Shown here: positions 1 to 64,000 of the stretch, piece by piece
Numbering within the stretch: position 1 is the stretch's first letter
How the letters are laid out: each line of letters begins with the position of its first letter
Source of the DNA: Cristatella mucedo
Lineage: Eukaryota; Bryozoa; Phylactolaemata; Cristatellidae
Assembly: GCA_009760855.2 (NCBI GenBank)
Contig: WPIO01000120.1
Location: forward strand, 372,001 to 436,000
Length of the DNA: 64,000 bases
Direction: 5' to 3'
Notes under the pieces: generated by a model
Databases searched by the model: none
What the model was told of the DNA's origin: nothing
Seen by the model: only the letters and a program-made list of their open reading frames with translations
Made by a program: the position numbers and the translations under genes

Positions 1-180
1 CGCAGTCTACGTCTGGCAGAGCGAAAGCTTATGTTTACCTGCACAGCAAAGGCTTGTGTTGCCAATGGTCTTTAAGTGGTAGGATAAAATTAATTTACTG
101 TCCGAACAAGACCTGAGGGCACGAGGAAGCCGAAACTCGTGCAGCAATTTTTATTGCATCGTGCCATAGCAGCTGATCAA
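1..180 (-). mobile_element. LINE family B (CR1-like) ORF2 C-terminal fragment
   Basis: Read on the minus strand this edge piece encodes, over two frames, peptides like the C-terminal end of family B reverse transcriptase copies elsewhere in the window (for example LHEFRLPRALRS and LKTIGN here, against LQQFQRLRALRY and LKTAGQ near 16.5 kb). It is truncated and frameshifted. The assignment rests only on similarity within the window. Confidence 0.4.
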
Positions 181-2329
181 CACTGATTCATATCCTATGC
201 CTTGTGGAATTCCTAGAAAACTTGGCTTCAAGGATTGTGACAAATGTTAAACAAAGTTTTGCAAAAGCAGTTGAAGTTTGAAGGAGTTTACATAAAGTTT
301 CGTGAGCTTGAGAAACTGATTTGCTTTTGGTGTCTTTACTTTGGCAATATCCGCACAATCGTTCAACATTAAATGACCAAGAATTCCGTCATATAATATT
401 TTAATAAATCCATATACAAGAATATAAACACGGGGCTAGTTCTCTGATCTCTATTAACTTACCGTACCGATTACAAAGCTTGCAATGAATGCTTTTCAAG
501 ACCTGACTTCCCAACTGAGACTCCTGTTTGGCTCGTGGATTTCCACGTCCAGCCACTGGCAGCCATCAGTTACAGATTTTCGTTTTAGATTTAGCCATGA
601 ATAAACAGGCTTCCATGGTGCTTTTAGGCCGCCGCAGTAGCTTAAAATCCAGCACCCTGCTCTTCTGTATGAAGACAGCTCCGGGAAATGCGTGTGCCAA
701 ATCACATGGTCTGATAGCCCATATCTCGTGGGTTACTTAAGCTCGACAAAGGGTCCGCTAAGCAAAGAAAGAAGGAAAAGAAGCAATTTAGGACCTCGTT
801 ATCGCTAGCAATGCATCTTTACGTCAACTGCAGCATTCTGATAAAAACTAAGAGCCGGTCAGGCAAGGTATGACAGCGAACGCATTTCCAGTACAAAGCT
901 TTGAGAGTCAAAGTCGCAGCTGTTAACAAAATTATATTCTCCCCCCCCACACATTTTCCTTCGCATAATCTGTCGTCATAAAGAGGACCGCATCCGATAG
1001 CTTATACTGCAACACATGATGAATCGGTAGAAGCGGGCATTCGGTAGCGATTCTCTAAAAAATAAGTTGCACATACCAGGACTAAGTTTGAGATGGATCC
1101 GTGACCGGAAGCTCTGTGGAACAGGAACGGCTTGGTTGGTGCTCGTTATTGCTTTTTTTTTCTAGACACCCACGAGCCGGCGGCTATTTTAAAAGTGATA
1201 TACTCTGCTTTTCTATTATTCTGTGATTTTCAAGTCTAGTTAATTTCACCTGTGACCTGTGAGTCCTAGCAGCTAATAAACTCCAATGTGTGTTTGTCTC
1301 ATCACCCCATACCATGCAAGTTGATATAACTTTTACACGAAGGTTACGAATGAAAAATAATCAGTGCATTTAATGTGGTGGCTGTCAAACAACCAGTTAG
1401 TAATTATAATTCCCGTCCGAGATTTCAGATGAAGCTTAGCTATGCTGAGTTACATGTATTTTATTTATTCAACGCACCTAATTTTTAGTAAGAAATGTCA
1501 TTCTAGCAATATATTGCAGTAAAAGCCTAACTGAAATTTTGTAAAGAGGAAAGCTTTGCCGTAACCTCCAAGTAGAAGGAGGTTATTAGTAGAAGGAGGT
1601 TTTCATAGGCTGTCATTGATGAGCAGCAGTGTGAGTCGTGGCACATGTTAAAACGGTAGGGTTCTAGGTCATCCAGCTAGATGCTTAATCAGCGTCGTAA
1701 AATAGGCTACTATTTTTACGGCATCCTGCTGCAAATACCTTAGAAATGTATTAATGTGAGAGGGTCAATTATGAGCAGTTCAAAATCTAAAAATTCCACC
1801 TTTAGTAACTAATTTCAATCGTGTTTGCAATTTCAGTGTGAAACTAACAAATGCTTGTTATCGTACGGCCTCGGACTGAGTTAATACGTCAGACTCTACT
1901 TGTCAACCCACTGCTTAAAAAACAAAGAATTCCAGGCACGAAGACTGTGACTGCATATGACCACTTATACCATAATGCCACAAATTCACTAGATTTCTCG
2001 TAAGAGAACAGTTGGCTGGTACTTTTACTTTTATCATTGAAGGCCGTCAAGAGCTCTGCTTCATCTAGGCCACTACCATGCATAACTCAAAGACGTGAAA
2101 ACTGTTTATTGGCTGTCAACTTATTCTGACTAAGTCTGTTTAATCGACCAATGCATATGCCTTCCTGCTGCAGTTAATCAGTCTCTACTTTAATAACTTT
2201 GTTACCTCATTAATAGAGCTCTTTTATAGCAGCTCTTCAATTGAGCTCTCGCTGCTACATTCGGCCTTCGAATGAGCACGCTCGGAGAGTAGTAGGCTTA
2301 ACCTTGAGAATTCATCGGATTGTGTTATA
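181..2329. other. Sequence with no supported feature
   Basis: AT-rich DNA with only short frames on both strands. I see no splice-supported exon, transposon end or RNA gene. A C-run lies near 941-950. Confidence 0.5.
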
Positions 2330-2520
2330 AAAAAAAAAAAGTGAGAACGCGAGAGACAAGAATAAGAAGAGACACGAGAGCAATAAGGATTGCCAGATTG
2401 TGAGAGATCGAGACGATGGATAGACTGACTAAAATAGCGATTAACAGATGGAAAGTGAGGAAAGAGAAGATTCAAGACAAGGCGAGAGTAAGGGTGAGAG
2501 GGCGACAGAAACTAGGAGAT
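2330..2520. repeat. Purine-rich low-complexity tract
   Basis: Starts with an A-run and continues as degenerate GA/GAGA-rich sequence, for example gcgagagacaag and ggtgagagggcgac. It looks like a decayed GA microsatellite. Open frames crossing it are artefacts of composition. Confidence 0.5.
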
Positions 2521-2728
2521 TCGGATTTTTAAGGGAGAGAGCTTTGCTGCCATTGCTAGGCTCATATCACTGATCAACCTATCAAAGGTTGAAATCACCA
2601 ATATCTGAAACATAACCTAGCAGATAGATGGAATTCAAAGCAGCTTTATGCATAAACCTTCGTGAACAAATGAAATTTCAAGAAATTAAGAGCTTATATG
2701 TAGAGCTTATTTCTGATAGCTCAGCGAA

Positions 2729-4015
2729 ATGGACAAGAACAAAGCAGAAGTGATCAGTCAAATTAGAACAATCCTAAGTCAACCAAGGTCTGAGAGATCT
2801 TCTTGTGGTGAGTGCGTACCAATTTTCTTATCTAATTAAGCTCTTTAGTCACAAATAAAAGTAGATGTATTTAACGTGAACTAAAATGCAAGTACTAATT
2901 AAGCGAGTCAAGATCATGAATTTTGCTTATGTAAGTGAAGATTTTTGTAGGAATTGCGTCCAGCTAAAAGGTATAGGAAACCTTTCGGGCTACTGCTTAT
3001 TATGTTTATTATATATTATATCAATATGGCACATTCATCATCTTTGTCCTGAATTTCCTTCAATTTGTGCTCTCGCTGCCGTGACTGTTCTGTTGTACTG
3101 AGCATCAAAATGCAAGCCTATTTGGTGGTCTTCAGTTTGTGCTCATTAGCAACGAAAACTTTTGAATGGCAAGCAACAATAAAACTATAGCCATGCAGTC
3201 TTTATTCGTCTGTAAACAAGACGCAAGTAACTTGATGGCTGAATCGTTGGCACTTAATTCTGGAGCAAAGTAATAAGAATATCAATAAGTATAATAATCA
3301 TATTTGGATATACTCTTCTGAATATGTCCTTCGAGTAAGACAAAATACTTACTTCAAGGCTATTGCTGGTCTGTTTAGGCACGCTTTTAATGATTTTCTT
3401 TGTATGCGGTCATCTTCAAGACTTTACTTGCCATTTCTAACCTGCTTTTTTTAAAGGTACCCTATGCTATATTTAATTGATAAGTCATTCATCTTCGTAG
3501 TTGCTCCACATTTAACTATGAGGAATAATTTAATTAGCTGCCCACAAAATGGAATCATATTAATGACGGGTAGATGAAACCACGAATCATTGGTGGAGCT
3601 CATGTAGAAGTAAGAAAGCTAACACTTGCTCTTGCATGAGGACAAGATGGCTTAGAAGAAAATCTTAGCTGATTTAACAGCTTTGTGAGTATAGTGGTAG
3701 CAGAGCCTTACCGGCTATCACTACCGCTTAAAGTTTGCTATAAATAACCACACACCTGCAGGATTTGAAAATATTACCTTGATCATGCCGATCTCCTTAA
3801 CTCCTGGGCTATCACAGCCTGGCACTTTGCGTATTAGTCATGCTATTTTCCAAGTTTTTAATGATTTTTTCGGGTCACATTGCTGCTTGAAAGGTCACAG
3901 GCTAGGAAATATCCATTCCATTGCACCGTGTTTTCTCATCCTTGAAAGTTCTCTAATCCCACCCGGAGGGAAGCCAAGCTTCCAGTACGAGAGGACAATA
4001 TATTCGTGGCGTTTG
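2729..4015 (+). CDS. Candidate two-exon gene, function unknown
   Basis: Exon 1 is proposed at 2729-2807. The ATG lies 4 nt after a possible acceptor (tctgatagctcag) and the frame runs 26 codons (starting MDKNKAEVISQI, ending RSERSSC) into a good donor, G|gtgagtgcg, in phase 1. A compatible phase 1 acceptor (cacacctgcag) at 3761 opens 3762-4015, which stays open to a donor-like TTG|gtaaat. Exon 1 looks coding because it is charged, has a clear start and a strong donor. Exon 2 is much weaker and could be chance. No later exon was found before the transposon at 4.5 kb, and no family is recognised. Confidence 0.25.
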
Positions 4016-4499
4016 GTAAATTTAGCACACGTGTAAGCAAAGCTATTGAAACAGTGCCAACATAATTTCGTCTACAAAATAGTACTTTAAGGAATTTTCT
4101 GGATATGCCCACTGAGAAAATATCATAAACACTGTCCTTGCACGTCCTTGTACACGTGTCGCACGTTTAATTTAGTCGCGTATGCTGTGCATTTTCAAAA
4201 TAACCCACACGTCGTGAATTTATTTTCGTAGCAGGTGAATATTCATCACAAGATTATGAATACATTTTTTTTGCGTTGATGAGTATTTTCCGTAGCTTAC
4301 TCGGACAGCATGCACAACCCAGTTGGCCAGCCTAATTTGAAACGGCACTAGGGTGATCAATGTTCGTTCTATCGGGCGTTCTGAATGGCCCGGGTTTAAT
4401 AATTAATCAGACAGGCAATCATATTGGTATGGCTATGAGTTTTTCAATTGTAAGTCCGTGGAAACGCCGGCTGTGGCAATGCCAGCATGACGCCTGTAA

Positions 4500-5761
4500 G
4501 CAGCATGACGGTACTCTTCGTGGGGTATACGTAATGCATACGTACGTACTGTCCAGCTTCGATAAGCAGCTTCTCAACGGAGTGAATGCCTTTACGTCTG
4601 AGTCGCTAGCAGGGTTTTGTTCACTTCGGGACGAAATAAAAACATTTATGACAGACAAGGGAAAAGATGTTGGCTTCCTCAATGACCAGCAGTGGTTGAA
4701 TGACTTGGCTTTTTTGGTGGACGTGACCAAACATCTTGCAGATCATATTTTCAAACCCCAAGGTAAGGATCAACTGGTCCATAAAATCCATGAGTGTGGT
4801 GTCGCGTTTGTGCAAAAGCTGAAACTTTTCCGGAAACACTGAGATCAGAAGAAACTGTTATATTTCACACTAGCAACAAGATCGCCTAAAACTCCAGCTC
4901 ATATGAAGCACTCCACTCTTGTTAGCAAACTTATTAATGAATTTGAAGAGAGGTTTCAGGATTTCCAACAACATGCGGATGACATTACATGACTAGTAAT
5001 TCATTTAGTATCGATCCCTCTGATGCTCCTGATGAATTACAGCTTGAACTAATCGACATTCATTATGACAGCAATTTAAAAACTGCTTGTGATCAGCATG
5101 ACCTTGTTACCTTTTACAAGCAGTATGTTTCATCAGAGTCTTTTCCTAACATAGCCAAACATGCTCGCAGGTATATTGCACTTTTTGGCAGCACATATTA
5201 CTGTGAACCACTTTTTTCCAGACTGAAAAATGTGAAAACAAAGACTCGATCCGTTCTCACAAATGAACATTTATCAGGAATCCTTAGAATTGCCACGTCC
5301 ACTGTTGTAGCAGATGTCGACTTTGTATGCAAACAGAAACAATGCCAAATATCTCATTGATGCCTGCAGTGCCGAAGACATTGACTACCTGTGGCATTTA
5401 ATTATTCCTAAGACATTAATATTATGTGAGTCATTCTCATGTAATTTCGTAAGTTTTATAAGTTTCCGTCTTCATGTTATTAAAATAAAAATCCAAAAGT
5501 ATAAGATTGGCAATAATATCTATATAATTATTTTCCAGGACATATGATTAAATTGTTATTATTTATTATTTTTAATTATAATTATGCTAAAAAATACTAT
5601 TGTATTGCGGTTTATTTATTGAGCATAATAGTAATAGTCATACTAAATTACGATCTTATTTTCTGATGCGGTCAATTACGCCAATTTACATGTGGCCCCC
5701 ACCCGGACATTTTAAATTTTATATATGTGGCCCCTCAACGCAAAAAGATTGGGCACCCCTG
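4500..5761 (+). pseudogene. Decayed hAT transposase, GTF2IRD2-like, 3' half
   Basis: Broken remains of a hAT-superfamily transposase of the type domesticated in vertebrate GTF2IRD2. Recognisable blocks in order are SLRDEIKTFMTDKGKDV and FLNDQQWLNDLAFLVDVTKH (about 4620-4740), QGKDQLVHKI (about 4760), then after a TGA near 4840 and a frame change near 4990 the C-terminal hAT dimerisation region APDELQLELIDI through YCEPLFSRLKNVKTKTRS to 5360. The element ends at 5761 with a hAT-type inverted repeat (gggcacccctg) after a GC-rich subterminal stretch. The N-terminal zinc finger and first catalytic blocks are absent, and I found no matching left end, so it is 5'-truncated. It cannot encode active transposase. 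Confidence 0.85.
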
Positions 5762-6340
5762 CTCTAAATATATGCAGACTCTTCAACTAATTAAAGAGAC
5801 GCAAAGAAACAGATTGTGAACGGCCGTGTGGTCACATTGGTCAAACGGGTTCGGAACGTTCAATGGGTATTGAAATATCCTAAGGTGGTAACAGGGCGAT
5901 TTATCAAGTAAAACATTGAGTTAAAGAAAAGAAATTAAGTGCTAACGTTTCTGACTGCAACCAAGGCAGCAAGAGATCATTATCTTTAGCATCTGCTTTC
6001 CGTGAGCTAAAGAGGGAACCAGACACTATCAAGACTGTTGAGCATGTAATGAGAAAGATTCAAAATATAAGTCGGAATGGTCGACCAAACCTTTGCACAT
6101 CACCACCAGCTTGCGGCCATCACCGAGTGCAAAAGGCAGTCTCTTACATAGGGTTCCATCTATGTTTATTGACTTCACATTGGTCCTGGTAACAGCGAAA
6201 ATATTATGGCTGATAGTGTGCATAAACGCCTCCATGTATGGCTGCCCAGTCTCAGCACCACTACCCAGTCCAAGTATGGCTACCCAGTCCTAGATGCTGC
6301 ATTCCTACCCACGGCATTCACAAGTTAATAAGGCATGACA
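5762..6340. other. Spacer with no supported feature
   Basis: Sequence between the hAT 3' end and the 3' end of the next LINE. Only short random-looking frames are present. The 8 nt after the hAT end, ctctaaat, would be one target-site copy, but no second copy was seen upstream. Confidence 0.4.
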
Positions 6341-6361
6341 ATAATTAAATTGATTTACTTG

Positions 6362-6440
6362 ATAATAATGTACTTGATAAAGCTCCCTCACAGAACTTAA
6401 ACTCTTTCTAGGCGCTTTACATTTGCTGCAAAGGGAAAAG
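6362..6440 (-). repeat. LINE A 3' tail
   Basis: On the minus strand this short 3' end reads aatgtaaagcgcctagaaag, then TTCTGTGAGGGAGCTTTATC and a TTA-rich terminus. The same tail recurs near 13.5, 14.3, 21.1, 35.5, 51.9, 56.5, 59.1 and 62.9 kb, and in related form at the ends of SINE-1 copies. It is probably the reverse transcriptase recognition end. Confidence 0.75.
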
Positions 6441-6622
6441 CAATTTCATGGTAAGTAAAATTATGCTTGAAAAACCAACAAAATAAATAACATGGTTAGG
6501 GGTGACGTGCACAGGGTCAGCATGCAAATGTGGTTAGTGGCAGCATGCACAGTGTCAGTACGCAAAAGCACATTAAGGACGAATCATAGGGACCCACTAA
6601 ATGCTGTCCTAAATAGGTGTGT

Positions 6623-8848
6623 TTACAAGTTCCTTTTAAATGTGGTCAGGTCTGGGGATGTTCTGACGCAGGTCGGGAGAGAGCTCCAGGCTTTGGGAGC
6701 ATACGAACTGAATGCACGGTCTCCAAAGGATTTGAGGTTTGTACGAGGTATTTCTAGACTGTTGGATTCCGAAAAGCGGGTGGTACGATGCTTGGCCTGA
6801 TGGGAGAGTATGTCGGAGAGATAGGCTGGAGCCATAGAATGAAGGGACCTAAAAGTGGGCAACAAAACCTTGAAGTCAATCCGTTGCTTGACTGGTAGCC
6901 AGTGCAGGTTGGCGAGAAGTGGAGTAATGTGGCAACTGCGACACTCACGACAGACAAGCTTAGCTGAGGAGTTTTGCACCAGCTGCAATCGCCTGATCGC
7001 ACATGCTGGCAGGTCAGTAAGCAGTGAGTTGCAGAAGTCGAGACGAGATGTCACGAATGCATGGGCCAACTTAGACGTGGTATCCTTATCTAAACAAGCC
7101 CGAATTTTAGCAATATTATGATGGTGAAAATAAGCAGATTTGACCGTGGAGCTGATATGGTCGTCTATATAGAGGTCGCTTTGGAATATGACACCTAGAT
7201 TTCGAGCTGGCTCAACAGGAGATATGCTGGCAGAGCCAATTTTGAGCGTCAGCCTTTCCAATTTCTGAATCACACTGGGTTTGCCCATAACTAGTAAGTT
7301 AGTTTTGTCATCGTTTAGTTGCAGAAAATTTGCTGCCATCCATGTGCGGATGTCATCAATGTATGCAGCAAGTGAGTTTAAAGAATTTTAGGTACTCGAA
7401 GGCTGGGAGGGATCAAAGCAAAGGTACAGCTGAGTGCCATGTGCATAGATGTGAAAGCCTAGATTTTGCTTGGCAATCACATCAGCAAGAGGGAGAGTAT
7501 AAACCATGAAAAGAACCGGACCTAGCACGGAGCCATGAGGTACCCCATATTTCGGAGGTACTTCAGATGATCTTTGTCCATTCACATCAATACTCTGTAG
7601 TCTCCCACAGAGATAGGACCTGAACCACGGCAGAGCAGTGCCAGTGATGCCCAGGCGAGATGAGAGGCGCTCTAGAAGAACTTTGGGATCGATGGTGTCA
7701 AAAGCTGCCAAAAGATCGAGCAAAACAAGCAAAGACACTCTACCCATGTCTGCATTTCTAATTAGGTCGTTGTATTCCCTAAGCAATGCTGACTTTGTGG
7801 AGTGATTAGCTCTAAAGCCAGACTGGAAGTTACTAGCAAGGTGTGATGTTTCGATATATGAGCTTAGCTGGCCTGCCACGACTCGTTCCAGTGTCGTTAA
7901 TAGAAATGATAGAAGGGAGACTGGGCGCTAGTTGCTCAAGTTCTCTTGGTATAGTGTTGCTTTCTTGAGAAGAGGCCTGACGACAGCTTTTTGTAAAGGT
8001 GTTGGGACATGACCTGAGGCTAATGACATATTAATGCTGTTAGTTAGGCATGGCAGCAGCAGATCAATGCAACGTAGGAGCATGACAGTGGGAATAGGGT
8101 CCAGAGGACTTGTTGTCTTCTTTGATTGAGATACGAACTTTAGGACTAGTTCACTAGTGACCTGCTTAAATGCAGACATGGAGGTACAGCCAGGAACCGA
8201 GGAACAGCATTCTAGTGGGGAGGTTGTCATCCCAGGGATGGATTCCCTGATCATGTCTATCTTCTGCACCAAGAATCGAGAGAAGCGATCGGCTAGATCA
8301 TCACAAGGATCATCGGGTAAGGAGCTAGTCTGGGAACGGTTAAGGAGATGGTTGATTATCGACATCAGCATTTTTGGATTGTGCATCTGTGATTCAACAA
8401 TGTTTCTATAGAAGCTAGACTTGACTTTTGGTAGGATCGATTGGTTCGACTTACAGTAGTCTTCATATGCCTGTCGATGGACAGTTAGTCCGGATCTTTT
8501 GTATGCTTTTTCAAGCTTTCGTTTAGTAGACCTGGCTAGTTTAATATCTGTGGTAAACCATAGGCCGTCTGGGCGTGGGCGCACAGTGTGCTTTGTCAAA
8601 GGTACAAACTCGTCGAGAGTGTCAGCTAGTGTCTTGGTGTAGCTATATACCAATGATGAAAGATCAGAAGGAGGACTGACCAGCAGAGTCGAAGCAGATA
8701 TTCTCGCGCGAACAGCATCGATGTCAAGGGTTTTGAGGCTTCGCGATTCACAGGTTTTTTTATAGGTGGATGTGGGCACACACTGCAGATTGAATGAGAT
8801 CTGCATGTGGTCAGATAAGCAGGATTTGGTAATAATTGGTGGGGACAA
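6623..8848 (-). pseudogene. LINE A reverse transcriptase and C-terminal region
   Basis: Frame 8848-7928 carries the linker (KLARSTKRKLEKAYKRSG) and RT entry (SPLDPIPTVMLLRCIDLLLP). Frame 7879-7388 holds RT fingers and palm: FQSGFRANHSTKSAL, LDLLAAFDTID, VPHGSVLGPVLF. The catalytic YADD box reads YAHGTQLY, so both metal-binding Asp of that box are lost. Frame 7339-6623 has the thumb and C-terminal region (LNDDKTNLLVMG, SRLDFCNSLLTDLP, LHWLPVKQRIDFK, YAPKAWSSLP). A stop closes it early at FKRNL, where the copy at 35.2 kb continues as FKTHLFRKAF. Several disablements show a dead copy. Confidence 0.9.
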
Positions 8849-8905
8849 AGTGCAGTTGTATGAGAAAATCTGGTCAAGTTTGCGACCCTTGATGTGGTAC
8901 GGCCA

Positions 8906-9734
8906 TGCACATGAGCCACAAAGGACAATGAGTCAGTCAATGCACAAAATTCGGTGCTGAAAGCGTCAGATAAGTTATCAAGGTGAACGTTGAAATCACC
9001 CATAACGAGGATGGATCGGTTTCCTTCTCACAGAATCGAAATGAGATCGGAGAAATCTGAGATAAAGGAGGATTTGCTGCCTGGTGGGTGATAGATTACT
9101 GCCACTATCGCTAGCTTGTTTTCGGGTGAGACCAGGACAAATGATTCAAAAGACTGCTTCGAGGGTACTGCAAATGGCTTGAATTTGAATTTCGAGCGCA
9201 CGATAATAGCAACTCCACCTCCAGTTTTAATTGATCTAGCGGTGTGAAAGAACGAGAAACCGGATGGAGTAGTGTCTTTAATTGTCGAGCAGTTTATCGA
9301 TTTCAGCCAGGTTTTAGTTAGGGCGAGCAGAACGATACCATCAGAAATGAGGTCGCTTATTACCAGAGTTTTATTGCACATTGAGCGAGGATTCCAAATG
9401 CAAGCGTTAAGTCTGGCCGATGGAGTTACAACAGGCCTGATGACCACTAAGTTAGAGAGATTTACAGTGACGCATGTGGGGAGCGTGCTGAGCGGTTCGA
9501 GACAATGCTAGGAATACCAAACGAGCGGGTACTCAGTTCGCAGTTCCCGCCCAACGAGTGGCGTCTGAGCTGGCTGTTCCGGCCACAGTTGCAGCTACGG
9601 GGTGCTTTTCTTTTGTTGATGCATAGTTCATGAATCTTAGCAACAACATTAATATCTAGGAATGCATTTGATCTACGATGACGAAGAGATAGCAGCTGCT
9701 GACGATCATAACTAACAAGCAGCTTACTAGCCAC
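8906..9734 (-). pseudogene. LINE A ORF2 N-terminus and apurinic endonuclease domain
   Basis: The N-terminus (9734-9462) has the CR1/L2 style opening YDRQQLLSLRHRR. The endonuclease begins in 9447-9028 with NPRSMCNKTLVISDLI, then LLALTKTWL and VIYHPPGSKSS, and continues in another frame from 9003 with MGDFNVHLDN. The phosphohydrolase SDH motif occurs later as LSDHMQISFN near 8810. In active members the LTKTWL block reads TETWL with a catalytic Glu; here that position is Lys. Two frame changes separate the blocks. The domain is clearly identifiable but non-functional. Confidence 0.85.
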
Positions 9735-9740
9735 CTGTGT

Positions 9741-10620
9741 AGCTAAGGCAGCTGCCAGCGTGGGAGACTCAGCTGCCCGAAGCGATAAGCGATTAGATGT
9801 CCATAAGCACGTAATTTCTCACGTGCTACGGTCAAATAACAATCACAATAACTTTAAACAGGTCTTAGCTGTATCGTTTCCGTATACGATGTTCGCAAGA
9901 ACTTCGGTTTTCGGAAGAATTCTGCGACGAACACGAACGCAGGTTAGAGGGCTCTATGTCAGGAGGCGATAATGATTTGATTCCAACTAAAACTTCATAA
10001 ATATTCTACGTACTTACAGTAATACAGTACATGCCTGAGCCGCCGGAGAAGTACGTGTGATCAGCACAAGTACTAGCGAACGTGTTACTACGAATTTAAA
10101 GCAAAATGTCTAAGGACTGCAGCTGTAATTTGTACTGTATCCCTGGAATAGGTGCACTCTTTTGGGTTCTAAAGCATATGTTCCTGCAACAAATCTTCTC
10201 TCGCTGATACTCTCTTGAACTCTCGCAATCTAACCAAGCAACTACCGACTCATTTAACTTGCATGTAGTGGGAATGTCAGCGGGGCAACGTCCGTCCGTC
10301 CCAGCTGCTCCCCTGTACTCTTCCAGCAGTCCATGCATTCCAAGCGGGGATTGTTTGTCCCTGCCATTCCATAGTTTTTTCAGAACCCGAGTGACAGAAG
10401 GGGGCAGTTTGCGACAAGCGAATACTTATGCAGACTCCGTCCATACCTGGTTTGGTGCCGGATTACCGAGTCATCCGCCGAGAACAGCTGTCTGCCCCTC
10501 CTGAGGCCGCGACTACTTAGGCAGTGTGAACCCTCGCCAGCAGGCTCTTGAGTCACGTATGCATAAGCAAATAAAGGTAAAATTACATGAACTCGAAAAT
10601 TTTTGTAACAATTAGATGCG
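9741..10620. other. Unassigned region, possible LINE A 5' sequence
   Basis: Slightly GC-richer sequence upstream of the first LINE A ORF2 block. It may include the element's 5' UTR or a remnant of ORF1, but I recognise no motif and cannot place a 5' boundary. Short frames on both strands look random. Confidence 0.3.
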
Positions 10621-10624
10621 TTTT

Positions 10625-11105
10625 ATTTTCTTTTTAGATGTGATCAAGTCAGGATAGGTTGGGACGCAAGTCGAGGGTGAGTTTTATGCTTTGGGAGCAT
10701 GCGAATAGAAGGCATGGTCTTCAAAGAAGTGGAGGTTTTTTAGAGGTAGAGGTAAACAATTAGGTTTCAAAAACAGACGGGTAAGATGCTTAGCCTAGTG
10801 GGGCAGTAGATCTGATAGGTTGACTGGTGCCAAAGAATGAAAGGAGCTAAACGTGAGTGACAAAATCTTGCAGTGGAGGTGTTGCTTGACCGGAAGCTGG
10901 TGCAGATTGGCAGGAAGTAGTGGGATGTGGCAACTGCGAAGCTCACAACAAACAAGCCTAGCTGTAGAGTTTAGCAGCAGCTGTAAGCGCTTGATTGCAC
11001 GGACCGATAGACTAGCAAGCAATGACTTACAGAAGACGAGACAGGATGTCATAAATACACGGATGAATATACATCCCTCACACCCTATCATAGACCAGGG
11101 CATTT
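10625..11105 (-). mobile_element. LINE A fragment, ORF2 C-terminal part
   Basis: Minus-strand translation gives TSCLVFCKSLLASLSVRAIK, RLQLLLNSTARLVC, LRSCHIPLLPANLHQLPVKQ and FHSLAPVNLSDLLPH, parallel to the full copy. The rest of the C-terminus is frameshifted. It is 5'-truncated, which is typical of incomplete reverse transcription. Confidence 0.85.
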
Positions 11106-11699
11106 TATATAAAGCCGGGCTCAGTCAAAGCCGATCTAACACTATGGCATGCGACGATTTTACCTTTAGTATCATCAACCGCAGGGTAAGGCCACAATGG
11201 AGTGAGCAGCCATGGTGGCATCGTCAGAACTTTCTCGCAAGTATCTCGTAGAAAAAAATAGCCGTAAACTTCGGGTGATTTAGTATGTACTGCTGGAGCA
11301 GCAAAAAATGATTCGGGCAAATGAAGGCATGTAGGCAGCACTATTTAGGCAGAAACGCTGCCTCAAGAGGGAATCTGCAGAACTCCTTCTTCCCGTCTCC
11401 TACAGCTTTCAAGCCGACTCAGTCATTTTAGCGGCCAAAGATTTGTAGGAAATGTATTCAAGTAGACAGAAGCAATTGTGCAAAGCCCACATGCGCCTCA
11501 GAAATTAATCGGAAATTTTTCAAGTGGTAATCGCTTGAGCTATGCTTTATCGGAAATCGAACCGATTGTAGGCCTTCAATAAAACTTTCTAACCTCACAT
11601 GACAAAGGACAACAATGGACTATATATTGGATATTTCAATTCACTGTGCCTACAAGTTTTGGCAGTGCTAAAAACAGATAAACATAAATTTTACATTCT

Positions 11700-11815
11700 A
11701 CACCCTGAGCGAACCTAATCTTTATACGCAGGTGAATTTGCTACACTAAAGGATTCAAGCCCATGACCTTGGTTATACACCGCTGGCACCTCACCCCTGG
11801 GACAAACCAAGTCAA
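11700..11815 (-). repeat. Degenerate SINE-1 remnant
   Basis: On the minus strand it resembles the 32.9 kb SINE-1 copy: a tRNA-like box B region (complement of gattcaagcccatgacctt) followed by an L2-type tail (complement of cctaatctttatacgcagg). It is strongly diverged. Confidence 0.35.
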
Positions 11816-11904
11816 CCAGCTAATAGCAAAAGTAGCAAAGAATAAATGAAAAGTTCCGACGATTCTATAACTACGAATAAATATAATTCATTTGTAGAGG
11901 CTTC

Positions 11905-12010
11905 TGTGAGAACTTAATTTATATTCATGAGCTTCACATATGCCACCAGGCTAGAGCCTACGACCTCAGTCGGGTAAAACCCCGAGTTAATCATCACCGA
12001 GTGACAATCT
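11905..12010 (-). repeat. SINE-1 copy, diverged
   Basis: The plus-strand text gagaacttaatttatattca, then cacatatgcc and agagcctacgacctcag, is the reverse of SINE-1: L2-like tail, then box B, then box A region. Compare 32829-32972. Confidence 0.55.
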
Positions 12011-12189
12011 TTGCCTGGCTTACCAGTTTCGCAGAGCTTTATTTCACTCGTGGACAGTATGCTTAGCTTAACAACTTTAACATGATCGTAAAAGAAATGT
12101 AACCAAAAATGCCAATACAAATTTAATCTCGCAAACTGGTTCACAGAGGAGACTATTTGCAAAGCATATGACCCAGTGATAGAGGCTAT

Positions 12190-13020
12190 TACCCACGCCG
12201 TGATTACAGTTATGCTCTACAAGCCGGTCAGGCGGCCGGCTTTCAGGGCTTGCTACTATTTAGCTATGTTATAGGTAGTTTCCGAGAAAATTAAAGACCT
12301 TTCTCTAACAATGGGTATAACGTCTAAATTAAGTCATAATTGCGACGGCATAAGGAGGCAATTTCTCTAAAGCAAGTCGAATGGTGTCTACTAGTGGTGC
12401 ACGATTTCTGTGGTACAATATAACTAATTCTCTTGCAGGAACGTCAAAAACTAAATGTGGATAAGTCTCCTTTAGTGTGAAGCTTCATTGAGTTTGACCA
12501 GTGGATAATCGTAGTAATACCTAATTTCACGAATGAGTTAAATGTTCTAGGGTTCTTGAGTCCGCTAGAACCGAATACCTTCAACACTTTAGGTCTTTAA
12601 TGGCAGATTTTTCGGAAATTCTGATCAAGCCGAAACATCAAATCACAGTTAAAAATTGTTCTAGGGGTGCCGACGAACTCGGATAAGAGAAGAGTATCGA
12701 AATAGTTAAAAATAGCTTTTATCTTGATACCTTGTCAGTGTCACTGACATTAATTTACACATTTAAAACGTACAAAGGAGTTCAATGGGCACGGGACCAG
12801 CCATCTCTCACATTTTGCAAATAATTTAGGAATAACTGCTGCTTAGGAAGGCAGGTTCGGAAGGACTGTCAAGAAAAACACTTAAAATATCTCAGAATGA
12901 ATCGATGTCACTAGCAAGATCCCAGTTTAGAAAGTTGATTTGATCAGTTTCGGAGCTGTTGCTCGTTGCATTTTCAAATTGTCTTAGTTTCTTGACAAAT
13001 ACAAGTACAATATCCAGAGG
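12190..13020. other. Sequence with no supported feature
   Basis: AT-rich sequence without an exon or transposon I can support. The last 130 bases before the LINE A copy could be further LINE debris, but the translation was not convincing. A stretch near 12575-12610 (caacactttaggtctttaatgg) resembles the end of the direct repeats around 34.7 and 35.6 kb. Confidence 0.35.
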
Positions 13021-13025
13021 TATTT

Positions 13026-14340
13026 GGTGTGCGAACGGTAAGCATCACTGGTACTGCTCTGCAATGGTTCAGGTCCTTTCTCAATGGGAGACTCCAGAGT
13101 ATTGATGTGAATGGACAAAGATCATCCGAGGTACCTCTGAAACATTTTGTAAATCAGGGCTCCGTGCTAGATCCACTTCTTTTCACGGTTTATACTCTCC
13201 CTCTTGCTGATATGATTGCAAAACACAATCTAGGCTTTCACTTCAATGCGGATGACACTCGGTTGTACCTTTGCTTTAATCCCTCCCAGCCTTCGAGCAC
13301 CTCAAATTCTCTCAACTCGCGTGCTGCATGTGTTCATGACATTCTCAAATGGATGGCAGCAAATTTTCTAAAATTAAACGATGATAAAACTAACTTAATA
13401 GTTATGGGCAACCCAGTGTAATTCAGGAATCGGAAAGGTCGACTCTCAAAATTGGCTCTGACAGCATATCACCTCTTGAAACCGGTCGAAATCTAGGTGT
13501 AATGTTCCAAAGTGACCTCTCATTAGACGACCACGTTAATAATAATAATAATAATGTACTTGTTAAAGTGCCCTCAGAGAACTTAATCTCTTTCTAGGCA
13601 CTTTACACGTTAGCGCCACAATCAAGTGTGCCTACTTTCAGCCTAATAACATTGCCAAAATTGGGGCTTGCTTAGATAAGGATACCACGTCTAAGCTGGT
13701 CCATGCATTTATGATATCCCGTCTTGACTTCTGCAACTCACTGTTTGCTGGCGTGGCGGCATGTGAACTCAGGCGATAACAGCTGGTGCAAAACTCTGCA
13801 GCTAGGCTTGTCTGTCGTTATCGTCACAGTTGCCACATTAGTCCACTTCCCTCCGACCTGCACTAGCTACAAGCACAAGCAACGGATCGACTTCACGGTT
13901 TTTTCGCTCACTTTTAGGTCACTTAATTCTTTGGCTTCAGCCTATCTCTTGGATATACTCCAACATCGGGCCAAGCATCTTACCACCTGCTTTTCGAAAT
14001 CCAACAGTTTACAAATAACCCGTATTTGTAGACTGTTGGATTGGACCGTACAAACCTCAGATCCTTTAGAGACCATGCATTTATTTTGTATGCTCCCAAA
14101 GCCTGTAACTCACTCCCGACCTTCGTCAGAACATCCCCTGACTTGACCACATTTAAAAAGAGCTTAAACCAGACCTATTTAGGACAGTATTTAGTCGGTG
14201 TGTGTGATTTATTCTTCATGTGCTTATGAGTGCTGACACTGTTCATGCTGCCACTAATCACATTTGCATGTTGACCCTGTGCATGTCACCCCTGACCAGT
14301 TTATTCATGTCGTTAATCAAGCATGATATTACTCACCATT
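13026..14340 (+). mobile_element. LINE A copy, RT palm to 3' UTR, with a nested insertion
   Basis: 5'-truncated plus-strand copy. Frame 13029-13421 covers SITGTALQWFRSFLNGRLQS, NQGSVLDPLLFTVYTLPLAD and NADDTRLYL, then LKLNDDKTNLIVMG. The Asp pair of the YADD box is kept here although Tyr is Asn, unlike the longer copy at 7.5 kb. After a frameshift come NLGVMF-type sequence, a nested LINE tail (13539-13605), SRLDFCNSLFAGV, and a frameshifted C-terminus up to LPTFVRTSPDLTTFKKSL. The 3' UTR runs to about 14338, where another LINE tail in reverse orientation begins. Confidence 0.88.
13539..13605 (-). mobile_element. Nested LINE A or SINE tail with target duplication
   Basis: A reverse-oriented 67-bp piece consisting only of the TAA-repeat end plus the LINE A tail. 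It is flanked by CACGTTA at 13532-13538 and 13606-13612. Removing the insert and one copy restores the host LINE reading DDHVSATIK, matching DDHISSTVK in the 7.1 kb copy. This defines a very short retrotransposition event into an existing LINE. Confidence 0.85.
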
Positions 14341-14440
14341 AATAATAATAATAATAACAATAATTCACTTGATAAAGCGCTCTCAGAGAACTCAATCTCT
14401 TCCTAGGCACTTTGCATTTGCTGCAAAAGGAAACGTGAAT
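14339..14440 (-). mobile_element. Reverse-oriented LINE A 3' tail
   Basis: A TAA-repeat block followed by tcacttgataaagcgctctc and cctaggcactttgc. This is the LINE A 3' end on the minus strand, abutting the 3' UTR of the plus-strand copy, so two insertions meet tail to tail. Confidence 0.75.
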
Positions 14441-15285
14441 GCATGTTCACAGACTTGCAGAAAATCTGTTATATTGATATAAATAGTTTTAATAGAAGGT
14501 AAATGATAGGTTTTATTTATATCTCACTTGACCAAGCACCCGTGAGCCTGCTGAAGTGTCATTGCTTAATATTGGAGAGTCCCTGCGAAATGCACTGGCG
14601 TTGCACACCCAAAGTCGAAGGTTTGAGTACTGCTGCTGGAAGTTCCCAATTTCCGACTGCAAGAGGACTGATTTCCGAGTCTTTGATTTCTGATTGCTAT
14701 TTCTGTGACTGCTGATGTCAGCCTGCAAAAACTGTAAATATTATTTAAACTTACTTCTAAATCAGCCGATAATTGTTGCCGAGCTTTTATGTTAGACCGC
14801 CTTCAAGCATTGCTTCCTATTGATCTAGATCAGTGATCTGCCACTATCTCATGCCTAAGATGAAATATCTGCAGCTAGGGCACCAGACTTACCCAACTGC
14901 AAGTATGACTCCTTGTTATATCTTCAGTTATCATCTTCAAAATAACGTTCCAACTATTGACGTGACTAATTTCAAATGCACAAACTACATCACCCTGGGA
15001 TGACGCCAAAGTGCTGACTTTTGCGAGAGTGCTGAAAAGTCAGCTAAAAACATGTGCTAAAAGGAGAGTCCTTCCGTTACCAGCACCTTCGACCGAACTG
15101 CAAGGCAACCATGGTTATAATGGTCTCACGTGAATTAAAGATAAATACCTCCATGCCAAAACTTCAGAAATAGTGTGATATGGTTTCGACACCAAAAAAC
15201 TTCCCACTGCACCTGGAAAACCTCCTCTGTATCGCCGGGTCTACGATACTGCATACTTATTTGAATAGGCCCTGGAAATTTTAGA
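14441..15285. other. Sequence with no supported feature
   Basis: No recognised element or splice-supported exon. Overlapping frames near 14503-14728 on both strands look random. Confidence 0.35.
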
Positions 15286-15504
15286 AACTTGTTTGCAAGC
15301 TTGAGTACGACAAAGTAAACACCATTGTAACTCTCTTAACAATGCCACTTTACGCTGCAACGATAACAGGAATTTCACTGCCCTAGCACTGCTTGGTCTG
15401 TCAGCTGCCTTCAACACCATTGATCACGATGTTCTACTTGAACGATTGAGAACAACGATCGGACTTGCAGACGAAGCACTGACGTGGTTTAAATCTTACT
15501 TTTA

Positions 15505-15621
15505 AAGCTTTAAAATGTAGTCAGCTGTCGAAAACGACACCTACATTTTGAACACGTGGTGATAGTTGCACAACAGCGGCACCTACTAGAAGAGCGAAGC
15601 TTTTGATCCAGCCACACGCTT
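15505..15621 (-). repeat. Left arm of an inverted duplication in LINE B
   Basis: The reverse complement of this segment matches 16015-16131 closely. Shared landmarks include gtgtggctggat, aaaagcttcgct, gtgccgctgttgtgcaac, atcaccacgtg and tgtaggtgtcgttttc. About 393 bp separate the arms, so a transcript could fold into a long stem-loop. Confidence 0.88.
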
Positions 15622-16014
15622 ATTGTGTCCTATCAGCAGCAGTTTGGTATTATCATCATTTAATTACATGTAGTTGTCCGACATCCACGACGTCTGATCA
15701 TGTTCAACCCATGTCCTTTAGGGGTCGGTCTCACACACGAGACCGGTCACCAACAAAGTCCTTCAAGGTTCTGTACTTGGTCCCTTGCTGTTCTCCGTTT
15801 ATTCTCAACCTCAGGAAAAACTGATTAGGCCCATGGAATATGATATCACTTTTATGGTGATGATACTAAGCTGTATTTGTCATTCAAACCGTCGAAATAT
15901 GCTGCAGCAACTGAGAGACTGAATGCTTGCCTTGCCGATATTTAATCCTGAATGTCGGTAAAAATTCTGAAATTAAATTATGATAAAACCGAACGGTTGC
16001 TCATAGGACACCCT

Positions 16015-16131
16015 AAGTGTGTGGCTGGATTAAAAGCTTCGCTATTCTTATAAGTGCCGCTGTTGTGCAACCATCACCACGTGCTCGAAATGTAGGTGTC
16101 GTTTTCAACAGCTGCCTAAATTTTAAAAGCT
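16015..16131 (+). repeat. Right arm of the inverted duplication, original LINE B segment
   Basis: This arm lies in the expected reading order of LINE B, between the LLIGHPK block and NVGVVFNSCLNF, so it is the source copy. The arm at 15505-15621 is the misplaced inverted copy. Confidence 0.85.
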
Positions 16132-16938
16132 TCATTCAGAAGACTGCTTCTACTGCTAGCCATCACCTCCGATCCCCATCCAAGATTAGGAGCTGTCTTC
16201 CACAATTGCTGGCAAAGAATTTAACTAGCTCCTTAGTTCTGTCTCGGCTTGATTATCGTAATTCCCTCCTGGCTGGGCTACCAAAGAAAGCAACTACGCC
16301 ACTGCATCTGGCTGTGAATATGGCTGCAAGGCTAGCCTTAAAGTCCCAGAGGTTTGACCACGTGTCTTCTGTGCTGAAAGAGTTAGGGTGTATGCCGGTT
16401 GAGCAACGGGTACAAAGCAAAGTTCTTATGCTGACCAACAAGGCCCGCCACGGCTTGGCTTTCGTACCTAAGTGAACTACTGCAACAGTTTCAGCGTCTT
16501 CGTGCTCTTAGGTACTGTGTGGACATCAAATTACCTTCTTCATTCCTCCGCCTAAAGACCGCTGGCCAAGGAAGCTTTAGCTCTGCAGGTCCTAGACTGT
16601 GGAACTCGCTTCCAAAATTATTGTGCAACGACAGCTACACATAAGCTGCCGACCATGGCTCTTTCTCTTCAGATGTCCTGAGCTGCTACTTCCATTCTAC
16701 CCACTACTTCAACTGCTTTTCTGACTCTGCAATGTATCCCACTTTATCTTTTTGCGTGAGACGAAGTTTTTGGCTATCCAATGCGTACCGAAAGCCGCGA
16801 AGGCTGTGAGTGCGCTATACAAAACTCTCCTGAGTAGCACCCACTAGATTGTGTGACTTTGTGGATTTCAAAACGAATATACATGCATGCATACGTGACC
16901 AGTAGCTCAGAATGATATCGAACACTTTAGGACCTTAA

Positions 16939-17127
16939 CGGGTATTTCTCAGCCTTTCTAAAGGCCGCGACCCTTTAATACAGTTCTTCATGTTTTGGTG
17001 ACCCGTACTTATAAAATTATTGTGTGCAAAATTTGCAAATGCGCCTTTTCCGATGGTTTTAACCGACCCCTGTAAGAGGGTTGTTCGACCACCGAAGGGT
17101 TTGCAACCCACGTGTTGAGAACCACTA
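16939..17127. mobile_element. SPIN-like nonautonomous hAT element
   Basis: A 189-bp element whose two ends form hAT-type inverted repeats: ttctcagcctttct on the left, and cgtgttgagaaccacta on the right. Internal blocks gccgcgaccctttaatacag, ttggtgacccg, ataaaattatt, ttttccgatggttttaaccg, gacccctgtaag and gggttgttcgaccacc fit, in order, my memory of the SPIN (Space Invaders) hAT family, known for horizontal transfer among vertebrates and some invertebrates. It has no coding capacity and would need a transposase supplied elsewhere. No clean 8-bp target duplication is visible. The family call comes from memory and was not aligned. Confidence 0.7.
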
Positions 17128-20100
17128 CTTTGGATGAGACCAGCAGTTGTTAGCTTAGTGCTCGGTACTTCGGCGGAACCTATAAGCTATAGTGGTCGAC
17201 TCTTTTCGACCTCCACTGAAAAACCGATGGGGCCACATTTGCTCCTAGTCCTAGTCATTCTAGGGTTACTTTTCCGGATTGGTGAAATGAAGGTCAGGGG
17301 AACAGTTTTCGTTCTCGACAGCATCGGGCCTTAGCAGCAAAGGGGCCGGAGGAAAGATAGCGACAGTTCCCCATGACTCCAATTGAAAATCCGTGGCCGG
17401 CTGCTGCACTCAAAGGAGTCACGCATGCAGTAGCCAACAGATTTCATCTCACACAGCAACGAGTTTATTTGAAGCATAGCTGATTCAGGCAGTCGAGCGT
17501 GAAAGTAACAGCTCAGAACAGCAAGAAAGGATGTGCCACTGTTGGCAGAACTGTAACATCCAGTGCAAGTCAGCTACGGATCTTATCATTCAGCTAATGC
17601 CTGACCGAGAATTTGATGAGCAATCACGGACGGGGAATTTCTTTCTTTTCTGACCCGCTGAAAGTCCAGGAGTACCTGGGGTTATCTACTCAAGCGACAG
17701 GAGCTGAGCTGAAGTTGCAGCTGCCGTGTGCCATAGGCGATGCCGAAAATTCTATCTTGGATAGCGTACACAAGCATCAGCAATGGCATGCATCCGCATT
17801 CGCATTAGGCAGTATTTATGAAGACCGTCTTTGTAAAAAGGTGGTTTTAGAATGCTTGGCTGCCGATGGATACTTGATAACGGACAGGTCTAAAGGGTAA
17901 TGCTGCCTTGACCGAGCAGTATATTTATTTTCAAAAGAGGAAATAGCAATTTCAAAGGCGATAGTGTGCGTTAAATATTTCGTAGGTCAAAAGACTCATT
18001 CGACGTGCTTCTAAACTCCCAAATGGCCGGCAGCATCTGCACTGCACTGCAAGCAGAGAGCCAGTTAGGCTGCTTTTCGGTGCCTACACGGCACGGGCTA
18101 CATATGTACATTCAAAGTGAGTAGCTACTGTTTTAGGAGTGCTAGAAAGATCGGCAATCTGAGGCAGCTAGTGGAGGATTTCTTTTCCACAGATTTCCAT
18201 GATGCTCCAACGTCTATCTGTATTCTTTCATTCCGATACCGTTTAATCAAAACTAACAAATCAAAACCTATACAATTGACTTGATTGGTACACAGTAATG
18301 TAGTTAGGTCAAACAATTTCTAAAGCAGCTGAAATTTATTTACATTATGGTCAAGGCATCAAAACTTATACAATGTGATTTTTAATTACTCCGTGGTTAT
18401 AAGTCACTACTTAAATATAAAAACTACGGTAACTAGTGATTGCATTAATTTGTGCAATTATAGTTCACTTTCAATAGCTTTTGCTCAAAAAACCCCTAGC
18501 CATGCAGTGAGCTCACGTAACTGTTGTAGGTGACACCTACCTGTTAAGCACGTCCCCTACGTCAAGTTGGCGAACGACAATGATGGGATTAATCTACAAA
18601 GATTTGTCAACAAGGAAAGTTCAGGGATTTAAAGCGAGTCTGATTTCTAGCTGAACGAATTCAAAATTTCTATAATGGCTTAGGCAAACGACCTCTGACT
18701 GTAGTTGACCAAATATCACAGATTTTTTTATTTCTAAATAGTGCTTTCATAGTTTCAACATGTAGGCTACAGAATTTAGAATTATGAGTAATTAGTAATC
18801 ACTAAAATCTAAATAAAAATAAATTGCAGCTAATAAAAACGGCATATTACAGGGTGTGAATTTGCCTCTGATAGGTCTCAGGAAATACCGGCCACAATTC
18901 ACCTGCTTAATACTAGTTTGTCAAAACACCTACATCTGATTTCAGTGGATAATTACAATAAAAAGAAGCTGAGGAATTTTGCACAATTATAATTGATTGC
19001 GTTTTCTAGGCAGCTATTAATTTCTAGACGAAATGCGCAGTACCATGTCGTTTGAAAATAAGTACAGCACAAACATGAGTATTAACTTTAAGCCACGTTT
19101 ATTCAGAAAAAGATTTGTATGAAGCGATACTAGAACTATGGCCGCAGTCCGGCAAACAAGCCCGGGCAAAACGAGCAAGCATTGGGGAGTTAACATTTGT
19201 TGCCTGACACCATTTCATGCACAGATACTTTGCACATACCATGAAACTTTCAAGTCTGATTCGTGACCACGTATTTCCTATTCGCCCCAAACCGACCCAT
19301 TCGATTGATAATAAGGTGGTTGTTCGTATTGTAGATTTTTTTCAATCGTCTTCCATACCTTCCTAAAGGAAATGATGAGCACTGGGATACATCTGAGAGA
19401 ATAATCAAAGGACAGATTTTGAAGTACCGATTATATCTTTATTTTTAGCTAAAATAGTTTGTATCAATAGGATTACAATATATCCATTGAAAACTGTAAA
19501 GTCAAAATAGCACAAATTTTAATTCTTGCATTATTCACCATCACTGTTTTAATTTGATTGGTCGTAGAATGCAAAAAGTGCTTGTCGTAGCGAATGGGCT
19601 TTAGTAAGGGTGGACATTTCATAGCAAAGTTTTAAGCACGAAAGACGATGATAATAACAAGAGGACGTGTCTATTTGATTAGTACGTCTATATACTTATT
19701 AGCCACTAAGGCTCAATTTGTTTATAGTCCATGCAGCACTTCCATGCTATATACGTGTTCTACCTAGCTAGCCTTGACAGTCTATACAAAGTAGGATGAC
19801 GAGCGAAGCTACAATTTTTTTCTCACGTTAGGTAAGTAGAACTGCATTTTTTCAGCAGTTCTCTAATAATCACAAACAAAACCGCCGTCGTGGGCCGAAG
19901 CCACATATTTTGTGTGAAGATCAATATCCTCAAGCAAAGTATGGGCTGGAATTAAATTCTAGTCAGCCAGGCCTGCTTAATAGGCAATGTTGCAAAAAAT
20001 ACCGTGCAAGACTCTCACATCCAACTACGTTGTGCAATCCAACCTGGTGCAGTTTCGTACCGATCAGACGTTCTCGATATGACCGTTCTTTACATCACTT

Positions 20101-21060
20101 CATTATCCATTGGTTCTTGCTGGTGCGCTTGACAAGGCTACAGTATTAGGTCCTGTTGTACTCGTACTGTACTGAAACTCGACACTCTGTTGTAACTTGC
20201 GAGTTTTCTGGAAACTCGCTGCCCGTTCATTCGGCCACTGGGTTTATCATGTATTTTGTAAAAAATAATAGCTCTTTTGAGACACATTTCTGTTTCAGAT
20301 TTTAATTTATGTTGACTATCAGCCGTCTTAGACTGCTGTGCTCCATCTGCTATCAAAGATTATTTCTCTGTCAGCACTGAAAGATGCAATTTCTTTGCAG
20401 AAGGTAGCCTGCTCTTAGAGACCTTGGTTTGTTAACGAAGCAGTAGTCGCTTGTAATTGAAATTGAAGATTCATTAGTAACCTACAGAATATCAAGGTGA
20501 CGGAATACGATCTTCTGTTTTAAAATAGTCTACGCGTTTTACATAAGAGATCATACAATTCAGCTTCGAGCCTACTAAGTTGCAGATATTGCATGATTAT
20601 ACGGAAATTGTGTATTTGGTTGAATTTTTGCATTTTTTGGTGAGCATGCCAGTGATATCAAGATTTTTGAGTGTGATCGGTTGGGACTGTACACCTCACC
20701 ATGCTATAAAATATACTATATACAATACATAGGAGCTTCACTGTGCCTCTGCGTACCAATATGTTTTTATGTAGCAAAAAGTATAATCCCTGTGTTACCG
20801 TCTGAGCACTCTAACGTTTGATTTCCAACCTTAGCTCGACAGACCACTGGAATGCTCAATGCGGCACATTAATTATACGGCAGCTACACTCTAACCAAAG
20901 TCATCCAAAAAACACATATGATGTAACAGCATGTAGTGCGTTTATGCGATTCGCCTTTAGCGTGCTTAGGCGGGCAGATATTGTGCATGCACTGCTTGTA
21001 ATGCTTGGTTTCAATGAGCAAGCTACTACTAACCATTCGACCATGCTTCTTTTGAAGCAT
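17128..21060. other. Long stretch without a supported feature
   Basis: AT-rich sequence. The longest start-to-stop frame is 17613-17900 (+, 95 aa, beginning MMSNHGRGISFF). It has no recognised domain and no good flanking splice sites, so I do not call it. Another frame at 20356-20138 (-) is lysine-rich with no homology I recognise. Confidence 0.35.
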
Positions 21061-21061
21061 A

Positions 21062-21125
21062 TGTAAAGTGCCTAGAAAGAGATTAGCTCTCTGAGGGTGC
21101 TAAACAAATGTATTATTAATATTCT
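21062..21125 (+). mobile_element. Isolated LINE A 3' tail
   Basis: Reads tgtaaagtgcctagaaagag, then attagctctctgagggtgct and a TATTATTAAT end. This is the LINE A 3' terminus with essentially no body, a severely 5'-truncated insertion. Confidence 0.7.
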
Positions 21126-21278
21126 CATGATCATGACTACGCACAACTCCATGTTTTATGCATGCTCGTGCGTTTGCAATGGAGGTTCGACCACTTGCGT
21201 GTGCCTACCGCCTCTAGGTCATTCCCTATGGGGCGAGGTGCTGGCTTTCCAAGGCCCCAGTCGTCTGTTCGAGACTTT

Positions 21279-21316
21279 CAGGGGGACTTTTCAGGGGGAC
21301 TTTCAGGCAGACTTTT
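21279..21316. repeat. Three-unit short tandem repeat
   Basis: Units cagggggactttt, cagggggacttt and caggcagactttt occur head to tail. A degenerate GT-rich stretch lies farther on at about 21830-21920. Confidence 0.7.
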
Positions 21317-22497
21317 GGTGACTTTCATTCTTTTATTGTCTACTGCAAGTAGTGGTGATCGTTGTTAGGATCATGTGCAGCAATGCAAATTAGGCCAAGG
21401 CCATTGAACCAGCTTAGCTTTCCGATCAGATTGTGAACGAATGTATATACATTTGTGTGATGCACGTATTACTGCAGACGTGCTTGGACTGGTGTGTTCT
21501 TTTGTGCGAATGTTTGTTTCATATATTTTTCAATCAGCAAAAATGCAAGTGAAACAAATCTAATCCATAATAACACAGCAATTACCAGCACTTCGTAACA
21601 CATTCAGGCGTCTTAACATATTGTGACTAAAATAGCTAGATGACATTCCTTGGATATAAAAAGACATCAGAATTTAGCACTCATCTTACAGGCCTGCAAA
21701 AGCGCACGGTAGGCATGGAGCTTTTGTTCTATTCAGGAGGCGAGGCAATCTCAACCCCACCTGAACAACGGGAGAATTCTGTGCTGCTTGGCTCGAAACG
21801 ACGAGGTCAGCGCTCAGTGGGTAGGCATGACTGTGTACATACCTGTGTATATCCATGCCTGTGGGCACGTGGGTGTGAACGTGGGTATATATGTTTGCAA
21901 TTATGTGTGAATGTGAACGCACTTGCTAGGAGTAAGCTGTGACTTTCGCAACAATCTTGGCTCTACAAAGACCATTGCTCAAGCACAACATCGACTAGAC
22001 ATGTTTGCTTGAGGCTCTGATCTAGTTGCATGTTATTGACAGATATGCGATATAAATAAATTTGACAGTCGTCCTCCATATATGATTTTTACCGACTAGC
22101 ACTGGGTATACATCAAGCAGTTTATCGGCTGTAAGGTGTCGTTGCTCAGTTTTAGTTCAGTTCGTTCTCTAGCTCCAGCCCACCAACGTGAACAGCTTCC
22201 CAGACAAGCTAGGCATAGTAAAAGCGCTCCTCTAACTCACGCTTACCTGCACCTCTACCTAATCTCTATTACTTTGGAGACCCTGCAATGAGTTCGTGTG
22301 CTCCCGTAGCGTAGAACTCACTGCCGATTAAATGTATGATCCAAAGTCTGCTAGAGCAATATTCATGTTCACAGAATCTGAGCCCCAAAGGCATGTATAA
22401 CCATTACTATAAATCTGGACGTGTATCGACTTAGTTGCAATTGTAAAAATGCTACACAGCCAGAAGACGTGGCTTCAAGCGTGCTCCAGGATAGGTG

Positions 22498-22675
22498 AAC
22501 CACAATGGCACACTAGGTAAGGCGGTTGCTTTCATGACCTCGGTCCTGAGGTTGTAGGTTCGATTCCAGCAGTGGGCGATCTTCTATCACCACTGCAAGT
22601 TGTTGTGAGAGCCGTAAAGCTCTTCAGTCGCTATACAAAAAGAGGCTGTTTAATCAGCTAGGATTTATTGTATCT
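22498..22675 (+). repeat. SINE-2 copy with tRNA-like head
   Basis: tRNA-derived SINE. The box A region is cactaggtaaggcggttgct and box B is ggttcgattcc at about 22557-22567. Then comes a family-specific body (gtgggcgatcttctatcacc, gagccgtaaagctcttcagt) and a 3' end gtcgctatacaaaaagaggc, then ggatttatt. It matches copies at 24.8 kb and 62.6 kb closely. It would be transcribed by RNA polymerase III from the internal promoter and moved by a LINE. Confidence 0.88.
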
Positions 22676-23140
22676 ATTTATTTATGGAATACAGATTGAT
22701 TAAGGTCCAATCACTTCTCGCAAAGCCTAGGCATTGCCTTTTTTATTTTTTAGAAGTTTAAAATTGCTGGGTTACTGAAATTGATAACAATGTTCATCAA
22801 TGAAACGAATCCTTAAATTCAGATGTAGCACCTGACAAGATAGTATGTCGAAAAGTAGCAGATAAAAGTTTGACTACTCAGGCTCGTAGTTACGGCAACT
22901 TTATAGCTGAAAATTACGAGCGGCAGTTAGACTCCGTCAGAGGAGCTGCTAGTCTAATTGCGAGAGAACTATGCAGATTCAGCTTCCAATTTCTCAAATT
23001 TTTGGCTAAGGGGATAAAACCACTCTTGCCAATCAGAGAACCTCAATGATTTGTTACGTTTTCTTAACAATCTATTGATAAACTTGTTAATACACCCGTT
23101 AATCCATAGCCGTTAGATTAATGGCCTGCTTTGTGTGAGC
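22676..23140. other. Sequence with no supported feature
   Basis: AT-rich sequence after the SINE. I see nothing supportable on either strand. Confidence 0.35.
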
Positions 23141-23141
23141 C

Positions 23142-23226
23142 TGCGGCTTCTGCTGTAATCAGCGAAGCACCTGACACTAATGCACGGGCCTCACCTGTGG
23201 TCATTAGTGAAGCAGTTGAAGCCGCA
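23142..23226. repeat. Large imperfect palindrome
   Basis: The left arm begins tgcggcttctgct and ends cactaatg. The right arm begins cattagtg and ends agcagttgaagccgca. The ends and the centre pair, while the left arm carries about 16 unpaired bases. A TATA-like catatatatgcc follows near 23288. A cruciform or hairpin is possible; the function is unknown. Confidence 0.6.
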
Positions 23227-23229
23227 TAG

Positions 23230-24610
23230 CGTTATGCCACTAATGCAGATTATATTCCGTGTTGTCTGCTGTGATTGATTTGGCTCCCATATATATGCCC
23301 GTTGGCAGTAACTAAGCAGTTTTGTTAACCGCCCACGAGCCTTCGCTGTGTCTCCGTTGAGACTTCCACTAGAACAGCCGCTTCTGGAGACACCGTTTTA
23401 CAACACCTGTCAGCATTGGACGCAGCTTCCGCGCCAAAAAAGCTTTTTACTAAGAAGACCGGAATACGGCTTCCACAATAGCCGGCTCAATAACGTTACT
23501 GCTTCGCGTTTTGCTACAGAATCTGAGGTCGCTATACGCACTGCTCGGGTAGCTTCAGCTCCGAGTTGTCCTTCTTTTAAATGCGTTTGACGCGGAACGC
23601 CGCTATTCAATGTCATGCATTGCAGCAAGACCTTTTCGGCTACCTTTAGGCCAACGGTAATCGCGAGCAGCGCATGTCACTAACTATGGAGGCTCTTGGA
23701 GACGCGCGTGCGCGACCTCAGGCAAGCACGACCCGAGCTGTGGTTTTCGAGCGAAGCTCGCGTTTGAAGCCTTAGCGCTCGCCTCGTCTTCCACTCCGGC
23801 CAGCTGCTGCATTGATTCATGTGGTTACCGTTTAGCACTGCATTCAGCCTCTTTCTCCTGTCTTCTTTATTGCAGAAGCAAGTTCCGCTAAGCATTTTCC
23901 ATGATCGACCACAACTGTTCGCTACTTTTCGTAATTTTAACTGGAAGACTGCTGGCGGAAGCTGACGAAATGTGGATGCTGACGGAGCTGCTTGCCTTGC
24001 CTTGCAGGCCATAATGCCAATTTCAGGAGACCAAGTGCAAGAGTCCAGTCAGCGAGTGGTGAAAATGTTTAGCAGTGACCTTCAACTACGGTCTTATTCG
24101 AGCAAGAACGATGAATCTACTGTCACTGGCCTGCACCTGCAGATGGTGATGCCTAGTTGAGCCAAACGAATAACTCATCCCAGTATGAGGCTCTATTAGA
24201 CATTACTTAGAAATACAAGACAAATTTGTCAGCCCCCGTCTCCAAAAAAAAATTGTAGGCTTGAAAAGTCGGATTGAATTAAACACGGCCAATCTGTACT
24301 TGAAAATCGAAAGAGGTAACTGGAATTAAGTGCTTGGGGTTTCAAAGACGATTTATTAAGCAGACGCTAATCTTCATGCACTCTCGGTAGAATATTTTGT
24401 GCTTAAATCCACTAAATTTTGTATTGGCTGCTAAATTACCGAGAATTTGTGTATTTTCGAGTTTTTCAGTTGGGCTTAGAGATTTCCTTTCAACTTTTTT
24501 TTTTAATTTAGCCAATCCAGAATTGGCTATTACGGTAATAATAGCAGCCTGAATGTACGAGACGGTTGGGGGACAATCTAAAGAAAAGGTGTCGTTGTTG
24601 CATGTCCGAA
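23230..24610. other. GC-richer region without a recognised gene
   Basis: About 23300-24100 is richer in GC and CpG than its surroundings and has several overlapping frames on both strands (for example 23348-23590 + and 24012-23680 -). None has a recognised domain. It could be a decayed retroelement leader or gag region, or host exons I cannot identify. Confidence 0.3.
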
Positions 24611-24611
24611 T

Positions 24612-25403
24612 ATGTTTACGTCTCGAACCGCCTGTGGGACCATTCCCCTTCATTCCCCATATGCGTTCAACTTGACGCCTGGTGCCGTCAAGGATTCTGC
24701 AGCGACAGAGCGCTTATGGTAAGTGTATATTTGATAGGGGATACCCTAGATTAACTCCTCCAGAGTTAGGGTGTGTACGACGCTAATGACGGTTAAGTAA
24801 ATAAATCATAGCCGAATAAACAGCCTTAATTGTATAGCGACAGAAGAGCCTCTACGGCTATCACCCCCACTTGCCGTGGCAATAAATGATCCCCCACTGC
24901 AGGAATCAAACCCACGACGTCAGAACCAAGGTCGTGAAAGTAGCCGTCTTACCTAGTGTGCCATCACGGCCCACTGTTGTTATCACCGCGTACAGCAATA
25001 TTTGTTAAATACATTACCACTCATCAGGTATGCTTCAAAGCGCGCGCCACACTCCTAACAAGCTAGCCAAATTTTGGTCTGGCATCACTTGAGCGGCGCT
25101 AGATGTAGTAAAATGGCTTTTCAGTAGCAGCAAACACGAATGCGAAGCAAGTAAACTATGTTCGCAATTAAGAAGTCGAGAGAACTATGCGGTTTTCTAC
25201 CCAGAAAATGTGGCGGGAGCTAACTGCCCAGTCAAGCAGCTGCTATTTAGGAATATTGGAACCCAACCAAATTCAAACATTGGATAGTTCACCAGCTATC
25301 AAGTATCAAAAAATAATGTACTCCGCCTAGCCAGCGTCCTGAAATCTTGTTTCCCCACTTAAGGAAAGGCCAAGCCATCATCATCGAAGAGCTGAAATCC
25401 TGA
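24612..25403 (+). CDS. Candidate two-exon microprotein gene (48 aa)
   Basis: Exon 1, 24612-24718, begins ATG (MFTSRTACGTIPLHSPYAFN), continues through LTPGAVKDSAATERL, and ends at a strong donor, TTATG|gtaagtgtat, in phase 2. A compatible acceptor with a good pyrimidine tract (cttgtttccccacttaag) at 25363 starts exon 2, 25364-25403. This completes a Trp codon and reads KGQAIIIEELKS before TGA. The predicted protein is 48 residues with no signal peptide or membrane segment. The 645-bp intron holds a reverse SINE-2. Exon 1 looks convincingly coding. The short exon 2 is less certain; in another phase it stays open to a donor at 25411. No known family recognised. Confidence 0.4.
24797..24974 (-). 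repeat. SINE-2 copy, minus strand
   Basis: Reverse complement of the 22.5 kb and 62.6 kb copies: tail (tgtatagcgacagaagagcc), body (ggctatcacccccacttgcc), box B complement (ggaatcaaacccacgac) and box A complement (agccgtcttacctagtgtgc). It sits in the intron of the 24612-25403 candidate gene. Confidence 0.88.
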
Positions 25404-26727
25404 AATTGAGGTAACTAGTGCAGATCCATAGAAAACGGTCGATAGTAGCTTTAACTGCACTGATTTGAGCGGTTTTTGCAAAATTTGAGACTGAAAATTC
25501 TTGTTGATGCAAAAAGGGCATGCATTTTTTATCAAAAAGAATAGAGCTGGCAGTGGCTACTGTTGGACTCGTTCCTGACCAACACAATGCCCCCCCCCCC
25601 GTTGTGTGGTGAACCAGAATAGACCATATAAGTTTTTCTCTTCTATTTTGCCTCTGTTACATTATCTGGGTGGAGGCTATCAGCAGGGAAAAGCATTCAA
25701 CGACCCGACTACATTAGGAGGAGCTGTTCCTATGCCTCTACGCTACGGTACTGCACGTAATGGTAAAGTGTGCAAAGTCGCAGCTACAGCAAGTCACTGA
25801 CCGGTGAATTGCCACTTAGATTTCCTGGCGTTTTCGGGCAGTTTGTTTTGTCTGCTTTTGTGCCAGAAGGTCTCGGCAGGGCTTACTTATGTCATAACTG
25901 AAGTCCCTGAATGGAAAATAACTTTATAGTGCATAATCTTTAACGCATAATACATTTACCAGTTGTATCAATAAGTGCATTTGTTGTCAGTACGTTTCCC
26001 TTCTGACACGTTGGGGAAAAAAATCATCGCAGTAGTAACGTCATAATGGTCACATACATTAAAAAGAGCGCATTTAAAGCCTGATATGCTTGTGTTGATT
26101 GGTTTGTGGAGAGACCCAAATAATCACTGACTCACTAAAAAAATCAAAATCTTATATTTTAAAAATAGTATAGCATACATTATATATGCAAAGCACCCTG
26201 AAAAAACGGAATATATTTGTATGTACTTTATGCCTTGCGGAGAGGAATTGTTTTTATTTTTTTTAAGTGAAAACACGCTCACAGTGAAAGTCTTGTAGGC
26301 ATACGCTTACGGTGAGCCGCATACATGCAAGGTATGTCGAAACCAGAACAAAACGTATTTGTGCGAAGCCTCGATCGATGATGAGGACGAGCTCTCCATG
26401 TAAACCACAGGTATGGCACGTTGAGCCTCAAGCCTCGGGTAGCCCCATAGTTTTGCAAATATTCCTAGCCTATCAACCTCTAGCGACAGTGCCAAGTTAC
26501 TTCAGGGGATTGCTCTAAGCTATCAGATGAAGACAGTCAATCTTTTGCATCATGGGCTTCTTCGTCAAGGTTTAAAAGAGCTTTGGCTTTGATCATTTTA
26601 GAGAGCCGTCTCCAAGCAGAGACTATCAGTTGCTTTAAGACCAGGCGGGCTAAACCGTGAGCTCTCAGTCCCCTTAAAGGCATAAGTTAAAATTGAATTA
26701 GAAAAATTCCACAGCTTCATTAATTCA
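25404..26727. other. Sequence with one possible exon-like frame
   Basis: The frame to 25800 (+) ends QGKAFNDPTTLGGAVPMPLR and TARNGKVCKVAATASH after a pyrimidine-rich stretch. It looks coding, but its acceptor phases (0 or 1) do not join the nearby exons. A C10 run lies at about 25590-25600. Nothing else is supported. Confidence 0.25.
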
Positions 26728-26832
26728 CTCTCAGATGAGCCTCAATGGCTATCACCATCTTTTTTAGTTAGCACTGAAGTATCACCCACTGCAGGACTAG
26801 AACCTATGACTTGAGTCCTGAAAAGCTAGCAT
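26728..26832 (-). repeat. SINE-2 copy, diverged
   Basis: Contains tgagcctcaatggctatcac, then cccactgcaggactagaacc and tatgacttgagtcctgaaa. This is the reverse of the SINE-2 body and box B region. Confidence 0.6.
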
Positions 26833-27499
26833 GTTACAACCAGCGCTTAGGTTACTTCACCCGAGCAAAGCAGCATCGAACTTAAAAACGCAAGCCTACC
26901 TGCTTCTTCAAATGTATACCGAATTTAGTTTGAGATTAAGTGACAATGTTCGAGTGGAATTAAGACAGCATTTCCTTTTACAGCTACGATGTATTTACAA
27001 AGTAGTTATTTTATTTATCCTGCAGTGAAAAAATAAAGTTTACATTTTAGCAGCCTAACAGCCTCGTTTATAAATAGGGGGAAAAACCCTTCGGCCTATT
27101 CTCACCACTACCACGAGCTATTTATGATTGTTTCTTGCACTCACTCAAACACATATCTTGACGTGAATTTTGAGTTTCTTCCCCCTCCCCAAGCAATGAC
27201 CCGGTACTTTAAAGAATTTGTTAGGACAAAGTAAGGCACCATTTCAAAATATACGCAAGTGAAAATTAAAACCCCTTTTTGTTTAATTGAGGTTCAAGAC
27301 ATGATAACATCAGGCGGAAGCGTACTGAATATGACGATATCAGATACTTGGCTAGAGTTTAGAATTGATAAGTCAAAGAAGAATATTAAGCAGGGATACC
27401 ATTTTAAGTGACCTTTTTAACCTCAATGTCTTCAAGAAGGCTTTCACCACTTCCAGTGCGACTGAGGATTTCCACTGATTTCCTTTGAGCCACATCGCT

Positions 27500-30400
27500 C
27501 TACTCTAGAGACAACCGCTGCAGCTGTGCTCTGAGCAGTCGCCGGTGCTTACGTTCCCCATCAGCCACCAGCTTTCTTGCAGCTCTGGCAGAATATAAAC
27601 CTACATAAGAAAACCTGCCTGATTTGGTGGCACAAAAACTAGACATTATAAATTGATTCTGCAGCTGACCAGTAAATTGAAAAATTGGTCCAAGTCCAAT
27701 TTTAACATGACATAAGCTTCGCATAGAATATGCTAGGTTAGGTAAACATTACAGATCACCGTGTTGTTAATTAGCTTAGGATAATAAAAAGTAATATTAC
27801 AGTTGGCGTGTGCCCTCCAAAGAATGGTATCTCTGTATAGGCACCCCGATTCTGCTGTGAAGGAAGGAAGCCTAACAACGTGGTTAGCAGTACTATGTTG
27901 ACATGTATAATATGGTTAATGATTAGATGCCTCATTAGAACCTCAAAACACATGTTGTTAGGGGTAACTCGTACATTGTCAGCAGGTATAAGCGTACCTA
28001 AGACAAATCACAGGGATACAGCAAATGCAGTAAGAAAATTGTTTTTTTATTTGCTTCTTTTAAATTGAGTCAAGTCAGGGGATGTCCTGGTGGGAGTTCC
28101 AGGATTTAAGAGCTAACTAGATAAACGCATAGTCTGTAAATTACTTGAGGTTGGTTCGAGGCGATGCTAAACGATTGGATTCAGAAAATCAAGATATACA
28201 ATGCTTAGCCTGATTTAGGAGTAGCTCTGATAGATATACTGAAGCAAGGTAATAGAGGGACCAAAATATGATTGGCAAAACCTTGAAGTCGAAGTGCTTC
28301 TTCGACTGCAGGTCAGTGAGAAATAGCTTTATTGGTGGTGACTTACTACAGACTGTTCAAAAGAATGTGCAGAGCCAGGACCCGAGTTTGCTGATACATT
28401 TGTCATGTTAGGGCTATGCATAGCAGCAGCAGCTCTATGCATAGTAGGAGCAGGACAGTGGGAATTCTGTGTGCTGGACTAGCAGTCCTTTTTAACTTGG
28501 AGCCGGCTTTCAGCATGAGCTTTCTCTCTCTCGTGGCCTTGTCGAGTGCAGGCATTGAGGTGCTGCACAGAATTGAGCGAGCCGGGTACACTGGCATTGC
28601 TATTGAGGGAACTTTCATTTTCGGAAGTAAATTCTGAAACGGACTAGAAACGCTCGGAGTGCTTGTCGTTTGGAGGAAAGAACTGCAACCCCTGAACAAA
28701 CTCTAGTCGGGCTGCACAACATGCTTATTTAGCTCCAAGTTTAACTAAGATTTCTAGCCCTCATTTAAGGGATTATCGGGGTGAAAGCACTTTAACTGTG
28801 TCATTTCAATTCTTTATTTCAAATGCATCCACCTTAAAAGTTTAATTGAGTCAAAACGCTTTCTTATATTTGCGCATCTCAATCCATGGAAGATTGATTG
28901 ACGGTCTTTTCGAACCTCGGATAGACTAAAAATAGTTTTATTTGAGCTCGGAAAACAGTAATTAATAAACCAAGGAGGAAATAAATCATCATCTGGAGAC
29001 CCTGAAGCAGCCTGCATAAATCATACACCCAGGTGGACTTTCTTTAACGTGTCAACCAGTACCAACTTGTCAGCCTCGGACTCGACTACTCCTCGGGAGA
29101 GATGTCTCACTACTGCTTGCCAAGCGTCAATGAATCGACTCTGCAGCTTGCCTTTGTGTCCGGCGTTTGCTAAAACTTTTGCATGACTTATGCTTCATTT
29201 ACGGGGGGGGGGGGAATTCAAGGAGAGGTGGAGAGTTATGCCTCCACCCTTATAAGAGTACTATAGGAGTTATGTCCCTCAAATCACATTTATTGATGTT
29301 TATCAAATACTAATTGACCGACCGGCATGCAAATTTGCACAAACAACAAGGGCAACATTAACTATCTTTTTATTAAACCATAGTGCTACTTTGAACTTCT
29401 GATTACCTGTAAAAGTCAAGGTCAAATCTTTGCTTGGGTGTATCCTTTCAACTTTGTTCAAGCACATTCATTACTGTGACTTATAGAAATAAGTTAAACC
29501 TCTCAAATAAAGCAAACCACTTTTGTATACTCTGGAATGATTCAAGAAATTAAATACAAAAGTTGGCGTTGAAAAAATCGCATTAATCGGGAAAAGATTG
29601 ATTAGGTGATTCGGAAGGGAAGTGACGCTTTGATTACCTAATATGCAACCAAACTTGAGAAATCAATGGGTAAACAAGTCGATCAAAGCATGTTCTCAAA
29701 ATTTCAAGTCAATGTGGCTATATACGGTCGAGCTGTAGCATCTCAAATTCGCAAAGCCTAACTTTTCAGGAAGCACAGTCAAAATGTCATCATAGATGAT
29801 GAAAATGAGATTTGCCTTGCCTCTGCCAGCTTTCATCATTGCAGCCACCAGAGCCCAAACCTGAATTTTAGACAATTGCAAAGACAGCCATCGATCAGGA
29901 GACAATCGACGACCGATTGGGTACCATGTATTAGCAGCACAAGCTGCCGAATGAATAGACAATCGCCTTGAAAAGAGTATTTCTTTGTCTTCAATATAGA
30001 CAGTTTCACGGATCTGACCAAGGTAGTACACCGAGGTCGACAGATACATGATCAAACCTGTGCAAATTCTAGCAGCTGGGCAATGAGAACAAAGGATCAA
30101 TATGCATGCGAGAAGGCTGGAAAGATGTGTAAACAAAAACAATTATAGATCGCAAATTTTATCTATCGGATCACTATTATCGGAGACACGGCACAAGCAT
30201 GATAGCGAAGGTAGGCACGATAACTCACATACCGCCGGCAGTCAAACCACCCAGGCGTCTGACACGCGTTCGCCAATACAAATCGAAGCTATAAACGGCA
30301 TTAATGAGAACTCAAAATTACCTCAGTTTCCCTAAAATAGAAACGAATCAACATTTACAGACTGATTGCCAGGGAAAGACGCCCTATCTCCATCCAAGTC

Positions 30401-30780
30401 ACCATGCTGACTGGTTTTGGGAAAATGCGATCAATACAGGCACCGGATCAAGACTCCCGTGATTGAGTAGGTGTAGTGGTAATATAATTCTTAGTTATGC
30501 ATGCCCCCGGTAGCAATAAATTATCAATACATTATCTCTAATGATAGTACACTCACCGAATAATAGTCAATTCCGGTTTCTGAGCCGATATAAAAGCACC
30601 AATGTTAACATTCTTCTGCCAAGTAAATGAGGAGTGGGCCTTGAAATGCCGTTTGTAGGGAATTGCAATGGACCGGGAAAGGGAGGCGGAGGCTGGTCTT
30701 CGCCGTGGCCGATAAGGTTTACGCTTTGACGATCTGGTTATACTAACAGTTGGACATTTGACCTCGAGGGGGAGCGTCAT
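27500..30780 (-). CDS. Candidate two-exon gene for a basic 102-aa protein
   Basis: Exon 1 is 30780-30557. ATG opens MTLPLEVKCPTVSI, then a very basic segment (SSKRKPYRPRRRPAS), YKRHFKAHSSFTWQKN and FISAQKPELTIIR, ending at a strong donor, CG|gtgagtgt, in phase 2. A phase 2 acceptor (tttatattctgccag) at 27585 starts the last exon, 27584-27500, reading AARKLVADGERKHRRLLRAQ and LQRLSLE before TAG. The intron is about 3 kb with LINE debris. No signal peptide or membrane helix is seen. The ending R-x4-L-x4-E, then an L-rich helix, loosely recalls C-termini of small ciliary microtubule inner proteins such as CFAP141, but this is weak. An alternative acceptor at 30117 is also in phase. The exon-1 call is firmer than the join. 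Confidence 0.5.
27955..28700 (-). mobile_element. LINE A fragment with internal deletion
   Basis: The minus strand shows LINE A 3' UTR and C-terminal sequence (plus-strand text aggttggttcgaggcgatgc and aaaaccttgaagtcgaagtg parallels 6735-6880). It then jumps to the linker (plus-strand text agcagcagcagctctatgca and ggacagtgggaattc parallels 8055-8095). The RT core between them is missing. It lies in the intron of the minus-strand candidate gene. Confidence 0.75.
28800..29195 (-). mobile_element. Probable LINE linker fragment
   Basis: The minus-strand frame 29017-28814 reads DLFPPWFINYCFPSSNKT and KRFDSIKLLRWMH, similar in style to the PWF-containing linker between endonuclease and RT of CR1-type LINEs. 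It is diverged and may instead be non-coding. A G-run lies at 29203-29214. Confidence 0.3.
29696..30116 (-). other. Alternative exon-like open frame
   Basis: After a strong acceptor (tttacacatctttccag) at 30117 the minus strand is open for about 140 codons: LLACILILCSHC, a hydrophobic start, then CAANTWYPIGRRLSPDRW and later IFIIYDDILTVLPEK, to a stop at 29696. Its phase 2 entry also fits exon 1 of the 30780 gene, giving an alternative product. I recognise no domain. Its internal donors do not fit the phase of the 27584 exon. Confidence 0.25.
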
Positions 30781-31688
30781 TTTTTCAACGTGTTTTTGGC
30801 AGTTTGAAGTTATGTTATGTCTGCCCGTTAAGTGCTAAGTATTTCATATTTACAAAGTTCACCCAAAACGGGAGGTCGAGTTTAAAAAAAATATTAGGTT
30901 AAGCACGAAGTACTACTTCCGGCTTAAGTACATTTACAAAAGTAATTTTTTTTACCGTGTTCCGTTCATCTGTCACCCACTACAATTTGGGATTGCATTT
31001 ATAACTGGTGTGTCTTTTAATGGGCAAATTTCTTCAAACTGAAAGTGGTCAACCATTTTGGGTAAATTATCCCTTACCGCAGCTTTGCTCTATTATTGGC
31101 TGCATATGTGTGTGTCGTCCAGGGTCAGTGCAAATGAACCAGAAACTTGTAAACGCCTACCTTAGAACGGCCATCCGTGTGACGACGGCGTGACGGGCCT
31201 TTTTCCTTGACTAGGAGACGACCATAAAGTAACACCGAAGGCTCGGCGAAGAAGGCTTAACCTACGACGTACCTAACGGTATAACCTACCGCCTAATGCC
31301 GTTCGGAGCAGGCCGCCACGAAACGAGCGTTTCTGGCGCTGACCTCCCTATCGTTACTAAAGGGGTTCGTGAGTCCGCGGCGTGCATTGGAAAGCGAGCA
31401 ACACAAATTGGGGATATTACTGAGCTTTATTCGCAAGCCCACAATGCTACTGAGCATCTAGCTCAGTTTTATCTCCCCACTCCTCACATGCTCTCAACAG
31501 CACAAGCACTCTTGCGGAGAAAATGCGTTTCTGCACTTAGGCTACCTAGGTCTATTGTGGCGAACGAACGAAATAAGACGAGGAGCCCGAGCCGGAGCTT
31601 TGACCCTGACCGGAGAACTAGGGCACCGCTTCCACATAAACGGCAGGAGTAACTCACACACTACACCAAGCCCTCTTGGCGAGACCAC
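30781..31688. other. Sequence with no supported feature
   Basis: Upstream of the minus-strand candidate gene and so could hold its promoter, but no defined element is recognised. GC rises from about 31200. One frame (31296-31652 +) has no recognised domain. Confidence 0.3.
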
Positions 31689-31689
31689 G

Positions 31690-31722
31690 TGCACGCACAC
31701 ACACACACACACAAACCACAGA
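31690..31722. repeat. AC dinucleotide microsatellite
   Basis: Alternating CA repeats (gcacgcacac and onward) of about 25 bp. Frames crossing it on both strands are composition artefacts. Confidence 0.85.
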
Positions 31723-31940
31723 ACAATCACAAAAATGCCAGCTCGAGTGCTATACGACCATATTCTTTGGCATCCACCGAATTCTCCTGATGCTCTCTCG
31801 TCCTGCCTCTCAATATCGGCGAACAGCCCGCTCTTCTCCGTCGCTTTCAGAGAAACGAGTCCGGCAGCTACCGGCAACGGCGTCGAGACGGAGCCGAAGA
31901 CAGAGAAGGCCCTAGCGAGCGTCACCCTATCATTATATAA

Positions 31941-32182
31941 CTAGCCGGGACAATTGGGTTGACAACCCAGCCAATATCAATCACCTCAGCTACCTCTGAG
32001 TCTCCTTGTTGACAGCTCGAGAACGCAGATGCTCTTCACCCACTTCTTTTGTTCTCACGGAAACCGTCCAGCAAATCTAGGATGGCTGGCGGCGACAGCG
32101 ACCTTGGGCAGGCGCTGCCCTATTCTTAAATTGCTAGCCGGGACTATAGGCTTGACAGGCCAGCCAATGTCAATCACCTCAT
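31941..32182 (+). repeat. Pair of 50-bp direct repeats
   Basis: 31941-31990 and 32134-32182 share ctagccggga, then a small palindrome (gggttgacaaccc or ggcttgacaggcc), cagccaatrtcaatcacctc and following bases. The spacer is about 143 bp. The repeats lie in a GC-rich patch with open frames (from ATG 31735, and 32029-32265), so they may be part of an unrecognised element. Confidence 0.7.
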
Positions 32183-32734
32183 TGCTCTACTACGATGGCT
32201 GCGTCCTATTGCTCGAGGCTTTAGGAAAGAGGTTTTTCCTGCTGGGCAGTTCTCATGAGCTCTAAAACAGAGTCCGGCCGGGTTGTGCTACAATAATATC
32301 TCTTCTTCTGATGAGCTCTCTGTTTATCAAACTCCTTAAGACTTAAATATGATGTCGTTGCCTTAAAATAAGAGCAGCAACGTGCACATAGTGAGTGGAG
32401 ATTTCAAAACCTTGGCTACTCTGTAGAAATGCTTTATGTTAGAGGGTGAATGTAGCACAGCATTGGTGCATCATCAGATCATGACCATGAGACTATTAGT
32501 GACGTTAGCCAGTTGCTCACTTTAGTTACAGCTGCATAGATTTCTTACACCCCTACAAGGAGAAAATATATCACTATGAGAGGTTGCGATATTATCCAAT
32601 CAAGATCTTAAGTAGAAACTCGACGGGTGAGTGCTCTTGCTTATCTGCATTTTTCACGAAATAGCACTACCACTGTCCCTTCCTCTCCTACCAGACTGCT
32701 GGTAAATACTTTTATTTATTAAAAGTCAGTATCC
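32183..32734. other. Sequence with no supported feature
   Basis: AT-rich sequence between the direct-repeat pair and the SINE-1 pair. Nothing supportable on either strand. Confidence 0.35.
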
Positions 32735-32825
32735 ATTTTATATTGCCCTCAGAAAGCTGCATCTCTAGTCAGGCGCTTCACATATGCAGCTGGAGCTCGA
32801 GCCCACGACATCGGCTGTCAAATCT
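32735..32825 (-). repeat. SINE-1 copy, 5'-truncated
   Basis: The reverse of SINE-1: L2-like tail (ttgccctcagaaagctgcat, gtcaggcgcttcacatatgc), then box B complement (gctcgagcccacgacatcgg), ending before box A. It abuts the next copy head to tail. Confidence 0.75.
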
Positions 32826-32828
32826 ATA

Positions 32829-32972
32829 ATGATATATAATTTATTTGTACAGCGCCCCAAGAGAGTTTAATCTATATTCAGGCGCTTAATATATGCCTTG
32901 CGGCTCGAGCCCACGACCTCAGCCAGACATTGATCGGGGCGAGCACCTTAACCACTGTACCAAACCAGCTCG
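32829..32972 (-). repeat. SINE-1 copy, well preserved
   Basis: On the minus strand: gagctggtttggtacagtgg and ttaaggtgctcgcc (box A region), ctgaggtcgtgggctcgagc (box B), then a tail aagcgcctgaatatagatta and ctcttggggcgctgtacaaa. The tail matches the LINE A 3' end. The head is tRNA-derived. This is the reference copy for SINE-1 in the window. Confidence 0.85.
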
Positions 32973-33399
32973 TGTACCTAAACATCGGGGCAGGAGGCGG
33001 GCAGAAAATAATGAGTACTCTTTAAATTATTTTGACTTTCTTTAGCAGGCATCATCGACGATTGGTCATTCCTAGTCAGGCTACATGAAAGCTTGAACTA
33101 CGTGAGAAGGGCGCTAAAACCTATCGCCAGCTGAAAGCAGGCCCATAATTGTTAAACCAGCCTAAATGCATAACACTACTTGGGCGCTCGCAAGAGTGAA
33201 AGGCGAAAGTACAGCTTACATGCTACGATGATTGGCTGTAGTCTATGAGTATCTCTCTGGCTAGTGGGACAAGCGAGTGCAGCTGTTTGACTGCTGTCGC
33301 TGGCAAAGCCTTCGTGGCATCACGAAGTCAAGTCACTCTCCCGCAGGAATGTGCTGTGAGCCGACTATGAGAGTCAGGAGAGCAGTGAAGGTAGTGAGT

Positions 33400-33800
33400 A
33401 GCACTGATGTAGTAGCTCAGGACTGCAGAAAAGGAAAAGCCATAGTCGGCAGCAGGAGAGTAGTTGTCATAGCCTAAGACATGTGGAATCGAGTTTCACA
33501 GTCTAGGACCTGCAGAGCTAAAGTTTTTGTCGTCAGCGGTCTTTTAGCAGAGAAATGGAACAACTAATTTATTGTACACACGGGACCTGAGGGCGCAAAG
33601 AGGCTGGAACTGGTGCAGAGTTCAGCTAGGTACGAAGGAGCCAAGCCGTGGCATGCCTTGTGGGTCGGCATAAGAACTTTACAACAAATAGAAGTGCAAG
33701 ACAGTCGGAAGGAATTTGTCATATTTTTCAGCAGGAATTATGATTCCTTGTATTAAAAATATGTGAGTGAGTTCCACATTCTAGGACCGTAGATCATGGC
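33400..33800 (-). mobile_element. LINE B (CR1-like) C-terminal fragments
   Basis: Minus-strand translations in different frames give KACHGLAPSYLAELC-like and FSSAGPRL-like peptides (33690-33480), parallel to RHGLAFVPK and FSSAGPRLWNSLP of the 16 kb copy, plus a separate YGPRMWNSLTYF block near 33760-33790. Two decayed pieces of the same family, or a broken copy. Confidence 0.55.
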
Positions 33801-34214
33801 TTCAGAATCATGATAGCAGCAAGAACAGCTGAAAAGGCTTTCATATCTGGATCGGCACCAGAAGCTTGCTTTGTCAATACACTGTTTATAGATGTTCATA
33901 TACGACCAATTACAACAGAAATGTTGCAGCTGCAATCTAGTAGCTCGCTGGACACGGTTATACTGATGGTTCCTGTAGCTGCAAAAGCTTTTAAATCTTC
34001 CTGCAAATGGCTAGAACTGGATTTGACAGCCTTGCATTTGCTGATATTGGGTAGGAGATGCAATCTCTAGATCGATAAACTCACTCGGCTTTCCAGCAAC
34101 TTCTATCGATCGAACGGCTGGGTATAATGAAGAGTTTTTTGTTCGACGCTTACAGCATCCCAACAGGCGACCTCCTCTGGACTAGGTGGCATTAAACATT
34201 TGTTGACCTGAGGT

Positions 34215-34310
34215 TGACACAAGCGGCATAGGGAGAGACAGAAAGAGAGGGACAGGAAGAGAGAGAGAGCGAGAACAATAGAACGGGAGCGAGAGAATGA
34301 ATTTTAGGAA
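34215..34310. repeat. GA-rich low-complexity tract
   Basis: Degenerate purine tract (gagagacagaaagaga, then ggacaggaagagagagagag). Confidence 0.65.
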
Positions 34311-34627
34311 ATGAATGAGCAATGAATTAAGCAGCAGCCGAGAATATTATATAAGTAAAGAAGGCAATTAGCAATTCCACTCGTCATCCTTCCTGGGTTC
34401 AGGATCAGATACAAATTGATTGAATGGTCTTCAGTAGTGGAAGCTCATGTCTGCCGGGTGGCCCATTTCGTGGGCAGCTAAGATCTTGCACAGCTAGGGT
34501 AAGTACATGTGTATCTACTCTTCATTTAACTATGACACTACTATAATACTTGAACTTTAAACTCATGTCTCTGCCTTAAAGATGTGGTAGGTATTTTGAC
34601 ACAACTAGATAGACGCGTTAAATTCTG

Positions 34628-34760
34628 ATGTTTTGTGAGCTAAGTTAATAGAACCAAAGTCTCCACTACAGTTGCCTTCCGTCCAGGCTTGCTATTCCTT
34701 AAAAAATAGGATGTAATATATACGAGCTCGAATTTGTACAACATTTTAAGACCTTAATGG
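34628..34760 (+). repeat. Direct repeat, left of a LINE A copy
   Basis: Matches 35523-35655 over about 130 bp. Shared text includes ggcttgctattcc, then ggatgtaatatatacgagct (ggatggaatatatacgagct in the other copy) and ctcgaatttgta, ending aagacctta. The pair brackets the LINE A copy in direct orientation. Confidence 0.8.
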
Positions 34761-35520
34761 CATAGCTTGTTTAGATAAGGATGCCACGTCTAAGTTGGTC
34801 CGTGCATTCGTGACATTCCGTCTCGACTTCTGTAACTCACTGCTTACTGGCCTACCAGCATGTGCATTCAGGATATTTCAACTGCTGCACAACTCCCCAG
34901 CTAGGATTGTTAGTCGTGAGCTTCTCAGCTGCAATATCACACCACTTCTCGCCGACCTGCACTGGCTACCAGCCAAGCAACGGATTGACTTCAAGGTTTT
35001 GTTGCTCACTTTTAGGTCACTTCATTCTTTGGCTCCAGCTTATCTCTCAGATCTACTCCCCCACCAGGCCAAGCATCGCACCACCCACTTTTCGGAATTC
35101 AACAGTCTACCAATACATCGTAAAAACCTCAAGTCCTTTGGTGACCCTGCATTTAGTTCGCGCGCTCCCAAAGCCTGGAACTCCCTCCCGACTTGCATTA
35201 GAACATCGGCTGACTTAACCACGTTTAAAAAGAATTTCAAAACACACCTATTTAGGAAAGCATTTAGTTGGTCCCTGCTATTCGTCCTTCACATGCTTTT
35301 GGGTGCTGACACTATGCAGGTGGCCACTAACCACATTTGCATGCTGACCCTGTGCATGTCACCCCTAACCATGTTATTCATGTTGTTTATAGAGCATGAT
35401 ATTACTCACCAATCAATTGCGTTTAACTTTGCAGCTGATGTGAAGCTCCAACGAAGAGAGTCAGTTATCTGAGGGCGCTTTAGCAAGTGTGTTACCATCA
35501 TTAATATTATAAATAGTGGT
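34760..35520 (+). mobile_element. LINE A copy, C-terminal domain and 3' UTR
   Basis: The best preserved LINE A C-terminus. Frame 34795-35472 reads FRLDFCNSLLTGLPACAFRI, LHWLPAKQRIDFKVLLL, RSLHSLAPAYLSDLLPH and RAPKAWNSLPTCIRTSADLT, then FKTHLFRKAF, followed by 3' UTR with the tail ttatctgagggcgctttagc. It starts abruptly at ACLDKDATSK-like sequence near 34763, showing 5' truncation. Confidence 0.9.
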
Positions 35521-35522
35521 AT

Positions 35523-35655
35523 TTTGTGTGCTAGGTTAGGAGAACTAAACTGTCCACTACAATTGTTTCAGTCCTGGCTTGCTATTCCGTAAAAACTAGG
35601 ATGGAATATATACGAGCTCGAATTTGTATATCATTCTAAGACCTTATTAGCATTA
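35523..35655 (+). repeat. Direct repeat, right of the LINE A copy
   Basis: Partner of 34628-34760. A short related end (aggaccttaacggg) also precedes the SPIN-like element at about 16930, so this is probably a dispersed repeat and not a unique tandem copy. Confidence 0.8.
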
Positions 35656-35939
35656 CCCACGAAAGCTACTTTTTCAGCGTCATCAAGAGAAACGCTTTTA
35701 TCAAGACGAGCTCCTTTGACAACGCAAGGTCGTAAGGTGAAATTATACTCTGGAAAAATCGGGACGCGAATAAATGCCTGCGGGAAGGTTTTAATCTCCA
35801 GTGAATTTGATCGAACTAGCTATTTACGCAAGCTGAAAACCGTGGAAATAGTAGCTGTACTGGGTCACTTATAGAAGGACAGAAATTACGTTGACAACTG
35901 TCATATGCACATGCCTGAACCAAAAGACCGGATGTGATT

Positions 35940-36180
35940 CAAACCCGTCCTGACCTGCTACTTGCATGCGACTCACTCTCTCAACTGCTCTCCTGACTCT
36001 GCTTTGCATTCCAATTTCTCTTCGTTGCATGAGACGAAGTATGTTGGCTACCGTATGCGTGCCAAAAGCCGCTTTAGGCTGAGATGCACTATTAAAAAAA
36101 CTCTCCTGCGTAACATCGACATAGTCTTTGAGGCTTTGTGGAGTTCCAGACGGAGATACATCACATCAAAATTACGGGCT
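35940..36180 (+). mobile_element. LINE B 3' UTR fragment
   Basis: Parallels 16710-16890: ctcaactgctctcctgactc, then gcatgagacgaagt, ttggctaccgtatgcgtgcc, aaaagccgc and aactctcctgcgta, and gaggctttgtgga. Only the 3' end is present. Confidence 0.7.
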
Positions 36181-37519
36181 TAAAGAAGGCCCGATCCTTC
36201 TCTTCAAAACCTGGTCCTACAGACTACCTAGCTGTTTATAATCGTTTCATTCTAAAACATTTGCCACTATAGCTACTCATTGGAACTGCATATTTACAGT
36301 TGCTAACATGTTAGCAAATTAGGACGTCCATGGTTAAGGTCGACTTACCATATACTTGATTGCACTTACGAGTTATAGATCTTCCTCAGCTTTCAGCTGC
36401 TGAAGCTAATCGCCTGAATAAAGGCAGATCTCAAGCTGTACGTTAATTGTACTAGTAGGCATTATTAGAGTCTACCTTAATTAATATGTTCTTCCTTTAA
36501 TAAGATATGGCGACTTCTTCTAAATGCAACCTCATGCTTGTGCTGCACGAAGAAGAAAATGTAAGGAAAGTTTGGACTGTCCTTAATTCTCAATATCTCT
36601 GTTTACTGCCAACGTCACTGGAACATGTTTAACAACAGCAGTCGTCCTAAATGAGAAGGGCTACAGGAGAGCAGCAGACAACGATGTATAATTTCTGGCC
36701 CAGACTTTGGGGAACAATAAATTAGCAACAAACCAGAACTACAATGAACAGGAAACTAGAGGAGATAATAGTTGTGTGATGGCATGGACAGAGACCCACT
36801 ATAATAGCACATTTAAGGTTCTCTTAGCCGCATCTGGAAATGCAATTAACAAGACAAAAATATATTGAGTTATTTTAGGGTGCTCGACAACTGTCCTATT
36901 ATTATTATTATCATAAAAGTATTGCCTAATGAAAGCACGATTGTGGCAGCCGAATTGCATGCGTTGCCATAGTGTCATGCCTGCCATTTTATTAAGCCCA
37001 AGTCCTGTACTGTGAGCTGGTGTCCTACGTGGACTCACAAGCAGCTAGCTGCAAGATAAGAAGCAAACTAAAACTCGTGCAATTTCTGATGGAGCTGCAT
37101 AGATCTTACCCTCCACTGACTTGAGGAGAAACTCTACACACAGTCACTTCGGATAACTACTACTGGTACACACGGAGGATGACCACGGTTAATAAGCACT
37201 GCAGATAAACACTGCAGATAAGCACTTTGGATGAGTGTAATCTTCATCGAAGCTATATTAAGTAGCCCTGTAATTTTTGCAAGGAGCTTGAGCCTGCTTC
37301 GCAGTTATCAAAGCTCAAACGAGCCATTACGTCGGGCTAGATTTAATTTTTGCTATTTCGAGCTGACCACAGGTAGGTAGCAACGTAGCATCAAGAATGC
37401 TTAGAATGCAGCCCACTCATATGCAATGATAAAAGTGCACACACTGTTTTCCGTCTGACCGGTTTCCTGTCGACGGTTCTTCAATAAGTGCAGCGACTGA
37501 AACCTCAGTGGCCGATCGC
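36181..37519. other. Sequence with no supported feature
   Basis: AT-rich, short frames only. Donor-like sites near 36344 and 36368 on the minus strand have no open exon behind them. Confidence 0.35.
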
Positions 37520-37714
37520 TCACTCGTTGCCTGTTGTCGTTATTCTGCCTTTCTGCTCTTTCAGTCCTCCTTGAATGTCCGGCCGTGCTCTAGATTTTAC
37601 CGACGGGAATGATTGAGCTAAAAAGCGAGCAATCAGGATCATCACCAGCTCTTTCGGCAGAGCCGAAAGCATAGCACCGAGGGCGTGACACCAGGAAGGA
37701 AGCCTCCGTTGCAT
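37520..37714 (-). CDS. Candidate small gene or first exon, unknown function
   Basis: The ATG at 37714 follows an excellent splice acceptor (ctgacgtttttcttgcttag) by only 5 nt. The frame opens MQRRLPSWCHALGAMLSALP, continues KELVMILIARFLAQSFPS with a hydrophobic segment, and reaches either a stop at 37520 (64 aa) or a donor-like TCG|gtaaaat near 37600. GC content and codon pattern look coding against the AT-rich surroundings. The hydrophobic stretch (about residues 10-33) could be a membrane or targeting segment. No later exon was identified. Confidence 0.35.
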   Translation of the reverse strand: MQRRLPSWCHALGAMLSALPKELVMILIARFLAQSFPSVKSRARPDIQGGLKEQKGRITTTGNE

Positions 37715-37901
37715 GATTCCTAAGCAAGAAAAACGTCAGTCGCCGACTTCGGCTCCGACGTGCGTCTCCTTACAAGCTTGCTGTTTTTTCAATTCCGAAA
37801 ATCAAAAGAAGGATCTCTTTATGAAATATCCCTGTAAAGAAACAAGACAGCTGGCCTTCTAGCTGAGGACTAGCAGCTCTAGCAATATTTTACAGCAATT
37901 T

Positions 37902-38389
37902 ATGAAGAATTACCAGCAGCCCTCATCTGGAGGAATGCCTCTAAGCCGCATGCAGGTGGGGCACTTAACGGCAAGCTTCTATAATTACTCTTACAGCCTG
38001 CTAGTCCCATCCTTTAGGCTTGACTGCAAACGGATTTTTGTAGGTATGCAAGCTCAATTAACTTCAATCCTTTTGCCTCACATCGATCTCAGGGTAGCTC
38101 TACCAAAAAGGACTTTGCCAAATACTGGCATCTGCAGACGATTGTTACGGTTTATATTCATAGGCCAAGTTGTGCTTTTATAAACCAATAGGTGTACTCG
38201 CTTTATGTTATAAATACTGAACATTCTGACAATTCTGTAGGTTTGAGTTTCGGAAACCTTAAGCACCTGCGCATAAGAAACGAAACAGACGTGCTGGACT
38301 TCTGCTACCATGGGGCACCAAGAGGCAGGTTACGTCGAGCATGTCGTAGGCCTGTGGGACCTCGTTGGAGGAAAGCAGTAAAGCTTTGA
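37902..38389 (+). CDS. Candidate two-exon gene (96 aa), unknown function
   Basis: The ATG lies 6 nt after an acceptor (gcaatattttacag). Exon 1, 37902-38043, opens MKNYQQPSSGGMPLSRMQVG and ends CKRIFV at a donor, GTAG|gtatgc, in phase 1. The acceptor attctgtag at 38240 starts exon 2, 38241-38389, also in phase 1, open through LSFGNLKHLRIRNETDVLDF and a basic end (RPVGPRWRKAVKL) to TGA. The intron is 197 bp. All sites agree in phase, but reading through unspliced also gives a 93-codon frame, so the splice is not proven. No domain is recognised. It is transcribed away from the 37714 minus-strand candidate. Confidence 0.35.
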
Positions 38390-38704
38390 TGCGAATGGAC
38401 CCTATTCTGCGTCTCTATGAACTAACCACAATAATTACAACGAAAAGGCCGAGCAACTTTGTTGCAACAGCCATTCGAAAAAAATCGCATTCTTCGCGAT
38501 TAGGTCGCGCCGCCCAAAATAGTTTTGAAGCATCTCTACAATATTGATGTTTCAAAGCTTAGAGATTGTGCATCTCCTCTCTGGGGCGAGTTTCAGTCTG
38601 AGATATTTTTGACGCGTCTTGCAACAGACGCTGTCTCTCGTGCAAGTGCTTCAATCCACACTTTGTGATCAAAAGCCATGCACACTCTGTGTTTCCGACC
38701 GCTT

Positions 38705-38832
38705 AGCGATTATTTTTAAGCCATCTGTAGGGCGCTCGCATTTAACAACTGTCGTGGGCTCGAGTCCTGCAGTGGCCAATCCTTAATAGCCCAATGCCAG
38801 TGGTCACGATATCCGTTAAGGCTCTTTTGCCA
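38705..38832 (+). repeat. SINE-2 copy, diverged
   Basis: Has the box B-like gtcgtgggctcgagtcctgc, body agtggccaatcc and ccagtggtcacgatatccgt, and taaggctctttt. This is a degraded match to the 62.6 kb copy. Confidence 0.55.
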
Positions 38833-40480
38833 CTAGTAAAATGAGGCTGGAAATCGGCTGCATGTTCTCTTTGATGTTTCGGCGTTGCTCACTTGCATAA
38901 TTTCCAGACTTTGTCAGGGGAAACACTTGGAATTTTCAGGCCGAAGAGACCTGTGGTCCAGCCAAGTAAATATTCCCTAGCTCGAAAAACTCAAACGCTC
39001 TACTCTTGGAGAGCCTGGAGCTCGGGAAGGGTTTTGCGTCCCACCCACACACAGACCTCACTATATTGGCCTGATTATAGCAAGCCATTTGCACATGGAG
39101 CGTCTGAAGCTGCAGAGCTTCAAAGGCTTTGCATCGCCGGTCTATGTTGTTTAGGGCCAGTGCATACGTGCTCCCATTGTGAGTCAGCCTAGAAATGTTT
39201 ACACCATTCCCACAGACAGCACGGCAAATGAGTGCCAAAGAGGTCACTACTCTGTCCCGATATATCAAAACACTGTGGTAGGTCCGTGTTTAGAGAGAAA
39301 AGAATAGTACAATATGCTCCAGTGGCTTACAGCCCAGAGACGTTTCGAGATCTACTCTCTTAATCTGAACTCCCAAGCTTGGATGGCTAGAATCCACCTG
39401 GATGGGATTTCCGGGCTTTAGGAGCATACTAAAGATATCGCTGTTTTGGTGCAGGAGACTTGAACAGCAGCAGCATTGGCTTTGTCAGACATTCCAGCTC
39501 CGACCTGTATTTGCCTAATGCATAGCCGCGACCATTTCTTCCCATTCCTCGCCAGCTTCGATGTAGGCATTCAACCTGCAATGTAGTGTTTGGGTTGGTA
39601 ACCACAAATGAGTTACCAATCTATAAAATATCTTTCCATTATTAAAGTGCAATTAAAATATTAAAATGAGTAACCGATTGGTCTTAAATTACCTAAAACT
39701 TTCATGAATGGGCGCCGAACTATCATTTGTGGGAAAAGCCGGCAATGAATAGGCTACCTACAGTAGTTATCCCACCCAAACGTGGCGCCCATTGTAATCG
39801 TATGTGGAAGACTGTCCTCACCCAATTCTAGAGCCAGTTGAGTTTTGAAGACAAGAATAAGGTGACCATGAATGAGCAAACACTCAGACATCCTCAGCAA
39901 TCCAACTGAAGTAGGTGAATGATACAGGCTGCTGCAGGTTCCAGCAACCCTCCCCAGAACTCCGGAACAACTACTTTCAATACAATTTGTGAGTACCTTG
40001 GAGTGCCAAAGAGCCACCTTGTTGAACTCTCAACAATAAATATGCACAGCGAAATTCCGACTATTTGAGATTGTTTAAAGTGCATAGAAGGGTAGTAGCT
40101 TTTATATGATCATCTAAACTGAAGCCGCCAATAGGCGTCACTATATTTTCGGACAAATATTGCTGTTCCAGAGGGTCCTGTTTATCTTTGGCATATTCAT
40201 AATGCTCTTATATCTAGGAAACGCATTATTTTAAGACACTGAACAGTTTTGCATACTATTTTCATGAGTTTTTATGATCAGATCCGCTTCAGTTTGGTAA
40301 ATTTAGCTTCGCTTAAGGCCACACAAACTCTGAGCTGGCTTTCTATAACCTAGCAGAAACTGAGGGTCACCTGCATTATCCGTTGTCTATGGTCTCCCTT
40401 CATATTTCATCCTTTTAATTAACAATGCTCAAGTAAATTGAAAAATGGAGCATGAAATCTATTGACACCTAAATTTTACA
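38833..40480. other. Upstream region of the receptor gene
   Basis: Mixed sequence with several short frames on both strands and no domain recognised. If the receptor transcript starts nearby, its promoter would be here, but no TATA or initiator element can be defended. Confidence 0.3.
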
Positions 40481-40481
40481 G

Positions 40482-40567
40482 GAGAAGCATGATCGGCAAC
40501 TTCAAAATATCCGAGTTCGTGTTGCTGGTGCTCCTACCTAGCATTTCTAATGCGGCTGGAGGAAACG
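40482..40567 (+). CDS. Receptor exon 1, signal peptide
   Basis: The acceptor aaattttacag ends at 40481, and the ATG is at 40489, 7 nt later. The frame encodes MIGNFKISEFVLLVLLPSIS then NAAGGN: a short polar start, a hydrophobic core (VLLVLLP) and a small-residue cleavage region, an ordinary signal peptide. The strong donor G|gtaagtag at 40568 is in phase 1, which matches exon 2 and gives N-A-T-E-D, with an N-glycosylation sequon across the joint. The acceptor before the ATG implies an upstream 5' UTR exon or spliced-leader addition. Linking it across 9 kb to exon 2 is inference from phase and content. Confidence 0.65.
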
Positions 40568-41715
40568 GTAAGTAGTCTCCTGAGTGAGCTTCTGCTACTT
40601 TTTAAATGCTAAAACATGCCCGAACACCAAGCGAAAAACCTATACCTAGGCAAGCAGCAACTACCGAGATCTGCTGCTTACTCAGCTTTCTCTTTCAACG
40701 AAGCTAAGTGGGCCAGGAGGGAGAGACGGCAATGCAATTTAAATTTGGTGAGAGGTGCACTGACTGATATAGCTTTAATCACACAGTAGGTGATGTGTGA
40801 AGACATATTCGCATAATCAATTGTCTATGGTTGTGTCTGAATTAATTATCTCCTAACGAAGTTGGCAATTAGGCAATGAATAAACCTGCACTTTACTCTT
40901 AGTGATTTCGGACAACTTAAATCTAGGCATTTGAAGTAACTACGAAGAGACATGGGAGTTACTGCTTTTGAAGTACCAAATAAATACACAAAATTCAATT
41001 AGTGACAAAAATCGACGTTACTATTTGCTGCCATTATCTATGTTATTTCCAACTTCCGTTGCCGGCATAATGAGATGGACATTCCGAATACTCGTACTAA
41101 CAAACACGGCTAGGGATTTTTAGCATATATTGAGTCCGCATCATTCACGGCTAAGCGAAATAGCTAATCGATTGTCCCGATACTCAATATTCATTCCTTG
41201 TTTGGAAACGGGTTGCGAATTGTAGAGGTCTTCTCTTGAGTGGAAACCTGAAAAACAAAAACTTATTCAGATAGAGCCTCAGTACCTTTCGGTCAGCCTG
41301 TAATCGCTTCGCTTCATTATCCTCTAGGTCAGAGGTGGGCAAAACTCCTTCCTTCAGGCCAATCCGGCCAAGCTAGTGCATCAGTCCGGCCCAGCGGCCC
41401 CCTAGTTGTTTATAGATGGATCAGGCCTAATTGAGTTGCCCTGGTTTTCTTCCCCTTCACCATAGAGGCACTTTGACATACGAGTATCCCAACTAACGAG
41501 CTTTCGTGGTACGAGCCGTCTCTCTGCCACATTTTCCTTTGAGCTGAGAGCCAACTGTTACTGTGCTTGATTTTCCTTTGTGCGTTTCTCAGTACCATTA
41601 TAGAACTACGACTTTGGGTTTCGCGTGGCTAGGGGCGGCAGCCCTTAGCCATGTCAGCTTAGCTCCAGAAAGTGTTATCAGTGCAAATGAGTGCGCCAGC
41701 GAGGCAAGTAAGAAG

Positions 41716-41791
<76 letters not shown>

Positions 41792-44700
41792 GGTGTGCGG
41801 TTACAAAGGCTCGTAAGGGAAGGGCAGCAGAACACGTTCTAACTGCTAGGTCGTGACGTCAAGCATAGACCTGGTGATTCCCTCCACGACCGACTCAGGT
41901 GAGCCTTCGGGTTAAGACCGACTACGGCAGGAACCGCTGCAGTGAGTACTTTACTTAGACAGTACCATCGTCTTGGAGATCGTCACGTAACTAAAGACAA
42001 TCTGGGCATACGCAAGAAGGCCCTGCCAGTAAAGTGGGCTTCGGCAGTTCGTTCTAGGGCACCAAGTTCCATTGGAACGCCTCTGGTGGTGTGCGTTAGT
42101 CATCTATATGCTCTATTGTTCTGCGTTTTACAAAAATATTCGTAATTTATGAGTAATTGTTTCTAATTTAGAAACTTCACGTAAGTCAGCGGTGTTTTTT
42201 GAGGGTCCGGAACGGTTTAATGATGTTTAAATTTATTTGTATCGGGAAAAGTGATTTGACATATAACTTCTTTCAGTTACGAGCCCCGTCACGAAACGAA
42301 TTGAACTCGTAAGTAGTACTGCACTGCCGGTCGCATCAGAAGCTGTGGCTCATGGGGTGTTTCTTTACCTAATATCTCTGGCTCTAGTACAAAACAGAAG
42401 CGCCTGACTGGGGAGGGATGATAAATATTGTGTTGCAAACAAGTTCACTATCTGGTCTTGGTTTATGCACCACTCACCTTAGTCAAGGAGTTTATTATGT
42501 GTAAAAGTGTGGGCTGTGAGGTGCCAAGCAATTTTACTTTATGGACATATTACTGAAATATAATATTCCGCACAGTAACAACAGTCACTAAGCCTATAGA
42601 GTAGAAGCAAAGGGCCTTGTACCATAATCCAAAAGATTGACCACAAGCAACGTATCTATAACCCCAAATGGACTTACGAGTTATTATTCGTCCAAGCGGC
42701 AACAAAGCCCTGTGTTTAGTGTGCAACGACACCGACGGCACTTTTAATAGTTCGAATCTCAACGGGGCGTTACGATGCCAAGCAGGCGTGCAAGTACAGA
42801 CACTTCACCGAGAAGGAGCGGAAGATGAGGCTGCTTGTTTAAAGTCGCATTTGGATCAACTATCGTCCCTCTTCAAGAAGCAGGCCGCCAAAGCTTATGA
42901 GTCTACTGAGCGGGGCACTCATGCCTCCTATGAAGTGTACTTATTGATTGCGAAGAAAATGCATCACTTCACTGATGCAGGTGTATTAACGAAATGTATA
43001 TTTGCTGCTGCCGACGTCATTAGTCCCGAGCAACCGGCCGCTTTTAAGGCAATCCCACTGTCTACCCACACTGTAACTCGGCGCATAGTAGGCTTAGCCA
43101 ATAGTGTCGGGTCTTCGATGTGCACGAAGTTCAAAACTCTCGAGATTTGCTCCATTGTATTGGACGAGAGCTGCTAAACCAAGAACACCGTACAGCTAGT
43201 CATCTTTGTGCATGGTGTCACACCAGACCTGGAGGTATTCGACGATTTTCTCAGCCTCGTCCCAATGAAGGCAATGAAAACCGTTAGAGATGTCCTCAAT
43301 GCCCTCCAACAGGCTTGGAGTTTTGGTTTTGACTTGTCAAAGCTCGTCTCGGTAACTATTGACGGTGCACCAGCCATTGCTGGATCTTCCAAAGGACTTT
43401 CACAACTGCTGATCAACCACCGCTGCTCTGTGGGCTGTGCTCAAGAGGTGCACTGCATCATTCACCAGAAGGCATTGTGTGCCCAAGCGGCAGGCATGAA
43501 GGACGTTGTGTCTGTTGTGGTGAAGCTAACGAAAGCAGTGCTTGCTCGTCCTGTGATCCACCGCATCTTCAAGCATATCTGCGAAGCTGCCGATGCTGAT
43601 TACGACAATCAGTGTACCACACTGAGGTGAGCTGGCTCAGTCGTGGCAAAGCCATGAAGCCTGTTTTCACTCTCCACCAAGAGATTGTTTTCTTCGTCTG
43701 TGAGAGGGGCCTCAAGGGCTTTTAAATGTTTTCTGACGAGGTTAGGCATTGTCAGTTCGTTTTCCTTATTGATTTCAGCTCTGACTTTAAAGAACTTGAC
43801 CTGAAGCGGCATGGACGTGACGTGCTCATAATGAATGTGGAAGCACACTTACGGGCATTCGGAAGCAAAGCTGGTTCTATGTGAGAAACAGCTGTATAAG
43901 GGCGACTACATCCATTTTAAGCTCCTCACCCAGTGTGATGCAGCTCTCGTTGATGCCAAAAAATTAGTCAGTGTCTTGTCAAAACTGCGGAATGGATTAT
44001 CTTGGTGCTTCACTTATGTGCCACCTCATTCTCAGGAGTGCAAAATCAGCACCCCTCCTCTTAACTTTCCGTATGACGACGCCCCCTCTGATGTGCAATT
44101 GGAGTTGATTGAGCTACAAGCTTCCAACTTTCTCTTGTCCATGTTTATTTCTTTTACTGCTCTCACTTACTTCTACCGTCAGCTGCCGCAGGCTCAGTTT
44201 AGAATGTTGTCAGCCATGCCAAGCATGTGATCATTATGCTTGACAGCACTTATTCCAACAAGCAGCTGCTCTCCAGGATGAAGTTTTATAAGATCAAGCT
44301 TCGCTCTCAGCTCTATGACAATCGCCTTAATGACATTCTGCTGCTGAACTCCTCATTATTTGAAGCTGATACGGTTGCCCTATCTAAAAACATGCACCAT
44401 CATTTTTCCCATTGAGCAAACTATGCCTTTGAATAAAAAAGCTTTCCTTGGACACAGTGTTATTACTGACATATTGTACAAACTTGAACTCCTGAAATGA
44501 CTTAATAGTCCAAACATTTTGCCGACCTCTGCTCTAGGTCAAATTATGTCAATTGATCGGATGAGGCTCTATACGTCACTCAGTATAAAGGAGAAAGTCA
44601 AGAAAATATTTTTACAATCGGTCAGATTATTGAACACTTGTTGCATTTTAAAAACACAAACACGTAAGAAACAGGATCGGCAGTTCTAAAGAAAGACTGA

Positions 44701-47700
44701 GCACGCAAAACATGATTAATCCGGATGTAAACCGAAAGGAAAAATCTACAAATAAATATGGTATCGATATCGGAATCATTTCTTACTTTTATTGTTTGCT
44801 TGTTGACCCTTGGTAGATCAAGGAACCTTTATAAAGCTTATATAGGTACATTCTTGTGACTGTTAAAAGGCTTTATTGTCTGTGTGGCTTTTCTCATCTT
44901 GTAAATTCCCTAACCCGGCCATTATTTCGCATATCGCAGTGAAATTTTAAATGCAAGTTAAGTTCTGCTTATAAAGATCAGTCCCACAATAATTTCTCAT
45001 TTTTCAATTGGTTATGTTTTTCTTTCCATGTCCATGGATAGCAATAATGCAGCTCCGTGATGTTTGATGACATGTGCAGCCGATATTCCAATCGATGTAC
45101 GAATGATTGACTTTGTCATTTTTTCAGCATCCTGTGATGATTTCAAGGGTAATTTATTCTCTGAGGTTGCGGATCACAGCTCGGGTAAAGCATTTCGTGG
45201 AGCTGGCATTGAAGATGCCTGATGTGTATAACTTTTATAATATTTGGGGACAAAATCCCTCTGGTGCAGTTCAATGTCCAGGAGAGGCCATACTCTTTCT
45301 GGCCGTTAAACTGTTCAAGAACGTCTTAATTTATTAATTTGTGACAAATTCTGAAACATTCAAGTCTAGAAGTAAAATTTATAGTTTAAAACGTTTAAAT
45401 CTATTGGCTGAGGCTATTCAAAGAGACTAGTTGTCGTTTCGTGTACTCCCATCATTGATCAGTGAGTCAGTAATTGGTGACTTATGCATTTGTTGTTAAA
45501 ATAGAATACAAGGTCACGTTCTTGACAATCAATGTATTCACCATCGCAGAGGATATTAAATCTCTATTCAGGTCAGACCGACAGCCATCAGAGAGGAAAG
45601 CATGTAGTTAGTCTAAAAAAAAAAGAGAAAAAGCAATATCCTTTGTTTCCCAATACCAGGCGAATGTGCTAGCAGGCCTCACTGTCCTGCAGTGGCCTTA
45701 CCTAACCGCTGGGTAAGCAATTAGTTAGATAGCCACTGGTTACTTTAACTGCTGCTCGCAGGTTGGATAAGTTTTGCGGCAGTCAGCAGTTAGCTGCTAG
45801 GCAATAGCAGTAGGTAGTAGGCCATTAAATAAAACAATGCAGTCAGATTTAAAGTTTCAAAATTGCACCGGATACTAGCTCGGCAGTCCCGTAACAGAAT
45901 GCAGCCTCAAAAAATCTATCGATTCCTTCTGCAAACAAAAACTTTGAAGTAGGTTTTCCGGTGCCATGAGTATTTAGACCTCAACTGATTCTATCCTGTT
46001 GGATGTTTTTATCTGTGTGCCTCATTGACGTTTGTTATTTCAGTGATGTCAAATCGAATTTGTGTGCAATCATCGTTAGTAGCTGTGACAGCCGTACGGC
46101 CGAGCATCTGGTGATGGGCAAGCACAATATGATATGCGTGTTAGCTGGAAAAGATGGCTTGTGGCTTGACAGATGTGCGTTGGACAAAAAGGACAACTAG
46201 GTAGAGGAATGTTGAGGCCACGGTGACTCACGGCTTTGCTGCCAGAAGCCCGTGCTCCTTGCTGATGTCAGATATGACGATCACACAGTAGGCTAAGAGT
46301 GAGAAGGCTAAGAGTAATGAGTCGCCTGTGTGGCAATTATGCAGAGGCTTCAAACCGTCTCTTCAGCCTGTAGGTGGCAGCTTCAAGGTATATAAATATA
46401 AATGAAATGAATTATACGAACTACATGCACGGTCTTCTAACGATTTGCCGTTTGTACGAGGTATAGGTAAACAGTTAGATTCCGAATAGCATGTGGTACG
46501 ACGTTTGGCCTGGTGGAGGAGTAGTTCCGAGAGGTAGGATGGAGCCAAAGAATGAAGGTATCTTAAAGTGAGTGAAAAATCTTTGAATTCGATGCATTGC
46601 TTGACTGTTAGCCAATGCCGGTTGGCGAGACATGGTGTGATGCTGCAACTGCCACGCTCGCGACAGACAAGCCTACCTGCAGAGCTTTGCACAAGCTGTA
46701 AGCTTCCGATTGCACATACCGGTAGGCCAGCAAACTGAGTTACAGAAGTAAAGACGGGATGTCACAAATGCATGGACGAACTTAGATGTGGTCTACCTAG
46801 CTAGATGAGCCAGAATTTTGGCAATTTTATGTAGCTGAAAGTAGGCAGACTTGGTTTTAGAGCTGATGTGGTCGTCTAATGAAAGGTCACCTTGGAACGT
46901 GACACCTAGATTCGCATAGATTTAACAGGAGATATGCGGGCAGTGCCAATTTTGAGTGTTAGGCTTTCTAATTTCTGAATTACTCATGGCTTACCCGTAA
47001 GTAATAAGTTAATTTGATCATCCTTTATATCTGGGTAGTTATTGCATGTATCAGATGCTGATAAAAATACATTTCAAATGGTACCAGTAACACCTGCAAT
47101 AGCTGGCGAGCAGTTTTCGGCTTATTTTTTCACTATTGGCAAATCAAAGGACGTTGTAAATTAGTCCAGATCGAGCTGCTAGATTGTAGCCCATATCAGC
47201 TAAATTCACGTTTTTCAATTGATTTGAGGTTATTTCTGGCACAGCCGAGCCGTACGAATCCGGCAGAGCAGCAAACAGATAATTGCAGAAGTTGAGACGA
47301 GATTTCACAAATAAATGTACTTAATTGTAGCCAGGATTCTTTTCTAAGGAGGCCTGACGTTTTGGGATTTTACACAGCTAAAAGTAGAGAGTTAGCTGCC
47401 TGCATCAAATGACGAATGGTTGATATTGCCAGACAGACCTCAGCACTAGCAGATATTCCTAGGACTAGACCCCTGATCATAGTCGCTGTGGAATCTTTTA
47501 TTATTTTGAATTGATAATAAGTTTATTTTGTATCTCTACTGAAACATTAGGACTCTTGTAATTTTTTTCAAGTGAACTCACCAAAGTCAAAATTTCACGA
47601 ACAATTATTCGGTAGATTATTTGATCAGCATGTCATTATCTTTATTGCTGCTCTATTGCTTCACAAATACCAACTATAAAAAGGTTCTTTCGTTTCTTTT

Positions 47701-50700
47701 AAGTTTTTGTTTTGCCAATTCTTGCTCCTAAAAACTGTGGAAGATGGCCATTATTTTCACAAACCTAACCTTTACCTCAGGAAAGATATCTATTAGATAT
47801 TTAGACACGTAAATAAAAAAAACAGACCAATGTTTTACTTAAAATTCAGTATTATAGACAATAAAAAATGAACACAAGTGTAGACGCCTGATACTGAAAA
47901 CACAAAAAATACATTTTAGAGATATTTGCTCTATATTCTTAGTCAATTGCATGAATATGCCCCAAATGTGTCAGTGCGTGTTCTGTTGAACCTGTTAATA
48001 GTACGAGCGAGAATTCACATAAACGATGCAGATTCTATATGGGAGGTACTTTTTACTGCTTATAGGACCATGATAACAAGCAGCTAAGTAGCTCACTCTT
48101 CACAATCGACGTCGTCGATTCGAGTCTTGCACTGGGCGATCCTTTCTTTCCCAGTGGAAGCAGCTGGGAGAGCTGTTGAGGCTCTGCTGCTGCTATACAA
48201 ATAAGGCTATTCAATTCGCCACTGTTTCATTTCATGTACTGACGGAAGTCGGAAATGATTTCTAGGTTTATATGACAAAGATCTCTGATGAATTCTGTGA
48301 GACGTTTTTTGTTTGGTTATTAAGAGATTGTCTCCCGAGCTTCACTACCTAATTGTTTTCATTTGGATCTACGGCACTTTCCTTGCTCACTGACTTGCTG
48401 CTCAAATCTGAAGAGGCTGGCCTCTCTTTGCATTAGTGGGTGCATGGAGCTCGGAGAATTGCAGTGCCGTTGCAATAGATGAAGAAAGGCCAGGTTATGC
48501 AATGTCATATGCGTTCTGGCAGGTACTATGCTTGAATTGGTTCACCTTGCAGAAGTAGTAGTTGCTTCATCGGTGAGCGGTTCAATATAAAATGTGTGTG
48601 GTATAAACTTCGCTGGTCTGCGGAATTAATATTAAGTTTCTTCGTGGATGAATCTGTTTGACTAAACTTTAAAGATGACTGACTAGTGCTCGCCTTCTCA
48701 GCATTCAGAGCTTTTTGGCTGTTCGTGCAGGTAAAATGAAGTGAGCAAGGCGCATGTTCTCGTCCGAGACGAATTCCCCAAAATATGGCCTCTAGACCAC
48801 CCATATTCTAGCAGATATTTCATTTTATTGTACATTTAGCCCTTTTCTTTAGAATCGGAGCTCAATAATAGCAAACAAGCTGCGGAAATCCTTGAAGCTC
48901 TTTGCTGTCATCTCATAAAAATGTATAAACATATCCAGCAGGTGATGAATCCACGCCTCAATGAATCATTCTCCGAGTCAACATTAAATATAGGCAGATA
49001 CCACTGAACCGTTTCACATTTTGTGTACCAACATAAATAAATCTCATTACAGTATAAGTACAAGTGTTGGAACTTAAAAGTGAAGCAGTTCTAAGCTTCA
49101 TAGGTTTTCTAATAAAGATAATTGATAAATCATATTTTCGTAAATAGTTGCACGATCGATTTCATGAAACAACCATTGCTGAGTTGTAAGGGACGCATCA
49201 ATCGGGGCAGTAAAAATCACCAAGTAGGAACCAATCTGGCAGACCCAGACTTATGGGGGGGCTATTATCAGCTCCTGGGATACAAGCCAGTACATATCGA
49301 CTGATGCCATTGACCAGGATCTGGACTGCTAGTCTGAAATAAATTTCATTAATAATACACCGTTGGAAGAAATTCAAAAAAATGTGTTCTACTTTCCATA
49401 CATGAAGTAACTGCAAAGGATTAATGATCTAAATGGCTTTGATTTACGCTATGTATGATGTTTGTACACGAGAACTAGCTTTAAAGGGCTTTTTTATAAT
49501 TTGTTGTGGCTGGCCAGCTGAGGAAGAGCACAGCTGATTGGATGGAACCAAGGTCTTACTGCATTTGTGCATGGCTCTCAGCGAACACAAGTTTCATCTA
49601 ACACAATACTAAAGTTCTTTCAAAATGCATTAAATTGCTAGGCAGAGCTATCGAGATTCTATGAAAGTAAAGCGCATACGTTGTTCACAGCTACAGAGGA
49701 CAGGCTCGTCTCTTCTCTTCTGGAAACGTACAACATGTTTGCAAGACCACATGCTGAAGTGGTGAACGTAACTCTAGATTTCTCTATCGACTTTATTAAC
49801 TATTTGGTGAGTGATACAAGCATAAGGCGTTCAGCTGTGTTTCTCAACTTTTTATGTTGCTCTTTTGTTTTATCAAACTGCTATTTTAGGACGAACGAGA
49901 ACAAGAACTATATGTGTCAGTACTTTTGACAGCGGTAAGTCGCAGATTTTGATTTCCATTGTCGATATCAATTAATAGTCACGGAGAAAACTCATTAAGG
50001 AGCTTGTTTAAAAGAAATCAAAAAATAAAGGTGGCATGTATTTTATAGAATTTGCCATTTGGTCAGTTTATGCAATTTTAAAAATCACAAGAAACTTGAG
50101 CACAAACGTTTTTGAGCAGCCACTATGCAAATGTAATAATTAGCAATAGGTACAATGTCTTAGAAAATTCTAGTTATAATATTTTTCCTTGTGGAATTTT
50201 TATCTTAAAGAACTCTAGAATCAATTTAGAAATTTGCTAGAGCTAAGTTTCAGGAACGTAAAATAGCCAAGTTTTAGATATGAATATCGATCTGTTCATG
50301 CTTTTCCAAGTTTCTGCAATGCATGTTAGAGTGCGTGTTCTTAAAAAACACTATGAGGCATGATTACATTTAGCATGCTTAAGTGGAGTCAAGTGGACAT
50401 AATTATGATTTAGTTTCTTCCTGTATGTTCAGTTCATTTTCGAAGCTCTGCATTTTTAACCAGCATTTTAGCGAGCGTTTTCAGTGAGTATGTCAAAAAT
50501 TGAAGTCACCACCCAACAGCAAAAAATGATAAGGGCACTTAATCGGTTTAAAATTATTAAAAGCGTTAGAAAGTTGTATTTAATTCCAGCGTCCGCAGAT
50601 CAGAATGCATCAAAATGGGATTTATAATGAATCTGTAAGTTTGGTGAAGAACGCTATTTCCAGCGGAATGTATATGAGAATTTGAGCGAACAAATTAATA

Positions 50701-53700
50701 CATTCAGAAAATGCTTGCTGCAATAATTACAATAGTAATTACAGATTGTTTAAATAGAACACCAATACAGCTTCAGTTTCGTTATAAAGCTCTTGACATC
50801 AACATCTGATCAATCAAAACCTCCATCATCTTGACATTGATGGTGGAGTTTTGTAGGGTCAAGTGTCTTCAAAAGCTTCTAAACTTCCATCAAGAAACAA
50901 AATTGGCATTAAGACCAGTGAGCTGATAATCCTTAAGTGTGATTTCTTGTCAGATGTATTAAGTGCTATCTTTCATTATCCTTTAAACCTCCTTCTCTGC
51001 CATGAGCAACATCTTCAGACAGTTATTTAGGAATTTACGTCCATCGGCAGATTCTTCGTTCAACTTCCATTCCAAACGATTCACATTTTGTTTTGACATC
51101 TAGTCGCGATTCTTGCCCCAGGTCTTCTCACAGTTGACAATTCAATTTTAAGAGAGTGGAGGTCACAAGAGGCGTCTTTGAATTTTATATTCGGTTCCTG
51201 ATGTATTTTCTGAACGTGTTCAATAATATTTAATATGTTGCACAAAAAACAGCAACAGAGTCAAACAGTTGAAGTTCAAAATACGATGTAAGACACTGCC
51301 AGCTTCACATATGATTTTAATTTGCCACTCGTGCTCTCAGAAAGTTGCTCTAAAAGACATAAAAAGCTATTTAGTCGATCGTGGATAGCTTTTGCAGCCT
51401 CGACTCTTGTACCCCACCGTGTAGGAGGATCACGTTTTACAGTGATGGCTAAGACTTCTTTCAGTTCTTCTCACCTGAGATTTGATCTTGAAAAGAATAA
51501 GTAGGTGTTCTCTTTTGTTCCAAAAAATTAATGATAGCAGAATCTTGACTTGGAACATGACACGAACATGACATGAACGCTGACAGGTTCAACCTGTTTT
51601 CATCATAGTTTAAAACAAAATTATTTCTCATTTCTAGACAGTATTCTCTTTTAGACACGTGAAAGATAGCCAGACCTGGCGGCTGCATTTTTTTCGTTCT
51701 TCAGCCATTAAGTAGGCCTACCTTCTGTGGTCTAATAGTGCATCGGTGCTCAGTTGAACCACATCACCGCCTATTGTAAAAGCAAAGTCTTCAAGTCGAG
51801 CCAAATATCTGAGTGTTTTACTAATGTTTATTGTTGTTCAGTTTCAGAATTAAGGCCGAGATTCCGGATAGGATTGTCTGTTTGTAAAGCATAATAACAA
51901 AAAATAATAAGTCATTCGTATAGCGCCCTCGAAGAACTAAATTTTTCTCTAGTCATTTTACAAATTTTTTTTATAGAAGTCATTCCCAAATGTTTAGTGG
52001 TAACATCTGCAAGCAGCAGGCATAGTGCAACCATTTACACGCACAAGAGGGTTAAAGCACAAATACCTGCCAACTGCAGTAATAAACAGGTGAATTGTGA
52101 TGTTCTTTAAAATTTCTTCTCGTCGGTGGACGTTGCGACATGTGTCAGTAGTGAGTTCCAGGATTTAGGAGTGCAGGAACTAAGGCCGTGGTCTCCAACA
52201 TTTTGTCATGCACATGAGCCGCAAGAGAAAAAGAGTCAGTCAGTGCCGGAAGTTCGGCACCTAATGCTTCAGTTAAGTCGTCACAACGAGTGTTGACATC
52301 ACCAATAACGAGGAAATGTTGATTTCTGGGACACAGAACTTAAATGAGATCAGAGAAATCTTGATAAATGAGGATTTTTTGTACCTCGTAGGTGATACAT
52401 TACTGCCACCATTGGCAGCTTGTGGTCGGAGCTACATAAAACGAGAGATTCAAAAGGCTGTTTCAAGGGGACTGCAACGGCTTGTTTTAAGGGAGGAGTA
52501 AGTGAAAATGACGACTCGTCCTGTCTAATTGATCTGGGGGTATCAAAAACGAGAAACCCATTAGTGCCATTGGTTATAGTAGGACTGTCAGTCGACTTAG
52601 GCCACGCTGGGTTTAAGTGAGCATCTCCCGATCGCTATCAATAACCATCTAGTGTATTATTAGCGGTTTATTACACATCGAGCGAGCGCTCTATGGACAG
52701 GCATTAAGTTAGGCTGCTGGTATAATAGTCGACCAGATAACCCCCAAGTTCTAGTGATGTACACTGGCTCTCTGTGCATATCGGGAAGGTCTGCATGAGA
52801 AAATCTTGTTAATACCGAACGGGAGGGGCCTTAGCCCGCCCAAGCGGCTCCCTGTGGGCCCTCTTATAGATAAACTCGGGGCATTAATCCCAGTAACCAG
52901 AAACATATCTAGCAAAGAAATTGAATTATAGTAGCTTAACGATAATAGGCATGCATTATCGCACCTAATATGCCTGTTTTTAACTGTTAATGAAATTAAG
53001 TTTTTCAGACGCTTGTTCAGACTCCGATAATTTAAACGACGAATACAGCTAGCTTTCTTCAGCCTATTAGTTTTTCATAGTTAATAATAGTTAATAAATA
53101 ATTATAGTCAACTCAGCCAGTCCCATGAGCTTGATTTAATTCTCCTAGGGGTACAGTATAGAAGAACATAAGCAAGGGACCTAGAAGGAACCCTTTGGGG
53201 ACTGCACGTGTGACTGGTCTGGTGGACTTTACCTGGTCCCCCACACAACACGGCTTGAACAAGAAAAAGTACGATCTGAACCTCGTCTGTCAATAAATCC
53301 TGGTTCTCAATCATTTAAGTAGGATGTCGTGATAAATGGCGTCAGCATCAAGTGATATATTTACCTGCTCTAGGACAGTGACATTCCTGTCATTGTTGCT
53401 GAATAGGTTTTCACTGGTTACTTGGAGGAGAGCTATTTCAGCTAAGTGGTGTCACTTAAATTCCGTTATAAATGTTTCCGACAATGCCGTGTCTAACTAA
53501 CACTGACGCCTATTTTTAAGGGAGGGACAGTATTTCTTTAGATGACATTATCACGATCTTGTATGAGTTACTTCGCTTTTGACAGATCGGAGAGAGAGTT
53601 GTCGGGAAAATAGTCGTCGGCACGAAGCGTCGGTTATCCTGATAGGTAATGAGCTATTCCAGACACTTAATAATATTGCTATTATAAATCAGAGGACCTC

Positions 53701-54331
53701 ATAGTCAGATCACTTCAATCTCATTCTATTTACTGTGCCGCCTGGCCTCTGGTACAGTGAGCGTATGTTGAGGAAAGACATTAGCCCATACAAAAACGAA
53801 GCAAGAAATCTCATTGCGTTTGGTTTTGATTCACAACATGCTTATTGTTAATCTAGAATGTTTTTCTAGTGAATTGAAAGAAATACGTGGAAATAGCATT
53901 ATTGAATTAGAAACGATCTAATTTTCCGCACTAACTGCTTCTTCGTTCAATGCTGCTCATCCGGGGCAGAGGGCGTATAGAAATACCTCTACCGCTTCAA
54001 AATAATTGCTACAAACATTGCAGTTTTGGCACGATCCACGCCTCAGGTGGGACCCAAACAAGTGGAGTGGCATCACTTCGATATCGCTTCCAGCCACAGT
54101 AGTATGGAAACCTGACTTTGCACTCGTGAACTCGTGAGTAAGAGACTGTGCTAATTTTGCTTCGGGTAAAGCTCTAGGGGACTTTTTTACTTTTTAAATA
54201 TGCAATAAATACTGTTTTCTTTATAGGGCAGATGAAATATACCACAAAGAATTTCATTCGCCTTACTTCCTCATTGCGATTGACTACAAGGGAAAAATGA
54301 TTTGGACAACCTATGGGATCAGATCTGTGAG
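40489..54331 (+). CDS. Nicotinic acetylcholine receptor-type subunit, 5' part
   Basis: Partial gene of the Cys-loop ligand-gated ion channel family: a plasma-membrane pentamer gated by acetylcholine or a related ligand. Five exons join in phase (1, 0, 0, 2, 2): signal peptide; N-terminal helix; the 45-nt exon DEREQELYVSVLLTA; the 110-nt exon with FWHDPRLRWDPNKWSG and VVWKPDFALVNS; and an exon with LIAIDYKGKMIWTTYGIRSV. Exon sizes of 45 and 110 nt and the motif order W-x-D-x2-L-x-W-x-P then W-x-P-D are diagnostic. Two pocket aromatics are replaced: loop D Trp by Leu, loop A Tyr by Val. The Cys-loop and helices M1-M4 must lie downstream; I searched to 64 kb without finding them. Introns 1 and 3 are long (9.1 and 4.1 kb) and carry transposons. 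Confidence 0.85.
41461..42321. mobile_element. Nonautonomous DNA transposon nested in the hAT element
   Basis: Matches 59793-60740 at several blocks: tttgacatacgagt near the left end, cgagccgtctctctgccaca, accgactacggcaggaaccg, gggtccggaacggtttaatg, and a right end whose complement is cagtactacttacgagttca. Terminal repeats of the form CAGTRGTACY...TTACGAG suggest a Tc1/mariner-like or similar cut-and-paste MITE. The superfamily is unsure and the left edge approximate. Confidence 0.6.
41718..41790. repeat. Pure GA microsatellite
   Basis: 73 bp of uninterrupted AG repeats inside the nested transposon. The related copy near 59.9 kb lacks it, so it expanded after insertion. Long glutamate/arginine frames across it are artefacts. 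Confidence 0.95.
42668..44415 (+). pseudogene. hAT transposase pseudogene, GTF2IRD2/ZBED-like
   Basis: The order is intact but interrupted. A zinc-finger remnant (CLVCNDTDGTFNSSNLNGA) comes first, then VLTKCIFAAADVI and the first catalytic block LEICSIVLDESC, followed by an in-frame TAA at 43175-43177. The same frame continues FVHGVTPDLEVFDDFLSLVP, then VSVTIDGAPAIAGSSKG with the second catalytic Asp, and VHCIIHQKALCAQA. A frameshift near 43613 precedes EVSWLSRGKAMKPVF. After more breaks comes the C-terminal part (APSDVQLELIELQA to 44180, YSNKQLLSRMKFYKIKLRSQ to 44415). At least one stop and several frameshifts make it non-functional. Same broad group as the 4.6 kb element. Confidence 0.88.
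45128..46200 (+). other. Exon-like chain inside receptor intron 1
   Basis: Three segments with splice-like borders join in phase: 45128-45184 (ASCDDFKGNLFSEV, donor gtaaag), 45550-45571 (EDIKSLF, donor gtcaga) and 46044-46200 (DVKSNLCAIIVSSCD, then ICVLAGKDGLWLDRCALDKK to TAG). Entry is phase 1, so receptor exon 1 could splice here to give a secreted cysteine-bearing protein of about 104 aa in place of the receptor. It could also be chance. No family is recognised. Confidence 0.25.
46380..47040 (-). mobile_element. LINE A fragment, C-terminal domain
   Basis: The minus-strand frame 46692-46363 reads SSAGRLVCRERGSCSITPCL, NRHWLTVKQCIEFKDFSLTL and LHSLAPSYLSELLLHQAK. Upstream, 46740-47040 is the frameshifted RT thumb region (plus text gagctgatgtggtcgtctaa parallels 7151-7170). 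It lies in receptor intron 1, antisense. Confidence 0.85.
47230..47475 (-). mobile_element. Second LINE A fragment
   Basis: Plus text ccggcagagcagcaaacaga, ttgcagaagttgagacgaga and ttcacaaata parallels 7008-7062, so this is a second, more diverged C-terminal piece in the same orientation. It may be a duplicated or separate insertion. Confidence 0.6.
48068..48215 (+). repeat. SINE-2 copy, diverged
   Basis: Contains agctaagtagctcactcttc, the box B-like gtcgtcgattcgagtcttgc, then actgggcgatcctttctttc and the tail ctgctatacaaataaggc. It lies in receptor intron 1. Confidence 0.6.
48216..49690. other. Rest of receptor intron 1, no other feature
   Basis: AT-rich, short frames only. Nothing supportable before the exon 2 acceptor. 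Confidence 0.4.
49691..49806 (+). CDS. Receptor exon 2, N-terminal helix
   Basis: Acceptor acgttgttcacag, phase 1 entry; 116 nt; donor TTG|gtgagtga, phase 0. It encodes TEDRLVSSLLETYNMFARPH, then AEVVNVTLDFSIDFINYL. The pattern ERL-x3-L-x3-YN-x3-RP, then a V-x-V-x-F-type beta strand, is the standard start of mature nicotinic receptor subunits. NVT is a possible N-glycosylation site. Confidence 0.88.
49890..49934 (+). CDS. Receptor exon 3 (45 nt), loop D region
   Basis: Acceptor ctgctattttag, donor GCG|gtaagt, phase 0 at both ends, 15 codons: DEREQELYVSVLLTA. It aligns with the D-E-K-N-Q-x-L-x3-x-W-L block of nicotinic subunits. The position of the conserved loop D Trp is Leu. The 45-nt size equals that of the conserved exon 3 of the family. 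Confidence 0.88.
49935..51890. other. Receptor intron 3, 5' part
   Basis: AT-rich. A short segment, 50590-50634, has a good acceptor (gtatttaattccag) and donor (TCT|gtaagt) with an open 45-nt phase 0 frame, RPQIRMHQNGIYNES, but it does not fit the receptor order. No other feature. Confidence 0.35.
51891..52745 (-). mobile_element. LINE A fragment with internal deletion (tail, C-end, endonuclease)
   Basis: On the minus strand, starting from the 3' end: tail at 51891-51965 (tagcgccctcgaagaactaa), 3' UTR, a short C-terminal piece (52140-52195), then a direct jump at about 52196 into the endonuclease region. Plus text catgcacatgagccgcaaga and caccaataacgaggaa parallels 8906-9010. The whole RT domain is missing. 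It lies in receptor intron 3. Confidence 0.75.
53105..53345 (-). mobile_element. LINE RT fragment, third type
   Basis: The minus-strand frame 53314-53108 reads YFFLFKPCCVGDQ-like sequence, then VTRAVPKGFLLGPLLMFFYT and VPLGELNQAHG in neighbouring codons. This is the RT block VPQGSVLGPLLF-x-x-Y followed by the stretch before YADD. The wording differs from families A and B. It lies in receptor intron 3. Confidence 0.6.
54024..54133 (+). CDS. Receptor exon 4 (110 nt), loop A region
   Basis: Acceptor gctacaaacattgcag, donor TC|gtgagtaa, phase 0 in and 2 out. It encodes FWHDPRLRWDPNKWSGITSI, then SLPATVVWKPDFALVNS. The W-x-D-x2-L-x-W-x-P signature and the W-K-P-D loop A are intact, but the usual loop A Tyr (x-L-Y-N) is Val (A-L-V-N). 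The 110-nt length equals the conserved exon 4. Confidence 0.92.
54227..54331 (+). CDS. Receptor exon 5, loop E region
   Basis: Acceptor tactgttttctttatag, donor GTGAG|gtgaag (weaker), phase 2 at both ends, 105 nt. After completing Ser, it encodes ADEIYHKEFHSPYFLIAIDY, then KGKMIWTTYGIRSV. This fits the segment after loop A leading to G-x-x-x-W-x-x-x-x-I-x-S just before the first Cys of the Cys-loop. The next exon should begin with that Cys; none is found before 64 kb. Confidence 0.88.
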
Positions 54332-56020
54332 GTGAAGGCAGCTTTATTATTCTTTCCCACATTAGTTATTCATCCACTAATTTTTTTAGACAATCGGATG
54401 TACATCTATAAAATTAAACAGATCAAAACTACTGGATTCTTTAAGGCCAGTCGTCAATCCAAGCGCCAGTAGTAAGTTTCTTTGTCGCTGTCCAAGGGGG
54501 CTTTTAAAACTCGCCTGACTAACTTCTGCCAAAATGTGCATATGCTTATGTACAAACTTAATTGTAATGATTCACATAACACTGTTAAAATTTTGGGACG
54601 GAAGTTGTCCACTAGTGATGCACTTCTCCGCCTTCTACCTTCCCTCCTTCTACCTCAGCTTCCTCTGTTTAGCCTAATAAGTAATTGCTTTTAAATTCAC
54701 CGGCCCAGCCTCGGTGAGTGCAGATGCTGGTGCGATCGAATGATTAATATACTAAGCCTTGTGTGTGCTACAATGAGATATTGAGCGTAACATGAATTGC
54801 ACCCTCTAAATATGATCACGATTTCAAAAACTTGAAGTAGTAGTCTGTCCAGGCTCTTAGGACGCTTCGAAGTTAGCTGTCGTTTGCATTTCCTAATAGC
54901 TTGACTTGCTGCCATATCCATAAACACTGACACGGGTTAGTATTATTAATACAAGTCATACTATTTTTCCAGAATCTGTTTATCTCTAACCAATCCGTTA
55001 AAAAATTATAAAAAGAATGGTCAGTATTGAAAGGTGCGAATGCCAGCTTAAATGGGATAACAACTTTAGTCTGCCTACGTTTTTAGGATCATGGGCTTCA
55101 TAATTCAAGACTTCGGTCTACAACCCTCTTTTCATTCATTACGCAAATTCTATTAGGTTTTATATGTCATTAGAGTGTTCAAAATGCGTTTAATTACAAT
55201 CAGCAAGGCTGCATTGTAAAAATTAGGGGTTCCTAATATTGTAATACAGCCAAACTGGTCACCTTTCTATATATGTTGTCTATTCTAATTAATATGTGTA
55301 TATATGCATATCGATATATCTATATAATATCTAATGTCTATTGTAATTGTGTTACAAAGTATGGATCGGTCTTCATCTCATTCAATCAGATGTTTACACT
55401 TTGTGCAAAGTTTTTCACTTTCGCTTGTCTTTCGTGTTTTTTCAAGTTGCCAGAATGCATCTGTTCTCATCGCTATGTACAGAGTCCCCATATTTCTTCG
55501 CTTTAATTTCAAGGCTTTGTCACTCAGTTTTTGTGCCACTATCCTATTGCAGTAGAGCAGAAACACTTTGAAATCACTTTTATAATCCTTCGGCCGCATA
55601 TTTGCTGAATCGACTTCTCACTAATTTCTTAGGACACAACACCGAGCTCGGTATGCTGCTAGTTCTTGCCGACTGGTTAAAATACCGGTGAAGCATGAAA
55701 CCACGAACCAAAATTGTATGAGTCGACATCAACTCGCCGGCGTAGCCCGATTACAGGCTGGGATTCCCTTGGTTTCCGAGCACTGCAGCAATAAAGGGCG
55801 CCCATATGACCCGTGACATATCCACTGCAAAGAGCAGTCCATTTGAAAGGCTCGGATGGCTATTAGTGTCCAGCAGCAACCAAAACTTGTAACTAACTCC
55901 TCTCGTTCGACGTCCACAGCCGCTTGACTCCAAGCCCAGAGGGCTACTCTCTAGTTTCACGTCAAAACCACAAATGGCTGGATATTGAATTACTCTAAGC
56001 CTTTAACGTGGCACAATGAT
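54332..56020. other. Receptor intron downstream of exon 5
   Basis: No Cys-loop exon found. Acceptor-like pyrimidine tracts at about 54394, 54657 and 55443 lead to stops or to sequence without the C-x-x-D-x3-FPFD pattern. Otherwise AT-rich. Confidence 0.4.
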
Positions 56021-56026
56021 AAACTG

Positions 56027-56029
<3 letters not shown>

Positions 56030-56062
<33 letters not shown>

Positions 56063-56064
56063 AA

Positions 56065-56101
<37 letters not shown>

Positions 56102-56155
56102 TGTGTGCGTGTGCCTGCGTGCGTGTGCGTGTGTTTGTGTGTGTGCGTGAGTATA
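56030..56155. repeat. Compound TA/TG microsatellite
   Basis: About 29 bp of (TA)n, then a short joint, then (TG)n, which decays into tgcgtg-type units. Cys/Val-rich and His/Thr-rich frames here are artefacts. Confidence 0.95.
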
Positions 56156-56495
56156 TATAACAGGTTATTGATTAATATAAATCCCGAGCAACGAGTAATA
56201 CCTCTGCAGTGTTTACCCGGACGGTGTAACCGATAAATGTTTTTGTGCGGCCAGCTCTTCGGTCTCATGATAAGAGCTGTACCTCAATACAACTGCTAAG
56301 CCTTTGTAAACCGTGCCTTCAGTACGTAAGCTCCGAACAACTAAAACACTAGCCTCGCAGAAGTTAGGTGATCTCTTGCCTTGACTACAAGTAAATAGAA
56401 ACAAAAAAGCCGTTTCTTTCTGAACGCTTTGGCGAGGTCAATGTAAACCGCAAATTGTGTGCTTTTGGATGTGGACACTGTGCGTATTATTAGTG

Positions 56496-58270
56496 ATAAT
56501 AATAATCAAACCTTGTTTATACTGCCCTTAGAGAATTTGATCCCCTTCTTTGCAATTTGAATATGCAGAATTAAAAGCTAGACGATACAGTTAGCGTTGA
56601 AATACACCGTGTCAGCTAGAATTAAAACGCAAAGGGCAATTATAAGGACTGAATTCGGTGAGGAAAATGCCCGTTTTCGAATTATTTTCTCCAACTGCTA
56701 TCAAGTGGAGATGTATTGTTTTCATTCGTGAATGAGTGCCCATCTTCGGAAGAGTGTGCACTAAAGGCATCGTCTCTAAACGAGTTAAGCTCAATTCAAG
56801 GCACAGCTTGACTGTATGGACTAGAAGATTAAGTTGTATGACGTCTAGATGGATAAGTAGGCTGAAGCAAGACAATGCATGTGATCTAAAATTTGAGTAA
56901 AAGAACCTTGAATTCAAAGCTCTACTGGGTTGGGAGCCACTTCAGATCGGTGAAAAATGGTGTGATGTGGCAACTGCGACGCTTGCGGTAGACAACCATA
57001 GTTGCAGAGTTTTGCCGTAAACTTTAAGCACTTAGTTGAACAAACCAGAGAACCTGCAATAATTAATTAAAATAAGTCGATACGAGATATCGTAAATGCA
57101 AGGAACAGCTTGAATTTGGGAACCTGGTGTAAGCAGTTCCTACGTTTTTACAATGTTATGAACCTGAAAGAAGGCAGGCTCGACTATGGAGCTGATCTTG
57201 TCTCTTTGCAACTTCACACACCCAGATCTCATACAGATGGCTGAGGATTTATGCCATCTGAGCACAGTAGTGAGTTTTTTTTATTGATCATTCAATATGA
57301 GAATGTTTATTTCAATCCAAGAGAAGTTGTAAGCAATGGATGCATCGATTGAGGTAGGAATTTGGTGTGCTAAAAAGCTTGGGGATCAAAGTATATTTAC
57401 AGCTGTGTGTCATCGGCATATAAATTAAAGCCTGGATTATTATAGGCGATTAAATAATTTGTACGAAAAACGGGATAAATTTTGAAAATAAGTAGACCGT
57501 GCACACATTTCTGTGGTAGTCCGTAATTTAGAGGCACCTCTTGTCATATTTGCCTGCTGACACCAATGCTCTTGAGTCATCCATTGTTATATTAATGCAC
57601 CATTAGAGTTGAGAGCAGTGCCAGTGACGTCTAGGCGGGATGAAAGGCGATCGAGAAGGACTTGTTAATCAATATTGTCAAACGCTGCTGAAATATATAA
57701 GCAAAACAAGCGGACATACATTATCTGAGTGTACATTCGTGGGAAGTTAGTTTTACACCCAAGGCAATTATGTCTCTGTGTGTAGATATTCTCAAAAAAA
57801 GGACTGGAACTTGCTTGCTCTGTTTTGAAGTTCTAATGGAAGAGTTGAATTGAAGAGCTGGTCTTCTACTAATCGTTCCAGTGTCTTTGATAAGAACCGG
57901 CAGTGGGGAGCCTACGCTAAAGTGGCTTAGGTTCTCCTATTCTGGCCGTGCATTTTTAACGATTAGCTTAACAGCAAGGTGCAGAGACAAAATGTTTACC
58001 TAAGTACATATTGATTATGTTAGTTATACACGACAGTATCAGATATGCGCATGACAAAAGAGCTATATAAGAACCCTATACCTATAAAAAGTGGCCGTAG
58101 GGTCTAAAGAGCTAGAAGTCTTTTCAGAATGAGAGATTAACTTTAAGATAAGGTAGTGGCAGTCTTCAATTTTGAAATGGTGGTGCTTCAAGCAATTGAG
58201 GAAGAGGAGTCAATAAGAGAAGTTACTAAAGGAAATGAGTCTAGTTACTTTATCAATGCTTTACTACCTA
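56496..58270 (-). mobile_element. LINE A-like copy, strongly diverged
   Basis: In minus-strand order from 3': tail (plus text ataataataatcaaacc, tgcccttagagaatttgatc), C-terminal region (gatgtggcaactgcgacgct at about 56960), the RT YADD region (ctgtgtgtcatcggcatata at 57404), the block near GSVLGP (about 57500), the AFDTID region (tcaatattgtcaaacgctgc) and part of the linker up to about 58260. Order is preserved but frames are lost. It is an old copy. Confidence 0.75.
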
Positions 58271-59120
58271 ACGGACGAACTTTCTGGTCTTTTCAATGTT
58301 GCTGATAAATCCAGTGCTTTATGCAAGCTGTCCGAACTAACCTCTACGTTCGTTAATTAAACTTGCACGTAAGAGTTTATCATAACCTGTTATCTGGATA
58401 TGATTCACGAGGCTTTAATTAATCTGCATCTAAAACTCACTTCAGCCTGACATAAAAAACAGTATTTTCAACTTTTTTGTTAGCTGAATTACGCAGATCA
58501 TCCAGTTGAAGTTTTCGGGAGGTTTTACGATGATTTCGGCTGTTTGCAATACCGTTAAAGCCTACTTACAAGAGCTTCTCTGTTTATCCCGCAGTGGCTA
58601 ACGCCCAGGTAGTTCCGGTGGGTTTTCTGGGGTATACATGAATAGAAAAACTACACTGCACCTTAAAAATATAGTTTTAGCTATTCATTACGTGCTTTCG
58701 TTGTTTGGTATACCCAGAATGGGAAAGCTTTGAAAGTTATTAAAGTAGAGCAAAGACTGACATTCAGGAATTAAAAAACTAAAGTTGGGATAGATTTTGG
58801 TTTTAGCGAACGGAAGATTAACTGTAACATCCGCTTCTATGTGCTGAACTTTGAATCTAAAATGTTACAGTGATTGATATATAATATAGTTCGAAGTGTT
58901 TATTTTAAGAGGCCGTTGACTTGCCAATTTGAAATTATCAAAAAGAACAGATAGTGTCGCTTGTATTAATCTCCCTCTTATCTGGCAGGTCAAATATAGT
59001 TATTTATAGCCCATACTTATAAAACTGGGTCAATATTACAATGAATTCCAACTATCTGCTCTACTTAATGAATACAAACTGAGCAAATGCTTTTACCTCA
59101 TTCTGGTCACTTCATTGCGA
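58271..59120. other. Sequence with no supported feature
   Basis: AT-rich; no exon of the receptor and no transposon end recognised. Confidence 0.35.
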
Positions 59121-59195
59121 ATATAATATTAATAGCATTATATTTTTTAACGCCCTCGGAGAATCAAAATATTTTGTAGGCACTTTACACATACT
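59121..59195 (-). mobile_element. Isolated LINE A 3' tail
   Basis: Plus text atattaatagcattat, then acgccctcggagaatcaaaa and gtaggcactttaca. This is the LINE A tail with no recognisable body. Confidence 0.6.
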
Positions 59196-59792
59196 GTAAA
59201 TCTAGCAATATCTTGTTACGCAAGTCATGATATTCACTCGATGCAGCCCGATCCTACCTCCTCATGTGTGTCGAATTTCGTTGGCCTTCATTTGCCCTAT
59301 AAGTGCCAAGTTAAAGTTAAGTTTCAAGCGCATCTATACGGAAGAAAGACATCCAAAACAAATAAGTTGCTACTGCTTAAGCCCTGCAACTATAGCGGAA
59401 ACTCACTGTCAGTCAGTGAAAGCGGAATGCATATTTCTGTTAATAATTCTCCTTATTAATTGACGTCATTAACTTCTGTAACAATCGACATCACTTGCTG
59501 TACTTGACAACACTGAGGTCCCTTTTCTTAAAGTTACCTCAGGTACTCCTAGCATACCAGATTATGGATTTAGTGCATTCGTTTTTAAAGCTGATCACAT
59601 TCATTTCATTTTCATGACCAGCAAAGCCACTGAAGTGCAACATTACTTAAGCTAACTACTGTGTACGAACTTGGGAGTTGTTTTCAAAAATTCTTGTCAT
59701 TTTTTTGAAAAACTGACTCTTACTTGGCGTCAGACTTTTGTTATGGACAAGACATGTAGCCTGGTTGTTCACAATTACTACTGTTTACAATT

Positions 59793-60740
59793 CAGTAGTA
59801 CCAAGGCTTACGAAAGTGTCTCGACATATGAGTGTTTCGAGATATGATCTGTCTCTCGGCCGAATTTTACTTTGAGTTAGGAGCTAAAATTCGGGTTAGG
59901 AGCTTCAGATACTCCGCCTCTATTTGCCACAGCGAACGTCAGACTGCGTGTGGTTCTCAGGCGGCCATTAGACGTAGGGCAGCGAACGACGTTCCGTTGC
60001 ATGACGGTGCCCCACGACCCGGGTGTGGCACCAAGTGCAGGCCTGTTGGTTCACTCCCAGACAGACTAGGGGGAGCAATCGCGGTGCTGGGACACGTAAG
60101 ATTGCCAAACTCTGGTGTTAAATTCGACCACGGCAGGAACAGCTAAGTACGTACTGTACTCTATTTAGGCAATATCATCGTGTGAGATTTCATTGAATAA
60201 CGGATAACAATCGGCGCGTCCGAGTAAAGGCCCAGCAAATAAACTGAGCTTTCGGCTACGTGTTGGTTGTCTATACGCTTGCCTGCTTGATGCGATACTG
60301 TCGCGTGGTTATTAAGGATGAAGCCGACCTCATTGGATAGGTTTTTATCGAAAACCTCTGCAGATGAAATCTAGGACAGCCCAGCGAAAAGGGCAAATAT
60401 TGGCAAATAAGATTCACAAATTCATTTCAGCCTTTCTCCTCTAACTCTTTTAGTATCTTCAAGTCGTCTGATGTCCAAGTTGCTATTGTACATAAGAATT
60501 ATTAAAAATCATTTATTATAAGATATTCTATTGTATTGTTTTTAAAACGATATTTATTACTTATAAGTACACGTTTTTATAATTTAAAAACATGTGACAC
60601 AAAATTCCAGAGTTTTTTGGTGGTCCGGAATGGATTAGTGGTATTTGTTTTCAATTGGGAAAATGTTTTTGAAATACGAGTAACTTGCGTTACGAGCTCC
60701 AGCACGGAATGAAGTAAACTCGGAAGCCGAAGTAGCACTG
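59793..60740. mobile_element. Nonautonomous DNA transposon, second copy
   Basis: The left end cagtagtaccaaggcttacg, and the right end with complement cagtgctacttcggcttccg, form inverted repeats of about 20 bp. Internal blocks match the copy nested in the hAT element (tcgacatatgagtgtttcga, atctgtctctcggccgaa, gaccacggcaggaacagcta, ggtccggaatggatta, cgttacgagctccagcacgg). No transposase is present. A TA dinucleotide follows the right end, but the left flank is TT. The frame 59832-60146 is within the repeat and not a gene. Confidence 0.7.
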
Positions 60741-61214
60741 TATTCTGTAGATTTATACAGTCTTGTGTACTATTACATGTTTATTTTCATCTCTACTTAT
60801 TAAAATATAATGAAACACGGCCTTAGCCATCACGATTAATTGTATTACCTGCATAAACTACATTTTTAGAAAAATTAGGATATCGACCATAGAAAATAAA
60901 TACATAATTTGAAAAATGTATCTTTATCAGTCATCAAAAAGCACCTTCATTCACGTGTTAGTTTTAGAGTGATTCCTGTAGTTCTGAAGACTCGTAAAGA
61001 GCTTTATTTAAATACTTCTTTGCTGACAGACTTGAATTCGCTTATAAATCACTTTACGTATGTCCACCACCTCTGAGGTTTTAACCATGCACAGTAACGC
61101 TGGCTGCCTCAAGATCCGAAATTTGCAAAGTAAATCCTGTGGCTATCTAGCAGATTCTGATTCTAGCCTTTTCCAGAATGATAAATTGTATCAGGACTAC
61201 CTCTATTTTAGCGT
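60741..61214. other. Sequence with no supported feature
   Basis: AT-rich sequence, possibly the 5' edge of the following LINE remnant. Confidence 0.3.
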
Positions 61215-62430
61215 CTTCATTTGATTTTCGACTCTCAGTTGATTGCAGCACCTCAATGTCTAACTTCAAGCCGTCTTCTCAAGGTTTCAGCGAGTTTATA
61301 TTCGTCTAAGAATAGTGATAGTCCTCTAGATCCCACGCCCAATGTTCATCTTCTGAGGTGCATTGATTCGATACTGCCAGTCATAACAAAACAATTGCAT
61401 CTCTAACCTCTGTTCTAGTCCTCCATTCTTCGACTGCTCTCATTAGCAACCTCCTTAAGAAGGAGACATTAGACTAGGAGAATGGAAGCAACTGCGGTCA
61501 ATTCACCCTACTACTGCTCCTATCAAACAGACTGAAACGAGTATGGGCAAGCCAGCTTCACTCCTATATTTCTAAACTTGACACGAATTTCATATCGAGT
61601 TTAAACGCTAATTACTCTACTAAGTGAGCTCAAATGAGAATGTATTCAGAGCTCAATAATGCTGACTCAGGTTAAGTCTCTCTGCATTTTCGGCAGTTCG
61701 CTGTAGCATCTTTTTCTAATGTAGATTGCACCTATTTTAAATCCGCGAAACTATATAGCTTTGAATTATCTGTCACTGTCTGCTTTATTCAAAGTGCCAT
61801 CGCAGTTGGACACTTTTGAGCATTGGTGCCAATGGGCAACAGAGTCCTTCAAGGAGACTCTGAAAAACGGGCACCCCAGGCATGTGTGTTTGTCCCGCTT
61901 CTTTGCACAATTTGCACTGTTCCTTTTTACTAATTAAATCTTTATGTTTCTGTTTAATGAAAAGTACGCACAGTACACTACCTTTTCTTGGATCTCTCCC
62001 TGCCTTGCCGCACACCAACTCTCTAGACTTCCATGCTGCGTGCATAGCTGGCATTCATTCGCACTTTGGTGGCGCAAAAAAATTCTAATGCAATTACCAT
62101 AGAACCAAATTACTAGCTATAGGTAAACCTTGTGTTACCTGACTTTGATAAACCTGACCTTCAGAAGGGGGCAGGTCCAGCATATCCACTGCTGCTTCAG
62201 CGGACAATAGTGGCGTCCACTTCCAAATCGACCTTTCACTAGCCTATGAAATCAGCTCCACACTTAAGTCTGCCAAATTGCAGCTAGGTAACACTGCAAA
62301 ACTTTGCGTTTTATAGACTGGTATACCATATCCAATTTGGTCCATGTATCTGCTGCATTAGATCTCAAAATTAGTCCCTTGCTACCGGTAGGTTTCTCTT
62401 AAGGTTCTTACAGTAGGTTCGAAACTCTGC
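61215..62430 (+). mobile_element. LINE A-like remnant, plus strand
   Basis: The frame to 61406 ends SSKNSDSPLDPTPNVHLLRC then IDSILPVITKQ, parallel to SPLDPIPTVMLLRCIDLLLP of the full copy. Decayed RT entry follows (LLLLSNRLKRVWASQLHSYI at about 61510-61570), then NANYSTK. Near 62250 and 62340 there are traces of the thumb region (ccacacttaagtctgcc). Heavily mutated. Confidence 0.65.
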
Positions 62431-62440
62431 AACTGCCATA

Positions 62441-62556
62441 GTTTAGCCCAGCAGTTAAGGTGCTCGTCCCAAATGAGGTCTGGCTGAGGTCTCGGGCTTA
62501 AGCCCTGTTGCATATGTGATGCTCCTTAATAGAGATTGAGTTCTCTTAGGGCGCAG
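62441..62556 (+). repeat. SINE-1 copy
   Basis: Reads gcccagcagttaaggtgctc (box A region), gaggtctcgggcttaagccc (box B), then tgctccttaatagagattga and gttctcttagggcgca, the L2-like tail. The next SINE starts within 10 bp. Confidence 0.75.
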
Positions 62557-62559
62557 CAA

Positions 62560-62742
62560 CTGCCGTGATGGCACACTAGGTCAGACGGTTGCTTTCACGA
62601 CCTCGGTCCCGAAGTCGTGGGTTCGATTCGTGGGGTGGGCGATTTTTTATCGCCACTGCAAGCGGTGGTGATAGCCGTAAAGGTTCTTCTGTCGCTATAC
62701 AAAAAGAGGCTGTTTGATCAGCTAGGATTTATTTTTTTATTT
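62560..62742 (+). repeat. SINE-2 copy, best preserved
   Basis: Box A region gatggcacactaggtcagac, box B ggttcgattc, body gggtgggcgattttttatcg and gcggtggtgatagccgtaaa, end gtcgctatacaaaaagaggc then gatcagctaggatttatttt. It directly follows a SINE-1 in the same orientation. Confidence 0.88.
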
Positions 62743-62884
62743 AATACAAATGAGTTTTATTTTTTATATTTTTTTTAGTCTATTGTAAACGTGGCAATTA
62801 CAACATGACATCATTTCTCACCGACCCGCACTGGCTTCTCATTCATTAGCATGCCGGATCAATAATAGCAACACTTTTTCTTTG

Positions 62885-63690
62885 TCCAGAAAGAACTAAA
62901 TCTCGTTCTAGGCACTTTACTTACGTATGCTGCTTAGGAAGTACGTCAATATGGTTATTGATAACGTGGAGATTGCAACCACGTACAAAAACACAAAGTA
63001 AAACTCACGTGGATTCAGAGAATGCTTTAAGAGTACGTGAGTTTGTAGCTTTTGTCTAACTATCGTCCCGTCAGGAGATGTCATGACTTCATTCGGGTTG
63101 ATTTCCAGGCTTTGAGAGCTTTACCAACTCAAGGCACAGTCTCTGATAGAATTCATGTATGTTTGTTCTATCCACAGCTATGTGACTCGGGTTAGAAAAG
63201 CTTATTGCACTATGCTTAGCCTGATTGGGGAGTAGGTCTGGAAGGTATATTCTGAACGGTAGGCAGGAACAAAAGAAATGAAGGGATCACAAACTAGGGA
63301 CAAAATCATTAAGTCAATGCGCTGCTTTATTTTGAGCCAGTGCAGATTGGTGAACAAGTTTTCAGTCTGGCCACTACGAAGCTCGCAACAAACATGCCTG
63401 ATGGTCGAGTTTTCTCTAACTGTAAGTGCCTAAATTTACTCGCCAGATACCTAAAAGCAGGGATTTTGACAATTCCAGACGGTATATCGTAAATGCATTG
63501 ACCAACTTGGATTGGCTTTCCATGTCTCAGCTTTTGTCCAAACTTGTGCACTGTTGCGTGGCTTAAGGTAAGCGTACCTGACAATGGAGCTGATTTGGTT
63601 GCCTAGTGAAAGATTGATTCCTGCCAAACAGGGCTTCTGGATTTTTAGATGAAACGGCACCAGATCCAAAGTTTTGCCACGAATTTCTAG
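62885..63690 (-). mobile_element. LINE A-like copy, 3' half, diverged
   Basis: Tail at 62885-62925 (plus text agaaagaactaaatctcgtt, ctaggcactttac), then C-terminal region to about 63690. Plus text cactatgcttagcctgattg and gagccagtgcagattggtga parallels 6787-6910. Frames 63584-63327 and 63669-63451 are shadows of this decayed copy. Confidence 0.75.
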
Positions 63691-63804
63691 CTTAATTCAT
63701 TCTTTTGTTCCATCATACCTATGTTAGCCACTTCCTAGTCAAACTGTGCATTACACTACCAGCCGAAGTTACTCAAGTTGTTCATATTTTTTAATCAATA
63801 TTAA

Positions 63805-63930
63805 ATCGTTCGGATACCACGTCTAAAGTTTGTGTGCATCCGAAGCAAAGACATATTTCTTATTGACTTTAAGGCATCCCCTTACTTGGAGGAATTTAAA
63901 AAGAATTTGAAACCCATTCAAATCTCAACT
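63805..63930 (+). mobile_element. LINE A scrap with internal deletion
   Basis: Starts like SDTTSKVCVH (parallel to KDTTSKLAHA), then jumps to YLEEFKKNLKPIQIS (parallel to LTTFKKNFKTHLF). Only the two ends of the C-terminal domain remain. Confidence 0.5.
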
Positions 63931-64000
63931 AATTTTTCTGATTGAGTTTGAATTGGCTTGACACTTTGCTTTTATTACTAATAATATGGTGATTTTTGGA

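Follow-up and report, generated by a model that had tools for sequence, protein, structure and literature searches.

The 64,000-nucleotide stretch of Cristatella mucedo DNA analysed here (the window; C23:372001-436000 of the genome that was searched) contains the first five exons of an intact ten-exon gene for a nicotinic-acetylcholine-receptor-like subunit of the Cys-loop receptors, an identification that we regard as nearly certain. All of the exons lie on the forward strand. Exon 1 (40489..40567, 79 nt) carries the start codon and the signal peptide MIGNFKISEFVLLVLLPSISNAAGGN, then breaks in phase 1 at a GTAAGT donor; its region was matched at C23:412489-412581 in a protein search of the genome, while the start codon was picked by position and this signal peptide exon stands without paralogue support. 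Exon 2 (49691..49806, 116 nt) encodes the ligand-binding domain from its N-terminal helix through the first beta strands, and its size and phase recur in the paralogues C23_1216k, C11_181k and C23_246k (119 nt in C11_61k). Exon 3 (49890..49934, 45 nt) encodes DEREQELYVSVLLTA, with Leu rather than Trp at the loop D position; three paralogues likewise have 45 nt here, and their loop D sites are Tyr, Tyr and Lys. Exon 4 (54024..54133, 110 nt) extends from WHDPRLRW to WKPDFALVN, has Val rather than Tyr at the loop A position and is 110 nt long in all five paralogues in which it is readable. Exon 5 (54227..54331, 105 nt) covers the loop E region, including a three-residue insertion common to the family, and the first part of intron 5 (54332..64000) leads to the edge of the window, beyond which the gene runs on.

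The preliminary description of this DNA had joined five exons between 40489 and 54331. Its start, end and two quoted junctions coincide with our gene model, and the positions, GT-AG borders and phases are correct to the base, as are the lengths of 45 and 110 nt given for two of the exons. Exons of 45 and 110 bp are typical of nicotinic genes; our literature search for these sizes returned no paper. The same description held that no single frame over 40 codons marks the gene, which is true of the coding exons (none in the window exceeds 39 codons) but not of the stop-to-stop frames, which reach about 95-109 codons. Within intron 1 we also observe a long (GA)n microsatellite (41717-41790) and, at 42668-44230, broken open frames that look like a transposase-derived gene, perhaps of the SCAND3/hAT type, with no Pfam match. 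Elsewhere in the window, a hAT dimerisation domain and fragments of LINE-type reverse transcriptase (RVT_1) occur at 4989-5360 (+), 7388-7879 (-) and 13029-13421 (+).

Where does the gene continue? In a scan of the 572-Mb genome the Pfam ligand-binding profile matched exon 4 by itself (window 54021-54137, E 2.2e-7) and a further exon on the same strand 12 kb downstream, outside the window, which is the Cys-loop exon; the membrane-domain profile matched an M3-M4 region at C23:443982-444221, again on the same strand. These downstream matches indicate that the 10 kb following the window hold the remainder of the gene: exon 6 (C23:438301-438471, 171 nt, window-equivalent start 66301), which carries the Cys-loop, exon 7 (C23:439168-439336, 169 nt), exon 8 with M2 (C23:439819-439915, 97 nt), exon 9 (C23:440007-440119, 113 nt) and exon 10 (C23:443904-444293, 390 nt, window-equivalent end 72293). 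The Cys-loop and M1-M4, predicted to lie past 64 kb, are thus present. Joined by hand and then checked by script, the ten exons (79, 116, 45, 110, 105, 171, 169, 97, 113 and 390 nt) add up to 1395 nt and 464 amino acids, with a terminal stop, no internal stop and AG/GT at every internal border.

The encoded protein has the domain order of signal peptide, ligand-binding domain, Cys-loop, M1, M2, M3, short intracellular part and M4. Neur_chan_LBD (PF02931) matches residues 29-234 over the full profile (1.6e-44, compared with 8.2e-27 for joined exons 1-5), and Neur_chan_memb (PF02932) matches residues 242-441 over nearly the whole profile (1.3e-27). Exon 6 encodes a Cys-x13-Cys loop of exactly 13 residues with a Pro-Phe-Asp core, CELNLTYYPFDTQTC. 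Among solved structures, nicotinic alpha subunits match best, led by Torpedo alpha (4aq5_A; E 1.4e-59, 205 bits, 31.6% identity), with 5-HT3A following in the PDB comparison at 131 bits and the top 60 PDB matches to the full protein including no anion channel. The M2 segment, SEK-IALDITLILSF, has Glu-Lys at its inner end and lacks the anion-channel insertion; Glu at -1' is typical of cation channels, and Leu occupies 9'. Judged by these match scores, the predicted protein belongs to the nicotinic (cation) branch, inside the Cys-loop receptors to which it had been assigned from the first five exons. Position 17' of M2 is Asp both here and in those paralogues whose exon 8 can be read, whereas it is Val in Torpedo and hydrophobic in the nicotinic subunits compared; a ring of such residues could place extra charge near the outer mouth of the pore.

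Every coding exon within the window is short, as would be expected if unrelated open stretches had been assembled by chance, but the profile matches, the exon borders recovered from paralogues and the complete downstream half exclude chance as the source of the five-exon join, leaving this explanation with a negligible probability. The recovery of borders is precise: with exons 2-5 from a paralogue at C23 ~1215k as queries, the best matches were exactly the four intervals already described, scoring 106, 32, 146 and 57. Unrelated matches in the rest of the window, on the opposite strand or in the reversed window scored no higher than 22, 20, 12 and 9. Exon sizes and phases are likewise repeated in the paralogues.

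These paralogues form a large family. Protein searches of the genome locate relatives on C23 (182-1216 kb), C11, C110, C464, C99 and C53, where they occur in tandem arrays. Matches of the exon 4 type were found at about 22 places on those contigs, the window gene included, giving some twenty relatives—a count of exon matches rather than of full gene models, and therefore rough as a number of genes. Four aligned paralogues (C23 1216k, 1162k and 246k; C11 61k) show 43-54% identity with the window protein over the readable exons. The loop A residue is V, I, M, R or T in 11 of 11 members from C23, C11, C110 and C464 (the window gene included) and never Tyr, while loop D is Leu, Tyr, Tyr and Lys in the four members with a readable exon 3, again counting the window gene. 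All five aligned members share the three-residue insertion after loop A, and four of the five have the string FYSSYY. One further paralogue, C11_181k (C11:174700-181400), has an in-frame stop at the end of its M1 exon (exon 7) and no exon 3 was found; it is probably a pseudogene and was left out of the pocket alignment on both grounds. The suggestion that the gene belongs to an expanded lophotrochozoan family fits the tandem arrays of relatives, and the family is most likely lineage-specific, intron-rich and tandemly duplicated.

The mitochondrial contig of the same genome (C688, 21 kb) also agrees with that suggestion in its code and gene blocks. Its COX1 uses AGR for Ser, ATA for Met and AAA for Lys, as in the invertebrate code, and the gene blocks COX3-K-A-N ... 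I-ND3-S and ND1-ND6-CYTB-S-ND4L-ND4-H-ND5-F resemble the order of chitons and other lophotrochozoans. ND2 and COX2 are encoded on the other strand. The contig additionally contains a stretch of ~2.1 kb present twice in tandem, with tRNA-like matches for Ser, Gly, Ser and Val, and repeat positions of 5030-6095 and 7145-8210 (reverse complement).

Is the window gene itself still functional? Its sequence is divergent and at least one duplicate of it is dead, so that decay of the window gene into a pseudogene deserves consideration. The duplicate, at C23:827300-834900, covers the region of exons 6-10 with introns included at ~87% identity and has accumulated six in-frame stops, several deletions, losses of splice sites and ~1.6 kb of inserted DNA between its parts. 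Its identity to the window gene is nearly the same in exons (0.879) and introns (0.874), and it serves as a neutral reference against which selection on the intact gene can be gauged. With paralogues and vertebrate subunits showing which side had changed, 28 amino-acid changes are assigned to the duplicate against 4 to the window gene (two-sided binomial ~2e-5), which demonstrates purifying selection on the latter. The dN/dS against the dead duplicate, 0.585, is weakly informative on its own, and the polarised counts are the stronger measure; differences between the window gene and live paralogues amount to 0.38/0.23/0.64 at the three codon positions. These counts, together with 464 codons free of stops and frameshifts and intact exon borders, make it very improbable that the window gene is a pseudogene.

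What remains of the ligand pocket? The window protein was aligned with Torpedo alpha, alpha4 and the four paralogues. The vicinal cysteines of loop C that mark alpha subunits are replaced with Ser-Ile, and are missing from the four paralogues as well. The principal-face aromatic set Y93, W149, Y190 and Y198 reads Val, Trp, Tyr and Tyr, the alignment of loop C being uncertain at the Y190 position. On the complementary face, the loop D Trp present in alpha4 is Leu (Arg in Torpedo alpha). By this alignment, the classical acetylcholine site is damaged on both faces, but the principal face retains two core aromatics, the Trp of loop B and Tyr198 of loop C, which all five aligned family members still have. 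The replacements of the loop D Trp by Leu and of the loop A Tyr by Val had been correctly read in the preliminary description; the altered pocket is real and extends to the loop C cysteines, but it is a trait of the whole local family and not specific to this gene. Missing aromatics had also been offered as a sign that a normal acetylcholine site usually cannot form, and here the argument needs tempering, as single subunits without the loop A or loop D aromatics are common and Torpedo alpha itself has Arg at loop D.

One explanation of these losses is that the product is an accessory, structural subunit, which would join conventional alpha subunits and adjust acetylcholine-gated channels while contributing no binding site, as vertebrate beta1, beta3 and alpha5 do. 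The absence of the Cys-Cys pair, the loop A Tyr and the loop D Trp is what a purely structural subunit would also display. Conventional genes are at hand in the same genome, one on C133 that keeps the loop A Tyr and one on C66 with an alpha-type Cys-Cys loop C, so that partners for heteromers exist. Against this stand the roughly twenty relatives with a changed loop A, many more than the accessory subunits that well-studied animals have, and the retention of the loop B Trp and Tyr198 in all aligned members, an indication that the principal face remains in use. We accordingly give the accessory role appreciable weight while considering it the less probable account.

We favour instead the view that the gene encodes a cation-channel subunit and belongs to a lineage-specific family not gated by acetylcholine at a standard site, and hold this to be probably correct when identity and ligand are judged jointly. 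Five such subunits, drawn from a single family member, from several, or combined with subunits of other kinds, would form a channel whose cation conduction is suggested by the Glu-Lys at the inner mouth of M2 and the lack of the anion-channel insertion. Acetylcholine would no longer bind to the remodelled pocket in the usual manner; the channel would most likely be gated by another ligand, possibly a chemical from the environment or the body fluid. Since the standard residues are lost but the loop B Trp and Tyr198 are kept, we lean somewhat towards gating by another ligand over a purely structural role, with a small remainder left for other outcomes. The window gene is intact and selected, the loop A Tyr is lost in every family member examined and the channel frame is kept; the family would therefore make a good test of whether lophotrochozoan nicotinic-like expansions consist of accessory subunits or of receptors for other ligands.

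Massive lineage-specific expansions of nicotinic-like genes, in tandem arrays and with diverse pockets, are documented in molluscs and annelids (Jiao et al. 2019, PMC6896357); of 132 oyster genes, only 33 belong to the alpha type and the complete principal site survives in 13 (PMC6896357). The bryozoan family resembles them in its size, tandem arrangement and altered pocket. Many expanded molluscan genes, however, are intronless or have one or two introns (PMC6896357), whereas nine introns persist in the window gene, whose exon sizes and phases recur in the readable paralogues. Alpo4 of Alvinella pompejana, an orphan annelid nicotinic-like subunit without vicinal cysteines, did not respond to acetylcholine (PMC10338036); like the window protein it lacks these cysteines and keeps the loop B Trp, but it has Phe in loop A and Trp in loop D where the window protein has Val and Leu. 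The whole domain plan, the Cys-loop, the Glu-Lys of M2 and the 9' Leu are shared with Torpedo alpha (PDB 4aq5), from which the window protein differs in its missing loop A and loop C residues, the insertion of three residues after loop A and the Asp at 17'; the lack of the loop D Trp sets it apart from alpha4. Cephalopod chemotactile receptors, which number up to 26 genes in an octopus, are nicotinic-derived cation channels that sense hydrophobic molecules and are not gated by acetylcholine (review PMC11526382). The resemblance of the present family to them is an analogy drawn from their description only, and it is a speculative and rather unlikely idea that the twenty or so intron-rich channels independently became a chemoreceptor set for ligands other than acetylcholine, in parallel with those of cephalopods. 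The window gene adds to the known altered expansions of nicotinic-like subunits, among which its nine preserved introns and the absence of an aromatic from the loop A as well as the loop D position are distinctive.
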